Shown: in pieces, positions 1-64,000 of the stretch
Layout: each line of letters starts with the position of its first letter
How positions within the stretch are numbered: position 1 is the stretch's first letter
NCBI GenBank assembly: GCA_029212785.1
Contig: JARGOG010000009.1
Coordinates: 1 to 64,000 of the forward strand
Reading direction: 5' to 3'
Source of the DNA: Thalassobaculaceae bacterium
GTDB taxonomy: Bacteria; Pseudomonadota; Alphaproteobacteria; Thalassobaculales; Thalassobaculaceae
DNA length: 64,000 nt
Made by a program: the position numbers and the translations under genes
The notes under the pieces: model-generated
What the model saw: only the letters and a program-made list of their open reading frames with translations
Database searches by the model: none
Told to the model about the DNA's origin: nothing

Positions 1-2317
1 CGTCGTTGCCGGTGCCGCCGGTATAGGTGATCTGATAGGTGTAGCTTCCACTGATGATGGATGCCCCCTCCGCCAGCCCGTCGAACGTGCCGGTGACCGC
101 GTCGACGCCGTCATTCTCGATCAGGATGTAGCTGTCACCGAGGGACGGCGTGTAGCCGAATGTCAGACTCAGGGTGGCGCTGGAGATCGTGACAGTGCCG
201 GTAACCGCGATCTGGTCGTACAGGGTTCCCGCCGTCGTGCCGTTGATCTCCATGCTCGCCGTCGAGCCGTTGGCCAGGGTCAGGTCGCCGGTCGAGATCT
301 TGCCCGGACTGTTGCCGGGCGCGATGGTGCCGCCGTTGGAGATCGTAACAGCTGTTGAAAACGTGCTGGTGCCCTTCAGGGTGGCGCCGGAGGCGACCGT
401 ATAGGTGCCGGCGCCGGCGATCGTGCCGGTGCCGGAGATGGAACCGGAGAAATTGGTCGAGGCGGCGTCCGTGAGGGTGAGTGTACCGGTCCCGATGTTG
501 ACTGTGCCGTTCCCGGTGAGACTGCCGATGGTCTCGCTCGTGCCGCTGAGATCGAGCGTTGCGCCGGTCGAAACGGTCACGCTTCCAGCGTCGGCGAGGG
601 CGTTGCCGCCGGAAACCTGTAGCGTGCCGCCGTTGACCGTGGTTCCGCCCGAATAGGTGTTGGTGCCGCTCAGTATGACAGTGTCGGTCCCGGTCTTTGT
701 CAGGCCGCCGGTGCCGGATATGTCATTGTCGATGGTTGTCGCACCGGTCACCGTCAACGAGCCACCGCTCAAGGCAACCGAGCCGGTGCCGAGGTTGCTG
801 TCCGTCGACACCGAAAGCGTGCCGCCGCTGACGGTCGTGGTGCCGGTATAGGTGTTCGTACCGCTCAACGTCAGCGTACTGGCGCCCGATTTCGTCAGGT
901 TTCCCGTACCCGAAACGACGCCGCTCATCGTCACATTGGCACCGACATTGACGGTGCCGTTCGACGCGCCGACCGCGATGGCGTTGTCGATCGTCGTGGC
1001 GCCAGTGACGGCCAATGTGCCGCCGTTGATCGTCACCGTGCCGGCGCTCAGATTACCGTCCGCCGCCACCGACAGCGTGCCCTGGTTGAGGGTCATGGTA
1101 CCGGAAGCAGTGTTAGTGCCGGATAGTGTCAGTGTGCCGGTACCGCTTTTCACCAGCGCATTCGTGCCGTCATCGGCCACGTTACCGTTAATGGTGACAT
1201 TGTTGGCGCCGGTATCGATGGTCGCCGTATTCTGGATCTCGATGTTCGAGGTGTAGGCGCCGCTGGTCGTGAATCGGACGGTCGAGTTGCCCTCGATATC
1301 GATCAGGGGCGCCGAGGTCGTCGTCCCGATCTCGGCGGTCGTACCGCCGAGGACCCAGATCTTGTTTGTCCCGCTGACCGAGCCGTTGAGAGCGACGGTT
1401 CCGCCGCCTTGCGTTGCAAGGATGCGGGCTCCGGCAGAGAAAGAGACCCCCGAATTGAGGGTTAGCGTCTGTCCGGCGGAAACAATGAGGTAGAGATGCG
1501 AGTCCAGGACGATGTCCGAACCGCCGATCGTGAGGGAGCTCGTCGTGCCGGTGAAGTTGAAACTCGTGGCCGCCCCATTGGTAAAGGTCGGCGAGGCCGC
1601 GAGAGTAATCGTGGCACCGGCACCGAGGTTGTTGAAATTCACGGTTTGATCGACAGCCGCGGCGGCGGCCTGGAGCGTTCCCGCGCTGGCATCACCAAGC
1701 GTGCTCGTGACGTCCACGGTGAGCAGGCCGGGCCAGTGCGCGGCCCGTTCCGGGTCGAGCAGGCGCGGGAAGGCGTCCGGCTCCGCACCGGAGGCCACGT
1801 CGAGTGTCCAACTGCCGCCGCGGGCCCTGCCGCCGGTGGGAGTCGAGGAGGCGAGGACCGGTGCCGCGAGCGCCAGGGACAGGACTTCGACGAACCGCCG
1901 TCCGATCTCGCCCCGGCCGGCTGAGCAGCCGTAGAGGATCAGCGGCCGCCCTGCGAGGGCGCGGCGCAGATCGGCGACCCGGCCTCCGGCGCGCAGGACC
2001 GTCTCAAGGCTGATCTGTTCCCCGGCGAGATGCAGAACGCCCGGTTCGCCATGGCAAAAAAGGTGAACGGACTCTATACTTGCATCGACTAGGGGGCGCG
2101 ATAGCGCCGCCAGACCGTCCCAGGTTCTCTGCGTCCTTACGACCCGCAACGGCTCGACGAGGGCCGTTTCGAGTTCCTCCGCGGAGGCGACCCCGAAGTC
2201 GATGACCGCAAGGGCGCTCCCCGGACGTGCTGTCGTCGGCTCGCCGATGCTCCAAAACCGGTCCGCCGTCGAGTCTGCGGATAACGAATCGGATGTCGTG
2301 GAGGCTTTCATAATCAT
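1..2317 (-). CDS. DUF4347 / autotransporter-repeat surface protein (5' part, cut by window edge)
   Basis: A minus-strand reading frame is open from the left edge to an ATG at 2317, with a second in-frame ATG at 2311 and a stop just upstream at 2339-2341. About 772 codons are visible. Residues ~25-170 look like a DUF4347 domain, with the motifs VHLFCHGEPG and LILYGCSAG. After that come Gly/Thr/Ser-rich beta repeats typical of autotransporter-associated (PATR) passenger regions, with recurring SGTNTYTGTT, SGTNTYSGGT and LTKSGASTLTLSG. DUF4347 commonly sits at the N-terminus of giant secreted or surface adhesins of proteobacteria. There is no classical signal peptide; such proteins are often exported by type I systems, but the C-terminus is outside the window. 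Function as adhesin or matrix protein is inferred from family architecture. Confidence 0.85.
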   Translation of the reverse strand, partial: MIMKASTTSDSLSADSTADRFWSIGEPTTARPGSALAVIDFGVASAEELETALVEPLRVVRTQRTWDGLAALSRPLVDASIESVHLFCHGEPGVLHLAGEQISLETVLRAGGRVADLRRALAGRPLILYGCSAGRGEIGRRFVEVLSLALAAPVLASSTPTGGRARGGSWTLDVASGAEPDAFPRLLDPERAAHWPGLLTVDVTSTLGDASAGTLQAAAAAVDQTVNFNNLGAGATITLAASPTFTNGAATSFNFTGTTSSLTIGGSDIVLDSHLYLIVSAGQTLTLNSGVSFSAGARILATQGGGTVALNGSVSGTNKIWVLGGTTAEIGTTTSAPLIDIEGNSTVRFTTSGAYTSNIEIQNTATIDTGANNVTINGNVADDGTNALVKSGTGTLTLSGTNTASGTMTLNQGTLSVAADGNLSAGTVTINGGTLAVTGATTIDNAIAVGASNGTVNVGANVTMSGVVSGTGNLTKSGASTLTLSGTNTYTGTTTVSGGTLSVSTDSNLGTGSVALSGGSLTVTGATTIDNDISGTGGLTKTGTDTVILSGTNTYSGGTTVNGGTLQVSGGNALADAGSVTVSTGATLDLSGTSETIGSLTGNGTVNIGTGTLTLTDAASTNFSGSISGTGTIAGAGTYTVASGATLKGTSTFSTAVTISNGGTIAPGNSPGKISTGDLTLANGSTASMEINGTTAGTLYDQIAVTGTVTISSATLSLTFGYTPSLGDSYILIENDGVDAVTGTFDGLAEGASIISGSYTYQITYTGGTGND
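640..1145 (-). repeat. Degenerate PATR-type coding repeats
   Basis: At least three related units start near 1120, 860 and 660 when read on the minus strand. Each encodes a version of GTLTLSGTNT(Y/A)(T/S)G followed by GGTLxVxxxxxLxxG. The DNA copies are diverged, so this is an old protein repeat and not a recent tandem duplication. Confidence 0.6.
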
Positions 2318-2576
2318 ATCTATTTTTGAAAATTCTTCTCAAATTGATGGCAAATTGGCCGTTCGGCATTAAGAACAATTACTCCATGACTGGCCGTTCA
2401 TCGGTTGGAAAAGTTAGAATTTCCGATTAAGAAGACATCGGAAATTGGATCGGTGATGGGCGATCGGGCTCTATGATCACGATGCCTATATGGTCGACAG
2501 CCGATGTCTGGTCGGCCCCGACCCTCGACTCCGGGGCCCTGTGACATGCCGCACTGCGAAGGAGCGGGCAGAACTG

Positions 2577-3611
2577 ATGAGCCGCGATGCCTCGGCGCCT
2601 GGGCGCCATCCGGAGGCCGGAAGCCGGGATCTCGGTCCTAAGCTTCGGTTGATCATGAGGACTCTGGGCACGGAGACACAGAAGCAGCTGCTGGCGCGTC
2701 TGCGACTGGTGAATCCGGACACCCGGTTCAGCCCGGCCAAGGCCTATAAGTGGATTACCGGCCGCGCGTCGCCGCGCGACATGACGGTCTTCGACGATCT
2801 GGCCCGTCTTCTGGATCTGCAGATGGAAGGCGAGGCGGTCGGCGGTGATTGGGTGCGTAGTGTCGATTTCGACGGGTTCTATCGGAAGATGCTTGAGCGC
2901 TACGGGACCCGGGTTTCGCGCGATATGGCGCCAAGCGCATTGAACGACCGCGACGCGAACCCGGGCGGCTCCGTTTCCTGGCCACCGGTCAATGCCGAGA
3001 GCAACCCCATTCCCAGTACGGTCGACGGGCAGTATCTGGCAATCAGCCCGGCTTGGTCCGTGCATCGCAGCGGCGCACTCGTGATTGCCGAATTCAACGT
3101 GCGCCGTCGCGGCGGCGACACCGTCATCGTCGAATACCGAGAGCGACTACCGGGCGGCGATCTCGAGATGACGGGCACGCTGGTCCGGTTCGGTCGGTGT
3201 CTGCACGTGGTTCTTCGCGATGCCGACGGGGACGCGGCCATCACCATGGTTTTCTCCATTCCCGCGACCCCTGCCTCCCTGCTGGCCGGGGTGATGTGCG
3301 GGGTCGCGATGCACGATGCAACGACGCGGCCGGTAGCCGGACGCATCGCCTGTATCGATGTGCAGCGGCTGTGTGGGGCCGTGTCCCCGCCGCGGCGGGA
3401 GCTTGGGGCTATAGTCTCCGACCTTGGGGCCTATTGTCCGGCGACTGCGGCTGGGGTTCGGGGAATTCTGGAGGCGGTCGGCGCGCCGGCCGGCGAGGCC
3501 GACGGCATTGCCGGACTGGCCTGCGCTTTTCTCCGCGAGGGCGCCGCCGGCGGTTTGATCTCGGTCGATACCGCGGCGGTCAACGACATCACCGGCAAGC
3601 TCATTATCTGA
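2577..3611 (+). CDS. Unrecognised protein with regulator-like N-terminus
   Basis: A 344-residue protein from the ATG at 2577, which follows a GAAGGAG at 2558-2564; an in-frame ATG at 2490 would add 29 residues but lacks a ribosome site. Residues ~20-80 contain a helical segment (QKQLLARLRL, then AYKWITGRASP and FDDLARLLDL) with the spacing of a helix-turn-helix. It resembles phage or plasmid-type DNA-binding domains, but no family is clear. The remaining ~250 residues are mixed alpha/beta, including VIVEYRERLPGGDLEMTGTL, with no catalytic motif seen. It is divergent from the DUF4347 surface gene across an AT-richer 260-base gap, so a local regulatory role is possible. That is inference only. 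Confidence 0.6.
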   Translation: MSRDASAPGRHPEAGSRDLGPKLRLIMRTLGTETQKQLLARLRLVNPDTRFSPAKAYKWITGRASPRDMTVFDDLARLLDLQMEGEAVGGDWVRSVDFDGFYRKMLERYGTRVSRDMAPSALNDRDANPGGSVSWPPVNAESNPIPSTVDGQYLAISPAWSVHRSGALVIAEFNVRRRGGDTVIVEYRERLPGGDLEMTGTLVRFGRCLHVVLRDADGDAAITMVFSIPATPASLLAGVMCGVAMHDATTRPVAGRIACIDVQRLCGAVSPPRRELGAIVSDLGAYCPATAAGVRGILEAVGAPAGEADGIAGLACAFLREGAAGGLISVDTAAVNDITGKLII

Positions 3612-3655
3612 ACCCGGCTGGACCTGAACCCGGCTGGACCTGAGCCCGGTTGGAT
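3608..3655. repeat. Three 16-bp tandem repeats
   Basis: The unit CTGAACCCGGCTGGAC occurs twice perfectly (3608-3623, 3624-3639) and once with changes at three positions (3640-3655). It begins on the stop codon of the upstream gene. A short stem follows (CCGGCG 3656-3661 with CGCCGG 3670-3675). It may act as a weak transcription end between the two convergent genes. Confidence 0.7.
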
Positions 3656-3683
3656 CCGGCGGCGGTGTGCGCCGGTCGGCCTC

Positions 3684-4937
3684 CTATTTCAGAAGCGCCG
3701 CCGCCGCCCGGCCCGAGCGGATCGCGCCTTCGAGGGTTGCCGGCAGGCCGGTGTCGGTCCAGTCGCCGGCCAGCACGAGGTTGGCCCACGGCGTGCGCGC
3801 CGTCGGCCGGTGCGCGACGGTGTCGGGATCTTGCCGGAATGTCGCGCGCCGCTCTTTGACGATCCGTCCCGGCGGCCGCGGACCGCAGGGCAGGCCCAGT
3901 GCTGCCGCCGTATCGCGCCACAGGGTGTCGAGCAATGTCTCGACCGGCCGGTCCAACAGGGCGTCGGCCGCGCTCACGGTGACGCTGGCAACGGTGCCAC
4001 GCAGGAACACCCACTGAGCGGTACCACCGATCAGCCCGATCAGCGTTGATCCGCCCGGCAGGACCGCCGGTGCGTCCAGCCGGAAATGGGCGTTGACGAT
4101 GGCCGAGGCGGCGGAGGGGACCCGAATGTCAGGCGCGAGGTCCGAGACGACCGCCGGCGGCACCGCCAGCACCACCGCATCCGCCGATGTCAGCGCGAGG
4201 GTCGTGTCCGGAAAATGGAGCGCGGTGAGACGGTCCCCGGCGCTCTCGATCGCCCGCAGACGACGGCCGAACCCGATCTGGACGCCGCGGCCGGACAGAA
4301 CCGTCACGGCCGGATCGACGAAGCTCTCGCTCAGTCCGACGCGTGCCGTCATCGGGGCGGCGCCGTCTCCGCCGCTGCCCAAAATATCGCGCATCACCCG
4401 GCGGAGCAGGCGGGCGGACGCCACCTCCGGCTCGGCGTTGAGAATGGCGACCGTCAGCGGCCGCCAGAACCGCTCCATCATCGCCCCGGGACCGAGGGCC
4501 TCCATCACCGTGGAGGTCGGTCCGCTAACCGCGAGACGCAGCATCCGAAGGATGTCGATGGTGCGGGCGCCCGGGACCTGACGGAACGGCGCCAGGACGC
4601 GTTGCAGGGAGCCGCGTCCTCCGGGGGTCACAGACCAGGTCTCCCTGGTCGCGAGGTCGAGGAACGGGAATGCGGCGTCGCCGCGGACCAGCGATCCGGC
4701 GGCTCCGATCTCCGCCAGATAGTCGCGTGCCGCCCGGTTTGCCGACAGCAGCAGGTGGTTGCCGTTGTCGATGCGGCAGCCGAGCCGGGTGTCGTGGAAC
4801 GAGCGGCACCGTCCGCCGGCCTGGCCGGTCGCCTCGTGGACGATCACAGGACGTCCGGTTCGGCTCAGGCTCAGCGCCGCCGCGAGTCCGGCGAGACCGG
4901 CGCCGATAATATGGGCGGTGCCTGGGCGGACGGTCAC
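3684..4937 (-). CDS. hpnE: Hydroxysqualene dehydroxylase HpnE
   Basis: A 417-residue FAD-dependent amine-oxidase-like enzyme. The N-terminus carries the dinucleotide-binding motif IIGAGLAGLAAALSLS followed by HEATGQAGGRCRS, and the C-terminus has LVLAGDWTDTGLPATLEGAI, the usual FAD-closing motif. HpnE catalyses the last step of the three-enzyme bacterial squalene route, reducing hydroxysqualene to squalene. The GTG at 4937 was chosen because it overlaps the hpnD stop as GTGA, matching the hpnC/hpnD junction; an ATG at 4973 is possible. It is last in the hpnCDE operon. Squalene is the precursor of hopanoids, but the cyclase is not in this window. Confidence 0.9.
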   Translation of the reverse strand: MTVRPGTAHIIGAGLAGLAAALSLSRTGRPVIVHEATGQAGGRCRSFHDTRLGCRIDNGNHLLLSANRAARDYLAEIGAAGSLVRGDAAFPFLDLATRETWSVTPGGRGSLQRVLAPFRQVPGARTIDILRMLRLAVSGPTSTVMEALGPGAMMERFWRPLTVAILNAEPEVASARLLRRVMRDILGSGGDGAAPMTARVGLSESFVDPAVTVLSGRGVQIGFGRRLRAIESAGDRLTALHFPDTTLALTSADAVVLAVPPAVVSDLAPDIRVPSAASAIVNAHFRLDAPAVLPGGSTLIGLIGGTAQWVFLRGTVASVTVSAADALLDRPVETLLDTLWRDTAAALGLPCGPRPPGRIVKERRATFRQDPDTVAHRPTARTPWANLVLAGDWTDTGLPATLEGAIRSGRAAAALLK

Positions 4938-5794
4938 GGGCACAGGTGGCGCAGCAGCAGCAGTCGGCGCCATGGCGAAAGCGAGAGGCGCCGCCGCGGT
5001 TCGCGCCAGCCGGACGCTTCCAGCCGGTCGAGCAGCGCCTCATAGCCGGCCATCATCAGCACCGCCGGTCGCATGGCACGGCGGTCGCAGCGCAGGATCA
5101 GGCTCCGCGCTTCGCCGTAGCGTCGGCGAGCCAGGACGGCGAGGTCGCGGCAAACCCCGGGCAGACGCGGATCGTCGATCACTGCATGGGGTGCGCGCTC
5201 GGTGATCCCGTGGCGGTCCAGCAGTTCGGCCGGCAGATAGAGGCGGCCGTCATCGGCGTCCTCGCCGAGGTCGCGCAGGATGTTGGTGAGCTGCAGCGCT
5301 TCCCCCAATGCCACCGCCGCCGCATCCGCCTCGGGACCCTCAGCGCCGAAGCACCGCACCGACAACAGACCGACCGCACCGGCCACGCGCCGGCAGTAGA
5401 GATCCAACTCAGACTGGCTCGGCGCGATGTTGCGCCCCTGCAGGTCGGTCTCCATACCGTCGATCAGAGCCTCGAACTCGGCCTTCGGCAGGCGGTAGCG
5501 CCGAATGGCCGGCTTCAGGGCTCGGGAGATCGGCTCGGCCGCCGGCGCGTCGGCGTAGAGCCGGTCGATCTCGACCCTCCAGGCATTCAGACGGTCCTGC
5601 CTGAGGGTGAGATCGCCGGGTTCGTCGGCAATGTCGTCGATGACCCGGCAGAAGGCATAGACCGCGTACATGGCGCGGCGGCGGTCCGCCGGCAGAATCC
5701 GCATGCCCCAACGGAATGACGAGCCCGAGGCCTGCACGATCGCCTCGGCCTCGGCAGCGGCAGCCCGGTCCTCCTGGGTGATGACAGTGCTCAT
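4934..5794 (-). CDS. hpnD: Presqualene diphosphate synthase HpnD
   Basis: A 286-residue squalene/phytoene synthase-family enzyme. The first aspartate-rich motif is VIDDIADE (residues ~52-58), and the second lies in LTNILRDLGEDADDGRLYLP. HpnD condenses two farnesyl diphosphates to presqualene diphosphate. The frame stays open far upstream of the ATG at 5794, but MSTVITQED at that ATG matches the family N-terminus and overlaps the hpnC stop as ATGA, so translation is probably coupled. Confidence 0.92.
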   Translation of the reverse strand: MSTVITQEDRAAAAEAEAIVQASGSSFRWGMRILPADRRRAMYAVYAFCRVIDDIADEPGDLTLRQDRLNAWRVEIDRLYADAPAAEPISRALKPAIRRYRLPKAEFEALIDGMETDLQGRNIAPSQSELDLYCRRVAGAVGLLSVRCFGAEGPEADAAAVALGEALQLTNILRDLGEDADDGRLYLPAELLDRHGITERAPHAVIDDPRLPGVCRDLAVLARRRYGEARSLILRCDRRAMRPAVLMMAGYEALLDRLEASGWREPRRRLSLSPWRRLLLLRHLCP

Positions 5795-6699
5795 GCGGGC
5801 TGCCGCCGTCCGCTCCGGTGTGGCCGTCGGGCACGGCGCAAAAGGCATCCCGGCACCGCCACGAGCGCCTGACCGAGCATCGCTGGTTTCGACAGCCGAA
5901 CCCGTCTTGCCAGCGGATCCTGGCGCGCGAGCCGGCGCGCCAACGCCTCGGCCAGCGCGAGGATCACCGCCGTCTCCAGAGCGAGGCGGGTCGACCGCAC
6001 GTGTAGCGGTAGGGGCCGGGCCTCGGTCAGCAGGGCATCGACGCCGGCCAGACACCGGTCGAGCACACGGCGCAGCCCGGGTGTTGCGCGCGCCGCCGCG
6101 AGATCGGCGTCCCTTACGCCCTCGGCGGCAAGCCAGTCCGCCGGCAGATAGACCCGACCGAGGGTGCGATAGTCGTCGCCGCAATCCTGCAGATGGTTGA
6201 GGATCTGCAGTGCGGCGCAGAGCGCATCGGAAGCGGGGTATCCGGCCGGATCTTCGCCGTGCAGGTCGAGCAGGAAGCGGCCGACCGGGCTTGCGGAATC
6301 CGCGCAGTAATCCGTCAGGTCCTGCCAATCGGCACAGCGTGGCTGAACCGCGTCGCGCCGGAACGCCGTGAGCAGCCGGGTAGCGTGATCGACGGATACG
6401 GTCGCGGCGGCCAGCGCCCGCCCGGCATCGACGGCCGCGGATACGTCGTCGGCGATGAGATCCCCGTTCAGCGCCGCCTCGATCCGGTCCAGCCGCTGGA
6501 TCTTCTCCGCCGCTGTCAGCATCGGGTCGTCGGCGACGTCGTCCGCCCCCCGCGCCACCGCGTAAAAAGCCAGCACCATCGGCCGCAGAGACCGGGCGAT
6601 CAGCAGGGACGCGACCGGGAAATTCTCGTCGCGGGCCGTCTTGCCGCCTTGCGGCTCGGCTGGCGGTGCGGGCGGAGTGTCGGGCTGGCTGTCTCGCAC
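5791..6699 (-). CDS. hpnC: Hydroxysqualene synthase HpnC
   Basis: A 302-residue squalene/phytoene synthase-family protein that converts presqualene diphosphate to hydroxysqualene. Both prenyl-diphosphate motifs are seen: ARGADDVADDP near residue 50, and LNHLQDCGDDYRTLGRVYLP. A GTG at 6699 is taken as the start because family similarity begins just after it (RDSQPDTPP, then GKTARDENFPVAS); the frame is open to 6927 but that extension looks like chance. A Pro/Arg-rich tail (RRARRPHRSGRR) is unusual. It lies 94 bases after the catalase-like gene and may share its transcript. Confidence 0.9.
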   Translation of the reverse strand: MRDSQPDTPPAPPAEPQGGKTARDENFPVASLLIARSLRPMVLAFYAVARGADDVADDPMLTAAEKIQRLDRIEAALNGDLIADDVSAAVDAGRALAAATVSVDHATRLLTAFRRDAVQPRCADWQDLTDYCADSASPVGRFLLDLHGEDPAGYPASDALCAALQILNHLQDCGDDYRTLGRVYLPADWLAAEGVRDADLAAARATPGLRRVLDRCLAGVDALLTEARPLPLHVRSTRLALETAVILALAEALARRLARQDPLARRVRLSKPAMLGQALVAVPGCLLRRARRPHRSGRRQPA

Positions 6700-6793
6700 G
6701 GTTCGAGCCTGTCCTAGCTTGGTGCTTCGACGACATGCGCCACTGCACGGGGCAATCGGCACGCCGCATCGATGCGTGGATTCACGGCGGGCG

Positions 6794-7810
6794 TCAACCG
6801 GCAGGGCCCGACGCGTCCCCCCATGCAGCCGTCGCGGGGACGGCTTCGGCCCCCCGGTTCTCCGCCGACGCCGCATAGGCCGACCGTCGGAGCGCGTTGA
6901 CCGTGCCGAGAGGTTCGTGCGCGGCAAGGCAGTTCCAGGGCGCGAAGGTCAAGCGGTCGCCGAGCGCGATGGTGGAAGCGACATCCTGTGGCGGGATCTC
7001 CAGGCGGCCGACGGGCCGGACCGGGCTTTTCCAGGCGCGGCGGGCATCGTCCACCGGATCGCTGTCGAGGGTTCGCGGCTGTAGACAGAAGTCGAATCCG
7101 ATGGGGCCCATATCCAAAGCAGCCTGCAGCCGCGCGGCAAAGTCGCGCCCCCGGACCGGAGGTCGGGCCTTGGCCGCACTGTCCGGGCGGACCAGGAACT
7201 TGGTCTCTACATCGCCGAGCCGGTAGGGCGTGACGCTGTTGTAGGTGTGCTGCGCCAGATCGCGCCCGAGCAGATGCCGCAGGCCCGAGATGTTGAGGAA
7301 GGCGAAATAGCGCCAGCGCATTCGCCAGGGCAGCAGGCTCGGGAACAAGTATCGCGGCGCCAGGATCGTGGCGGCACTGATCTTGCTGATCCCGTCGAGG
7401 GCCCGGAACAGGTGCATCGCTTCGGTAGCGTCCCGAGCCGGACCGATCGCTTCGTTCATCAGGACGAAATCCTGCTGGCCCGGCGGCGCGCCGTCGCAGA
7501 CCGCGCCCTCGACTCCGGTAAGCTTGATCGCCATGCCCCGGATGTCGGGGTGGGCATCGTCGTCGAAAAAGGAGTTCGAGAACCGTACCAGCGCCGGATA
7601 TCTGCCCGGCCCGGCGAACAGCCCGTGTCGGAGCACCGGATCTTCCGGCGGGTCGATGGTCAAGGTCGCCCGCAGGCAGGAATGTGTCTTGCTGTGGAAT
7701 TGTCGTGCGAGCGTGCCATCCGGCCGGGGCTTCTGGAAAGTGCGCCGACAGATTGCCAGCAACGCGTCGCGATCCGCCGGATCGATCGGGCAGGGGGGCC
7801 GGCCGGTCAC
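6794..7810 (-). CDS. Catalase-like heme protein
   Basis: A 338-residue member of the catalase-related family. Visible family features are a His-rich N-terminal motif (FHSKTHSCLRATLTI), PALVRFSNSFFDDD followed by DIRGMAIKL, and the C-terminal FAPWNCLAAHEPLGTVNALR. It lacks a signal peptide and is shorter than true catalases (~480+ residues), so it may be a heme peroxidase or a peroxygenase-type protein. The GTG at 7810 overlaps the sulfotransferase stop as GTGA; the frame is open further upstream but matches nothing. It is related to the C-terminal domain of the GMC fusion at 38146-41301. Confidence 0.8.
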   Translation of the reverse strand: MTGRPPCPIDPADRDALLAICRRTFQKPRPDGTLARQFHSKTHSCLRATLTIDPPEDPVLRHGLFAGPGRYPALVRFSNSFFDDDAHPDIRGMAIKLTGVEGAVCDGAPPGQQDFVLMNEAIGPARDATEAMHLFRALDGISKISAATILAPRYLFPSLLPWRMRWRYFAFLNISGLRHLLGRDLAQHTYNSVTPYRLGDVETKFLVRPDSAAKARPPVRGRDFAARLQAALDMGPIGFDFCLQPRTLDSDPVDDARRAWKSPVRPVGRLEIPPQDVASTIALGDRLTFAPWNCLAAHEPLGTVNALRRSAYAASAENRGAEAVPATAAWGDASGPAG

Positions 7811-8859
7811 AGCGGATACCCCAAACGGGCGAGGCCGGGGGCGCAGGCCTTGGTCAGCGATGCCTGCCGGTCTGCGGCCAGGGACTGGAATTTGGAGCGG
7901 GCCGGTCGGGGAATGGCCGAAACCTCGTCGAGCCAAGCCGCATCCTCCAGCGACGGGTCGATGAACCGGATCAGTTCGGCGAGCTTTTCGCGCGGGGCGG
8001 ACTGCACATCCTCGAACCGGACGTTCAGCAGCCGGTCGTCCGGCAGGCCGTCGAAGAGCCTGTCGCCGATCTCGATCAGGTCGCTCCAAAACCGGCCGAA
8101 ATCCTCCAGGCTCGGTATCGCCGCGGTCTTCTCGATATCCAGCAACCGGAAGACCAGATTCTGCATCAGTACGTCGAACGGGCTGCCGCTGGAGTGGTGG
8201 AATGCCCGCCGCGCGTCGATGCCAACGCGGCGGCAGCGCCGGATCGCGCCCACCAGCACGCGGAAATTATGGTGGTGGCTCATCGACATCGCGGTGTCGC
8301 GGCCGTCGCGGTAGACGTGGATCACCCGTGCCTCCGGAAACAGCCGCATCAGTTTCGCCGCATGCATCAGGGTCCCGCCGGATCGCTCGACCCAGACCTT
8401 TCGCCCGAGCCGGTCGGCCAGGTCACCGAACAACGCCCGATAGTGGTCGGCAAGTGGCATGCGCGGCCGCGCCCGAACCTGGGGCTCCAGTGCGTCGAGC
8501 AGCGCCTCCGGGTCGTCGGTGAGGTGCGGCAGGGTAACCGCCATGATCGGCGGCATGTCGGCGAGGGTGAAACGGGCACCCGGCGCGTCATGACGGTACA
8601 GCGCCTCGTCGACCGTATGGCCGTCCTTCAGCATCGCATGCAGGCCGGCGCTCTGGGTCGTCAGGGTCCGCCACATGCGCTCGCCATCCGGCCGGGAGCG
8701 GGCGAACGCTTCCGGTCCGAGCGGGACGAAGAACTCCGACAGGCTCAGGATCTCCGGGTGGCGGTTGAGCAGGTCGGAGATCATGGTGGAGCCGCAGCGT
8801 CCGGTGCTGAGGATCAGGACGGGCGGGATCCGGGACGTTGCCGCGCCGGCCTCTGTCAT
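7807..8859 (-). CDS. PAPS-dependent sulfotransferase-like protein
   Basis: A 350-residue protein with the 5'-phosphosulfate loop VLILSTGRCGSTMISDLLNR near residue 15, and a 3'-phosphate-binding region (RVIHVYRDGRDTAMSMSHHH). Enzymes of this fold move sulfate from PAPS to hydroxyl or amine groups of lipids, sugars or small molecules. The substrate cannot be read from sequence. It overlaps the MpaB-like gene upstream (ATGA) and the catalase-like gene downstream (GTGA), so the three proteins are probably made together. Confidence 0.85.
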   Translation of the reverse strand: MTEAGAATSRIPPVLILSTGRCGSTMISDLLNRHPEILSLSEFFVPLGPEAFARSRPDGERMWRTLTTQSAGLHAMLKDGHTVDEALYRHDAPGARFTLADMPPIMAVTLPHLTDDPEALLDALEPQVRARPRMPLADHYRALFGDLADRLGRKVWVERSGGTLMHAAKLMRLFPEARVIHVYRDGRDTAMSMSHHHNFRVLVGAIRRCRRVGIDARRAFHHSSGSPFDVLMQNLVFRLLDIEKTAAIPSLEDFGRFWSDLIEIGDRLFDGLPDDRLLNVRFEDVQSAPREKLAELIRFIDPSLEDAAWLDEVSAIPRPARSKFQSLAADRQASLTKACAPGLARLGYPL

Positions 8860-10067
8860 AGCTGGCCATCCTTTTCCGCGTGAACATGGCCCGGCAGACG
8901 GTAGGTCGCTCCCTCGTCGGCATAGTGCGACACGTCGAGCATGGTCTGGAACTGGCCGGCCCGGCGTCGGGCGCCGAGGGCCGGGAGCAGGGAGTACAAC
9001 GTGCGCTCCAGGCCATTCTTCAGGCGTAGCGCGGCGAGCGTCCCGGTCGTCCTCATGGGGGGATACTGGAGCCGGTCGGCAAGGTTGTCACCGATCATCG
9101 CCCGGGAGATCCGATAGATCCGCCGGGCCAGTTGCCTGCGGGCGCGCGGTTCGGTGATGCCGGCGACGATCGGCGCCGAGTTGATCAGCCCGTTGGCGAG
9201 GATGATCGATTCAAGCGTCGGTGCCGGTTCGCAGAGAGCGCCGATCTCGTGCAGGTGCAGCGCGTCGGCCTGTGAGCTGGACAGCAGGTCGTCCGGAACC
9301 CCCATGAGGTGTCCGGCATAACGCCAGACCAGCATGAACGACTCGCTCTCTTCGGCGGAAAGCGTGACCCCCAGCATACCGGCGCGTTTCAACAGCAGGC
9401 CGGAGAACGCGGCGGTGGCGAATGCCATGTGCGCGGAACTCAGGGGCGTGCCCCAGAGTGTCTCGTCCCATTCCTCGGACGTCGCGAGCAGTTGGCGGAT
9501 CCGTGCGTGAACCAGACGGATGCGCACCGACAGTTTCCAGCCGTCGCCATGGCGGTCGAGCCCGCCCGGCAGGAAGATCTCCACGAGCTGGCGGTTGTTC
9601 TGCTTCAGCCGGCGCACGCCCTGGTCGACTAGGCGGCCGGTAATGCTGAAGGACTGACTGATCAGGGTGGAGAAACCCTCGATCAGGACGGCCGCGACGA
9701 AGGCGCCGACGAACATCTCCGAGTTGCGGTGGAACGCCCGACAGCCGGGCAAGGCCTGAGCGGCGTCGAACCAGGACGGAACCCGTTCGATATCGGCGAA
9801 GAAGGCCCGAACCACGTCCGGCGCGCCGTGCAGCCCGGACGGGCCTCTGTCCATGCCCTGGCGGATCCAGATCTGACTTTCCGCCGACTCGTGGCGAGCC
9901 AACTCGGCGATGACGGCATCGGCCTGCGGGTCGCCGATACGGGCCGCCGTGACATACCGATCGGCCATGTCGCGGTCGACGCGCGCGGCCTTGGCGTAGC
10001 CGGTACGGTAGGCGCTGGGCATGTCAGGCACAGCCTGGAGAGGCTCGGCCGCGGGGGATGAGGACAT
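8856..10067 (-). CDS. MpaB/Lcp-family (DUF2236) heme oxygenase-like protein
   Basis: A 403-residue protein of the oxygenase-MpaB / latex-clearing-protein family. The conserved region includes HRNSEMFVGAF near residue 112, WKLSVRIRLVHARIRQLL near 187 and ESFMLVWRYAGHLMGV. Members use a b-type heme; characterised ones cleave polyisoprene (Lcp) or a farnesyl side chain (fungal MpaB). No export signal is visible, unlike secreted Lcp. First gene of a three-gene overlapping set upstream of hpnCDE, so an isoprenoid substrate is a reasonable guess but unproven. Confidence 0.82.
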   Translation of the reverse strand: MSSSPAAEPLQAVPDMPSAYRTGYAKAARVDRDMADRYVTAARIGDPQADAVIAELARHESAESQIWIRQGMDRGPSGLHGAPDVVRAFFADIERVPSWFDAAQALPGCRAFHRNSEMFVGAFVAAVLIEGFSTLISQSFSITGRLVDQGVRRLKQNNRQLVEIFLPGGLDRHGDGWKLSVRIRLVHARIRQLLATSEEWDETLWGTPLSSAHMAFATAAFSGLLLKRAGMLGVTLSAEESESFMLVWRYAGHLMGVPDDLLSSSQADALHLHEIGALCEPAPTLESIILANGLINSAPIVAGITEPRARRQLARRIYRISRAMIGDNLADRLQYPPMRTTGTLAALRLKNGLERTLYSLLPALGARRRAGQFQTMLDVSHYADEGATYRLPGHVHAEKDGQL

Positions 10068-10214
10068 ACGCGAGCAACGTCATGGTGTCGGGAGGACGCG
10101 AGACCCGCCAACAATCGCACATTTGTCCGGGTCGTCGAACCGCCTTCGCGGCGCGGCCAAGTCGAGAATGTCCCATCTTGCGGGAGGTGCCGAACAACCT
10201 GCTATTCTAAGGCC

Positions 10215-11138
10215 ATGACCAGACCCGCCATCACGCTCTTCGAAAACCTGCGGACCATCGGCTACGTTCCCTTCTACCTCGCGATCGAACGCGGTGAGTG
10301 GGAACGTGAAGGCGTGGATGTCTCCGTGACCTTGTCGCCGTCGACCGAGTACACGGCTCAAGCCCTGTTGGACGGTGCGACCGACGTCTCCTGGGGCGGG
10401 CCGATGCGGGTGATGATGCATCACGACGCGGCCCGCAAGCGGGGAGAGGACTGCCCGCTGGTCTGCTTCGCCCAGGTGGTGGCGCGCGACCCCTTCGCCC
10501 TGGTCGGCCGGACGCCGAATCCGACCTTCCGATTCTCCGACCTGAAAGGATTGCGCGTCGGCGTGGCGGTCGAGGTGCCGACTCCGTGGATGACCTTGCA
10601 GGACGACCTGGATCGGGCCGGTGTGGCGGTCGCTGACTGGACGCGTGCACCGGATCGCACGATGGGCGGGAACGTCGAGGCGCTGGGGCGCGGCGAGGTC
10701 GATGTGATCCAGGTGTTCGAGCCCTATGCCGATCTGGCGGTGACGGCGCAGGGCGGTCATGTCTGGCACCGTTTCGCCACCCGTGGCGATGTCGGCTTCA
10801 CGAGCTTCTACACCACGCGGTCCTTCGCCGAGCGCGAGCGCGAGACCTGCCGGGCCCTGGTCCGCGGGATCGCCCGCAGCCTGCGCTATCTCCACGGCGC
10901 CGACCCGCAGGATGTGGCGGCGACGGTCCAGCCGTATTTTCCCGATCTTTCGGCCGAAGCTCTGGCACGGATCATCGCCAGCCTGCGTGGTCTGGGGCTC
11001 TGGGCGCAGACCCCGCATTTTCCGGTCACGGCGTTCGTGCGGCTCAAGGCGGCGTTGCTGACGGGCGGGCTGATCAGCCACGATATCGCCTATGACGACG
11101 CGGTCGACCCGGACCTATCGGACACGCCGGTGCCGTAA
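10215..11138 (+). CDS. NMT1/THI5-like substrate-binding protein without signal peptide
   Basis: A 307-residue periplasmic-binding-protein fold of the SsuA/THI5/NMT1 type: an opening ITLFENLRTIGYVPFYLAIE and the inter-domain LKGLRVGVAVEVPTPW. Such proteins normally deliver sulfonates, pyrimidines or nitrate to ABC importers, but here the mature domain starts at residue 3 with no leader, and no permease or ATPase gene is adjacent. It may be a cytoplasmic enzyme or sensor of the THI5 type. An AAGG precedes the ATG. It is divergent from the MpaB-like gene and convergent with the dioxygenase gene 6 bases away. Confidence 0.8.
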   Translation: MTRPAITLFENLRTIGYVPFYLAIERGEWEREGVDVSVTLSPSTEYTAQALLDGATDVSWGGPMRVMMHHDAARKRGEDCPLVCFAQVVARDPFALVGRTPNPTFRFSDLKGLRVGVAVEVPTPWMTLQDDLDRAGVAVADWTRAPDRTMGGNVEALGRGEVDVIQVFEPYADLAVTAQGGHVWHRFATRGDVGFTSFYTTRSFAERERETCRALVRGIARSLRYLHGADPQDVAATVQPYFPDLSAEALARIIASLRGLGLWAQTPHFPVTAFVRLKAALLTGGLISHDIAYDDAVDPDLSDTPVP

Positions 11139-11144
11139 GACCGG

Positions 11145-12143
11145 TCAGGCGGCCTTGTGGGTGGCGTCGATCTTCTGGCGGATGTGTTCCCCGGCCGTGA
11201 TCGTGGGATAGCGCGGGCTCTCGCCGGGGCCAAGACAACTCGGCACGCAGCGGATTTCGGCGTCGAAGTTCGGGTGGACGAAATAGCCGATCGACAGCCG
11301 GCGGCTTGCCGCGTCGCCGGCCTCGGGCACCACCACCCGGTGCAGGGTCGACACCCATCGGTCGTTGGTCCAGCGCTGCATCATGTCGCCCAGATTGACC
11401 ACCAGTTCGCCGCGCCCTGGCTGCACCGGGGCCCAGCGTCCGTCGCGCAGTCGCGCCTCCAGTCCGCCGCGCCCCTCGGTCATCGCCAGGATCGTCATCG
11501 CGCCGAAATCGGTATGGGCGCCGGCGCGGAGCTGCCCCGGCTCCGGCGGCAGGCCGAGAACCGGATAATGATGCATGCCGAAGACCGAGAAATGCCGGTC
11601 GAGCAGCGGAACGAAGGTCTCTTCCGCGAGATCGAGCGCCACCGCCATGATCCGGCTCAGGTCCCGCGAAAGCCGCTCGAAGCCGCGGTAGAGATCGACC
11701 AGGGCGGCGTCGAACCCGTTCGGGGCCGACGGCATCGTGTTGTCGGCATAGGCGGTCTCGGCGTCGGGCAGATGGGCGTAGTGATCGCGGTGATCGTCGA
11801 TCGGACCGAGATATACCGACTCCCGCAGGTCCGGTGGCGTCTTCTGGCCCATGGTCGAGGCCAGGTTCCGGGTGGCCACCCGGTGGTAGCCGCGCTGGCG
11901 GGCCGTCCCGGTCGGATGGAAGCCGTCCTTCTCCGCCTGCGGAAGGTCGAAGAAGCCGAGCCCGCGCTCGATCGCCTGGTCCAGGGTCGTCTGCGGCAGG
12001 CCATGGCCGGAGATCACCAGGAAGCCGACGGTCTCGCACGCCTGCGCCACCGCCCGCGCGACCGCGGCCTTGCCATCGGCGTCGCCGGCAAGGAACGGTG
12101 AGACGTCGATCGTCGGAATGTCCAATACGCTTGTGCTCGCCAC
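11145..12143 (-). CDS. 2-oxoglutarate/Fe(II) dioxygenase, isopenicillin-N-synthase-like
   Basis: A 332-residue protein with an N-terminal DIOX_N region (IPTIDVSPFLAG, GFLVISGHGLP) and the catalytic core. The iron triad is visible as His210-x-Asp212 (AGAHTDFG) and His268 (STLHRVV), with the 2-oxoglutarate-binding Arg282-x-Ser284. Family members hydroxylate or desaturate small molecules; the substrate is unknown. The GTG at 12143 follows a GAGGAG with 9 bases spacing. The frame stays open far upstream through mtgA, but that part is a shadow. 92 bases separate it from mtgA, so co-transcription is possible. Confidence 0.88.
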   Translation of the reverse strand: MASTSVLDIPTIDVSPFLAGDADGKAAVARAVAQACETVGFLVISGHGLPQTTLDQAIERGLGFFDLPQAEKDGFHPTGTARQRGYHRVATRNLASTMGQKTPPDLRESVYLGPIDDHRDHYAHLPDAETAYADNTMPSAPNGFDAALVDLYRGFERLSRDLSRIMAVALDLAEETFVPLLDRHFSVFGMHHYPVLGLPPEPGQLRAGAHTDFGAMTILAMTEGRGGLEARLRDGRWAPVQPGRGELVVNLGDMMQRWTNDRWVSTLHRVVVPEAGDAASRRLSIGYFVHPNFDAEIRCVPSCLGPGESPRYPTITAGEHIRQKIDATHKAA

Positions 12144-12235
12144 GGCACCTGTCTCCTCGATTGCTGTGGTGTCGAGTCTAGTGGGCCGGAGAAGGATGGG
12201 TCCAGCCGTGTTCAACGCCGGCCATGGCGGGCAGC

Positions 12236-12904
12236 TCAGGAGCCGATACAGAAGAAAAGCTGGGGGAGGCGGCGGACGTCTTGCGCGATCCGACGGCTGC
12301 GCTGGCTCACGCTGGCCGACGGGCGCGCCGGGTCGCGTTCGAGCGGGTTCGGCAGAACCGCCGCCAGCCTGGCCGCCTCGGTCCGGCTCAGCGCGCGGGC
12401 CGACTTGCCGAAATGCCGCTGTGCGGCGGCCTCGATCCCGTAGATTCCGTCGCCCCATTCGACGACGTTGAGATAGAGCTCGACGATCCGGCGTTTCGGT
12501 AGCAGCAGGTCGATCCCGAGGGCCAGCGGGATCTCGACCATCTTGCGCAGGATCGAGCGTGACGGCGGAAGAAAGAGGTTGCGGGCGAGTTGCATGGTGA
12601 TGGTGCTGGCCCCGCGGCTCGGTCGGCCGGTTTCTCGGAACTCCTCCAGGACGAGGGTCATCTGCCGCCAGTCGATTCCGTTGTGGTCGCAGAAGGTCTG
12701 GTCCTCCGAGACGATCACCGCCCGTGCGGCATCGCCGGCGATGTCGGAGAACGCCGCCCAGCGATAGTCGATCTTCGCATCGCGGACGAGCATCAGCGGC
12801 GTGACCGGCGGTGCGACCACCCGATAGGCCAGGATCGCCAGGACCGGGACGGCGATCAGCAGGACGAGGCCCACAATCAACAGCCGCCGGATATGTCGAG
12901 CCAT
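12236..12904 (-). CDS. mtgA: Monofunctional peptidoglycan transglycosylase MtgA
   Basis: A 222-residue GT51 enzyme (an in-frame ATG at 12913 would give 225). One N-terminal membrane helix (LLIVGLVLLIAVPVLAILAY) anchors it in the inner membrane with the catalytic domain outside. The GT51 motifs are in order: IVSEDQTFCDHNGID with the catalytic Glu67, GASTITMQLARNLFL, and ELYLNVVEWGDGIYGIEAA. It polymerises glycan strands from lipid II. Length is normal for MtgA. Confidence 0.93.
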   Translation of the reverse strand: MARHIRRLLIVGLVLLIAVPVLAILAYRVVAPPVTPLMLVRDAKIDYRWAAFSDIAGDAARAVIVSEDQTFCDHNGIDWRQMTLVLEEFRETGRPSRGASTITMQLARNLFLPPSRSILRKMVEIPLALGIDLLLPKRRIVELYLNVVEWGDGIYGIEAAAQRHFGKSARALSRTEAARLAAVLPNPLERDPARPSASVSQRSRRIAQDVRRLPQLFFCIGS

Positions 12905-13108
12905 GATCCACATCCTGTGGCAAAGGGTGGAGAGGCGTACAGCGCGCCGACGGTGGTTCGGCCGGGAGCGCCAGATGTCGGCACCGCGTCTACCGGCCTG
13001 TCATATCAGCGAGTGCCGTCGCGTTGCCACCCGATACGACAATTGTGCCCGCGTCGCCGCCTGCTCGGGCCGGTCGGGCGGCAGCCGTGCGGACGGGGCT
13101 CGCTTCCG

Positions 13109-14188
13109 ATGTCCGATCCAGGCGAGACTGGCTGGATGATCTATGTCCATCCCATCGAACGCGGCGCGCCGGTCCGCGGCTTTCGCACCCGTGCCGACCG
13201 GCCGTTGGGCCTATTGGGCGCCTGTCCCGCATACGCGCCGACCCCTCTGTTGAACAAGCCCGACCTCGCCACCGGGTCTGGGGTCGGCCGGCTCTGGCTC
13301 AAAGACGAGTCCCAACGCATGGGGCTCGGCAGCTTCAAGGCATTGGGTGGCGCCTTCGCCGTCACGCAGATGATCTCCGATGCGGCCGGCGGTGCCGATA
13401 TCCGCGCGCCCGAGGCGCGCCGGGTCGCCGCCGGCATGACCTTCATTACCGCGAGCGCCGGCAATCACGGGCTCTCGGTGGCGGCCGGTGCCCGGCTGTT
13501 CGGCGCGACGTCGGTGATCGTGCTCGGCGCGGACGTTCCGGAGAGTTTCGCCGACCGCATCCGTGCGGTCGGTGGCGACGTGCTGCGCGCCGGCGACACA
13601 TACGAGGAGAGTGTGGCCGCCGCCGGATGCAGGGCGGACAAGGAGGGGTGGCTGCTGCTCGCCGACGGGTCGTGGCCCGGCTACACCGAGCGGCCGGCTC
13701 TGGTGATGGAAGGCTACACCGTCATCGCCGAGGAGTGCCGCCGGTCCTTCGAGGGTACCGGCGAGTGGCCGACCCATGTGGTGTTGCAGGCCGGTGTCGG
13801 TGGTCTGGCGGCGGCGGTGGCGGCGCATATCCGGGACCATTGGTCGGTGCAGCCCGCAATCGTGGTCGCGGAACCGGATCGGGCCACCTGCCTGATGGAC
13901 AGCGTGCGGGCGGGAGGTCTGGTCCGGGCGACGGGCGCGCTTTCCAACATGGGACGACTCGATTGCAAGGACGCGTCGCTGCTGGCCTATGAGAGCCTGC
14001 GCGCGGACGCGGATATCTTCGTCGCCGTCTCGGACCGCGAGGCTACGGCGGCCGCTGACCGGCTGGGGGTGTCCGGTCAGGGAACCACCCCCAGTGGAGC
14101 CGCGGGTTTCGCAGCGCTGCCGCATCTCGACCTGGATGCGACGGATCGCTGTCTGCTCATCCTTTCGGAAGGAGCGGAGGCGCCGTAG
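13109..14188 (+). CDS. dpaL: Diaminopropionate ammonia-lyase
   Basis: A 359-residue PLP enzyme of fold type II. The PLP lysine is Lys77 in GLGSFKALGG, a hallmark of this family; the phosphate loop appears as LQAGVGGLAAAVAAH and the substrate region as ASAGNHGLSVAAGARLFG. It converts 2,3-diaminopropionate to pyruvate and ammonia. The ATG at 13109 (MSDPGETG) gives a family-sized protein; the frame extends upstream without similarity. The neighbouring amidohydrolase and oligopeptide transporter could feed it, but this is inferred from position only. Confidence 0.88.
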   Translation: MSDPGETGWMIYVHPIERGAPVRGFRTRADRPLGLLGACPAYAPTPLLNKPDLATGSGVGRLWLKDESQRMGLGSFKALGGAFAVTQMISDAAGGADIRAPEARRVAAGMTFITASAGNHGLSVAAGARLFGATSVIVLGADVPESFADRIRAVGGDVLRAGDTYEESVAAAGCRADKEGWLLLADGSWPGYTERPALVMEGYTVIAEECRRSFEGTGEWPTHVVLQAGVGGLAAAVAAHIRDHWSVQPAIVVAEPDRATCLMDSVRAGGLVRATGALSNMGRLDCKDASLLAYESLRADADIFVAVSDREATAAADRLGVSGQGTTPSGAAGFAALPHLDLDATDRCLLILSEGAEAP

Positions 14189-14270
14189 CCGCGCCGACAT
14201 CGACACCGTCCAGATAGACCCGCCGGACCAGATCGACGCCGAAACGCAGGGGATTGGCGTAGGTCGCCAT
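14157..14270 (-). other. Possible small ORF or gene remnant between convergent genes
   Basis: A 37-codon frame (MATYANPLRFGVDL then VRRVYLDGVDVG) lies in the gap between dpaL and the CobW gene and overlaps the dpaL 3' end by 32 bases. The frame extends upstream into the CobW gene in a different phase (KIPQMATYANP). Its composition looks protein-like, with a tail resembling the C-terminal strand of some metabolic enzymes, but I do not recognise it. It could be a remnant of a lost gene, or chance. Confidence 0.25.
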
Positions 14271-14329
14271 CTGCGGGATCTTCGGATTATTGCGACCGGG
14301 GTGAGCAGGCTCGGACCGCGCGAGATCCG

Positions 14330-15283
14330 TTATCGCAAGCAGCCGGTCGAACCGCCGCCGCTGCTCCCGGGGACCGCCGTGCAGGCGTCGTCCAGGCGAG
14401 CGGAAACGGCCGCGAGATCCTGCCGGTCGCCGGTTGAAATCAGCACGAGACCCGTGGTGCCGGCGCCAGGTGCGGCAACGATCTCGCAGCGCCGCCCGAC
14501 ACATTGTACCAGCATCGGCTCTCCGGTCGCCCGGTCGATCAGGGTGCCCTTGGCCCGATGAACGGTTTCGGGGAGGGCCGCCAGCACTTGCGTGAGGGTG
14601 TCGCGATCGACCGGCCCGCCCGGCTGCCAGAGAACGGCCGCGTGGTGGGGATGGGAATGGACCGTCACCGCTTCCGGCGGCGGAACGGTGCGGATGGGCC
14701 CGAACACAATCTGCGTGGGCAGGTCGCCGTTCAATGCCGCGACGCGTGTCGCGGCCGGTGCCTGGTCCGCGATCCAGCCGATGGTCCGATCGAGCGCCGC
14801 CTGGTCGACGAGGTCGGTTTTGGTGAGCGCGACGATGTCGGCGCTGGCGAGCTGGCTGCGGACCAGTGTGCCGACGAACTTGTCCCGCGCCCGGTTCTCG
14901 ATGGTCTCGGCATCGGCGGCGACGATGATGGCGTCCAGCGCGAAGCCTGGCCAATAGCCGGCGGTGCGGGCGATGCGGCCCGGCTCGGCGATGCCGCTCG
15001 CCTCGAGCAACACATGGTCCGGCGGCTGCGGCCATTCGGCGATCGCAGTCAGCGCGGCGCCCAAGTCGTCGCCGATGGTGCAGCACACGCAGCCGTTGGT
15101 CAGCTCGATGGTCGTTGCCGTCTCGGCGCCGATCAGGCCGGCATCGACATTGATCGGGCCGAAATCATTGACCAGTACCGCGAGGCGCAACCCGTGCGGC
15201 GCGGCGAGGACATGGTTGAGGATCGTGGTCTTGCCGGCGCCGAGGTAGCCGGAGAGGACGGTGATCGGGATCCGCCGCCTCAT
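14330..15283 (-). CDS. CobW/COG0523-family metal-chaperone GTPase
   Basis: A 317-residue G3E GTPase. The P-loop is SGYLGAGKTT (residues 11-20) and the metal-binding Cys motif is NGCVCC (Cys65, Cys67, Cys68). The switch region LLEASGIAEPG, the guanine-binding TKTD and a C-terminal CobW_C domain with HSHPHH follow. The family inserts metals such as zinc, cobalt or iron into partner enzymes. The start overlaps the amidohydrolase stop as ATGA, which suggests it may load the metal centre of that enzyme. No Zur-like box is seen. Confidence 0.9.
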   Translation of the reverse strand: MRRRIPITVLSGYLGAGKTTILNHVLAAPHGLRLAVLVNDFGPINVDAGLIGAETATTIELTNGCVCCTIGDDLGAALTAIAEWPQPPDHVLLEASGIAEPGRIARTAGYWPGFALDAIIVAADAETIENRARDKFVGTLVRSQLASADIVALTKTDLVDQAALDRTIGWIADQAPAATRVAALNGDLPTQIVFGPIRTVPPPEAVTVHSHPHHAAVLWQPGGPVDRDTLTQVLAALPETVHRAKGTLIDRATGEPMLVQCVGRRCEIVAAPGAGTTGLVLISTGDRQDLAAVSARLDDACTAVPGSSGGGSTGCLR

Positions 15284-16926
15284 GTCGCGATCGGAAACGG
15301 TGTGCCTTCGAACACGGTGCCCCAGATCGGAATATCCCGAAGGTCGACAAGCGGGGTCTCCCAGGGGTCGGCTTCCAGCACGGTGAAATCAGCCATCTTG
15401 CCGGCGCGGATGGAGCCGATCCGGTCCTCCAGGCCGAGGACATAGGCGGCATCGATGGTGATGGCGCGCATGGCTGCGTCCAGCGATACGGTCTCCTCCG
15501 GACAGAGCACGGTGCCGGACTCGGCGATGCGGTTGACCGCGACCCAGGCGGAGTTGAGCGGCATGGCCGGGGCCATGGTGAAGTCGGAATGGACGGCAAA
15601 GGTCACACCCGTGCGCTCCAGCGACCCGAGCCGGGCCATCTGCGAGGCCCGTTCGTAGCCGATGGAGTTGATCCAATAGGCCTCGCCTAGTTCGTGGACG
15701 TAGTAGACATTGGCGGAAACGATGGCGCCGAGGTCGCGCATGCGGCGGACCTGCTCCGGGTTCGACACGCCGAAATGCTCGATGGTGAAGCGGTGGTTGA
15801 AGCGCGGCTTCTCGTCCTGAAGTTTCTGCAGCACGTCGAGCGCCAACTCCACGCCCATGTCGCCGGTGCAGTGGACGTGAAGTTGCTTGCCGGCCATCCA
15901 GAAGGCGCGGGCCAGGGTCTCGAAGGCGGCCGGCTCGGTCAGCCACTCGCCGTGATGCCCGTCGATGAAGCCCGGGTCGCGCATCTGCATGAGTTCGGCG
16001 AAGAAGCCGCCATCGGCGAACAGTTTCACGGCATTGCCGAAGAACAGCCGGTGGGTTCTACGCTCGGCGAACCCCTCGACCCGCTCCAGATCCTTGGCGA
16101 CATCGCCGGACCAGGTGCCGCGCAGGGCGGCTCGCGGGATGATCTTCATGCGGAAGGGAACGTCGTCGCGCTCGAGGCTCCGCACCAGGACGTCCCATTC
16201 GCGCGCATCGTCGGCCAGCGGATAGGCAAGCTCTCCTATGGTGGTGTGGCCGCCGAGATGCACGGTCCGCTTGACCAGTTCCAGCCCCCGGGCGAAGCGC
16301 GCCGGCTCCAGAACGATCCGATTGACCGCCTGCATGGCGACGGCCAGGCCGGTCTCGTAGAAGCGGCCCGAGGGCAGATCGATCTGCGGGTGGCGCTCCA
16401 GGTCGGCGCGGTCGATCCCCATCCAGTCGATGGCCGCGTCATTGGCGATGATCTCGTGAAACGAGCGCTGCCACACGAAGATCGGTCGGGTCGCCGACAC
16501 CCGGTTCAGCGCCTCCCGGTCGACATTGCCGTGCCAGATCCGGTGGAAGCCCCAGGTGATCAGCACTTCCTGCGGGTCGGCGAGACCGGTTTCGATCTCC
16601 GTGAGACGCTCGAGATAGGCCGCATGGGTGCCGACCGCCGGGCAGGTCCGGTCCGGCAGCACCCATTCCATCGCGGTGATGAAATGGCACGGCATCAGGA
16701 TCGCGCCGAGTGTGGGGTGCAGATGCGGGTCGATGAAGCCGGGCATGAGGACGTGCTTCTCGAAGCGCCGGTCGATGATGTGCGGATGGGCGTCGAGCCA
16801 GGGCTTCAGGCTCTCCAGGGTGCCGACCTCGACGATCCGGCCATCGCTCACGGCGACCGCCGTGGCCTGCGGCATGGAGGCGTTCATCGTGTGGATAGTG
16901 CGGGCGACATAGACCGTCAGTTCCAT
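15280..16926 (-). CDS. Amidohydrolase (Amidohydro_3 / YtcJ-like)
   Basis: A 548-residue metal-dependent hydrolase with a TIM-barrel core flanked by a beta-sandwich. Metal ligands visible include His68-x-His70 in PGFIDPHLHPT and later barrel histidines in LHVHCTGDMG and FTIEHFGVS. The C-terminal ADFTVLEADPWETP is typical of the family. Substrates of YtcJ-type enzymes are mostly unknown amides or N-formyl compounds. No signal peptide. It lies 18 bases after the XRE regulator and overlaps the CobW gene, so it forms a three-gene unit. Confidence 0.88.
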   Translation of the reverse strand: MELTVYVARTIHTMNASMPQATAVAVSDGRIVEVGTLESLKPWLDAHPHIIDRRFEKHVLMPGFIDPHLHPTLGAILMPCHFITAMEWVLPDRTCPAVGTHAAYLERLTEIETGLADPQEVLITWGFHRIWHGNVDREALNRVSATRPIFVWQRSFHEIIANDAAIDWMGIDRADLERHPQIDLPSGRFYETGLAVAMQAVNRIVLEPARFARGLELVKRTVHLGGHTTIGELAYPLADDAREWDVLVRSLERDDVPFRMKIIPRAALRGTWSGDVAKDLERVEGFAERRTHRLFFGNAVKLFADGGFFAELMQMRDPGFIDGHHGEWLTEPAAFETLARAFWMAGKQLHVHCTGDMGVELALDVLQKLQDEKPRFNHRFTIEHFGVSNPEQVRRMRDLGAIVSANVYYVHELGEAYWINSIGYERASQMARLGSLERTGVTFAVHSDFTMAPAMPLNSAWVAVNRIAESGTVLCPEETVSLDAAMRAITIDAAYVLGLEDRIGSIRAGKMADFTVLEADPWETPLVDLRDIPIWGTVFEGTPFPIAT

Positions 16927-16944
16927 CGGGGCGTTGCTCCTGGG

Positions 16945-17565
16945 TCAGAAATTGCCGTGGCTGAAGGACCACACGATCACCGCGTCACCCGGTCCGGGGT
17001 TGTGACACCAGTGCCGCCCGTTACCCGTCAGCTGGAAACTGTCCCCGGCCTCGAGAACGATCGGACCATGGTCGTCCACCTTGAGTTCGAGCACGCCGGA
17101 AAGGACCAGTCCGCCTTCATCACCCTTGCGCTGCCGCCCGCCGTCACCGGTGCCGGAACCGGGCGAGAAGGTCGTCAGCACCATTTCCAACTGGCCGGCG
17201 AGGTGAGGCGACAGCAACTGTTCGTGGACGCCCGACTGGCGCAGGTTGATCTCGCGCCGATGCGCTTTGCGCACCACGATCTCGCTCTCGGGACTCTCCT
17301 TCGGATCGGGGGCGGAGAAGAAGTAGCTGATGGACACGTCCAGGGCGCGGGAGATGCTGTCCAGCACGTCCAGCCGGATCCGTCCGCCGCCACGCTCAAG
17401 TTCGCTCAGATGGCCGACGGATCGACCGACGATACGGCCAAGCGCGGACAGCGTGAGCCCGCGCGAGCGCCTGAGATCCCGGATCTGCCTGCCGATCTGC
17501 ACGTTCGGGCGATCGATCTGCGCCGGGGCTGATTTGCGGGGTTTCTTATTGGGGGCAACGGGCAT
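16945..17565 (-). CDS. XRE-family regulator with C-terminal cupin
   Basis: A 206-residue regulator. Residues ~22-80 form the helix-turn-helix (IGRQIRDLRRSRGLTLSALG, then SVGHLSELERGGGRIRLDVL). Residues ~125-200 form a cupin sensor (VLSGVLELKVDD, LEAGDSFQLTGNGRHWCHNP). Members of this class (PuuR/HipB-cupin) control uptake and degradation of small amines or amino acids and bind a ligand in the cupin. It is divergent from the ABC transporter operon and first of the amidohydrolase/CobW unit, so it probably controls both. Confidence 0.9.
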   Translation of the reverse strand: MPVAPNKKPRKSAPAQIDRPNVQIGRQIRDLRRSRGLTLSALGRIVGRSVGHLSELERGGGRIRLDVLDSISRALDVSISYFFSAPDPKESPESEIVVRKAHRREINLRQSGVHEQLLSPHLAGQLEMVLTTFSPGSGTGDGGRQRKGDEGGLVLSGVLELKVDDHGPIVLEAGDSFQLTGNGRHWCHNPGPGDAVIVWSFSHGNF

Positions 17566-17582
17566 CAGAACAGTCTACCGGG

Positions 17583-17621
17583 TTTCATAAATTTGAAAAA
17601 GACATTGCATTTTTTCATATT
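17583..17621 (+). promoter_or_regulatory. Promoter with overlapping operator-like palindrome
   Basis: In the AT-rich gap between the XRE regulator and the ABC operon, TTGAAA (17593-17598) and CATATT (17616-17621) are 17 bases apart, a sigma70-like arrangement reading toward the transporter. The -35 box lies inside an imperfect inverted repeat, TTTCATAAATTTGAAA (17583-17598), and TTTCAT recurs at 17613-17618. A repressor site for the adjacent XRE protein is plausible. Confidence 0.4.
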
Positions 17622-17768
17622 TGCCACAACGCTTGCTCCAACAGCGTGGATTACCGCGACTATGACGTCTCAGGCAAAGCGGTGTCCAAGCGCATTTCGG
17701 GTCGATCGGGGGATCGGCCCGGCACCGGGGTGTCGCCGGGAAAACTGCTTATGAACAGGAGCGAGAGC

Positions 17769-19385
17769 ATGGATCTGAAAGTCACGAGGGTTTTGCCACG
17801 GCTCACATGGCTGGCACTCGCTGCCGCGGTCGGGACGGTATCTCTGGGATGGGCATTGCCGTCCGTGGCCCATGCCGAGCCCAAGGCCGGTGGAACGTTG
17901 ACGGCCTTCACCTCGGGGTATCGCAGCCTGAATCCGGCGGTTCAGTCGGGCTCGGCCACCGGAATGCCGGGCTCGCAGATATTCGCCGGCCTGGTTCAGG
18001 TCGCCGACAACTACGAGATCAAACCTTACCTGGCGAAGGCCTGGGTGGTCTCCGACGACCAGCTCACGGTGACCTTCACCCTGATGGATGCTGCCCGCTT
18101 CCACGACGGAGTGCCGATCACCTCGGAGGATGTGAAGTTCTCGCTGGAGACCACGGCGGCGAACCATCCCTTCGGCAAGGCGATGTTCGGCGCGGTCACG
18201 GGCGTGGATACCCCGGATGCCTCGACGGTGGTTTTCCATCTCGCCAAGCCCGTGCCGGGTCTGCTGCTGTCCCTGCAGCCGCTGCTGATGCCGATCATCC
18301 CGAAACATATCTACGGCGACGGCGAGGAACTGAAGAAGCATCCGCGCAACATGGAGAACGTCGTCGGCTCCGGCCCCTTCAAGGTCGAGGAGAACAACCC
18401 GGCCGAGCGTCTGGTGCTGGTCCGCAACGACGACTTCTTCATCGAGGGTCGTCCCTATCTCGACCGGATCGTCTTTCCGGTGGTCAAGGATCCGTTGACC
18501 CGCGTCCTGATGCTTGAGAAGGGCGAGATCGATCTGGCGCCGTTCTCCGGTATCCGGCCGAACGATGCCGAGCGCCTCGAGAGCGCCGATGGCGTGAAGA
18601 TCACAACCGAAGGCTACGGCGCCATCGGCTACATCCACTATCTGGAACTGAACCTGCGCGACAAGCCGTTCAGCGACCGCAAGGTCCGCGAGGCGCTGGC
18701 CCACGCGATCGATACCAGCTTCCTCGCCAAGGTCATTTTCGGCGGGCGCACGGTGCCGGGCACGGGGCCGCTGCATACCGGCAACCCGTTCTATTCGGCC
18801 GACGTGCCGAGCTATGCGCCGGACATGGAGCAGGCGGCGGCCCTGCTGGACGAGGCCGGTTATCCGGTCGGCGCCAACGGAGAGCGGTTCGCCTTCACCC
18901 TCGACGTTCCGAGCTGGGCGATGCAGGCGCATGTGCCGATGGCGGAATACATCCAGGCCAAGCTCGCGACCTTGAATATCAAGGTGCATCTGCGCCGGGC
19001 TCCGGATTTCGGCACCTGGGTCAAGCGCATCGCCAACTGGGACTACGAGGCCACGATGAATGGGTCGTTTAACTATCCGGACCCGACCATCGGCGTGCAC
19101 CGCCATTTCGCCTGCGATAACATTCGCAACGTGATCTGGTCGAATACCGAGGCCTATTGCGACCCGGCCATGGACGAGATGCTGAGTTCCGCGGCCGTCG
19201 AGACCGATTTCGCCAAGCGCAAGGCGATCTATGCCGACATCCAGCGCAAGGCGGTCGAGGACCTAGTCTTCATCGACATGCCGCAGGATTTCACCGCGAC
19301 GGTCTATTCCGAGAAGGTCGGCAACCGCCCGAACACGCCGTTCGGGGCACTGGCGCCGTGGCATGAGGTCTACCTGACCGACTGA
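17769..19385 (+). CDS. ABC transporter substrate-binding protein, family 5 (dipeptide/oligopeptide type)
   Basis: A 538-residue DppA/OppA-type binding protein. The ATG at 17769 follows AGGAG (17757-17761) at 7 bases. A signal peptide is visible with hydrophobic LTWLALAAAVGTVSLGWALP and a cleavage site after VAHA. The mature part starts EPKAGGTLTAF and contains SBP_bac_5 features (YLAKAWVVSDDQLTVTFTL, AGYPVGANGE). It captures peptides, opines or similar amides in the periplasm. First gene of a five-gene importer. Confidence 0.92.
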   Translation: MDLKVTRVLPRLTWLALAAAVGTVSLGWALPSVAHAEPKAGGTLTAFTSGYRSLNPAVQSGSATGMPGSQIFAGLVQVADNYEIKPYLAKAWVVSDDQLTVTFTLMDAARFHDGVPITSEDVKFSLETTAANHPFGKAMFGAVTGVDTPDASTVVFHLAKPVPGLLLSLQPLLMPIIPKHIYGDGEELKKHPRNMENVVGSGPFKVEENNPAERLVLVRNDDFFIEGRPYLDRIVFPVVKDPLTRVLMLEKGEIDLAPFSGIRPNDAERLESADGVKITTEGYGAIGYIHYLELNLRDKPFSDRKVREALAHAIDTSFLAKVIFGGRTVPGTGPLHTGNPFYSADVPSYAPDMEQAAALLDEAGYPVGANGERFAFTLDVPSWAMQAHVPMAEYIQAKLATLNIKVHLRRAPDFGTWVKRIANWDYEATMNGSFNYPDPTIGVHRHFACDNIRNVIWSNTEAYCDPAMDEMLSSAAVETDFAKRKAIYADIQRKAVEDLVFIDMPQDFTATVYSEKVGNRPNTPFGALAPWHEVYLTD

Positions 19386-19398
19386 TCCCCACCCATCG

Positions 19399-19432
19399 AG
19401 CCGGCCCTCCGACCTGATCGCGGGGGCCGGCT
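19399..19432 (+). terminator. Stem-loop between binding-protein and permease genes
   Basis: AGCCGGCCC (19399-19407) pairs with GGGCCGGCT (19424-19432) around a 16-base loop, with no U-run. In binding-protein operons such a structure usually stabilises the upstream mRNA or partly ends transcription, giving excess binding protein over permease. Confidence 0.6.
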
Positions 19433-19462
19433 TGCTCCCCACCAGCCAGAGCGAGACCCGGA

Positions 19463-20431
19463 GTGCTGAAGCTGACCCTCAGAAAGGCCGCCAATGCGGT
19501 GGCGCTTCTCCTGGCGGTGCTGGTGCTCAACTTCACCATGATCCATCTTGCCCCCGGCGACCCGGTCGAGACGCTGGTCGGGGAGATGGGCGGGGCCACC
19601 CCGGCGCTGATCGAAGACCTGCGGCGGTCGATGGGGCTGGATCAGCCGCTCTACATCCAGATCGGGCTCTATGTCGGCAATGTCCTGCGGGGCGACTTCG
19701 GCCATTCCTATTACTATGACCAGCCCGTCCTCACGCTGATCGGCGCCCGCATCGGGCCGACCCTGCTGCTGGTGACGACCGCGCTCTTCGCCGCGACCAT
19801 GATCGGTACCGTGCTCGGCGTGTTCTCCGCCCAGCGCCGATCCTCCTGGCTGAGCCATCTGGTGACGGTACTGTCGCTGGCCGGGTTCTCCGCGCCGGTG
19901 TTCTGGGTTGGGATCATGCTGATCCTGGTGCTCTCGGTCGCGTTCCCGATCTTTCCGATCTCCGGCATGTCGGATGCCGTCGGGACTGACGGCGGGCTTC
20001 TCTACGCCCTGGATGTCGCCCACCATCTGGCGCTGCCGGCCCTGACCCTGGCGCTGATCTATCTCGCCTTCTACAGCCGACTCGCGCGGGCCAGCATGCT
20101 CGAGGTGCTGGGGTCCGACTATGTGCGCACGGCCCGGGCCAAGGGGCTGCCGCGCCGGCTGGTGGTCTACAAGCATGCGCTGCGCAACGCGATCCTGCCG
20201 GTCGTGACCTTCGCCGGCTTGCAGTTCGGTCAGGTGATCTCGGGCGCGGTTCTGGTCGAGACGGTGTTCGCCTGGCCGGGGCTCGGCACCCTGGCATTCG
20301 ACAGCATCCTGCGGCGGGACACCCCAACATTGCTCGGCATCCTGTTCTTTTCGGCCCTGATGGTCGTCGTGATGAACGTGCTGACCGACCTGCTGTATCG
20401 GCGCATCGACCCGAGGATCAAGATTCGATGA
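19463..20431 (+). CDS. ABC transporter permease, DppB type
   Basis: A 322-residue inner-membrane permease with about six helices. The N-terminal signature of DppB-type subunits is seen (LVLNFTMIHLAPGDPVETL), as is the ATPase-contacting loop (EVLGSDYVRTARAKGLPRRL). Translation starts at GTG 19463. The 3' end overlaps the next permease gene as ATGA. Confidence 0.93.
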   Translation: MLKLTLRKAANAVALLLAVLVLNFTMIHLAPGDPVETLVGEMGGATPALIEDLRRSMGLDQPLYIQIGLYVGNVLRGDFGHSYYYDQPVLTLIGARIGPTLLLVTTALFAATMIGTVLGVFSAQRRSSWLSHLVTVLSLAGFSAPVFWVGIMLILVLSVAFPIFPISGMSDAVGTDGGLLYALDVAHHLALPALTLALIYLAFYSRLARASMLEVLGSDYVRTARAKGLPRRLVVYKHALRNAILPVVTFAGLQFGQVISGAVLVETVFAWPGLGTLAFDSILRRDTPTLLGILFFSALMVVVMNVLTDLLYRRIDPRIKIR

Positions 20432-21312
20432 GCGAGGTGACCATAGGCCAGCCGGCGGCGGCGCCTCAGCCGGTTTCGCCGTCGCGCCAGGCCTGGCGCA
20501 TGTTCCGCCAGAACCACGCCGCCGTGGTCGGGCTTCTGGTGCTGCTGGCGATCCTGCTGATCTCCGCCATCGGGCCGCTCGTCTACACCGTTCCGCCGGG
20601 CGAGATGGTCTGGATGCCGCTCACGCCGCCCGGCAGGTCAGCGTATCTGCTGGGCACCGACTATCTCGGCCGCGACCTGCTGGCGGGGCTGATCAACGGC
20701 GGGCGGGTGACGATCGCGATCGGCTTCTCGGCGGCACTCATCACGCTCTTCATCGGCGTGGCCGTGGGGGCGCTGGCCGGTTTCTTCGGTGGGTGGGTCG
20801 ACACCGTGCTGATGCGGATCACGGAGTTCTTCCAGGTCCTCCCGAACCTGTTGTTCGCCATGGTCGTGGTGATGCTGTTCTCGCCGACATTGCTCAACAT
20901 CTCGATCGCCATCGGCGTGGTGTCCTGGACATCGGCGGCGCGCCTGACCCGGGCGGAATTCATGCGGTTGCGGGAGATGGACTTCGTGCGTGCCGAACGC
21001 TCCATCGGGGCCGGGAATGCGCGGCTGATCTGGAAGGTGATCCTGCCGAACGCCGGACCACCGCTGATCGTCGTCGCGGCGCTGAGCACGGGCACCGCCA
21101 TCCTGTTCGAGGCCGGGCTCTCCTTTCTGGGCCTGAGCGATCCGAATGCCATGAGCTGGGGGCGGATGATCGGCGACAACCGGCCCTACATCCTCGACAG
21201 CTCCTGGGGCGTGACGTTCCCGGGCATCGCCATCTTCCTGACGGTGCTGGCGATCAGCCTGATCGGCGACGGGCTGAACGACGCCTTCAACCCGAAGCTG
21301 AGGCAGCGCTGA
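20428..21312 (+). CDS. ABC transporter permease, DppC type
   Basis: A 294-residue second permease subunit. It has the DppC N-terminal region (SRQAWRMFRQNHAAVVGLLV), YLLGTDYLGRDLLAGLINGG, and the ATPase-contact loop (EMDFVRAERSIGAGNARLIW). It forms the channel with the DppB-type subunit. The stop codon shares one base with the ATG of the next gene (TGATG). Confidence 0.93.
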   Translation: MSEVTIGQPAAAPQPVSPSRQAWRMFRQNHAAVVGLLVLLAILLISAIGPLVYTVPPGEMVWMPLTPPGRSAYLLGTDYLGRDLLAGLINGGRVTIAIGFSAALITLFIGVAVGALAGFFGGWVDTVLMRITEFFQVLPNLLFAMVVVMLFSPTLLNISIAIGVVSWTSAARLTRAEFMRLREMDFVRAERSIGAGNARLIWKVILPNAGPPLIVVAALSTGTAILFEAGLSFLGLSDPNAMSWGRMIGDNRPYILDSSWGVTFPGIAIFLTVLAISLIGDGLNDAFNPKLRQR

Positions 21313-22337
21313 TGCCGGAGCCGCTGAAACCAGAACTGCTGACATCCGGGCCGCTGCTCTCCGTGCGCGACCTCGAGATCGTCTTCCGCATCGACGGCCA
21401 GGACGTTCCGGTCGTCCGCGACCTGTCCTTCGACATCGAGGCCGGTGAGACCCTGGGCATCGTCGGCGAGTCCGGCTGCGGCAAGAGCATCACCGCCCTG
21501 TCGCTGCTGGGGCTGGTGCCGAACCCGCCGGGCCGCGTCTCCAAAGGCCAGATCCTGCTGAACGGCGAGGACCTGACGCGGGCGGGCGAGGCGCGCCTGA
21601 ACGCGGTGCGCGGCAACGACATCTCCATGGTCTTCCAGGAACCGATGACCTCGCTCAACCCGGTCTACACCATCGGCGAGCAGATCGCCGAGACGGTCCG
21701 GGTGCATTTCGGGCTGTCCCGCGCGGCGGCCTGGGACCGGGCGGTGGAGATGCTGAGCCAGGTCGGCATCCCCTCGCCAAAGACGCGGGCGCATGACTAT
21801 CCGCACCAGCTGTCCGGCGGCATGCGCCAGCGGGTGATGATCGCCATCGCGCTGGTCTGCGAGCCGAAGATCCTGATCGCCGACGAGCCGACCACCGCCC
21901 TCGACGTGACGGTGCAGGCGCAGATCTTCGACCTGTTCCAGGATCTGCAGGAGAGGTTCGGCGCCGCCATCATCCTGATCACCCACGATATCGGCGTGGT
22001 GGCGCAGATGACCGACCGGGTGATGGTGATGTATGCCGGTCGCAAGATCGAGGAAGGGTCTGTCGCCTCGTTCATTCGCGACCCGCGTCACCCCTATACG
22101 CGCGGCCTGATCTCCTGCATTCCTCACCTGTCGCTGCCGCCCTCCGACGTGCCGGCGCCGCTGTTCGAGATCCCCGGCGTGGTGCCGAGCGCGCGGGAGC
22201 TCGGCGCCAGCGGCTGCGCCTTCGCGCCGCGCTGTTCGCATGCTTCCGGCCGCTGCGCCGCGGAGACGCCGACGCTGTTTCCGGTCGGCGACGGCCGGTC
22301 GGCGGCCTGCTGGCTCGAAGTGGAGGCGGCGCGATGA
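21312..22337 (+). CDS. ABC transporter ATP-binding protein, DppD type
   Basis: A 341-residue ATPase. Walker A is GESGCGKS, the signature is LSGGMRQRV and Walker B is ILIADEPTTALD. The C-terminal oligopeptide-transporter domain has the Cys pattern (CAFAPRCSHASGRCA) that in related ATPases binds an iron-sulfur cluster. The ATG at 21312 overlaps the dppC-type stop; the frame is open much further upstream but that part is a shadow. Confidence 0.93.
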   Translation: MPEPLKPELLTSGPLLSVRDLEIVFRIDGQDVPVVRDLSFDIEAGETLGIVGESGCGKSITALSLLGLVPNPPGRVSKGQILLNGEDLTRAGEARLNAVRGNDISMVFQEPMTSLNPVYTIGEQIAETVRVHFGLSRAAAWDRAVEMLSQVGIPSPKTRAHDYPHQLSGGMRQRVMIAIALVCEPKILIADEPTTALDVTVQAQIFDLFQDLQERFGAAIILITHDIGVVAQMTDRVMVMYAGRKIEEGSVASFIRDPRHPYTRGLISCIPHLSLPPSDVPAPLFEIPGVVPSARELGASGCAFAPRCSHASGRCAAETPTLFPVGDGRSAACWLEVEAAR

Positions 22338-23341
22338 CCGAAACGGCGAACGTTCTCGAAGCCCGAGACCTCGTGGTCCATTTCCCGACCGGCGACGGGC
22401 AGGCGGTCCACGCGGTCGATGGCGTCTCCTTCGTGATACCGGCGGGCACCGCCTTCGGGCTGGTTGGCGAGAGCGGCTCCGGCAAGACCACCGTGGCCAT
22501 GGCCTGCGCCCGGCTGACCGATATCACATCCGGTTCAGTGTACCTTCAGGGCGAGGAAATCACGCATCTGGAGCGTGGCGCGCTGAAGGCGGTCCGGCGG
22601 CATGTCCAGGTCGTCTTCCAGGACCCCTACGCCTCGCTCAACCCGCGGGAGCGGGCGCGCGACATCGTGCGCCGGCCCTTGGATCTGATGGGCATCGGCA
22701 CGAAACAGGAGCGCGAGGCTCGGGTCGACGCTTTGTTCGCCACTGTCGGCCTACGGTCGGAACAGAAGGATCTGTTCCCGCATCAGTTCTCCGGCGGGCA
22801 GCGCCAGCGGATCGGCATCGCGCGGGCGCTGGCGACGTCGCCGAAGCTGCTGATCTGCGACGAGCCGGTCTCGGCCCTCGACGTCGCCATCCAGGCGCAG
22901 ATCCTCAACCTGCTTGGCCGACTGAAAGGGGAGTTGGGGCTGGCCTTTCTCTTCATCAGCCACGACCTGGCGGTGGTTCAGCACCTCTGCGACCGGATCG
23001 CGGTCATGTATCTGGGTCAGATTGTCGAGATCGGGGCGCGTCGGGACATCTTCTCCCGACCGAGGCATCCCTATACCCATGCGCTGATCTCTGCCGTGCC
23101 GTCACCGCACACGATCGGCGCCTCGACGCGGATCCGCCTCAAGGGCGACCCGCCGAGCCCGATTTCGCCACCGGCCGGATGTCGCTTCGCCGGGCGTTGC
23201 GCACACACGGTCGAGATCTGCCGGCGGGCGACACCGACGCTCGAGGCCGGCGATACAGGCCATGCCGTCGCCTGTCACCGGGCCGACGATCCGGAGGTGG
23301 TCGCGGTGCGGGACATGTTGGTCCGGGCATCGTCCGGTTGA
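22334..23341 (+). CDS. ABC transporter ATP-binding protein, DppF type
   Basis: A 335-residue ATPase partner of the DppD-type subunit. Walker A is GESGSGKT, the signature FSGGQRQRIG and Walker B LLICDEPVSALD. The C-terminal Cys motif (CRFAGRCAHTVEICR) is also present. It overlaps the upstream gene as ATGA and closes the five-gene importer operon. Confidence 0.93.
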   Translation: MTETANVLEARDLVVHFPTGDGQAVHAVDGVSFVIPAGTAFGLVGESGSGKTTVAMACARLTDITSGSVYLQGEEITHLERGALKAVRRHVQVVFQDPYASLNPRERARDIVRRPLDLMGIGTKQEREARVDALFATVGLRSEQKDLFPHQFSGGQRQRIGIARALATSPKLLICDEPVSALDVAIQAQILNLLGRLKGELGLAFLFISHDLAVVQHLCDRIAVMYLGQIVEIGARRDIFSRPRHPYTHALISAVPSPHTIGASTRIRLKGDPPSPISPPAGCRFAGRCAHTVEICRRATPTLEAGDTGHAVACHRADDPEVVAVRDMLVRASSG

Positions 23342-23364
23342 TGGCAAGACCCGCTCCGAGTGCT

Positions 23365-23395
23365 GGAACGCCGCCTCCGGCGGAGGCGACGTTCC
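23365..23395. terminator. Strong GC-rich hairpin between convergent operons
   Basis: GGAACGCCGCCTCCG (23365-23379) is followed after one base by its near-perfect complement (23381-23395, one mismatch). It lies in the 115-base gap between the transporter operon and the protease operon, which converge here. There is no clear U-run, so it may act as a bidirectional end or an mRNA-end stabiliser. Confidence 0.55.
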
Positions 23396-23456
23396 GGGTT
23401 GGGCACCAGGTGGCGATGGCGCTTGCGGCTCCGCGGACCCGGTTGGCCGGGACCGG

Positions 23457-23726
23457 TCAGTCATCGGGGCCGAGGGTGAAGGTCACCGTCTCGGTCGTCG
23501 CCTCGATCGCGACCTCGAGCGTCTGCTGGGAGTATCCGGCGGCTGAACAGACGAACTCCAGACCAGGCCCTTCGGGCAGACTCAGGAACGACTGCCCCCG
23601 CTCGTTGGTGACGACGGTCAGATCGCGCAGGACGGGCGGGCCGGCCCGGATCCAGATCCGCGCGCCCGGAACCGGGGCGCCGGTGCTGTCGAAGACCCAG
23701 ATCTCGACAATGTGCTCTCGCGGCAT
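23457..23726 (-). CDS. Small carboxypeptidase-regulatory-like beta-sandwich protein
   Basis: An 89-residue protein with a single CarboxypepD_reg / Ig-like fold: VEIWVFDSTGAPVPGARIWI, then NERGQSFLSLPEGPGLEF and ending TVTFTLGPDD. Such domains are binding or folding modules with no active site. There is no signal peptide. The ATG follows directly on the stop codon of the double-protease gene (TGA-ATG), so translation is coupled and the protein may be an accessory or inhibitor of that protease. That role is inferred. Confidence 0.72.
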   Translation of the reverse strand: MPREHIVEIWVFDSTGAPVPGARIWIRAGPPVLRDLTVVTNERGQSFLSLPEGPGLEFVCSAAGYSQQTLEVAIEATTETVTFTLGPDD

Positions 23727-26276
23727 TCAAGACGACTCTTCCATCCAGTTGCTGATGACCTGAAAGACGGCGCCATTGATACGGACCGCGGAGTTGACCC
23801 CCGTCCGTCCCGCGCCGTAGGCGTGAATGCCGGCGGCGACGGGCCGGCCGTCTCGGCTCGCCCGCAAAACCGGCGCGCCGCTCTGCCCGCCACTGGTGTC
23901 CGCCGGGTAATAGATCTTCTGCGGACCCACCGATGACACAGCGGCGGCGTGCTCCCATAGCGTTCCGGCCGGCTTCGATATGGGATATCCGGCGATCAAC
24001 ACGGGAGACGTCCGCAGGTCCGCCGGGCTGACGGCTTCTATTCCCAGATGCCCGACCTTTTCCCCCAGACCCGTCGGCAGAATGATCGCGCCATAGTCAT
24101 GCTCGGGCTTTCCGTCCTGGGTCCAGCCGGTGACGGAGCGGAAGACCGTGCTGGCGACCCAGCCGAAGGGCAGCGAGCGACCGTTTCGGCCCGGCATGAC
24201 GTCGATCCGTCGCACCCAGCCGTTGGCCCGCGGCTTCCGGTCGTTTCTGATGAAGACGACATGCCCTGCCGTCACCACCGTGCGCGGGCCGGCGAACCAT
24301 CCGGTTCCCCACCAGATTGACCCGTCCGCCGCTGTGATGCGCAACGAGGCGATCGCCCGCCAAGGATAGAGCGTGGTGTCGTTCAGCTGATCCCGGTCGT
24401 CGCGACCGACCACTGTCAATGGACCCGCCGGCGCTTCGATCGGTGAGGCGATGTCACCGAATGACGCCGCCGCGATGTCTCGCTGTGGACCGGCGACCTC
24501 GGCTTCGGTCAGGGCGCTCGGCTCGAGGGTTCCGGTGAACGCGGCCGGGGCGGTGGAGAGGGCGAGTCCGGATGACCAGTCCTCATCGCTGCCGCCGGTG
24601 GTTCCCGTGGCGCCTTCATGCCGCGCCAGAACGGCCGGCCGGTCGCCGGGTTCGGTCTCGACGTTGCTTGCCTGGCTGTCGGCGCCCGTCAGGGTAGCCG
24701 GTGCCGGCAAGCCTCGGGCCATCTGTACCGCGCGGCGGAGGTTGAGGCGCCCATAGCCCATCATGGGGTTATGACCGTCTTGATAGGTCACCGTGCCGAC
24801 CTTGTCGGCCGAGTGCCGCAGGATGTCGCGGACCTCGACCTCCGTGAGCGAGGGATCCGCCGAGAGCACGAGCGCTGCCGCTCCCGCGACCATCGGCGTG
24901 GCGGAGGACGTCCCGTTGAAGTCGGTGACATAGTTGCCGGCGGATCCGGGCGACCGGTTCCGGCCGTCGCGGTCGATGTTGTCGGTCGTGGCGATCAGGA
25001 CCCCCGGCGCCGCAATATCCACCGCCGGCCCCTGGTTGGAAGCCCAGTTCTCGCCGTCGGCGCTCTGCCGTGTCTTGGGTTCGTCGTACTGATTGGTGGC
25101 GCCGACCGTCAGGACATCGGACAGGCTGGAGGGGAATGACGGGGCCCCGCCATCATTGCCGGCGGCGCAGACGACGACGGCGCCCAGGCCGTTGCGGCCC
25201 TTGGTGCGGGCATCGGTGATCGCCCGCTCGATCAGGGTCGATGGCAAGCCTCCGCCCCAACTGTTCGACAGTACATCCGCACCGTTTCGCCATGCCCAGT
25301 CGATCGCCCGCGCGATCGACGCGTTGTCGGTCATCCAGAGATACCGTGCCCTGTTCTCGACATACATCGAGCGCGCGATCCGCACGGCGATGATCCCACA
25401 GCCGCCGGCGATGCCTTTGATGCCGATCGCGTTGTGCGCGGCGCCGGCAATCCCGGCGCAGGCGGTGCCGTGCGAATCCCAGGAATTGGGTTCCTGATAG
25501 GTATCGTCATCGATGCCGTCATAGGTGCCGACAAGGGCCGGAGACAGGTCCGGATGCCGGGTGTCCACGCCTTCGTCCAGGATCGCGATGCGCAGGCTCG
25601 GATTCGCACGCTGATACCGCCAGGCTTCGTGCGCCTGCGTCAGGTCGAGGGCGTACTGGCCGATCGCCGTCGCGTTGGTGGCCCCGGCCGTGCCACTGGC
25701 GGAGGGGATTGGCTGGCCGCTGTGAGGGGCTCCCGAACGCCCAGAGCGGAGCAGGCGTTCGCCGAAGACCGTGAAGTTGGGCTCGGCGAAGGCAACGCCC
25801 GTTTCGCCATCCAGTGCCTGTGCCGCAACGAACGGATCGGCATCGACGGGCAGTTCCACCACGTGACCGTCGGCGACACCGCGGACCCGCCGGCCGCCAT
25901 GGATGGCGAGCAGCCGGTCCATTTCCTCGACGGTCACATCCGTGTCGAAGCCGACGATGAGCGTGTTCGTGGCGGCGCCGAAAACCCCGCCATGCTTGAA
26001 TACCGGGCTGCAGCGGTCGACCGCCGCGTCGTCGCCGACAGCGGCTGCGGCTTCCTCGATCCGTTCGGCGAGAGGGCCGGGGCGCGGGGCGGTCCGGAAC
26101 AGGGTGAGCTTCTGCTTGGGGATCTCGATCCGGTCGTCGAACCCCGAGATCTCCATGCGGTTCATCGCGGCGCTGCGTGCGCTGTACGGTGCCGGCTCAC
26201 GGAACCGGACCGCCAGAAGATCCGTGGCTATGTCCAGTCTTACGGGCTGCCCGTTGACCTTGTACTCGTATGCCAT
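23727..26276 (-). CDS. Double serine protease: subtilase (S8) fused to trypsin/V8-like domain
   Basis: An 849-residue protein. After an N-terminal prodomain-like region, residues ~225-520 form a subtilase with Asp234 (AILDEGVD), His269 (DSHGTACAG), oxyanion Asn374 (AAGND) and Ser457 (NGTSSATPMVAG). A ~110-residue linker follows. Residues ~635-845 form a trypsin/V8-like domain with His672 (VVTAGHVV), Asp727 (HDYGAI) and Ser799 (TSGGQSGAPV). All six catalytic residues are present, so both halves should be active. No signal peptide or anchor is visible, and the N-terminus (MAYEYKVNGQPVRLD) looks cytoplasmic or exported by a non-Sec route. It lies 78 bases after the lipoprotein gene. Confidence 0.9.
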   Translation of the reverse strand: MAYEYKVNGQPVRLDIATDLLAVRFREPAPYSARSAAMNRMEISGFDDRIEIPKQKLTLFRTAPRPGPLAERIEEAAAAVGDDAAVDRCSPVFKHGGVFGAATNTLIVGFDTDVTVEEMDRLLAIHGGRRVRGVADGHVVELPVDADPFVAAQALDGETGVAFAEPNFTVFGERLLRSGRSGAPHSGQPIPSASGTAGATNATAIGQYALDLTQAHEAWRYQRANPSLRIAILDEGVDTRHPDLSPALVGTYDGIDDDTYQEPNSWDSHGTACAGIAGAAHNAIGIKGIAGGCGIIAVRIARSMYVENRARYLWMTDNASIARAIDWAWRNGADVLSNSWGGGLPSTLIERAITDARTKGRNGLGAVVVCAAGNDGGAPSFPSSLSDVLTVGATNQYDEPKTRQSADGENWASNQGPAVDIAAPGVLIATTDNIDRDGRNRSPGSAGNYVTDFNGTSSATPMVAGAAALVLSADPSLTEVEVRDILRHSADKVGTVTYQDGHNPMMGYGRLNLRRAVQMARGLPAPATLTGADSQASNVETEPGDRPAVLARHEGATGTTGGSDEDWSSGLALSTAPAAFTGTLEPSALTEAEVAGPQRDIAAASFGDIASPIEAPAGPLTVVGRDDRDQLNDTTLYPWRAIASLRITAADGSIWWGTGWFAGPRTVVTAGHVVFIRNDRKPRANGWVRRIDVMPGRNGRSLPFGWVASTVFRSVTGWTQDGKPEHDYGAIILPTGLGEKVGHLGIEAVSPADLRTSPVLIAGYPISKPAGTLWEHAAAVSSVGPQKIYYPADTSGGQSGAPVLRASRDGRPVAAGIHAYGAGRTGVNSAVRINGAVFQVISNWMEESS

Positions 26277-26354
26277 GGGAATGTCCTCCGGTGGGGCCTG
26301 CCGCCGACACCCGCGCGGTCGCGGGGTGCCGGCGTCTGGAGGCCGGTCAATAGG

Positions 26355-27770
26355 TCAGGACTTGTCGTCGTCCTGTTTGTCGTCCTTGGCGCTCAGTCCG
26401 CCGAGGCAGGCCGTCATGGAATCGACCAGACTCTTGACGGTACTGGCCGAGGCATCGGCCTGTTCCAGGAGCTGAACCTGCGCCTGGATCTCCTGCCGTC
26501 GGGTCCCGATCCGGCTGGAGAATGCGTCCCGGGCCGCCTCGGGCATCGACTGTCCAGTGCCGCTGGAGGTCATGGAGAGCTGTTCCATCGTGGCTTCCGC
26601 CTCCATTGCCGCGGTCTCCGCCTTCTCGGCATCGTCCTTGGCATCCTCGATGGTCTCGTCGAGTGTCTCGCCGGTCTTTTTCAGCGAGCCCTGGACCGTG
26701 CTGTAGTGGTCCTTCAGCGCCTTCAGGGCGGCGTCGGGATCGGCGCTGGTCTTGCTCAGCTGCTGCATGGTCGCGGCGATGATCTGGTCCGTGGCGCCGA
26801 TCAGCCGGTTGGCCCGGGCGAGGGTGAGTGTGACGGCCGCCGATTCGAACGCACTTTTCGCGGTGGCGACGCGGTTGGTGGACGCCTGCAGATCGGCGAT
26901 CCGGGCGTCGAACATCGAGGTCCGCCCGATCAGGACCGGATCCTGCGAGGGGAACACCGTCGGCGCCACAGTCATGAAGTCGGATGCCAACCCGCCGGAA
27001 GCGGGATTGTCCGAGCTGTCGGAGGTGTTGGGGTCGGACGGTGCGGCCTCCTGTTGCGCGGAGCGGACACGCCCGGTTCCGCCGCGGACATCGATGTTCT
27101 GCAGGGCCCGGATCGCGCCGAGAAGCGGATCGTTGCGGGCGCCGTTGCCCGGCGAGGGGGCCGCCAAGGCGGTCTCCGCCAGCGGGCTGGACATGCCGGA
27201 AGGGTCGTTGGGGGGAGTTCCGTCGTCGTCCCCGCCACCCCCGGTCGACGTGTCGCTGGCGAGGGTGCCCGTGCGGATCGCGCAGCTGATGGCCGCGACC
27301 CCCTTGGCATAGATTTCCTTGCGGTCGGCGATCGGCAGTAGGCTACTGGCTCCATAGGCGCTGCCGCCGACCAGGCCGGCGCCGAGCAATGCGTCCGTGT
27401 GCGAGCGGAAGATTCCGAAGGCAAGGGCGGCGATGCCGCTGCCGAAGGCGATCGTACCGGTCGCCGTCTCGTACTGGTCGAGGCCGACCAGTCGCTCGGA
27501 CATCTCCTTGCGCTTCTCCCGGGCGTAATCCAGCGCGTCGACAAATGTCGGCTCGGCCGGCAGTTCATCGCCGGGGATCACGTAGGGATTGGTGATCGCG
27601 CTGCAGGCGCCGAGCGTCAAAGCCGCGGCGCCGGCGACCAGACGTTTGACGTGCAGAGCATAGGGCGCGTCGGTACGGCACAGGCGCCGGCCCGATCGGT
27701 CAAGATTGTCCCGCAAGGGCGGCCGTACCGGCGCCTTGGCGAATGTCGTCTCGCTATGTCGTGTCACCAT
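26355..27770 (-). CDS. Lipoprotein of unknown function with long pre-signal segment
   Basis: A 471-residue protein. The ATG at 27770 is fixed by an AGGAGG (27776-27781) 5 bases away. A lipobox (AALTLGAC) places the acylated Cys near residue 56, after an unusually long, Arg-rich, ~40-residue leading segment. Residues ~90-150 contain two hydrophobic stretches (GTIAFGSGIAALAFGIF, GAGLVGGSAYGASSLLP). A Gly/Asp-rich linker follows, then a long alpha-helical region with coiled-coil-like Ala/Glu/Lys composition and an acidic end (KDDKQDDDKS). I do not recognise the family. It lies upstream of the double protease in the same direction. Confidence 0.75.
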   Translation of the reverse strand: MVTRHSETTFAKAPVRPPLRDNLDRSGRRLCRTDAPYALHVKRLVAGAAALTLGACSAITNPYVIPGDELPAEPTFVDALDYAREKRKEMSERLVGLDQYETATGTIAFGSGIAALAFGIFRSHTDALLGAGLVGGSAYGASSLLPIADRKEIYAKGVAAISCAIRTGTLASDTSTGGGGDDDGTPPNDPSGMSSPLAETALAAPSPGNGARNDPLLGAIRALQNIDVRGGTGRVRSAQQEAAPSDPNTSDSSDNPASGGLASDFMTVAPTVFPSQDPVLIGRTSMFDARIADLQASTNRVATAKSAFESAAVTLTLARANRLIGATDQIIAATMQQLSKTSADPDAALKALKDHYSTVQGSLKKTGETLDETIEDAKDDAEKAETAAMEAEATMEQLSMTSSGTGQSMPEAARDAFSSRIGTRRQEIQAQVQLLEQADASASTVKSLVDSMTACLGGLSAKDDKQDDDKS

Positions 27771-27923
27771 GTCGTCCTCCTGGTCCCAAGCTCCCCCTCC
27801 CATCGAGGTCGGATGCCTTATGTCGTCAGGAGACAGGCCGGCTGTTTGCCTGGCGTGAACCGGGTGTCATCGCGGCGTCAAATCCACGGACGCATGGAAT
27901 TTCGTCGAGGGCGCGTGTCGATG

Positions 27924-27952
27924 AAAAAGCCGCCGCGGAAGACCGCGGCGGC
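27924..27952 (-). terminator. Rho-independent terminator of the PAP2-subtilase operon
   Basis: GCCGCCGCGG (27929-27938) and CCGCGGCGGC (27943-27952) form a perfect 10-bp stem with a 4-base loop. On the minus strand it is followed by TTTTT (27924-27928). It lies 42 bases after the subtilase stop, so the lipoprotein/double-protease genes downstream need their own promoter. Confidence 0.85.
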
Positions 27953-27993
27953 TGGAGTTTCCCGGGCAGGAACGCCGGGCAGGGAGGGTTGGT

Positions 27994-30198
27994 TCAGACG
28001 CCGAAACGGCGCCGGTAGTCCGGCCGGCCCACCGGCGGTTCCGGCGGCAACAGCCGGCCATCGCCGACCCGCGCGTGTCCGAGATATCGCTGACGCTGCT
28101 GGTCGTCGGTGCCGATCGGGTCGAAGGGGCCCTGGGGGCCGGTCGGTGTTCCGGCCTCGGACTGCCCTACCCGGGCGAGGATCCTTTGGCGCGCGGTGCC
28201 CGAGCGTTGGCCGGTGCGGATCTCGCCGGCAAGGGCGCGGGCGACGGACGGTGCGGCGACGCTGGTCCCGGATTGGGCGTGGTTCTGGCCGGTCTGTGTA
28301 CCTGCCGCCAGCACCCCCCGGCTGTAGCTCCCCGCCTCCGACACCGCGGACAGGTCTGGACCGTCCGGGACGGTTCCACCGATCCGTCGATGCGTCGGCC
28401 CAGCGCCCGAATAGTCGGCCATGTTGCCGTCCGACCACCTGTATCCGCCGACCACGACCGGCCCGAGTGTCGTGCAATAGGCGTTGAAGGTTCCCCGCCG
28501 GGTCACCGATGACGTCTGCTGTGTCGGGCTGACCCGACGCCGGCCATTACTGCTCTCGAATATGACGTAATCCGGGTGATCGATGTAGGACTGACGGCCG
28601 GTCGGCCGCTGCCGGATCAGGGAGTCGTCGCGGCGAACCCGGACGTCGATCGGGTCGCCGGGGTTCAAGCCGGGCGCATCTATCCGGATTGTCCAGAGAC
28701 CGTGCGGGCAGGTGGGCTGACCGAGGGTCTCGGTCCCTGTCGGGCGGATGGCGACGACGATGTGCTCGCGCGGACCGCGACCCGCCCCCGTGTCGAAGCG
28801 ATGGTAGACGCTGGCCAGGACGTCGCTTCCCACGACCCAGTCCAGGTGGTGCCCAACCTGGCTCTGTACGGGGGGCGGAGCCATGCCGGTCGGAGGCAGC
28901 ACGGAGACGCTGATCTTCTGCTGTTCCGTGGGGGATTGCGGAAGCCAGATGTGCAGATAGCTTGACGTCTTGTCGTCCGGTTGGACCCGCCACGGGATTT
29001 CGACGCTGTTGTTTTCGCCGACCGTCGGTTTGGCGACCACGCGCCACAGGTGACTATTGCCGACGGGGAGCACGACCTCGCACTCGGTGTCGCCGTTCGG
29101 ACCGCGATAGGCTTGGAGAAAGCTCTCGATGGTACTCTCCATGAGGCCTGATCCGTCATGCGGCCCCGCCGTCGTCCCGAAGCTGAAGTTGAGGACGAGC
29201 GGCAGCAGCCCGGCCGTCGTCGGGTCCTGGCCGCGCCGCTTCGCGACCGCCTGGGACAGCCGTCGCGCCCGGTGCAGGATCTCCTTCAGGGCAAGGTCCA
29301 GCGCGGGTGCCATGAACACATCGGAGCGTTCGGCGATCGCGGCGGATGCCAGTTGGACCCCGATGATCGGGCGCCGCTTTGCCTCGGCAAGCTCCTCCTG
29401 CACCCGGTAGTCGTAGCCGGCGGCCACGTCGAGCACATGGGTTCCATGCGAGCGGCGGAACATCACCGCCTGTCGGCTTTCCCGGCCGGTATCGATCATG
29501 GCAACGGACGGCGATCTGTAGAGCCGATCCTCGTCGTTGCCATGGCGGCGCAGCAGTGCGTCGATCTCCGATTTCGTGTGGTCCCGGCCGGTCGGCGGGC
29601 CGCGGCGTCCGTCTGTCGAGGGCAGGGCCCTGGCGTTCATGTCCCAGAGATACCAGAACCGGCTGCGGTCGGGCGCGAGCCGGAACCGCTCGTTGGCAAA
29701 CCCGATCCCGTCATCGATGATCGCCATGATCACGAGGTCCTCGTCGAGGTCGAAATCGGAGACGTCGCCTTCCGGTTCCTCTTCTCCGGACCCGGTTTCC
29801 TGCGGCGCCGGCGGGACGGTGTCCTCGGCCACGACCGAGCCGATGCCGGCGACGCGACCACCGGATTCTTCGGCGGATTCGGCGATTAACTGCGCGTCCC
29901 GGCTGTGGGCGATCCCGGTAACCCGTATCTCCTCGGCATCTCCGTTGGCCGGACCGGTTCTGACGAAGGCGCGCAACGCCTCCAGAGAACCGGCGCCGAC
30001 GGCCAGTTTCTGAGCGATTCCGGGATCGGTTGCGTCAGGCTGCTCGGTCCCCGACAGGAGGGCGGCCGCGCCGGCCCGAGTCAGTTGCAGGGTGAGCGGA
30101 TGGTACCCCTCGCTTTCCATCACCACGTGGACCCAATGCTCTTCCGGATAGGGGTCGCTCGGAAGTGTCTGGACGGATTTCCATTTGCCGCTGGTCAT
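27994..30198 (-). CDS. Subtilisin-like serine protease (S8)
   Basis: A 734-residue protein. Residues ~155-660 hold a subtilase domain with Asp162 (AIIDDGIG), His251 (RRSHGTHVLDVAAG), a likely oxyanion Asn381 (LPVGNSH) and Ser646 (SGTSVAAPSVARAL). A ~200-residue insert with beta-rich sequence separates the oxyanion and Ser regions. An acidic, Glu-rich linker (residues 135-154) precedes the domain. There is no signal peptide. The gene overlaps the PAP2 gene upstream by 4 bases (ATGA) and ends at a strong terminator. It is only distantly similar to the S8 domain of the neighbouring double protease. Confidence 0.88.
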   Translation of the reverse strand: MTSGKWKSVQTLPSDPYPEEHWVHVVMESEGYHPLTLQLTRAGAAALLSGTEQPDATDPGIAQKLAVGAGSLEALRAFVRTGPANGDAEEIRVTGIAHSRDAQLIAESAEESGGRVAGIGSVVAEDTVPPAPQETGSGEEEPEGDVSDFDLDEDLVIMAIIDDGIGFANERFRLAPDRSRFWYLWDMNARALPSTDGRRGPPTGRDHTKSEIDALLRRHGNDEDRLYRSPSVAMIDTGRESRQAVMFRRSHGTHVLDVAAGYDYRVQEELAEAKRRPIIGVQLASAAIAERSDVFMAPALDLALKEILHRARRLSQAVAKRRGQDPTTAGLLPLVLNFSFGTTAGPHDGSGLMESTIESFLQAYRGPNGDTECEVVLPVGNSHLWRVVAKPTVGENNSVEIPWRVQPDDKTSSYLHIWLPQSPTEQQKISVSVLPPTGMAPPPVQSQVGHHLDWVVGSDVLASVYHRFDTGAGRGPREHIVVAIRPTGTETLGQPTCPHGLWTIRIDAPGLNPGDPIDVRVRRDDSLIRQRPTGRQSYIDHPDYVIFESSNGRRRVSPTQQTSSVTRRGTFNAYCTTLGPVVVGGYRWSDGNMADYSGAGPTHRRIGGTVPDGPDLSAVSEAGSYSRGVLAAGTQTGQNHAQSGTSVAAPSVARALAGEIRTGQRSGTARQRILARVGQSEAGTPTGPQGPFDPIGTDDQQRQRYLGHARVGDGRLLPPEPPVGRPDYRRRFGV

Positions 30199-31454
30199 GA
30201 TCCTACCCTCGCGTGGCTCGCCGCCAGGTCACTCCATTCCCTTTTGGCTTTTCTCCAAAGCCAGTTGAGGGGCGTGCGGTTGCCCTCGCTGTCTTCGTCC
30301 TGGGTGGAGTCGCCCGGAATGTCGAACAAGGGGCGGCGGTCGAGGAAAGGCATCTGAGGTGTGGTCCGATTTGAGAGCATGTCCTCCATGATGCCGTCCC
30401 ATGGAAAATCGAGATCGCCATAGTGCCGGGCCTTGAACTTCCAGCCGCTGAAGCTCGCGCTTTCCTTGCCCCGCGCGCGGGCGAGGAAGAAGTCTCCAAG
30501 AACCGTGCCCAGGACCTGCCCGCAGGCATTGTCGATCGGAAAATGCACGCCGGCGACGACCCGGTTCGTGGCGATCCGAGCGGCCATGCGGAAGAGCTGC
30601 TCACGGATCTTCCGGTCGGGCCCGTAGAGCTGTGTGTCGAGAGGCTTCGACAGCTTTGTCAGGACGCGGGCGATCATAAAGGATTCCACCGCGTGTCCGC
30701 TTGGATAGGTGCCGTGGCCGGGGGTCGGGATCATCGGATTGACCTGGGCGCTGTATTCGATCGGCCGGCGGCCGGCGACTGTGTGCTTGATCCGCATTTC
30801 CAGCGCGACGACCGCCCGCAGCAGGGCGGCGATCAGTTCGTTTGTGTACCGGGTGCGTTCGCGATGCAGAAAGCCGATCCCGGCGAAGAAATCCACATGG
30901 CCGCTGAGCTGGGCCAGGATCTCGGCGGACCGGTCCCGGCGGAGGTCGGCATATCCACGGACATGCTTGAGCTGGTTGCAGCGGATTTCCTCCGGTGTCG
31001 GCTGAACGATCTTGGCGATCTGCCACGACGCGAAATAGTCGCTGCCCTGCGGTATACCGGGGTCGGGGCGGTTGATGATCTTGGACGTGGGCAGATACTG
31101 GACCTTGATCGTCTCCTGCTTCTGGCCGCCGCCGGGGGGCGCGTCGGTCTGGTGGCTGACATGCAGGCCGCTGATCGTGTCGAGGGCAAGGATGTGGGCG
31201 CGGACCCGCGGCGACCAACGCTCCATCTCCTTGCTGCTGTTCGGCTTCCCCTGAGACGGGGAATGGATGGGGTTCAGCCACGGGCCGACGATCCCTTCAT
31301 GGGCGCTGAGCAGGGCGCCTGATGTGTAGGGCGACAGCATTCGCCCGCCGAAGCGGTCGGTCTGCATGACACCGCTGTTCTCTCCATTCTCTCCGTTCTC
31401 GCCATTTTCCCCGTTCTCACCGTTCTCGCCGTTGAGTGCTCCCCAAATGCTCAT
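30195..31454 (-). CDS. PAP2 / vanadium-haloperoxidase-type phosphatase
   Basis: A 419-residue protein starting at the ATG at 31454, which follows a GAGGAG. The PAP2/haloperoxidase signature is complete: Lys223-x6-Arg230-Pro231 (KHTVAGRRP), PSGH at 251-254, and Arg298-x5-His304-x3-Asp308 (RVVAGVHFPID). These residues bind phosphate or vanadate in acid phosphatases and haloperoxidases. The spacing and the soluble character (no membrane helices) favour a haloperoxidase-like or soluble acid phosphatase fold, and activity cannot be decided here. The N-terminus carries six Gly-Glu-Asn repeats. It is translationally coupled to the subtilase gene. Confidence 0.82.
   Translation of the reverse strand: MSIWGALNGENGENGENGENGENGENSGVMQTDRFGGRMLSPYTSGALLSAHEGIVGPWLNPIHSPSQGKPNSSKEMERWSPRVRAHILALDTISGLHVSHQTDAPPGGGQKQETIKVQYLPTSKIINRPDPGIPQGSDYFASWQIAKIVQPTPEEIRCNQLKHVRGYADLRRDRSAEILAQLSGHVDFFAGIGFLHRERTRYTNELIAALLRAVVALEMRIKHTVAGRRPIEYSAQVNPMIPTPGHGTYPSGHAVESFMIARVLTKLSKPLDTQLYGPDRKIREQLFRMAARIATNRVVAGVHFPIDNACGQVLGTVLGDFFLARARGKESASFSGWKFKARHYGDLDFPWDGIMEDMLSNRTTPQMPFLDRRPLFDIPGDSTQDEDSEGNRTPLNWLWRKAKREWSDLAASHARVGS
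31377..31433 (-). repeat. Tandem 9-bp coding repeat (Gly-Glu-Asn)
   Basis: About six copies of a 9-base unit, variants of GGCGAGAACG, encode the N-terminal GENGENGENGENGEN tract of the PAP2 protein. Copies differ mainly at third positions. Because the unit is a multiple of three, copy-number changes would alter tract length but not frame. Confidence 0.8.
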
Positions 31455-31886
31455 CTCTCTCTCCTCACCAACGGCGCCCGCCGACTCACGGGTCGGCCGA
31501 GGGCGCCGGTCAATTGCAGGTGTTGGGAGGATGAGGGGTGCGGTTGAACTAAACAACTAGAGCGGGCAGTTTTTGACGGAAGATTGACGCTAGGAAGAAT
31601 CTCATACGCCGATAGCACGTAAGGCGGACAATACTTAAATTCACAAGACGGCAAGTGACGGGACGAGTTGGTAGACGAGTCAATTCAGGCCGCAATTGAA
31701 CCGAGTGCTCAAAGACCGGCAGGCTCGTCGGGATAGCTAAGCCGATTGTTGTGATGTCCCGGTCGACTCCCACCCATAGAAACGCAGGAAAAATAAAAAT
31801 ATATGATGGTGGTGGACTCCAATCGATATCGTGATAGGTGTGTTTTGGTCATGTCAGCAACCACATAGTCAGGCGCGGTTGAATAG
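31455..31886. other. AT-richer divergent intergenic region
   Basis: 432 bases without a convincing gene, clearly richer in A/T than the surroundings (for example 31780-31830). It must hold promoters for the PAP2-subtilase operon and for the SARP-like regulator. The 9-mer GCGGTTGAA occurs as a direct repeat near both ends (31540-31548 and 31875-31883). No clear -35/-10 pair is called. Confidence 0.5.
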
Positions 31887-33509
31887 TTGCGTAACTCGGT
31901 GGGGGTAGAGAAAGCATTGCGGATTTTCACCATCGGTCCTCTGCGGGTAGAGGGGCCGAATGGGGAAGATCTGACTCCACGGAACACCGGGCCTCAATGT
32001 CTCCTGGCCATCCTGGCATCGTCCCCCGACGTTCGGCGATCGCGCGAATGGCTTCAGGCGAAAATCTGGAGCGACCGCTTCAAGGAACAGGCGTCCGGCA
32101 GTTTCCGGCAGGCTCTCTACAGCCTGAGAAAGTCGCTGGGGGAGGCCGGCAACTGTGTCGTCGGTGACGGTACGATGCTGTGGCTCGATCGGTCATCGGT
32201 GTGGGTCGACCGCTATGACGGCGATCTCGTCGCGCTGTTCTCGCAATCGGCGACGGACGCTCCGGAGTTGCTGCATGGTCTGTCCAGCAGCGATAGCGAG
32301 TTCCAGAACTGGATCCGCGACGAGCGGGCCGAGTTCGAGCGCCAGACGGAGCCGCTGCGGGTGCAGGCCAAGCGGCGCACGGTTACCAACCGACCCTGGC
32401 TCGTCCTTCTGGCGCCCCAGGCATCGACGGTGGGCGACGGGGCTTTTCACGCCCGGGTCGTCGCCGACGCGATTGCCGGCCACATAAAGGACCAGGGATT
32501 CGCCGATGTCGTCGACGGACCCAGGGCCGGCGTCGGGATCGGGTTGCGGGTGGAGGCGGTCGGGGGTGCCGGCCATAGCGTCCTGCATGTCTCGCTGCGC
32601 GAACCGCTGACCGACACGATGCTCTGGTCGGTCTCGCAACCGGTCTATGTCGATGGCGGGGAGCGCCCCGACACGGCGCGCCTCGACTTGCTGATCAATC
32701 AGGCGGCGGACATCGCGGCGTTTCAGATCGGCATGCTCTCCAAGGAGCGCGGCGGGGAGTCCGCGACCACTCTCGGCATCGAAGCCGTCGGCCGGATGTT
32801 CCGTAGCGGCCTCGACGATTTGGACGTGGCCGATACCCTGCTCGACCAGGCCTATGAGCAGACCGGCCGCGGAATCTTTCTCGCCTGGCAGGCCTATCGC
32901 GAGACGTTCCTGGTCGGAGAGCATCTGGCGGATCGCAGTGCGCAACGTGACAAGGTCAGGGAACTGATCGCGCGGGCCATCGAACTGGAACAGTACAACT
33001 CCACGGTTCTGGCGCTCGCGTCCTATACCGCCTGTTTCGTGCTCGAAGAATACCGCACCGGTCTGGAATTGGCTGAGCGCAGCCTGAGCTATAACGCGAG
33101 AAACCCGCTTGGCCGCATCCACCTGGCGCGGGCGCTGTCTTACCTCGGTGACCACGGCAAGGCGTATGAAGAGGCGACGCGGGCGTGTCAGATGGCTGGA
33201 CCGGGGCCGTACCGGTACGTGTTCGATTTCATCGCCGGCGTGGCCGCGGTCATGGTCGGACGGCGCGAGGAGGCGATGCGCCACCACGAAACGGTCCGTC
33301 TGATGAAGCCGGGATTCCGCGCCGCCCGGCGCCAGCTCTTCGCGCTCTATGGCATCGAGGGCATGACCGACAAGGCGCGGGGAGAGTTCGTTGCGCTGCG
33401 TCGCCTGGAACCCAATTTCTCCCTGTCGCTGCTGCGCGACCCCGACTATCCGGCGAAGGGCCTGCAGAGTGCAGGGTGCCTCGCATTCAACAACGACGAG
33501 TTCAATTGA
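31887..33509 (+). CDS. SARP/AfsR-like transcriptional regulator
   Basis: A 540-residue protein (TTG at 31887; GTG 31899 or TTG 31917 are alternatives, and none has a strong ribosome site). Residues ~10-100 form an OmpR-like winged helix of the SARP type (ALRIFTIGPLRVEG, then SREWLQAKIWSDRFKEQASG and SFRQALYSLRKSLGE). Residues ~385-520 are helical and TPR-like (LELAERSLSYNARNPLGRIH, ALSYLGDHGKAYEEATRAC). The middle part resembles the alpha/beta region found between these in proteobacterial homologues. Regulators of this class activate neighbouring operons, so the divergent protease operon and the downstream lipase/oxidase cluster are candidates. No kinase-receiver residues are seen. Confidence 0.78.
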   Translation: MRNSVGVEKALRIFTIGPLRVEGPNGEDLTPRNTGPQCLLAILASSPDVRRSREWLQAKIWSDRFKEQASGSFRQALYSLRKSLGEAGNCVVGDGTMLWLDRSSVWVDRYDGDLVALFSQSATDAPELLHGLSSSDSEFQNWIRDERAEFERQTEPLRVQAKRRTVTNRPWLVLLAPQASTVGDGAFHARVVADAIAGHIKDQGFADVVDGPRAGVGIGLRVEAVGGAGHSVLHVSLREPLTDTMLWSVSQPVYVDGGERPDTARLDLLINQAADIAAFQIGMLSKERGGESATTLGIEAVGRMFRSGLDDLDVADTLLDQAYEQTGRGIFLAWQAYRETFLVGEHLADRSAQRDKVRELIARAIELEQYNSTVLALASYTACFVLEEYRTGLELAERSLSYNARNPLGRIHLARALSYLGDHGKAYEEATRACQMAGPGPYRYVFDFIAGVAAVMVGRREEAMRHHETVRLMKPGFRAARRQLFALYGIEGMTDKARGEFVALRRLEPNFSLSLLRDPDYPAKGLQSAGCLAFNNDEFN

Positions 33510-33978
33510 CCGCAGCGGTTGAGGGCGGCGGCTCCTAGACCGGGGGAACCGTGCCGCTTTTTCCGACACCAGACCTTCGTTCGAATGCCGGGGCGTGCGG
33601 CAGAGGACCGGGAACACGAGGGGCGCGCCGGTAAAGGTGGGAGTCACCGCCAGCGACGTCCGAGCGTCCCCCCGTGTCGGTCCGACGGGCCGACAGCGCC
33701 TGACACCGCCACGGATCGGCAGTCCCGTTCACAATCAAACTCAGCGCCGATGCTCGGCAGCGTGATCGTTGCGTCGATCCATCTATGCGGGTGAATATTA
33801 TTTTACTCAGAAAAAACTCATGCTATAGGAGAAATACGTGAATTGAAAAATACCAAAAGGGGTGTTGCCGAGTCGCCTTTCGTGTGTCGGTCTGCCTCGA
33901 CGCTGACCAACCCGGCACTGCTGTTCCGGCAGGCCCAAGCCACGCAAGGGCGATACCCGGCACCTCGCTTCAGGGGGC
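33510..33978. other. Intergenic region before the lipase/oxidase cluster
   Basis: 469 bases with no convincing gene. The stretch 33788-33860 is markedly AT-rich and contains TTATTT (33798-33803) and GCTATA (33821-33826), 17 bases apart, a weak candidate promoter reading toward the lipase gene. A GGAG (33827-33830) is followed by GTG AAT TGA, a two-codon frame that is probably chance. A 68-codon frame starting at TTG 33843 was judged non-coding. Confidence 0.4.
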
Positions 33979-35298
33979 GTGATCACCGTGGCAATGCCGC
34001 CGTATCCAACGATCGTTGTGCCGGGAATCACGGCATCTTACCTGCTTGACGGGTACCCGCTGCCGCCGGAGACGATCTGGTCGGTTCTTACCAAGGAATA
34101 CGAGCGCGCCGCCCTGCATCCCGACGATCTTCGGTTCGAGGCCGCCGAACCCGCCCTGGTTGCGGCCGGTCAGGTTTTCGAAATCGCATACCGGGAGCTG
34201 ATCGAGGAGCTTCGGCACAACCTACGCAGCAAGTCGGACCAACCGGTTCCGGTCTTCCCTTTCTCCTACGACTGGCGGCAGCCCCTCGATATGACGGAGC
34301 GGCGGCTCGGGCGGTTCGTCGAGGAGGTGATCGCGCGTACCAAGCTCCTGCGTCATTACGACCGCGCGGGATATGCCGACGACCCTAAGGTGAACCTGCT
34401 CGGGCACTCGATGGGCGGGCTGGTGATTGCCGGTTATCTCCAGCGCGCGGGGAACAGCCACCGGGTGGCCAAGGTCGCCACGCTGGCGGCCCCATTCCAG
34501 GGGTCGTTCGAGGCGGTCATCAAGGTCACGACGGGGACCGCCGACCTCGGTGAGTCGGCCCCGAGTTCGCGCGAGCGCGAGGCCTCGCGGGTGACCCCGG
34601 CGCTCTACCATCTGCTGCCGAGCTTCGCGAATGGCGTGATGGTTCCGCCGAGCCTGCCAAGGTCGCTCTACGACCCTGGAATCTGGCAACCCAGCATCAT
34701 CGACACGATCAAGGAATACATCCGGCTGCGCGGGCTCAGCGGCACCGGCCGGGACGACCAGGCGCGCGCCCTGTTCCAGGGCTTGCTCGAGGTGGCCTCG
34801 GGGCACCGCCAGCGCATCGACAGTCTCGATCTGGGCGAAATCGGTCTGGTCGCGGATGACTGGCTCTGCGTCGCCGGCGTCAACACCAAGACGCGCGTGC
34901 GTCTGACGGTGGAGGACACCGGCAAGGGGCCGAATTTCCGGTTCATGACGACGGATCGCGACAACCGCTGGGGCGATCAGGATCCGCAGCAGCGGCGCCT
35001 GACAGGCGACGGCACGGTTCCTTTCGAAGGCGCGGTTCCGAAGTTCCTTTCCGAGGCGAACCTGATCTGCGTGACGCCGGACGACTACGGCTACTGGGAG
35101 ATCCAGGACCGGACGGTCTCCGCCGTCGCCGGCTTCCACGGAATCCTGCCGAACATGGACATGCTGCACCGCCTCGTCGTCGCTCATTTCACCGGGCGGC
35201 CGGACCGGCACGGCAACATCTGGGGTCGGCCGGCGCCCGGAATTTCCAAGGACGATTGGCGGCCGGCGGTGTCCGGACTTGCAACGCCCGATGACTAG
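33979..35298 (+). CDS. LCAT-type alpha/beta-hydrolase (lipase/acyltransferase-like)
   Basis: A 439-residue protein; the start may be GTG 33979, GTG 33988 or ATG 33994, since an AGGGGG sits close upstream. The nucleophile elbow is GHSMGG with Ser144, and the opening IVVPGITASYLL and FSYDWRQPLDMT match the lecithin-cholesterol-acyltransferase group. The late TGDGTVPFEGA and GFHGILPNMDML regions supply candidate Asp and His. Such enzymes cleave or transfer acyl chains of phospholipids or sterols. No signal peptide is visible. It lies 51 bases upstream of the cytochrome gene in the same direction. Confidence 0.85.
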   Translation: MITVAMPPYPTIVVPGITASYLLDGYPLPPETIWSVLTKEYERAALHPDDLRFEAAEPALVAAGQVFEIAYRELIEELRHNLRSKSDQPVPVFPFSYDWRQPLDMTERRLGRFVEEVIARTKLLRHYDRAGYADDPKVNLLGHSMGGLVIAGYLQRAGNSHRVAKVATLAAPFQGSFEAVIKVTTGTADLGESAPSSREREASRVTPALYHLLPSFANGVMVPPSLPRSLYDPGIWQPSIIDTIKEYIRLRGLSGTGRDDQARALFQGLLEVASGHRQRIDSLDLGEIGLVADDWLCVAGVNTKTRVRLTVEDTGKGPNFRFMTTDRDNRWGDQDPQQRRLTGDGTVPFEGAVPKFLSEANLICVTPDDYGYWEIQDRTVSAVAGFHGILPNMDMLHRLVVAHFTGRPDRHGNIWGRPAPGISKDDWRPAVSGLATPDD

Positions 35299-35349
35299 CG
35301 GCGACCGAACCCGCCGGCCGCAGCGCCCGCATTGAAGGAGGACGCATCC

Positions 35350-38130
35350 ATGCTGTTCGTCAGACCGCTCGCCGTCTCGATCATCCTGTCCGCCGGGATC
35401 GTTCTTACCGGCTGCGACGGCCCACAGCCGGGCGAGGTTCTGGACGAAGCGATGATCGCCTGTCTTGCCAGCGAACCGGTCCAGGCGCTGCCGAAGGATC
35501 AGGGCGAGCGGTACTGCCGGTCGGGCCAGCAGCTTCCGGGTTCCGACAGCGACTTCCTGAAGGACATGGATCGGGGCTGGGGGCCGGCGAAGGTCCATGC
35601 GGAACTGGCCAACTCCCTTCAGCTCGAACCAGGTCTTCTGGTCGAGAACGGTCTGACCGAGGAGGTGGTCTACGATTCCTACAACCGCGGCCGCAACAAC
35701 TGGGTGATCTGGAGCGGGGGCAATGACCGGCTCTGGGACTACATGGCGAACAACACTTTCGGCGCCTTCGATCTGCTGAAGACGCTGTCGTCGCATCCCG
35801 GCATCCGGTACTGCGCCAACAAGAATGACGAGGGTGGCGACGACAACACGGTGCAGTCTCCACCCGGCTACTACGCATATGAGGACGATGCGTGCGAGGG
35901 CGCCGACCGCGAGTTCCGCGAGGTGTCCCGCGACAACAGGTGGAAGTATCTCGGCCTGGTCAACGAGCCCGGTTTCAAGAAATGGGAGCCGAAGGCCGGC
36001 TGCGAGACCGATCCCGAACCGGTTGACGGTGCGGATCCGAACCAATGGTGCGGCAACAAGGATCGCTGGGGATTGTGGCTCGACGCCCGCGACGGTCTGG
36101 CTGATCCGTTCGAGAGCGAGGTCGACTATCCCGGCGTCAAGATCGGGGCGCGGGGCGAGACCGACATCCATGGGGAGACATTCCCGGTCGGCTCCTATTA
36201 CGGCTACGGCACCGGCATCGTCGGGCTGCGGCTGTTCCCGAACCCGGATTTCGACAAGGACGCCCAGGAGGCCTGGGATCCGTGGCGCTATTACAACGAC
36301 CCGGACTATTACAAGCAAAAGGACCTGGTGCGGCCCTACCGGGTCGGTATGTCCTGCGGGTTCTGCCATGTCGGCCCGAGCCCGGTCGCGGCACCGGCGG
36401 ATCCCGAGAATCCGCAATGGACCAACCTGACGTCCAATCCCGGCGCCCAGTATTTCTGGATCGACCGAATCTTCTTCTGGGATCCGGAAGGGCGGCACCG
36501 GAATTTCATCTACCAGCTGTTCCACACGTCGCTGCCGGGGTCGCTCGACACCTCCCTGGTCTCCAGCGACAACATCAACAACCCGCGGACCATGAATGCG
36601 GTGTACAGCGTGGCCGCCCGCCTCGACATGGCCAAGCACGCCCGCGAGCTGCTGACCGGCGGGGAGCTGAACAACAAGCAGTTCAACGACTATCAGCGCA
36701 CCGCTTTGCTGGGGGACCTGTTCGAGGCGCCCTATGTGAAGACGCCGCATGTCCTCAAGGACGGCGCGGATTCCGTGGGTGTGCTCGGCGCGTTGAACCG
36801 GGTCTATCTCAACATCGGCCTCGCCAGCGAGGAGTGGCTGCTGCACTTCAAACCGCTGATCGGCAACCTGCCCGGCAAGCGGATCACGCCGATCGAGATC
36901 TCGGTGCTGGAGAAGATCTCCGGCTACTGGAACGCCAACGTCGCCCAGACACCGGATGTCGGCCTGTTCTTCCTGGCAAGCGCCCAGCCTGACCGGCTGG
37001 AGGACTTCGCCGTGGGGCGTCGTCTGCTGGAGGAGGAGGGTTTCAAGGCACTGGCCGCGGCCGGGACCTTCGAGACCCACGGAGCCATGCTGGAGCGCGG
37101 CAAGGTCGTGTTCGCGGAGACCTGCGCGCGCTGCCATTCGGGCAAGCAGCCGGTGCTCTGGAACCCGGGTGAGGGCCCCGCGACCGACCCGACGGCGATC
37201 GCGATGGACTCGCCCGCCTATTACGACTGGATGCGCCGGGTGGTGGCCGAGCCCGATTTCCTCGAGCACAACTTCCTGTCGACCGAAGTCCGCATTCCGG
37301 TGACCGAGCTCGACACCAATGCCTGCAGTCCGCTGGCGACCAACGGCCTGCGGGGCGACATCTGGGACAACTTCACCTCCACGACCTACAAGGAACTGCC
37401 GGCGGTGGGCAAGGTCACCGTCCATCATCCCAAGACCGGAGAGCCGTGGGCGTATGAGATGCCCGGCGGCGGACGCGGGTACACCCGTCCGGCCTCCCTG
37501 GTCAGCCTGTGGTCGACGGCGCCGTTCCTGCTCAACAATTCGGTTGGCGACTTCTACGGCTCGGCCAGTCCGCAGGCGCGCATGGCGTCGTTCAACGACT
37601 CGATCCGCCGGATGCTGTGGCCCGATCTGCGCCGCAAGGACTCTCTGCTCGGCGACAAGGTGCCGGGCTACATCCAGCGCACCACGTCGATCAGCAGCCT
37701 CCAGGTGCCATTCGGCTACCTGCCCGACCACCTGGAAACATTGCTGTCGGGCCCGCTGGAGCGCTGGCTGCCCTGGCTGGTCGGCGACGGCCAGGTCGAG
37801 GTCGGACCGATCCCGGAGGGCACGGCCGTCGGCCTGCTCGCCAATTTGCCGCTGGTGTCGGACAGCACCGCTTTGCGCGACAAGATCGACCACCAGCTCG
37901 AGCTGCTGAAGCTTCTGCCGACCGTCATCAAGGACCTGAAATCGATCCCGAAGGATCTCAGCGACGCGGAGAAGAACGAGCGGGCCCGCGAGGTGTTCGC
38001 CAACCTCGTCGACCCGCTGATCAAACTCAGCAAGTGCCCGGACTACGTGGTCAACCGCGGGCACTACTTCGGCAGCAACCTCGACGATCCGGACAAATAC
38101 GCCCTGATCGAATTCCTGCGGACATTCTAG
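35350..38130 (+). CDS. Diheme cytochrome c lipoprotein, RoxA/diheme-peroxidase-like
   Basis: A 926-residue protein from the ATG at 35350 (AAGGAGG 8 bases upstream). A lipoprotein signal with LTGC places the acylated Cys at residue 22. Two c-type heme sites are visible: CGFCH (336-340) and CARCH (592-596). The late RPASLVSLWSTAPFLLNNSV resembles the APYLHNGS motif of RoxA and MauG-type diheme proteins, but the His is replaced by Leu. RoxA-family proteins oxidatively cleave polyisoprene, and others are peroxidases or electron carriers. The protein is longer than RoxA by ~250 residues. It may accept electrons from, or act with, the GMC protein 15 bases downstream. Confidence 0.82.
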   Translation: MLFVRPLAVSIILSAGIVLTGCDGPQPGEVLDEAMIACLASEPVQALPKDQGERYCRSGQQLPGSDSDFLKDMDRGWGPAKVHAELANSLQLEPGLLVENGLTEEVVYDSYNRGRNNWVIWSGGNDRLWDYMANNTFGAFDLLKTLSSHPGIRYCANKNDEGGDDNTVQSPPGYYAYEDDACEGADREFREVSRDNRWKYLGLVNEPGFKKWEPKAGCETDPEPVDGADPNQWCGNKDRWGLWLDARDGLADPFESEVDYPGVKIGARGETDIHGETFPVGSYYGYGTGIVGLRLFPNPDFDKDAQEAWDPWRYYNDPDYYKQKDLVRPYRVGMSCGFCHVGPSPVAAPADPENPQWTNLTSNPGAQYFWIDRIFFWDPEGRHRNFIYQLFHTSLPGSLDTSLVSSDNINNPRTMNAVYSVAARLDMAKHARELLTGGELNNKQFNDYQRTALLGDLFEAPYVKTPHVLKDGADSVGVLGALNRVYLNIGLASEEWLLHFKPLIGNLPGKRITPIEISVLEKISGYWNANVAQTPDVGLFFLASAQPDRLEDFAVGRRLLEEEGFKALAAAGTFETHGAMLERGKVVFAETCARCHSGKQPVLWNPGEGPATDPTAIAMDSPAYYDWMRRVVAEPDFLEHNFLSTEVRIPVTELDTNACSPLATNGLRGDIWDNFTSTTYKELPAVGKVTVHHPKTGEPWAYEMPGGGRGYTRPASLVSLWSTAPFLLNNSVGDFYGSASPQARMASFNDSIRRMLWPDLRRKDSLLGDKVPGYIQRTTSISSLQVPFGYLPDHLETLLSGPLERWLPWLVGDGQVEVGPIPEGTAVGLLANLPLVSDSTALRDKIDHQLELLKLLPTVIKDLKSIPKDLSDAEKNERAREVFANLVDPLIKLSKCPDYVVNRGHYFGSNLDDPDKYALIEFLRTF

Positions 38131-38145
38131 GGGGAGGAGCCGGCG

Positions 38146-41100
38146 ATGACCGAGCAGTCAGACGGGTATGAGTACATCGTCGTCGGATCCGGGGCGGGTG
38201 GCGGCACGGTCGCGGCCCGCCTGGCCGAGGCCGGACGTAAGGTACTGCTGCTGGAGGCGGGGGGCGATCCGCATAAGCTGCGCGGCGCCATCCGCTGGGA
38301 CAAGGACCGCGACAGCCTGCCCGACGATTACGACGTGCCGGTGTTTCATCCGATCTCCACGGAGAGCGACGCGATCCGTTGGGACTACTGGGTGCGCCAC
38401 TATGACGATACCGAGCAGCAGGCCCGCGACACCAAATACTACAAGGAATGGGACGGCGAGGAGGTCGACGGCGTCCTCTATCCCCGGGCCGGTACGCTTG
38501 GCGGGTGCACCGCGCACAACGCCCAGATCATGGTCTATCCGCACAACCAGGACTGGGACGACATCGCCGATCTGACCGGGGACGCGACCTGGAATGCCGA
38601 CAACATGCGCAAGTATTTCGAGCGCATGGAGGACTGCCATTACCGGTATTTTCCACCTTGGCGCCTGATCTACAAGCTGTTCCGCTGGAACCCGACGCGC
38701 CACGGCTTTGGCGGATGGTTGTCCACCCAGAAGGCGATCCCGGGTTCGGCGCTGTTCGACCGCACCCTGGTCGACACGATCTTCGACTCCGCCAAGGTGG
38801 CGCTCAAGCGCGTCGGCCATCCCTGGAACCGCTTCCTGTGGCTGTTCGAGGGTAAGGGCGACCCGAACGACTGGCGCCTGGTGAAGCAGAACTCGGTGGG
38901 TGTGCGCTATCCGCCGCTCGCGACCCGGGGGCACCGGCGCAACGGGTCGCGCGAGTTCCTGCTCGATGTGCAGAAACGGTTTCCCGACAACCTGACGATC
39001 GAACTCGACGCGCTGGCGACCCGGGTGCTGTTCGACGACCGTAACCGCGCGGTCGGTGTCGAGTACCTGAAGGGCGAGCGGCTCTACCGGGCGCATGCGG
39101 AGCCGAGCGACAAGCCGGGCGAGACCCGCACGGCCCACGCGTCGCGGGAGGTGATTCTCTCCGGCGGCACCTTCAACACGCCGCAACTGCTGATGCTGTC
39201 GGGCATCGGGCCGAAGGAGGAGCTCGACAAGCACGGCATCGACACCCGGGTCGACCTCCCCGGCGTCGGGCGGAACCTGCAGGACCGCTACGAGGTCGGC
39301 ATGGTCTATCGCATGAAGGAGGATTGGGAGGTCCTCAAGGACGCCAAATTCTACAAGGGCGATCCGCAATACCAGCAGTGGCTGCGCAGCAAGGGCGTCT
39401 ACACGACGAACGGCGCGGTGCTCAGTGTCATCAAGCGCTCGGATCCGGCGCGCCCGCTTCCCGATCTGTTCTGCTTCGCCCTGCTGGGCAAGTTCCGCGG
39501 GTATTTCCCGACCTACTCCAAGCTGATCGTCGAGCACCACAACTACCTGACCTGGGCGATCCTGAAGGCCCATACGAAGAACACCGCCGGCGTCATCACC
39601 CTGGATCCGAAGGATCCGCTGAACCCGCGCCAGCGACCGAGCATCCATTTCCACTACTTCGAGGAAGGCAACGACACGCACGCCGAGGACCTTGAATCCG
39701 TGGTCGACGGCGTGGAGTTCGTGCGCGAGATGACCAAGGAGATCGCGCAGTTCGTCGATGAGGAGGAGTTGCCCGGACGCGATGTGACGAGCCGCGCCGA
39801 CATCCGGCAGTTCGTCAAGAACCATGCCTGGGGCCATCACGCGTCGTGTTCCTGCAAGATCGGCGTGCCCAGCGATCCGGAAGCGGTGCTGGACCACAAT
39901 TTCCGGGTCTATGGAACGCAAGGCCTGCGGGTGGTGGACGCCTCGGTATTCCCGAAGATTCCCGGCTTCTTCATCGTCACCTCGGTCTACATGGTCGGGG
40001 AGAAGGCGGCCGACGCGATCCTCTCCGATGCCGGCCTCTTGGCGGCCCCCGCGGGGCCCACGTCGTTCTTTGGCTGGATCGGTCGCTGGCTGCGGCCGAT
40101 CTGGAAATGGACGTGGCGCACGGGGGCTGTGATCGCCGCGGTGCTGGCTCTGATCGTTGCCTCGTCCTGGTTCATCTTCGAGCCTAATTCGGTGCCGTCG
40201 GACGAGAACCAGCTCATCAACGATACCGCCGTGCTGCTCTCGGACAAGCTGGAGGCCCAGTACACCGGCGCCCCGCGCTTCCTGCGCGACACCCATCCCA
40301 AGGCGAATGCCTGCGTGCAGGCGGATTTCGTCGTGAACGACAACCTGCCCGAGGCGCTGAAGGCCGGCGTGTTCAAGGGCAAGCCCGACGGCAGCCGGAC
40401 CTACAAGTCCTGGATCCGGTTCTCCAACGCCGCCGACGAAGTGACGCCGGACACAGTGGAGGACTTCCGCGGGATGGCCATGAAGCTGTTCGACGTCGCG
40501 GGCGAGAAGCTGCCGGTTCCGGCCCCCGACTACACGGGACCCGGTGCGGATGCGGATGACGACGACGAGAAGCACACCCAGGACTTCATGTTCATCGCCC
40601 ATGACTCCTTCTTCGCGGGCAACCTGCAGCACTTCCATGACTTCTTCGCGGCGGCGGTCGCCGGTGGCAGCGCGTCGCCGAACAACCTGCCGATCATCTG
40701 GCATCTGCTCACCCATCCGCGGGGGGCGTGGAACGCGCTCACGGGGCGCAAGGTATACCCGAGCATCGCCGATATCGAATGGTTCAGCGTCGCGCCGTTC
40801 AAGTTGGGGGGCGAGGACGTGAAATACGTGGTGCTGCCCTGCGAGCGGACCCAGTTCCACCCTCCCACCGCCGACCGCAGCGACGACGACTATCTGCAGT
40901 ACAGGTTGCGGGACCAGCTCGATCCGACGACCGGCAACGGCATCTGCCTGACCTTCAATATCCAGCCTCGGGCGGATGACGGCTTGCCGCTGGACAATAC
41001 GCTGATTGCCTGGCCGGAAGACCGCGCGCCCTGGACCGAGGTCGCGAAGATTCACATTGGTAATCAGCGGTTTGAATCCCGCGAGCATCAGGCGTTTTGC

Positions 41101-41301
41101 GACAACATCACCTTCAACCCCTGGCACAGCCTGCCGGAGCATCAACCGATCGGCGGCATCAACCGGGCTCGTCGGGACGTGATGTTCGCGCTTCAGAAGC
41201 TGCGCCTGAAGGCGAACGGCTACACCCGCTTCGAGCCGACCGGGAACGAGGTGTTCTATCCGGGAGCGCGGTTCCCGTGGACGGCGCCGAAGCCGAACTA
41301 G
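38146..41301 (+). CDS. GMC oxidoreductase fused via a membrane helix to a catalase-like domain
   Basis: A 1051-residue two-enzyme fusion. Residues ~1-630 form a GMC flavoprotein: FAD motif YIVVGSGAGGGTVAARLAEA, GMC signature ILSGGTFNTPQLLMLSGIG, and the C-terminal HHASCSCKIG and DASVFPKIPG regions. Residues ~659-680 are one membrane helix (TGAVIAAVLALIVASSWFIF) preceded by basic residues, which suggests an inside-to-outside crossing. Residues ~690-1051 form a catalase-like domain (SWIRFSNAADE, DFRGMAMKLF, FNPWHSLPEHQPIGGINRAR) related to the protein at 6794-7810. GMC oxidases often yield hydrogen peroxide, which a catalase or peroxidase domain could use or remove. Substrate unknown. ATG at 38146 follows GGAGGAG. 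Confidence 0.88.
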   Translation: MTEQSDGYEYIVVGSGAGGGTVAARLAEAGRKVLLLEAGGDPHKLRGAIRWDKDRDSLPDDYDVPVFHPISTESDAIRWDYWVRHYDDTEQQARDTKYYKEWDGEEVDGVLYPRAGTLGGCTAHNAQIMVYPHNQDWDDIADLTGDATWNADNMRKYFERMEDCHYRYFPPWRLIYKLFRWNPTRHGFGGWLSTQKAIPGSALFDRTLVDTIFDSAKVALKRVGHPWNRFLWLFEGKGDPNDWRLVKQNSVGVRYPPLATRGHRRNGSREFLLDVQKRFPDNLTIELDALATRVLFDDRNRAVGVEYLKGERLYRAHAEPSDKPGETRTAHASREVILSGGTFNTPQLLMLSGIGPKEELDKHGIDTRVDLPGVGRNLQDRYEVGMVYRMKEDWEVLKDAKFYKGDPQYQQWLRSKGVYTTNGAVLSVIKRSDPARPLPDLFCFALLGKFRGYFPTYSKLIVEHHNYLTWAILKAHTKNTAGVITLDPKDPLNPRQRPSIHFHYFEEGNDTHAEDLESVVDGVEFVREMTKEIAQFVDEEELPGRDVTSRADIRQFVKNHAWGHHASCSCKIGVPSDPEAVLDHNFRVYGTQGLRVVDASVFPKIPGFFIVTSVYMVGEKAADAILSDAGLLAAPAGPTSFFGWIGRWLRPIWKWTWRTGAVIAAVLALIVASSWFIFEPNSVPSDENQLINDTAVLLSDKLEAQYTGAPRFLRDTHPKANACVQADFVVNDNLPEALKAGVFKGKPDGSRTYKSWIRFSNAADEVTPDTVEDFRGMAMKLFDVAGEKLPVPAPDYTGPGADADDDDEKHTQDFMFIAHDSFFAGNLQHFHDFFAAAVAGGSASPNNLPIIWHLLTHPRGAWNALTGRKVYPSIADIEWFSVAPFKLGGEDVKYVVLPCERTQFHPPTADRSDDDYLQYRLRDQLDPTTGNGICLTFNIQPRADDGLPLDNTLIAWPEDRAPWTEVAKIHIGNQRFESREHQAFCDNITFNPWHSLPEHQPIGGINRARRDVMFALQKLRLKANGYTRFEPTGNEVFYPGARFPWTAPKPN

Positions 41302-41341
41302 GGCTCATGGTCCGACCGTCATGTCATCGAGGGAGGGGCGC

Positions 41342-44209
41342 ATGGAGCCATTATCCGTCGAACAGGTGCTCGCCGAGGAGGCGGCGCAGATCCATGGCGT
41401 CACCCAGGGCGAGGCCACCGATGCCCTGACACGGCTCGCGGCCTGCCTGGAGGGCGATCTCGACCGTCAGGACAAGGGAGCTGACAGTCGCAGCGGCGAG
41501 GATGAGGACGCCCATGTGGTGGCCGATCGCAAGGCGTTCTACCGGCATCTGAACGCCCTCAACAGCACGGCCCTGTGCTGTTCCGGCGGCGGAATCCGCA
41601 GCGCCACCTTCTGCCTGGGCGTGATCCAGGCGTTGGCCATGCACAAGGTGCCGGCCGGGTCCGACGGCACGCCGTCCGAGGAAGGGGCGGATCCCGCCGA
41701 CACCACGTTGCTGGGCCGGTTCCACTATCTTTCCACGGTGTCCGGCGGCGGGTTCATCGGATCGTGGCTATCCGCCTGGCGCCACCACGACGACTTCCCG
41801 AACGTCTACCGAAATCTTGTCGGTCGGCCCGACGGCCCGAACATGGAACCGCCGGAAATCTCGTGGCTCAGGGCTTACAGCAACTACCTGACGCCGCGGG
41901 TCGGACTGTTCTCCGCGGATACCTGGGCCGGCGTGGCGATCTATGTCCGAAACCTGATCCTGAACTGGTTCGTGATCGTTCCGGTGGTCGCCTTCGTCCT
42001 GCTGTTGCTGAAGATGACCGCGACCTTCGCCGTCGCGATCTCCCATATCGATCATGTCTGGTGGCCGCAGTTCCTGGTCCTCGGAGCCGGCATCGCTTGC
42101 CTCGTAGCCGCGCAGGCCTTCACCACGCGCCATCGTCCGACGCGCCGACCGCCGCCCGGCTCATCCGGCGACGGGGTGGGGACGGATGCCGACGACACGG
42201 TGTTCCTCAAGGGCGATCTGGTCTGGAGCCTACTCTCCGCGGTGGCACTGACCAGCTTCCTGACATCTTCCCTGGGCACCCGGCTGATCGCCGGGTCTGC
42301 GGTCTATCAGGTGATACTGGCCGGCGCGGCCCTCGGCGCCGTGATCTTCGCGGTCGGCTGGCTGGCCGGGCGGTCGGCCCGGTTCGATGTCTTGGACCTG
42401 GCTCATTGGGCGTTGTCCGGTCTGGTCTATGGCGGTCTGGTCGGCCTCGGTGCCGTTCTCTTCACCCAGCTCGGCCCCCATCTGGGCGAGGACCAGGATT
42501 GGAACTGGATCATCCTGGTGCCGATCATCTTCGGAGTGCCCTGGGTGCTCGCCGCGCAGCTCTTCGCCGAGATGATCTTCGTCGGTCTGATCAGCTACGA
42601 GATCAATTCCGATGCCGATCGCGAGTGGCTTGGTCGGGCGGCCGGCTGGGTGGCGGCGACCGCCATCGTGTGGATGGTCGTGACCTTCATCGCCTTCGCC
42701 GGTGCCCATTTTCTGGTGGTCGTCATCGATGCCCGCACGCTGGTCACTCATATCGGCTCGGCTGGCGGTCTGGCCGGTATTGCCACGGCCTGGCTCGGCC
42801 GGAACGAGGGCGAGAACGGTGGCGGCGGTTCGGGCGGGGGTGTCAGGGCGGTGGCGGCGGAAATCGCCATCGCCATCGCCGGGCCGGTGCTCGCGATCGT
42901 TCTCGTGGCCGGTACGTCCGGGGTGCTGGACAAGCTGCTCCTCGGCGACTCGCTCGTAAACGGCCTGATCCGGCCCGGTATGAGCACCGCGGAGATCGTG
43001 TTCTGGCTGACAGTGGGCCTGGCGACGACCGGCGCCCTGGCGGCCATCGCATCGCGGAACGTGAACATCAACCGCTTCTCGCCCCATGCTCTCTACCGCA
43101 ACCGGTTGATCCGGGCTTATCTCGGGGCATCGCGCCAGCGGCGCCGGCCGGACCGCTTCACCGGCTTCGATGCCGCCGACAACATCCCGGTGCACACCCT
43201 GTGGCCGCCGAAGCCCCGGCCCGACGGCCGCATCGACCGCTGCCTGTTCCACGTCGTCAACATCACCCTCGACATCGTCGACACATCCCGCCTGGCCTGG
43301 CAGCAGCGCAAGGCCGCGTCGTTCACCGTCAGCGCGCTGCATTCCGGCGCCGCCTACAAGGGATATCGTCCGAGCCGGGACTATGCCGGGCCCCGGCCGC
43401 CCTATGGCATATCGCTCGGCACGGCGGTGGCGATCTCCGGCGCCGCGGCAAGCCCGAACATGGGATCGCGCTCCTCGCCGTCGATCACGCTGCTGTTCGC
43501 ATTGCTGAATGTCCGGCTGGGCTGGTGGCTCGGAAATCCGGGCAAGGAGGGGGCAAGGACCTACAAGATGGAAGGGCCCGCCACCGCGATCCGACCGCTC
43601 CTGGAAGAGACCCTCGGGCTGACCACCGGCAGCAACCCCTATGTCTATCTCTCGGATGGCGGACATTTCGAGAATCTCGGGATCTACGAGATGGTCCGGC
43701 GCCGGTGCCGGTTCATTCTGGCGATCGATGCCGGCCGCGATCCCGATTTCACCTTCGAGGATCTCGGCAATGCGGTGCGCAAGACCTTCATCGACCTCGG
43801 AGTGCGGATCACCCTGCCGGGGCTCGACGCTCTGCGGAACCACCCAACCGCCCAGGACCTCGCCGTCGACGGCCGGGACATTCCCTACTACGCGATCGGC
43901 ACGATCGACTATCGCGCGGCGGACGGACCGGATTGCGAGAACGGGGTGCTGCTGTATGTGAAGCCGGCCATCCACGGCACCGACAGCGAAGGCGCCGGCG
44001 TGCGCAGTTACGCGGCGGCCAATCCGACCTTCCCGCACCAGTCGACGTCGGATCAATGGTTCGACGAGTCCCAGTTCGAGAGCTACCGCTCGCTCGGCCT
44101 CGACATCATGAACGATATTCTGGCTCGCGATCGCGACATCAAAGTGACTCCGGAGCGGACTTTGAACCAGTTCCTGGCGACGCTGGCCCCGACGACCGAC
44201 GCCGTCTGA
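41342..44209 (+). CDS. Patatin-like phospholipase with large membrane insert
   Basis: A 955-residue protein from the ATG at 41342 (GGGAGGGG just upstream). The patatin oxyanion loop is CSGGGIRSATF (residues 80-90), the nucleophile is Ser134 in STVSGGGFIGSW, and the catalytic Asp is Asp772 in LSDGGHFENLG. Between these, residues ~195-620 contain about eight to ten hydrophobic helices, so the catalytic halves flank a membrane domain. Patatins hydrolyse acyl chains of phospholipids. It is last in the lipase/cytochrome/GMC cluster, 40 bases after the GMC fusion. Confidence 0.87.
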   Translation: MEPLSVEQVLAEEAAQIHGVTQGEATDALTRLAACLEGDLDRQDKGADSRSGEDEDAHVVADRKAFYRHLNALNSTALCCSGGGIRSATFCLGVIQALAMHKVPAGSDGTPSEEGADPADTTLLGRFHYLSTVSGGGFIGSWLSAWRHHDDFPNVYRNLVGRPDGPNMEPPEISWLRAYSNYLTPRVGLFSADTWAGVAIYVRNLILNWFVIVPVVAFVLLLLKMTATFAVAISHIDHVWWPQFLVLGAGIACLVAAQAFTTRHRPTRRPPPGSSGDGVGTDADDTVFLKGDLVWSLLSAVALTSFLTSSLGTRLIAGSAVYQVILAGAALGAVIFAVGWLAGRSARFDVLDLAHWALSGLVYGGLVGLGAVLFTQLGPHLGEDQDWNWIILVPIIFGVPWVLAAQLFAEMIFVGLISYEINSDADREWLGRAAGWVAATAIVWMVVTFIAFAGAHFLVVVIDARTLVTHIGSAGGLAGIATAWLGRNEGENGGGGSGGGVRAVAAEIAIAIAGPVLAIVLVAGTSGVLDKLLLGDSLVNGLIRPGMSTAEIVFWLTVGLATTGALAAIASRNVNINRFSPHALYRNRLIRAYLGASRQRRRPDRFTGFDAADNIPVHTLWPPKPRPDGRIDRCLFHVVNITLDIVDTSRLAWQQRKAASFTVSALHSGAAYKGYRPSRDYAGPRPPYGISLGTAVAISGAAASPNMGSRSSPSITLLFALLNVRLGWWLGNPGKEGARTYKMEGPATAIRPLLEETLGLTTGSNPYVYLSDGGHFENLGIYEMVRRRCRFILAIDAGRDPDFTFEDLGNAVRKTFIDLGVRITLPGLDALRNHPTAQDLAVDGRDIPYYAIGTIDYRAADGPDCENGVLLYVKPAIHGTDSEGAGVRSYAAANPTFPHQSTSDQWFDESQFESYRSLGLDIMNDILARDRDIKVTPERTLNQFLATLAPTTDAV

Positions 44210-44240
44210 GCGTCGATTGCCGTCTGTCCCCGGAAACGAC

Positions 44241-45017
44241 CTAATCCCGAGGGACGATGATCGAGCGGTCCGCGGTCGGGTGGTCGAGCGCGTGGACCTG
44301 CATGTCGAACAAAGTTTCGATCTGGTCGGGCGCAAGGCGCTCGCCGGGCTCGGTGGCGAAGGCCAGTCGGCCGTCACGCATGCCGATCACACGATCCGCG
44401 TAGAGCGAGGCGAGGGTGATGTCGTGCAGCACCATGACGACCGTGATACCCGTCTCCCGGTTCAGCCGCCGGACCAGCCGCAGCACGTCGACCTGGTGGG
44501 GTGGGTCGAGATAGGTGGTCGGTTCATCGAGCAGCAGGATCGACGTCTCCTGCGCGAGCGCGAGCGCGATCCAGGCCCGTTGGCGCTGCCCGCCGGATAG
44601 ACGGTCGACGCGCCGGTGTTCGAAGGCGGTCAGGCCGACCCGCTCGATCGCCCGGTCGACAGCCGCGTGATCCGCCTTCGACAGCAGACCGAACCGGCCC
44701 TGATGCGGAGTCCGGCCGCGGGTCACCAGGGCGCGCACGCGGATGCCTTCCGGCGTCTGCGGTGCTTGCGGCAGAAAGCCGAGGCGGCGTGCGCGGGTGC
44801 GGGCATCGATGTCCCACAGATCCCGCCCGTCCAGGGTCACGCCGCCCTCCGTGGGACGCACGATCCGGGCGAATGTCCGCAGGAGGGTCGATTTCCCGCA
44901 GCCGTTAGGACCGATGATCGCGGTGACGCCGCCGTCGGCGATGGCGAGGTCAATTCCGTGGAGCACCGCGCGTCCGGCCAGTTCGACCCGCAACCCGCTG
45001 GCTTCGAGACCTGTCAT
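44241..45017 (-). CDS. Iron-siderophore ABC transporter ATP-binding protein (FecE type)
   Basis: A 258-residue ATPase. Walker A is GPNGCGKST, the signature RLSGGQRQRAW and Walker B ILLLDEPTTYLD followed by HQVDVLRLVRRLNRE, typical of FecE/FepC. It powers uptake of ferric siderophore through the two permeases encoded upstream. The ATG overlaps the permease stop by 4 bases. Last gene of a four-gene minus-strand importer operon and convergent with the patatin gene. Confidence 0.94.
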   Translation of the reverse strand: MTGLEASGLRVELAGRAVLHGIDLAIADGGVTAIIGPNGCGKSTLLRTFARIVRPTEGGVTLDGRDLWDIDARTRARRLGFLPQAPQTPEGIRVRALVTRGRTPHQGRFGLLSKADHAAVDRAIERVGLTAFEHRRVDRLSGGQRQRAWIALALAQETSILLLDEPTTYLDPPHQVDVLRLVRRLNRETGITVVMVLHDITLASLYADRVIGMRDGRLAFATEPGERLAPDQIETLFDMQVHALDHPTADRSIIVPRD

Positions 45018-45979
45018 TTGCGGTCGACCTCCAGGCGCAGAAGCAGCGCCAGCATGGCCGGCGCGCCGATCAGGGCGGTGTAGATTCCGGCGGGAAGCCG
45101 GGTTCCGGCGACGGGCAGGCCGGCCAAGGCATCGGCCCCGAGGGCGAGAGTGGCGCCGACCAGGGCGGCGAGGCCGAGAACCGTGCCGGGCCGCCCGGCG
45201 GCGAGACGGGCGATCGGCCCCGCGAGAAAGGCGATGAACGGGACCGGTCCGGCGACGGCGACGCTTATGGCCACCAGTCCCGTCGCGCAGGCGGTGACCG
45301 CGAGCCGCACCCGGTTCGGCTCGAGACCGAGCGTGATCGCGACGTCGTCACCGTGCTCGAGCCGATCGACGGCGACCGCGTAGGCCGCCAGAACGCCGGC
45401 GCCGATGAGTGCTGTGACACTCATGATGCCGGCTGTCCGCCAGTCTGCCGAGGCGAAGGATCCGGTCAGGAACCGTGTCGTCTCGGTCGCCAGCACGCCG
45501 GGGCTGAGACTCAGGAGAATGTCGGTGGCGGTGGTCAGGATCAGGGTGAGCGAGACGCCGACCAGGATCAGCGCCAGCGGCGAGACGCCGTCGCGCCAGG
45601 CAAGGCTCATCACCAGCAGCGCGGCCAGAGCACCGCCCGCCAGCGCGCCCGGCATGGCCGCCGCGATGTCGCCGAAGATCACGATGCCGACGGCCGCACC
45701 GGTGGAGGCGCCGGCGCCGAAGCCGATGATGTCCGGCGAGGCGAGCGGGTTGCGGAGCATGACCTGCAGCACCGTACCCGCCATGCCGAGAGCGGCACCG
45801 GTCGCCAAAGCCAGGATCAGACGCGGGCCCCGGAAATGCAGGAGGATCGCTCGCTCCGGCTCGATACCGGCGAAGGCGGCTGCCAGATCGGGCGCCGGAT
45901 CGCCGCCGATCAGGCGCCAGACCATGAGGGCGATCAGGGTGGCCGCAGCGACGGCGGTTGAGATCAGGGCTCGGTTCAT
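45014..45979 (-). CDS. Iron-siderophore ABC permease (FecCD family)
   Basis: A 321-residue polytopic membrane protein with the FecCD-family motifs LHFRGPRLILALATGAALGM and VLQVMLRNPLASPDIIGFGA. It is one of two different permease subunits of this importer and should pair with the product of 45976-46971. Overlaps both neighbours by 4 bases. Confidence 0.93.
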   Translation of the reverse strand: MNRALISTAVAAATLIALMVWRLIGGDPAPDLAAAFAGIEPERAILLHFRGPRLILALATGAALGMAGTVLQVMLRNPLASPDIIGFGAGASTGAAVGIVIFGDIAAAMPGALAGGALAALLVMSLAWRDGVSPLALILVGVSLTLILTTATDILLSLSPGVLATETTRFLTGSFASADWRTAGIMSVTALIGAGVLAAYAVAVDRLEHGDDVAITLGLEPNRVRLAVTACATGLVAISVAVAGPVPFIAFLAGPIARLAAGRPGTVLGLAALVGATLALGADALAGLPVAGTRLPAGIYTALIGAPAMLALLLRLEVDRK

Positions 45980-46971
45980 GCCGGGTTCCGCGCCTCCCGT
46001 CGCACCAGCCAGATCAGAAACCCGCCACCGATCAAGGCGACGCCGAGCCCCGCCTCAAGGGCGACGCCCGGGACGATGATCCGTCCGGCGATGTCGGCGA
46101 CCAGCACCAACGCCGCGCCAAAGCCTCCCGACAAAGCCATCAGGCCGAGTGCGCTCTGCGCCGCGAGCGCGCGGGCAAGATGCGGGGCGACGAGGCCGAC
46201 GAAGGTCAGCGGTCCGGCCACGAGCACTGCGGCCGTGGACAGGACGCCGACCGCCGCCAGCGTCAATCCGCGCGCGGCCGCCAGATTGACGCCGAGGGCG
46301 CTGGCCAGGTCGTCGCCAAGGGCCAGGGTGTCGAGTTTCAGGGCGGCCGGGACCGCCAGGGCGATTCCGATCGCGGCCACGGGCAAGGCAACGCCAAGTG
46401 CCTCGAACCCGGTTCGGTCGAGGACGCCGACGCTCCAGCTGCGAAACGTGTCGAGCGCAAACGGGTCGAGCAGGATCAGCCCACGCAGTACGGCGGCGAG
46501 GAACGCGGTCAGGGCGGCGCCCGCGAGGATCAGGGTCAGCGGCGAGCGGGATGACGCGCCAACCGACCAGACGACCGCCAGGGCGAGAAAGGCGCCGAGC
46601 AGGGTCGGGACGATCAGGGCGGCGGGTGGAACTGGGCCGACCAGCCAGACGGTCGTCACGATCGCCAGTGCCGCGCCCGAGTTGACGCCGAGCAGACCCG
46701 GATCGGCGAGCGGGTTGCGCGTCAGCGTCTGTAGCAAGGCGCCGGCGATGCCGAGCGCGCTCCCGGCGATCAGCGCGCCCAGAGTGCGCGGCAGACGCAT
46801 CTCCCGGACAACGATACCGGCGGCATCTTCGGCCGCGGGCGGCGTGACCAGGGAAGCGAGGTCGACGATACCTATGCCCGACCGCGCGCCCAGCAACAGC
46901 GAGGCGAGGCAGAGTGCCGCCAGGGCGAGGATGCCCGCGGCCGCCGTTGCCAGAATGCGGGATTGGGTCAT
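45976..46971 (-). CDS. Iron-siderophore ABC permease (FecCD family)
   Basis: A 331-residue polytopic membrane protein with VREMRLPRTLGALIAGSALG and LLQTLTRNPLADPGLLGVNS, the conserved FecCD segments, and a late GPLTFVGLVAPHLARAL. Second subunit of the heteromeric channel. Overlaps the binding-protein gene upstream as ATGA. Confidence 0.93.
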   Translation of the reverse strand: MTQSRILATAAAGILALAALCLASLLLGARSGIGIVDLASLVTPPAAEDAAGIVVREMRLPRTLGALIAGSALGIAGALLQTLTRNPLADPGLLGVNSGAALAIVTTVWLVGPVPPAALIVPTLLGAFLALAVVWSVGASSRSPLTLILAGAALTAFLAAVLRGLILLDPFALDTFRSWSVGVLDRTGFEALGVALPVAAIGIALAVPAALKLDTLALGDDLASALGVNLAAARGLTLAAVGVLSTAAVLVAGPLTFVGLVAPHLARALAAQSALGLMALSGGFGAALVLVADIAGRIIVPGVALEAGLGVALIGGGFLIWLVRREARNPA

Positions 46972-47966
46972 GGACGTCCCCCGGCCGCCGGTGCGCCAGG
47001 GACGGGTGTGGCCGGGTCACCGTCGAAGGCGGCCTCCAGCAGCGGCACCAGACGGTCGAGCGCATAGGGGATGCTAAGCGGGCTAGCATAGCTGAGCGCC
47101 GCCGAGAGGTCAGGGTCGGCGACGATCTCACGCCCCTCGCGGGCGGCCCGCATGGCGTGTCGCAGCGGGTGGTCGAGGACGGAGGCCATGCCGCCGCCGA
47201 AATCGAGCCAGAGCAGAATGTCGGCATCGAGCGGCGCCGTCAGCTCGCGATCGAGTGTCAGAAAGAATCCACCGAGCGATAGCGCGCGGGCCGATGCGGG
47301 CATCCGGAACCCGAGCCGGCGCATCAGCGTCATCCGCGGGTCTGACCACGTATAGATCGACGGTCCGTCTGGCCCGGCGACCACCGCCGTCGCCCCTTGC
47401 CATTCCGGATGGGCCGCCCGGATCGCCGCGATCCGCTGCTCGAGACGGGCGATCGCGGCGTGTGCCACCTCGCGCCGCCCGGTGGCCCGGCCCGCGCCGA
47501 TCAGCATGTCGCGCCAGGTCGCGGCGAAGGCGTCCCGTGCGTCCAGCGGCGGGAGCGTCGGCGCCACATGGGAGATGGCGGCATACTGGGCACGGGTGAT
47601 CCCGGAATACATCGCCTCGACGAGATCCGGCCGCAGCCGGGCGACGGTCTCGGCATCAATCTCGCCGCGCAGGACGACGGGCCGCGCGGCCTTCGGCAGT
47701 CGCGCCGAGGCCCAGGGCCACAATCCGTTGTCGTCCCCGCCATACCAGGCCCGATAGGCGATCGGGACGACACCCAGGGCGAGGAAGGTGTCCACCCCCG
47801 TGAGCGAGAGGGTGACGATCCGCTCGGGGCGAGCGTCGACACGGGTTTCGCCCCAGCGGTGTTCGATCACCGTGTCGGCGGTCTCGGCGGCGGCGCAGGG
47901 AACCGCGCCGAGGCACAGCGCCGCCGTCACGCAGCCGACCGCAGCCATCCGCCGATGTTTCCTCAT
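46968..47966 (-). CDS. Periplasmic iron-siderophore-binding protein (FecB/FhuD type)
   Basis: A 332-residue binding protein with a Sec signal (MAAVGCVTAALCLGAVPCAAA) and the family features RIVTLSLTGVDTFLALGVVP and IDAETVARLRPDLVEAMYSG. It brings ferric siderophore to the FecCD permeases. First gene of the operon; the divergent gap to the AraC regulator carries an inverted repeat that could bind Fur or a Fur-like repressor. Confidence 0.92.
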   Translation of the reverse strand: MRKHRRMAAVGCVTAALCLGAVPCAAAETADTVIEHRWGETRVDARPERIVTLSLTGVDTFLALGVVPIAYRAWYGGDDNGLWPWASARLPKAARPVVLRGEIDAETVARLRPDLVEAMYSGITRAQYAAISHVAPTLPPLDARDAFAATWRDMLIGAGRATGRREVAHAAIARLEQRIAAIRAAHPEWQGATAVVAGPDGPSIYTWSDPRMTLMRRLGFRMPASARALSLGGFFLTLDRELTAPLDADILLWLDFGGGMASVLDHPLRHAMRAAREGREIVADPDLSAALSYASPLSIPYALDRLVPLLEAAFDGDPATPVPGAPAAGGRP

Positions 47967-48026
47967 GCGTGCTCCGCCGGACGTCGATGATCAAGTTCTT
48001 CCGTTCGGGAGGGCTGTAGCACATAA

Positions 48027-48047
48027 TGCGAATCGTTCTCATTCGCA
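48027..48047. promoter_or_regulatory. Fur-like inverted repeat between iron importer and AraC gene
   Basis: TGCGAA (48027-48032) and TTCGCA (48042-48047) form an inverted repeat around TCGTTCTCA, giving a sequence close to Fur-type boxes. It lies 60 bases upstream of the binding-protein gene and 70 upstream of the AraC gene. Confidence 0.65.
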
Positions 48048-48117
48048 AAATTGTCGCGTATCGTGGGAACGGTATGCAGTCGCAGCGGCGGAGCGGGCGT
48101 TGGAGTTCAAGCCAAGG

Positions 48118-48972
48118 ATGACATCGACGGTCGACCGGATCGTGCCGGTGGACAGGGTCAGTTGCCTGAAGTTCGAACGGATGGCGATTGATCTGTGGCG
48201 GGTCGAGGCCGGGCAGGGGGCGGGTGGGGTCTATGTCTCGCCCGATCCGCGTTTCGTCGTGCTGTTCGACGGCGCCAAGATCGCTCTGAGGCCGACGGAT
48301 GGGGGCGGCGGATCGGGGAACGCCTGCGGCGCCCCGACGATTTGCAGCGCCTGTTTCGTGCCTGCCGGCATGGCGCTATGCGGGCGGCTCGAGACCGTCG
48401 GCTATCTGGAGCATATCGACATCCATGTTGAGGAAGGCCAATTGCGGCGGATCGTCGGCCAGTCGGCCGAACTGGACACCGCGCTGTTCCTGCCGGACAG
48501 CGTCGAACTGCGCCGGTTGAGCGCACTTTTGGCGGACGAGTGCCGCCGGCCCGAACGACCCGGCGGATACAGCGAGGCGCTCGCCTGCGGGGTGATCCAC
48601 GAAATCTTCCATCTCGGTGCCCGACGGTTGGCGGAGCAGGCCTCGCCCGCCTGGCTCGATCAGGTCATGGATCATGTGCTCGACCGCCTGGACCGCCATC
48701 CCAGCGTGGATGAGCTGGCGTCCGTTGCCGGGATGTCCAGGTCCCGGTTCAGCCGTCGCTTCAAGGAACTGGCGGGGCTGCCGCCGCACCAATGGGTCAT
48801 GGGCACCCGGATCAAGCAGGCGCAGCGGCTGCTGAGCGAGGGTGCGCTGCTGTCCCAGGTCGCCCACGATACCGGCTTCGCCGACCAGGCCCATTTCAGC
48901 CGCTGCTTCCGGCACGCCACCGGGATGTCGCCCGGCCGGTGGACCAAGCGGCACGTTTGTTCAAAAGCCTAG
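48118..48972 (+). CDS. AraC-family transcriptional regulator
   Basis: A 284-residue regulator (a TTG at 48100 with GGAG 6 bases upstream is an alternative start). The C-terminal ~100 residues hold the two AraC helix-turn-helix motifs (SVDELASVAGMSRSRFSRRF, LSQVAHDTGFADQAHFSRCF). The N-terminal half is unlike AraC sugar-binding cupins and resembles siderophore-responsive PchR-type regulators. Its position between a ferric-siderophore importer and a TonB receptor suggests that it activates these with siderophore as signal. Confidence 0.88.
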   Translation: MTSTVDRIVPVDRVSCLKFERMAIDLWRVEAGQGAGGVYVSPDPRFVVLFDGAKIALRPTDGGGGSGNACGAPTICSACFVPAGMALCGRLETVGYLEHIDIHVEEGQLRRIVGQSAELDTALFLPDSVELRRLSALLADECRRPERPGGYSEALACGVIHEIFHLGARRLAEQASPAWLDQVMDHVLDRLDRHPSVDELASVAGMSRSRFSRRFKELAGLPPHQWVMGTRIKQAQRLLSEGALLSQVAHDTGFADQAHFSRCFRHATGMSPGRWTKRHVCSKA

Positions 48973-49089
48973 GCGTTCGTTCAAGACAGCCGCGGCCGAC
49001 AACCCTAATCAGAGCCCCGATCGTGCACGACCTTTCCGCGCCGGGTGACCGTCGGTGGATACGGCGTGCGGTAATGGGGGAATAGGTTC

Positions 49090-51231
49090 ATGACCAGAAC
49101 TGCGTCGCTGCGGGGATCCGCCCTGCGTATCGTCTTGCCCACTCTGCTTTCCGTCTGTTGCGCCGGACCTGCGTTCGCGCAGGATTCGAGCTCGGTCACG
49201 GTGCTTGAACCGTTGGTCGTGCTTGGCAACCAGGAGGATGCGACCGGGCCCGTTGAGGACACCAACAATCCACCGACCGTCACAGGCTCGAAGTCGCCGG
49301 TCTATGCCAGCGAGGTACCGCAATCGCTGACGATCCTCGGTGCGGACGACCTGCACCGCTTCAATGCGGACCGGGTCAGCGAGGCGCTGCGCTACACCCC
49401 GGGGGTGACGACCGACGTCTTCGGCGACGACAACGACTATGACTGGCTGCGGATTCGCGGATTCCAGGCCGATCAGACCGGCATCTTCCTGGACAATGCC
49501 CAGAACCTGTCCTTCGCCTTCGGGTCGTTCTACACCGATCCCTACGCGCTGGAGCGGGTCGAGGTGCTGCGCGGTCCGTCCTCCGCCCTTTACGGCGGCT
49601 CCAACCCGGGTGGTATCGTCAACTATGTCTCCAAGCGTCCGGGTGACCGGGTCCGCGAGGTGATTCTCGGTGTCGAGGATGCGCCGGCGGGGTCCATCGC
49701 CTTCGATTACGGCGATCCGCTTGAGAACGGCCAGGCCTACCGTATTGTCGGCCGGGTCAAGGGCGGCGACACGTATGACGAGTTCAACTCCGGTGTCCGC
49801 GGCACGCTCGCGCCCTCCTACAAGTTCGAGACCAGCAACGGCACCGAAGTGACCCTGCTGGCCAATGCCCATATCGCCGACGAGCAGCATAACGGCAGCA
49901 CCTTCCTGCCCTATGCCGGCACCGTCACCGCGACGGAGCAGTTCGGCTATATCGACCGGGACGCGAACTTCTCCGATCCGGACTGGGACGAGTATTCCCG
50001 TGAGCAGTTCTCGGCCACCGCCATCGTCGAACACACCTTTGACAACGGCTTCACCCTCACCGGCATCGGCCGCGGCGGGGTCGCCAATGTCGAGGAGAGC
50101 TACTGGTATCCGTTCGGCTATGCCGGCTACGCGACCACGCCGAGCGACGACCAGGGCACGCTCAGCCTGATCGCCTTCCAGCACGACACGCTCACCCGCA
50201 CGGCCCAGACCGATATCCGCTACTATGGCGCCGTCGATACCGGGCCGGTTACTCATGACCTACTGTTCGGCCTTGACGCCCGATACTACTGGCTGGACGA
50301 GACCCAGGCCTCCGGCTTCGGCTCCAACCAAGTGGTCAACCCGACCAATCCGGGGACGCCGACCTTAGGCGATCCGTACCAGGACGCGACTACCACCCAG
50401 TCCCAGACCGGCCTGTACGTCCAGGACCAACTCCGCTTCGGCGATGGTTGGATCGTGACCGGCAACCTGCGCCACGACTTCGTCGATACCGAGCAGGACG
50501 GCGCGTCCGGCTTTTCGAGGAACGACAGCGAGAGCTCCTACCGTGCCGCCGTCGCCTACGAGTTCCCCTACGGTGTGACGCCGTATGTGAGCTATTCGAC
50601 CTTCTTCAATCCGTTGATCACCTCTCCAGCCAATGGCGTGACCGAGCCGGAAACCGGTGAGCAAGTGGAAGCGGGTCTGAAATGGGCACCCCGCGGCGCC
50701 GACTTCTACCTCGCCGCCGCCGTGTTCCAGATCGATCGCGAGAATGTCGTCACCGGCGTATTCCCGAACTACAACCAGCTTGGCGCGGTGCGCTCGACCG
50801 GTCTCGAGTTCGAGGGTGGCTACGATTTCGGCTTCGGGCTCTCGATGGCGGGTGCGGCGACGTTCCTCGACGCCGAGGTCACCGAAGACACCGATGCGTC
50901 GCTGATCGGCAAGACGCCGACTCTGATCCCGGAGCACGAGCTATCCGCCCGCGCCGAATATGCCTTTCCGGGCCAGCTCAGCGGGCTGGCGATCGGAGCC
51001 GGCGTGCGGCATCGGGGAGAGAGCTTCGCCAATGACAGCAACACGCTGTCGGTGCCGGACTCGACGGTCTTCGACCTGTACGGCAGCTATGCGCTGCTCG
51101 ACGGTGTCGACCTGAACCTGTCCGCCACCAACATCGCCGACAAGCGCTATGTGACCGCGTGCCAGACCGAATATGTCTGCTCTTACGGGGCCGGCCGCGA
51201 GATCATGCTGACCCTGAAGGCGACCTGGTAG
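49090..51231 (+). CDS. TonB-dependent siderophore receptor (FhuA/FcuA-like)
   Basis: A 713-residue outer-membrane receptor. A Sec signal (IVLPTLLSVCCAGPAFA) is followed by the plug domain with VPQSLTILGADDLHRF, LRIRGFQADQTGIFLD and VEVLRGPSSALYGGSNPGG, typical of siderophore receptors. The barrel ends in aromatic TLKATW, the usual C-terminal signature. It imports ferric siderophore with TonB energy. A strong terminator follows. No Fur box was seen directly upstream; the AraC regulator gene is adjacent. Confidence 0.93.
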   Translation: MTRTASLRGSALRIVLPTLLSVCCAGPAFAQDSSSVTVLEPLVVLGNQEDATGPVEDTNNPPTVTGSKSPVYASEVPQSLTILGADDLHRFNADRVSEALRYTPGVTTDVFGDDNDYDWLRIRGFQADQTGIFLDNAQNLSFAFGSFYTDPYALERVEVLRGPSSALYGGSNPGGIVNYVSKRPGDRVREVILGVEDAPAGSIAFDYGDPLENGQAYRIVGRVKGGDTYDEFNSGVRGTLAPSYKFETSNGTEVTLLANAHIADEQHNGSTFLPYAGTVTATEQFGYIDRDANFSDPDWDEYSREQFSATAIVEHTFDNGFTLTGIGRGGVANVEESYWYPFGYAGYATTPSDDQGTLSLIAFQHDTLTRTAQTDIRYYGAVDTGPVTHDLLFGLDARYYWLDETQASGFGSNQVVNPTNPGTPTLGDPYQDATTTQSQTGLYVQDQLRFGDGWIVTGNLRHDFVDTEQDGASGFSRNDSESSYRAAVAYEFPYGVTPYVSYSTFFNPLITSPANGVTEPETGEQVEAGLKWAPRGADFYLAAAVFQIDRENVVTGVFPNYNQLGAVRSTGLEFEGGYDFGFGLSMAGAATFLDAEVTEDTDASLIGKTPTLIPEHELSARAEYAFPGQLSGLAIGAGVRHRGESFANDSNTLSVPDSTVFDLYGSYALLDGVDLNLSATNIADKRYVTACQTEYVCSYGAGREIMLTLKATW

Positions 51232-51258
51232 CCTCGGGGATCCGAACCGAACGCGGCG

Positions 51259-51290
51259 GGATACAGGCTGTCACAGCCTGTATCCTTATG
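51259..51290 (+). terminator. Rho-independent terminator after the first TonB receptor
   Basis: GGATACAGGCT (51259-51269) and AGCCTGTATCC (51275-51285) form a perfect 11-bp stem with a 5-base loop, followed by a short TTAT. It lies 28 bases after the receptor stop. Confidence 0.78.
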
Positions 51291-51342
51291 CCGTCGCCGA
51301 CAGACGCGCAGGGCGAATTATGGTTTCGCGCGCTGTGTTCTG

Positions 51343-51359
51343 TTGCGACTAAGTCGCAA
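51343..51359. promoter_or_regulatory. Perfect 8-1-8 palindrome upstream of second iron importer
   Basis: TTGCGACT (51343-51350), one base, then AGTCGCAA (51352-51359). The symmetry and the TTGCGA...TCGCAA ends match alphaproteobacterial iron-regulator boxes and resemble the repeat at 48027. It lies about 75 bases before the ATPase gene. Confidence 0.65.
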
Positions 51360-51432
51360 TTTCAATATATTCGGGCGCGCTGAATTCGGGTTCCGAGCCC
51401 GACCGGTGGAAATCGGCAAAAGGGATCGCTGC

Positions 51433-52227
51433 GTGCTTGCCTCCCACGATCTGACTGTCTCGTACGGTCCGGACAGTCGGCCGGTCCTGCATGCGTTGTC
51501 CGTGGCATTCGCCCGGGAACGGTTCACCGCGCTGGTCGGCCCGAACGGGTGTGGGAAGTCGACTCTTCTGAAGGCGATCATGGGGTTCCTGAAGCCCTGG
51601 GCCGGCCGGGTCACTCTGGATGGCGCGCCGCTGGTCGGCATGCCACGGCGCGAGCTGGCGCGGCGGATCGCCTATCTGCCGCAGGAGAATTTCTGCCCCG
51701 ACCACATCCGCCTCGGTGAGCTTGTGGAGCTTGGCGGTTACGCCCGCTATGCGATGTTCGGCGGTCCGAGCGACGCCGATCGACGGCTGTTCGAGGCGGC
51801 GCTGGCCACGGTCGGCCTCGACGGGATGGGATCGGTGCGGGTGAGTGCGATGTCGGGCGGTCAGCGCCAGCGCGCCTGGCTGGCCATGGTGCTGGCTCAG
51901 GACGCCGACACCATCCTGCTGGACGAGCCGGTCAACCATCTCGATCTCAAGTACCAGTACCAGATCCTGGACCTGGTCCACACATTGACACGCCGGGGCA
52001 AGACCGTCGTCGCCGTGCTGCACGACTTGAATCTGACCGCTGCCTTCGCCGATGCGGTGGTGATGCTGAAGGACGGCGCGGTGGTCGCCGAGGGGCCGAC
52101 CGCCGAGGCGGTCACGACCGAGACCGTGCGCCGGGTCTTCGATTTCGAGGCCGATGTGTTCGAGCGCGATGGCCGCCTGGTCTGTCTGCCCCTGAACCGG
52201 CCGGGTGCGTCCGACATCGCCGCATGA
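51433..52227 (+). CDS. Iron-siderophore ABC transporter ATP-binding protein (FepC type)
   Basis: A 264-residue ATPase. The GTG at 51433 follows AAAAGGGA at 7 bases; the frame is open 30 codons further but without similarity. Walker A is GPNGCGKST, the signature SAMSGGQRQRAW and Walker B ILLDEPVNHLDLKYQ. First gene of a four-gene plus-strand importer, with the gene order ATPase, permease, permease, binding protein, the reverse of the first system. Confidence 0.93.
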   Translation: MLASHDLTVSYGPDSRPVLHALSVAFARERFTALVGPNGCGKSTLLKAIMGFLKPWAGRVTLDGAPLVGMPRRELARRIAYLPQENFCPDHIRLGELVELGGYARYAMFGGPSDADRRLFEAALATVGLDGMGSVRVSAMSGGQRQRAWLAMVLAQDADTILLDEPVNHLDLKYQYQILDLVHTLTRRGKTVVAVLHDLNLTAAFADAVVMLKDGAVVAEGPTAEAVTTETVRRVFDFEADVFERDGRLVCLPLNRPGASDIAA

Positions 52228-53237
52228 GCCAGCGATCGTTCCTCATGGCCGGCGGGCTGTGTGTGCTGCTCGTGGCGCTGGCGGCCAATCTCAGCCTCGG
52301 GTCCACGGATATACCGCTGTCGTCGATCTTCGATGCCGTCGTCGCGTTCGATGGCGACAGCTACGATCATTTCATCCTGCTGTATCAGCGCCTGCCGCGC
52401 GCGATGATCGCCATGTTCGTCGGCGCCGTGATGGCCTGCGGCGGTGCGGTGCTGCAGGGTCTCACCCGTAACCCGCTGGCCTCGCCGGCGATCCTCGGGA
52501 TCAGTTCCGGCGCCACGCTGTTTGTCATCGCCAGCGTGTTTTTCCTCGCCTTGCCGCCGGCCTGGCAGGGGGCGGCGGCGGTGGCGGGCGGTCTCCTCGG
52601 TTTCGCCAGTTGCCTCCTCGTCGCCCGGCTGACGGGCATGTCACGGGATCCGCGCGGCCTGTCCCTCATTCTTTCCGGCGCGGTGCTGTCGATGCTCTAC
52701 ACCAGCATCGCCAATGCCCTGATGCTGGCGAGTCCATCGCAGCGCACCGACTTCCTGAGCTGGATGAGCGGCAACATCAACCATGTCTACGCCGACCGGC
52801 TGTATGATTTCTGGTGGCTCGGAGCGGCCGGGCTCGCGGTAATGTTCGTCCTGGCACGGCCGCTCACGCTGGTGACGCTGGGACGCGACAAGGCGGCCTC
52901 CGCCGGCGTCGATGTCCGCCGCGTGACCCTGACGGCGCTCGGCGCGGTAGTGGTCTCGGCCAGCGCGGCGGTGGCGATCTGTGGTCCGGTCGGCTTCGTC
53001 GGCCTGATCGTGCCGCATGTCGTCCGCCCGTTCTTCGGTGCCGGGTTCGGGGCCTCCCTGCCGGCCAACGCCGTGCTGGGAGCCGCGGTCTGCCTGCTCG
53101 CCGATCTGGCCGCCCGCACAGCCTTCGCCCCCTATGTCCTGCATACCGGCGTGATGATGGACCTGCTGGGGGGGCTGGTCTTCGCGGTCATCGTCAAGCG
53201 GACCTATCTCGGGGCGGGCGCGCGGGGGATGGCGTGA
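52224..53237 (+). CDS. Iron-siderophore ABC permease (FecCD family)
   Basis: A 337-residue polytopic permease with LLYQRLPRAMIAMFVGAVMA, VLQGLTRNPLASPAILGIS and late GPVGFVGLIVPHVVRPF. One of the two channel subunits. Overlaps the ATPase gene as ATGA, and its stop shares one base with the next ATG. Confidence 0.93.
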   Translation: MSQRSFLMAGGLCVLLVALAANLSLGSTDIPLSSIFDAVVAFDGDSYDHFILLYQRLPRAMIAMFVGAVMACGGAVLQGLTRNPLASPAILGISSGATLFVIASVFFLALPPAWQGAAAVAGGLLGFASCLLVARLTGMSRDPRGLSLILSGAVLSMLYTSIANALMLASPSQRTDFLSWMSGNINHVYADRLYDFWWLGAAGLAVMFVLARPLTLVTLGRDKAASAGVDVRRVTLTALGAVVVSASAAVAICGPVGFVGLIVPHVVRPFFGAGFGASLPANAVLGAAVCLLADLAARTAFAPYVLHTGVMMDLLGGLVFAVIVKRTYLGAGARGMA

Positions 53238-54313
53238 TGCGGATCGCCCAAGGGCTTGATGGCAGATGGTCGCTGCGGCTGCATTCCGGGCTGCGGCTGC
53301 GTCTCCTCGATCTGGTCGCCGTCGCCGGGCTGTCGGTCCTGGCGCTGGCCGTCGCCGGGGTCGCCCTGTCGATCGGCACGACGGAACTGCGGCCGATCGG
53401 CGCGTTGAGGGCGTTGCTCGACGGGCCCGGCGCCGGCGACGCGGCCTTCGCGATCTGGGACGTCCGTCTGCCGAGGGTCCTGATGGGACTGATGGTCGGG
53501 GGATGCGTGGCGCTGGCCGGCGCTATGCTGCAATCGATGTCGCGGAACCCGCTGGCCGATCCCGGGTTGCTCGGGTTGAGCCAGGGGGCCCTGGTCGCCG
53601 TGATGGCGGCGAGCGTCTTCGCGCCGTCCCTGCCGCAGGAGGCCCTGCCGCTGGTCGCGCTTGCCGGAGGGCTTGCCGTCGGCCTGCTGCTGGTCGTGCT
53701 GGTCGGCAACGGCGGAGGGGGGGCGGGCGGAAGCGGCATGGCGATCCTGCTGATGGGCATCGCGGTCGAGACCATGCTGTCGTCGGTGACCACGATTTTG
53801 GTGCTCTACAGCCCGCCGGAGCTGTCGCTGGCGCTGGGCGACTGGATGGCGGGATCCCTGTTCCGCTCGTCCTGGCGCAATCTTGCCGCCGTCGCACCCT
53901 GGGCCGCGCTCTCCCTGCCGGTGGTTCTGCTGCTCGGCCGGCGGTTGCGCAGCTACGACCTAGGGGACCACATGGCCATGGCGCTGGGCGAGCCGGTCCG
54001 CCGCTCGCGGTTGCTGATTCTGCTGGCGGCGGTGCTGCTCACATCCGCCGCGGTGACGGCGGTCGGGCCGCTGGTTTTCCTGGGCGTGATGGCGCCGCAC
54101 CTTGCCCATTGCGTCTCGCCCGCCGGTGGTCGAGCCCGGCTCGTCCTGTCGGCGCTCGTCGGCGGCATCCTGGTGGTCGGCGCCGACACGCTTACCCGGA
54201 CCCTGGTCGGCGAGATCGCGCTGCCGACGGGGCTCAGCGTCGTGATCATTGGCGTCCCGATCTTCATCGTCACCCTGCGCCTGCATGCCGTCCGCCGGAT
54301 GCGCATGGCTTAA
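53237..54313 (+). CDS. Iron-siderophore ABC permease (FecCD family)
   Basis: A 358-residue polytopic permease with WDVRLPRVLMGLMVGGCVAL, MLQSMSRNPLADPGLLGLSQ and GPLVFLGVMAPHLAHCV. Second channel subunit. The ATG at 53237 overlaps the preceding stop (TGATG); the frame is open far upstream but that part is a shadow of the first permease gene. Confidence 0.92.
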   Translation: MRIAQGLDGRWSLRLHSGLRLRLLDLVAVAGLSVLALAVAGVALSIGTTELRPIGALRALLDGPGAGDAAFAIWDVRLPRVLMGLMVGGCVALAGAMLQSMSRNPLADPGLLGLSQGALVAVMAASVFAPSLPQEALPLVALAGGLAVGLLLVVLVGNGGGGAGGSGMAILLMGIAVETMLSSVTTILVLYSPPELSLALGDWMAGSLFRSSWRNLAAVAPWAALSLPVVLLLGRRLRSYDLGDHMAMALGEPVRRSRLLILLAAVLLTSAAVTAVGPLVFLGVMAPHLAHCVSPAGGRARLVLSALVGGILVVGADTLTRTLVGEIALPTGLSVVIIGVPIFIVTLRLHAVRRMRMA

Positions 54314-54324
54314 GGAGATTCCTC

Positions 54325-62818: not shown

Positions 62819-63688
62819 TCAGCCGCCCTTTGTCCCGTCGCGGACGATCTCGACGATCTGAGACAGGTCGTCGCCGGACCGTCCCTGGAACGTCCCGTGC
62901 AGCATCACCAGCCGTGCCGCCTGGCACACCCACATGGGTACGCCGAGCGCCTCGCCCTGTTCGATCGCCAGGTTCACGTCCTTCATCAGGATCTCGATGG
63001 TGGCACCGAAATCGTAGGTGCCGGGGAGGATGTTGCTCGGGAAGACATGGGTGGTCGCGAAGTTCTTGCCGGTGCCGTTGTTGAGGACCTGAAGCATGGT
63101 CTCGGGCGCGATGCCGCCCTTTTCGGCCATGGTCATCGCTTCCGAGGTGGCGACCAGGGCGACCGCCAGCAGGATGTTGTTGGTCAACTTCATGGTCTGG
63201 GCGGCGCCGGGCCTGTCGCCGGCCACCACGACCGTCGGCCCCCAGGCGCGGAACACCGGGTCGAGCCTGGCGACGGTCGCGGCGTCGCCGGATACCATGA
63301 CGGCCAACGTGCCGGCGGCGGCACCGGCGGGTCCGCCGCTGATCGGCGCGTCGATGACGGTGACGCCGGCCGCCGCGCAGGTCCGCTCGATCTCGTCGAC
63401 GAAGGGGCCGCCGACGGTGCATGTGTTCACCAGTGTCTTGAGCACGCCGCCGGACAGCAGGCTGTCGAGGGCCTGCCGGAAGATCGCGAGTGTCGGCAGC
63501 GAGACGACGATCGTGTCGCAGGCGGCGGCAAGTTCCCGCGGAGATCCGGCGCGGCGCGCCTGACGGTCCAGAAGCGGTTGCATGGCCTCTTCTCGGATAT
63601 CGTGGACCCAGACCTCGTGTCCGGCATCGAGCAGCTTTTCCGCCATGGGGCGGCCCATGTTGCCGATGCCGAGATAGCCGATGCGCAT
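62819..63688 (-). CDS. 3-hydroxyisobutyrate dehydrogenase-family oxidoreductase
   Basis: A 289-residue NAD(P)-dependent beta-hydroxyacid dehydrogenase. The N-terminal dinucleotide motif is GYLGIGNMGRPMAEKLL, the substrate loop DAPISGGPAGAAAGTLAVMV, and the catalytic Lys167 lies in MKLTNN. Family members oxidise 3-hydroxyisobutyrate, tartronate semialdehyde or similar acids. It is followed in the same direction by a second member of this family cut by the window edge, and the pair is likely an operon. Confidence 0.9.
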   Translation of the reverse strand: MRIGYLGIGNMGRPMAEKLLDAGHEVWVHDIREEAMQPLLDRQARRAGSPRELAAACDTIVVSLPTLAIFRQALDSLLSGGVLKTLVNTCTVGGPFVDEIERTCAAAGVTVIDAPISGGPAGAAAGTLAVMVSGDAATVARLDPVFRAWGPTVVVAGDRPGAAQTMKLTNNILLAVALVATSEAMTMAEKGGIAPETMLQVLNNGTGKNFATTHVFPSNILPGTYDFGATIEILMKDVNLAIEQGEALGVPMWVCQAARLVMLHGTFQGRSGDDLSQIVEIVRDGTKGG

Positions 63689-63773
63689 GGTTGTCCTCCC
63701 GTTGGGTGCGGGAGGTTCACCGCGGCCGGGCCGCCGCCTCCCGTGAGTCTTCTTGATTGATCTATAGGGTCGG

Positions 63774-63800
63774 CCCCGCCGGTGCAGTCGGCCGGCGGGG
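63774..63800. terminator. GC-rich hairpin between the two dehydrogenase genes
   Basis: CCCCGCCGG (63774-63782) pairs with CCGGCGGGG (63792-63800) around a 9-base loop. There is no U-run on the minus strand, so it is a weak terminator or processing site between the tandem dehydrogenase genes. Confidence 0.45.
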
Positions 63801-63811
63801 CGCTGTTCCCG

Positions 63812-64000
63812 TTATTTCTTCAGGCGCGGCTTCGCCAGGCCGGCGAGGTCGCAATGGGCGTCGGCCATCGCCGAGAAGTCCTGTCCGCCGTAGCCGCGGG
63901 CGCGGGCGGCGCTGAACATCTCCCGCGCGCTTGCCGCCATCGGCATCGGCACCTTCGCCGCATTGGCCGCCTGGATGATCAACGACAGGTCCTTATGGGC
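63812..64000 (-). CDS. 3-hydroxyisobutyrate dehydrogenase-family protein (3' end, cut by edge)
   Basis: The last 62 codons of a minus-strand gene. The visible end (KDLSLIIQAANAAKVPMPMA, then FSAARARGYGGQDFSAMAD) matches the C-terminal helical domain of the same dehydrogenase family as the downstream gene at 62819. The stop is at 63812-63814. Start and N-terminal domain lie beyond the window. Confidence 0.8.
   Translation of the reverse strand, partial: AHKDLSLIIQAANAAKVPMPMAASAREMFSAARARGYGGQDFSAMADAHCDLAGLAKPRLKK

Follow-up and report, generated by a model that had tools for sequence, protein, structure and literature searches.

A subtilase and a glutamyl-endopeptidase-like protease in one bacterial polypeptide: a candidate one-chain zymogen cascade with a CarboxypepD_reg partner

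Proteolytic cascades normally keep activator and zymogen on separate proteins, and this locus raises the question of what it means when a single gene encodes two complete serine proteases of different folds. The gene lies in a 64,000-nucleotide stretch of a Thalassobaculaceae genome (contig JARGOG010000009.1, positions 1 to 64,000), referred to here as the window. An earlier note, made by reading the sequence, had described a subtilase followed by a trypsin/V8-like protease and had suggested a domain search and structure prediction as checks. Both return two domains with complete triads and confident folds, and the catalytic residues, D234/H269/S457 and H672/D727/S799, are exactly those that had been named, as checked in the sequence. 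The domain layout stands for the two proteases and needs amendment elsewhere: a pro-region (residues 1–175) had been overlooked, and the second domain spans residues ~621–849 rather than 635–845 (Table 1).

Read on the minus strand from 26276 to 23727, the gene is a single open frame of 849 codons, with an ATG start, no internal stop and a coding-type composition in that one frame; the same frame register on the plus strand is broken by stops. Pfam places Peptidase_S8 at residues 229–509 (E 2e-48), Trypsin_2 at 657–813 (E 1.9e-7) and Fervidolysin_NPro-like at 103–167 (PF22148, E 1.6e-4), all above cut-off. The full-chain AlphaFold2 model, computed from a 24-row alignment, has a pLDDT of 82, with both protease domains mostly above 90; residues 1–175, ~208–530 and 626–849 are folded, and residues 532–625 are disordered (pLDDT <50). 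A hydropathy screen finds no signal peptide in the fusion or in S8 homologues from the tight clade around it, in agreement with the earlier reading that no export signal is visible. RTX repeats and a C-terminal sorting domain are likewise absent from the fusion.

Table 1. Coordinates of the fusion, its parts and neighbouring features (window positions unless a locus is named).
Feature	Position	Strand	Evidence or remark
849-aa fusion protein: pro-region, S8 subtilase, linker, S1B domain	23727..26276	-	ORF, Pfam, homologue L036, model pLDDT 82
Residues 1–95: alpha/beta extension at the N-terminus, typical for the S8 clade, without signal peptide	25992..26276	-	
Residues 98–174: subtilase prodomain, I9/fervidolysin type	25755..25985	-	PF22148; VIA-align to 2zwo
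Residues 196–522: subtilase catalytic domain, D234/H269/S457, oxyanion N374	24711..25691	-	PF00082, 2e-48
Residues 532–620: disordered Ala/Gly/Thr/Pro/Glu-rich linker, ~90 residues between the enzymes	24417..24683	-	
Residues 621–849: S1B glutamyl-endopeptidase-like domain, H672/D727/S799, pocket His818	23730..24416	-	
89-aa CarboxypepD_reg beta-sandwich protein, directly downstream of the fusion	23457..23726	-	PF13620, 2.5e-8, above cut-off
482-aa protein with lipobox-like LGAC motif, 78 bp upstream of the fusion	26355..27803	-	start tentative
Divergent second S8-family protein	27994..30198	-	PF00082, 1.6e-7
PAP2-superfamily (haloperoxidase-like) protein	30195–31454	-	
PAP2 orthologue, L105	9165–10355		
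PAP2 orthologue, L106	9382–10581		
PAP2 orthologue, L107	3912–5195		

The same architecture recurs in an Anaerolineales metagenome-assembled genome of the Chloroflexota (L036), where the fusion is 818 residues long, its S8 and S1B halves are 47% and 52% identical to those of the window, all six catalytic residues are conserved, and the linker is homologous. In a Xenococcaceae cyanobacterium (L047), separate S1B, CarboxypepD_reg and S8 genes lie in a row at a contig end. The fusion is otherwise rare. Searches of the genus, the family, other relatives and the host's class and phylum found no full-length homologue, and a genome-contig scan with the fusion protein as single query gave no match. 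In all, ~1,540 genome searches yielded no third fusion, and none appeared among the matches listed for 298 Chloroflexota-class and 291 cyanobacterial-class genomes, where the top candidates per genome were scored. In trees of the S1B domain (support 99/97) and of the S8 domain (81/80), L036 groups with the split genes of L047 and not with the window, a topology compatible with two histories, a split in the cyanobacterium or fusion on two occasions.

The S8 half on its own is more widespread, and a scan with an alignment of this half gave 58 genome loci. Stand-alone homologues, ~40–50% identical, occur in Mesorhizobium, Sphingopyxis, Bradyrhizobium, Scalindua and others, and some members of the clade carry P-domains or FG-GAP-like repeats in place of the second protease. 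No neighbouring gene besides S8 itself is common to many of these loci, so that the S8 context is variable. The closest stand-alone relative, from Mesorhizobium huakuii (43.8% identity), is encoded on a conjugative plasmid with a caspase gene next to it; that region (L030, 4645–12366) comprises the S8 gene, the caspase-family gene and a gene for a 528-residue protein, with LuxR/LuxI-type genes just upstream.

In addition to its catalytic triad, the S8 half of the fusion retains the oxyanion residue Asn374, as confirmed by residue check. Mirolase (8ehe) is the structure closest to its model, with a Z score of 39.4, 39% identity and an rmsd of 2.7 over 302 residues, and comparison of residues 102–522 with unprocessed pro-Tk-subtilisin (2zwo) by VIA-align gives a Z score of 37.1. 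The prodomain is modelled on the S8 domain in the position that it occupies in unprocessed Tk-subtilisin. The model thus combines a subtilase fold, an Asp-His-Ser triad, an oxyanion Asn and an N-terminal prodomain, from which proteolytic activity and autoprocessing are predicted.

The earlier label for the second domain, trypsin/V8-like, holds and can be narrowed to the glutamyl endopeptidase (V8/S1B) group, because structural matching and sequence search agree. Modelled alone, this domain reaches a pLDDT of 93 and a pTM of 0.91; its best structural match is the glutamyl endopeptidase of B. intermedius (1p3c; Z 33.7, rmsd 1.4 over 211 residues), followed by Esp and V8 protease (Z 28–29), and phmmer matches 1p3c, 4jcn and 1qy6. 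Across a 19-row alignment, H672, S799 and the S1-pocket residue His818 are invariant, and D727 is nearly so. The S1-pocket His of the GIH motif is tied to Glu specificity in glutamyl endopeptidases. With the fold, the triad and the pocket His of this group all present in the model, cleavage after Glu and zymogen activation by trimming of the N-terminus are predicted for the domain.

The boundary between linker and second protease is where the two halves may be functionally connected. Thr621 is the first structurally aligned residue and falls on residue 1 of both mature 1p3c and mature V8 protease, and it aligns with residue 67 of Esp, the mature start of that enzyme; the predicted mature N-terminus of the S1B domain therefore lies near T621/V622. 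A V-x-G-x-D-x-R-like motif at this position is common to the S1B family. Close relatives of the host (L002, L003, L004 and L006) encode the same protease family fused to RTX repeats, and in two of them (L004 and L006) translation starts at the mature-start motif (M-T-V-K-G... in L004). V8 protease (SspA) is itself a zymogen, and a second protease performs the last of its activating cleavages (PMC12021127); both this activation and the translation starts of the RTX relatives are in keeping with a requirement for an N-terminus there. Dependence of the S1B domain on a free N-terminus is nonetheless not assured, since Asp255 of Esp, which is paired with Val67 in N-terminus-locked structures (according to the entry titles), corresponds approximately to Arg824 of the fusion in the phmmer alignment. 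SplD retains activity when its N-terminus is extended (PMC3793935). Within the linker, a short motif, DIAAAS(F/Y)G, is common to the window fusion and L036, and a variant, DIGEASFG, is found in the pro-region of the L047 S1B protease.

We tentatively favour, at a confidence somewhat short of even, a zymogen cascade contained in one chain, in which the S8 half would free the Glu-specific half near T621/V622 and the small partner would restrain the freed enzyme; activity, cleavage and inhibition are all inferred here. By family knowledge and the model, the prodomain would help the S8 domain to fold, would block it, and would then be cut off by the S8 domain itself. The active subtilase, in cis or in trans, could next cut the disordered linker near T621/V622, although Glu and Asp residues in the linker would equally permit cutting by the S1B domain. 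To judge from its fold and His818, the freed S1B domain would cleave after Glu and less after Asp. Conservation of the neighbouring gene suggests that the CarboxypepD_reg protein would then share a compartment with the S1B protease and bind to it, most likely to inhibit or guard it. With no export signal visible, the site of action would probably be the cytosol, or else the outside, reached after lysis or by another export route.

The start codon of the CarboxypepD_reg gene abuts the stop codon of the fusion (TGAATG). Small CarboxypepD_reg genes also lie downstream of an S1B protease in six other loci (L047, L139, L141, L146, L147 and L148), and a profile built from these seven small genes, the window gene included, applied to 13 newly fetched regions with S1B proteases, found such a gene in seven of them. 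At 14 of 25 distinct loci the gene is present, always 3' of the protease and on the same strand, and the pair occurs in three phyla (alphaproteobacteria, Chloroflexota and cyanobacteria). Protease and partner match in compartment in every one of the 14 pairs: eight combine two signal-less proteins, and six (L154, L155, L156, L157, L158 and L160) an exported protease with a partner bearing a lipoprotein-type signal, as judged by hydropathy and eye, with a Pfam check for three of the six. Simple significance figures overstate the independence of these pairs, because a single sampled class of Chloroflexota supplied all six exported pairs. In three of these Chloroflexota loci (L154, L157 and L158), tandem duplicated exported S1B proteases stand upstream of one common CarboxypepD_reg lipoprotein gene. 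The partner is not obligatory, since no CarboxypepD_reg gene follows the L036 fusion.

Against an inhibitor role, CarboxypepD_reg domains commonly serve in binding or have a structural function. Adjacency and matching compartment are what would be expected of a partner acting physically on the protease, and by analogy with known protease–inhibitor gene pairs, whose arrangement of a small, adjacent and compartment-matched gene is seen here, the 89-residue protein would most likely be a cognate inhibitor or guard of the S1B protease; inhibition itself is putative. A wider generalisation, which we consider possible if rather doubtful, is that Glu-specific proteases across phyla are served by a dedicated, compartment-matched CarboxypepD_reg inhibitor of a new family, and that the activating subtilase is on rare occasions fused to the protease, giving a self-activating cytosolic cascade. 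Beyond the partner gene, positions 23342–23456 form a strong predicted hairpin (~ -62 kcal/mol for the whole 115 nt), a possible two-way terminator between the convergent partner gene and an oligopeptide ABC transporter ATPase gene.

On the other side of the fusion, the 482-residue protein has no homologue in 40 relatives, and whether its gene belongs to the fusion system is uncertain. Further upstream, homologues of the divergent S8 protein adjoin PAP2 genes in three genomes (G002, G003 and G006), and the PAP2 and divergent S8 pair stands beside a regulator, without the fusion, in two genomes from the genus and another from the family. On this sequence comparison the pair is probably older at the site than the fusion, and because it is conserved without the fusion, the fusion, its partner and the 482-residue gene look like an addition to the site. 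The module kept in genus and family (27994–31556 on the minus strand and 31887–33509 on the plus strand) consists of a winged-helix/TPR-type regulator, PAP2 and the divergent S8 protein. The N-terminal run of identical triplets in PAP2 varies between orthologues, being (GEN)n in the window and (GSF)n and (GGA)n in relatives. Beyond this module, positions 33979–44209 (plus strand) encode an LCAT-like hydrolase, a di-haem cytochrome c peroxidase-like protein, a 1051-residue GMC oxidoreductase whose C-terminal part gives a weak catalase-like match, and a protein that weakly matches patatin. Positions 44241–57477 hold, judged from translated sequence, two iron-siderophore-type uptake clusters close together (FecCD-like permeases, ATPases and TonB-dependent receptors). 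An Rfam scan of 22–32.5 kb and a tRNA scan gave no matches.

Several other explanations of the fusion have to be weighed against self-activation. The earlier note had allowed that a sequencing error might have joined what homologues keep as two genes, and the cyanobacterial two-gene version is real; yet the independent, intact 818-residue Chloroflexota fusion, with its homologous linker, excludes such an error for the window, and together with the single coding-type frame it leaves almost no credence for a frameshift, an assembly error or a chimera. Very unlikely, in our view, is an arrangement in which the two domains stay joined and act independently, as in polyserase-2 and -3, with fusion ensuring their co-expression. 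Polyserases with unprocessed tandem protease domains do exist (PMC1435904), and the finding of only two fusions among the matches listed means that the family does not depend on the join, but the linker is long and disordered and falls precisely where zymogens of the S1B fold are cleaved. The two enzymes might also be complementary digestive proteases that leave the cell together through type I or non-classical secretion, with the linker as a tether and no cascade. The nearest S1B relatives, from the same bacterial family, carry RTX repeats and lack a signal peptide, in the manner of type I substrates; the P-domains and FG-GAP-like repeats of other S8 clade members are usually extracellular modules; and oligopeptide ABC transporter genes adjoin the locus on the opposite strand. 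We nevertheless consider export for digestion unlikely: the fusion itself lacks RTX repeats, a signal peptide and a C-terminal sorting domain, it has no secretion genes as neighbours, and its signal-less CarboxypepD_reg partner matches a signal-less protease.

A role in defence or programmed death, in which an infection signal would trigger the S8/S1B chain to degrade cell proteins or to activate another effector, we hold to be improbable. Its support is circumstantial: S8 and trypsin domains share a polypeptide in a predicted NucA-peptidase conflict system found mostly in alphaproteobacteria (PMC7159879), pro-nucleases activated by proteases are an established element of phage defence (PMC12799240), and on its conjugative plasmid the stand-alone S8 gene of M. 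huakuii precedes a caspase gene. There is, however, no NucA gene near the fusion, the sole Endonuclease_NS of the assembly being on another contig and none being found in the L036 and L047 genomes; no sensor, STAND/AAA or nuclease gene adjoins the fusion, and the same-strand cluster contains no sensor or NTPase gene; and PADLOC gives weak generic subtilase matches. The IetAS defence system consists of the subtilase IetS and an adjacent AAA ATPase, IetA. The fusion shows weak IetS matches (1.4e-4 and above) and no ATPase gene in its same-strand cluster, and so does not qualify as an IetAS system. A PHROGs search returned a generic phage protease family and unknowns only, phage matches included none covering 80% of the query, and the viral contigs contained no relative of the fusion. 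Among the roles that the earlier note had suggested, self-processing or a cascade in one chain fits the anatomy best, given the prodomain, the linker and the match to the mature start. If the one-chain cascade is correct, an activator and its zymogen are apparently held in one polypeptide, where activation in cis and in trans could be told apart with two point mutants. The pairing of S1B proteases with CarboxypepD_reg proteins of matching localisation, in turn, suggests a role, possibly as inhibitor, for a domain family usually listed as 'regulatory-like'.

The fusion can be set beside several known systems. Its S8 half resembles mirolase (8EHE), Tk-subtilisin and fervidolysin (1R6V) in catalytic domain and triad (Z 37–39), and has a prodomain in common with the latter two; unlike these subtilases, it has an extra domain at residues 1–95, a second protease at the C-terminus and no export signal. 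The S1B half is like the MEROPS S1B enzymes (1P3C; V8/SspA, 1QY6; Esp, 4JCN) in fold (Z 28–34), triad, pocket His and N-terminal zymogen layout, whereas a subtilase takes the place of their short propeptide and the signal peptide is missing. Human polyserases also carry several serine protease domains per chain, all of one fold there (S1A). Coupling of S8 and trypsin-like domains is not new, because in predicted conflict systems (Kaur et al. 2020, System 3; PMC7159879) the two have been described in one polypeptide, on either side of a NucA nuclease. The fusion shares this domain combination with System 3, but neither it nor its locus has a NucA-type endonuclease, and we do not assign it to that system. 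In the literature searched, we found no report of a direct fusion of S8 and glutamyl endopeptidase with an S8 prodomain, nor of a CarboxypepD_reg/protease pair. For the partner gene there are two near parallels. The Tannerella potempins are lipoprotein inhibitors whose genes stand beside those of KLIKK proteases, mirolase among them (PMC7296668, PMC4404884). Bacillus IPI is an intracellular Ig-like protein for which inhibition of the subtilisin Isp1 has been reported, with some doubt kept by its authors (PMC3901451). As in both of these, where the small protein is reported to be inhibitory, the window pairs a small protein with one protease to which it appears dedicated, and it shares gene adjacency with the potempins; the window partner differs in being a CarboxypepD_reg domain, encoded downstream of its protease, and a putative inhibitor.
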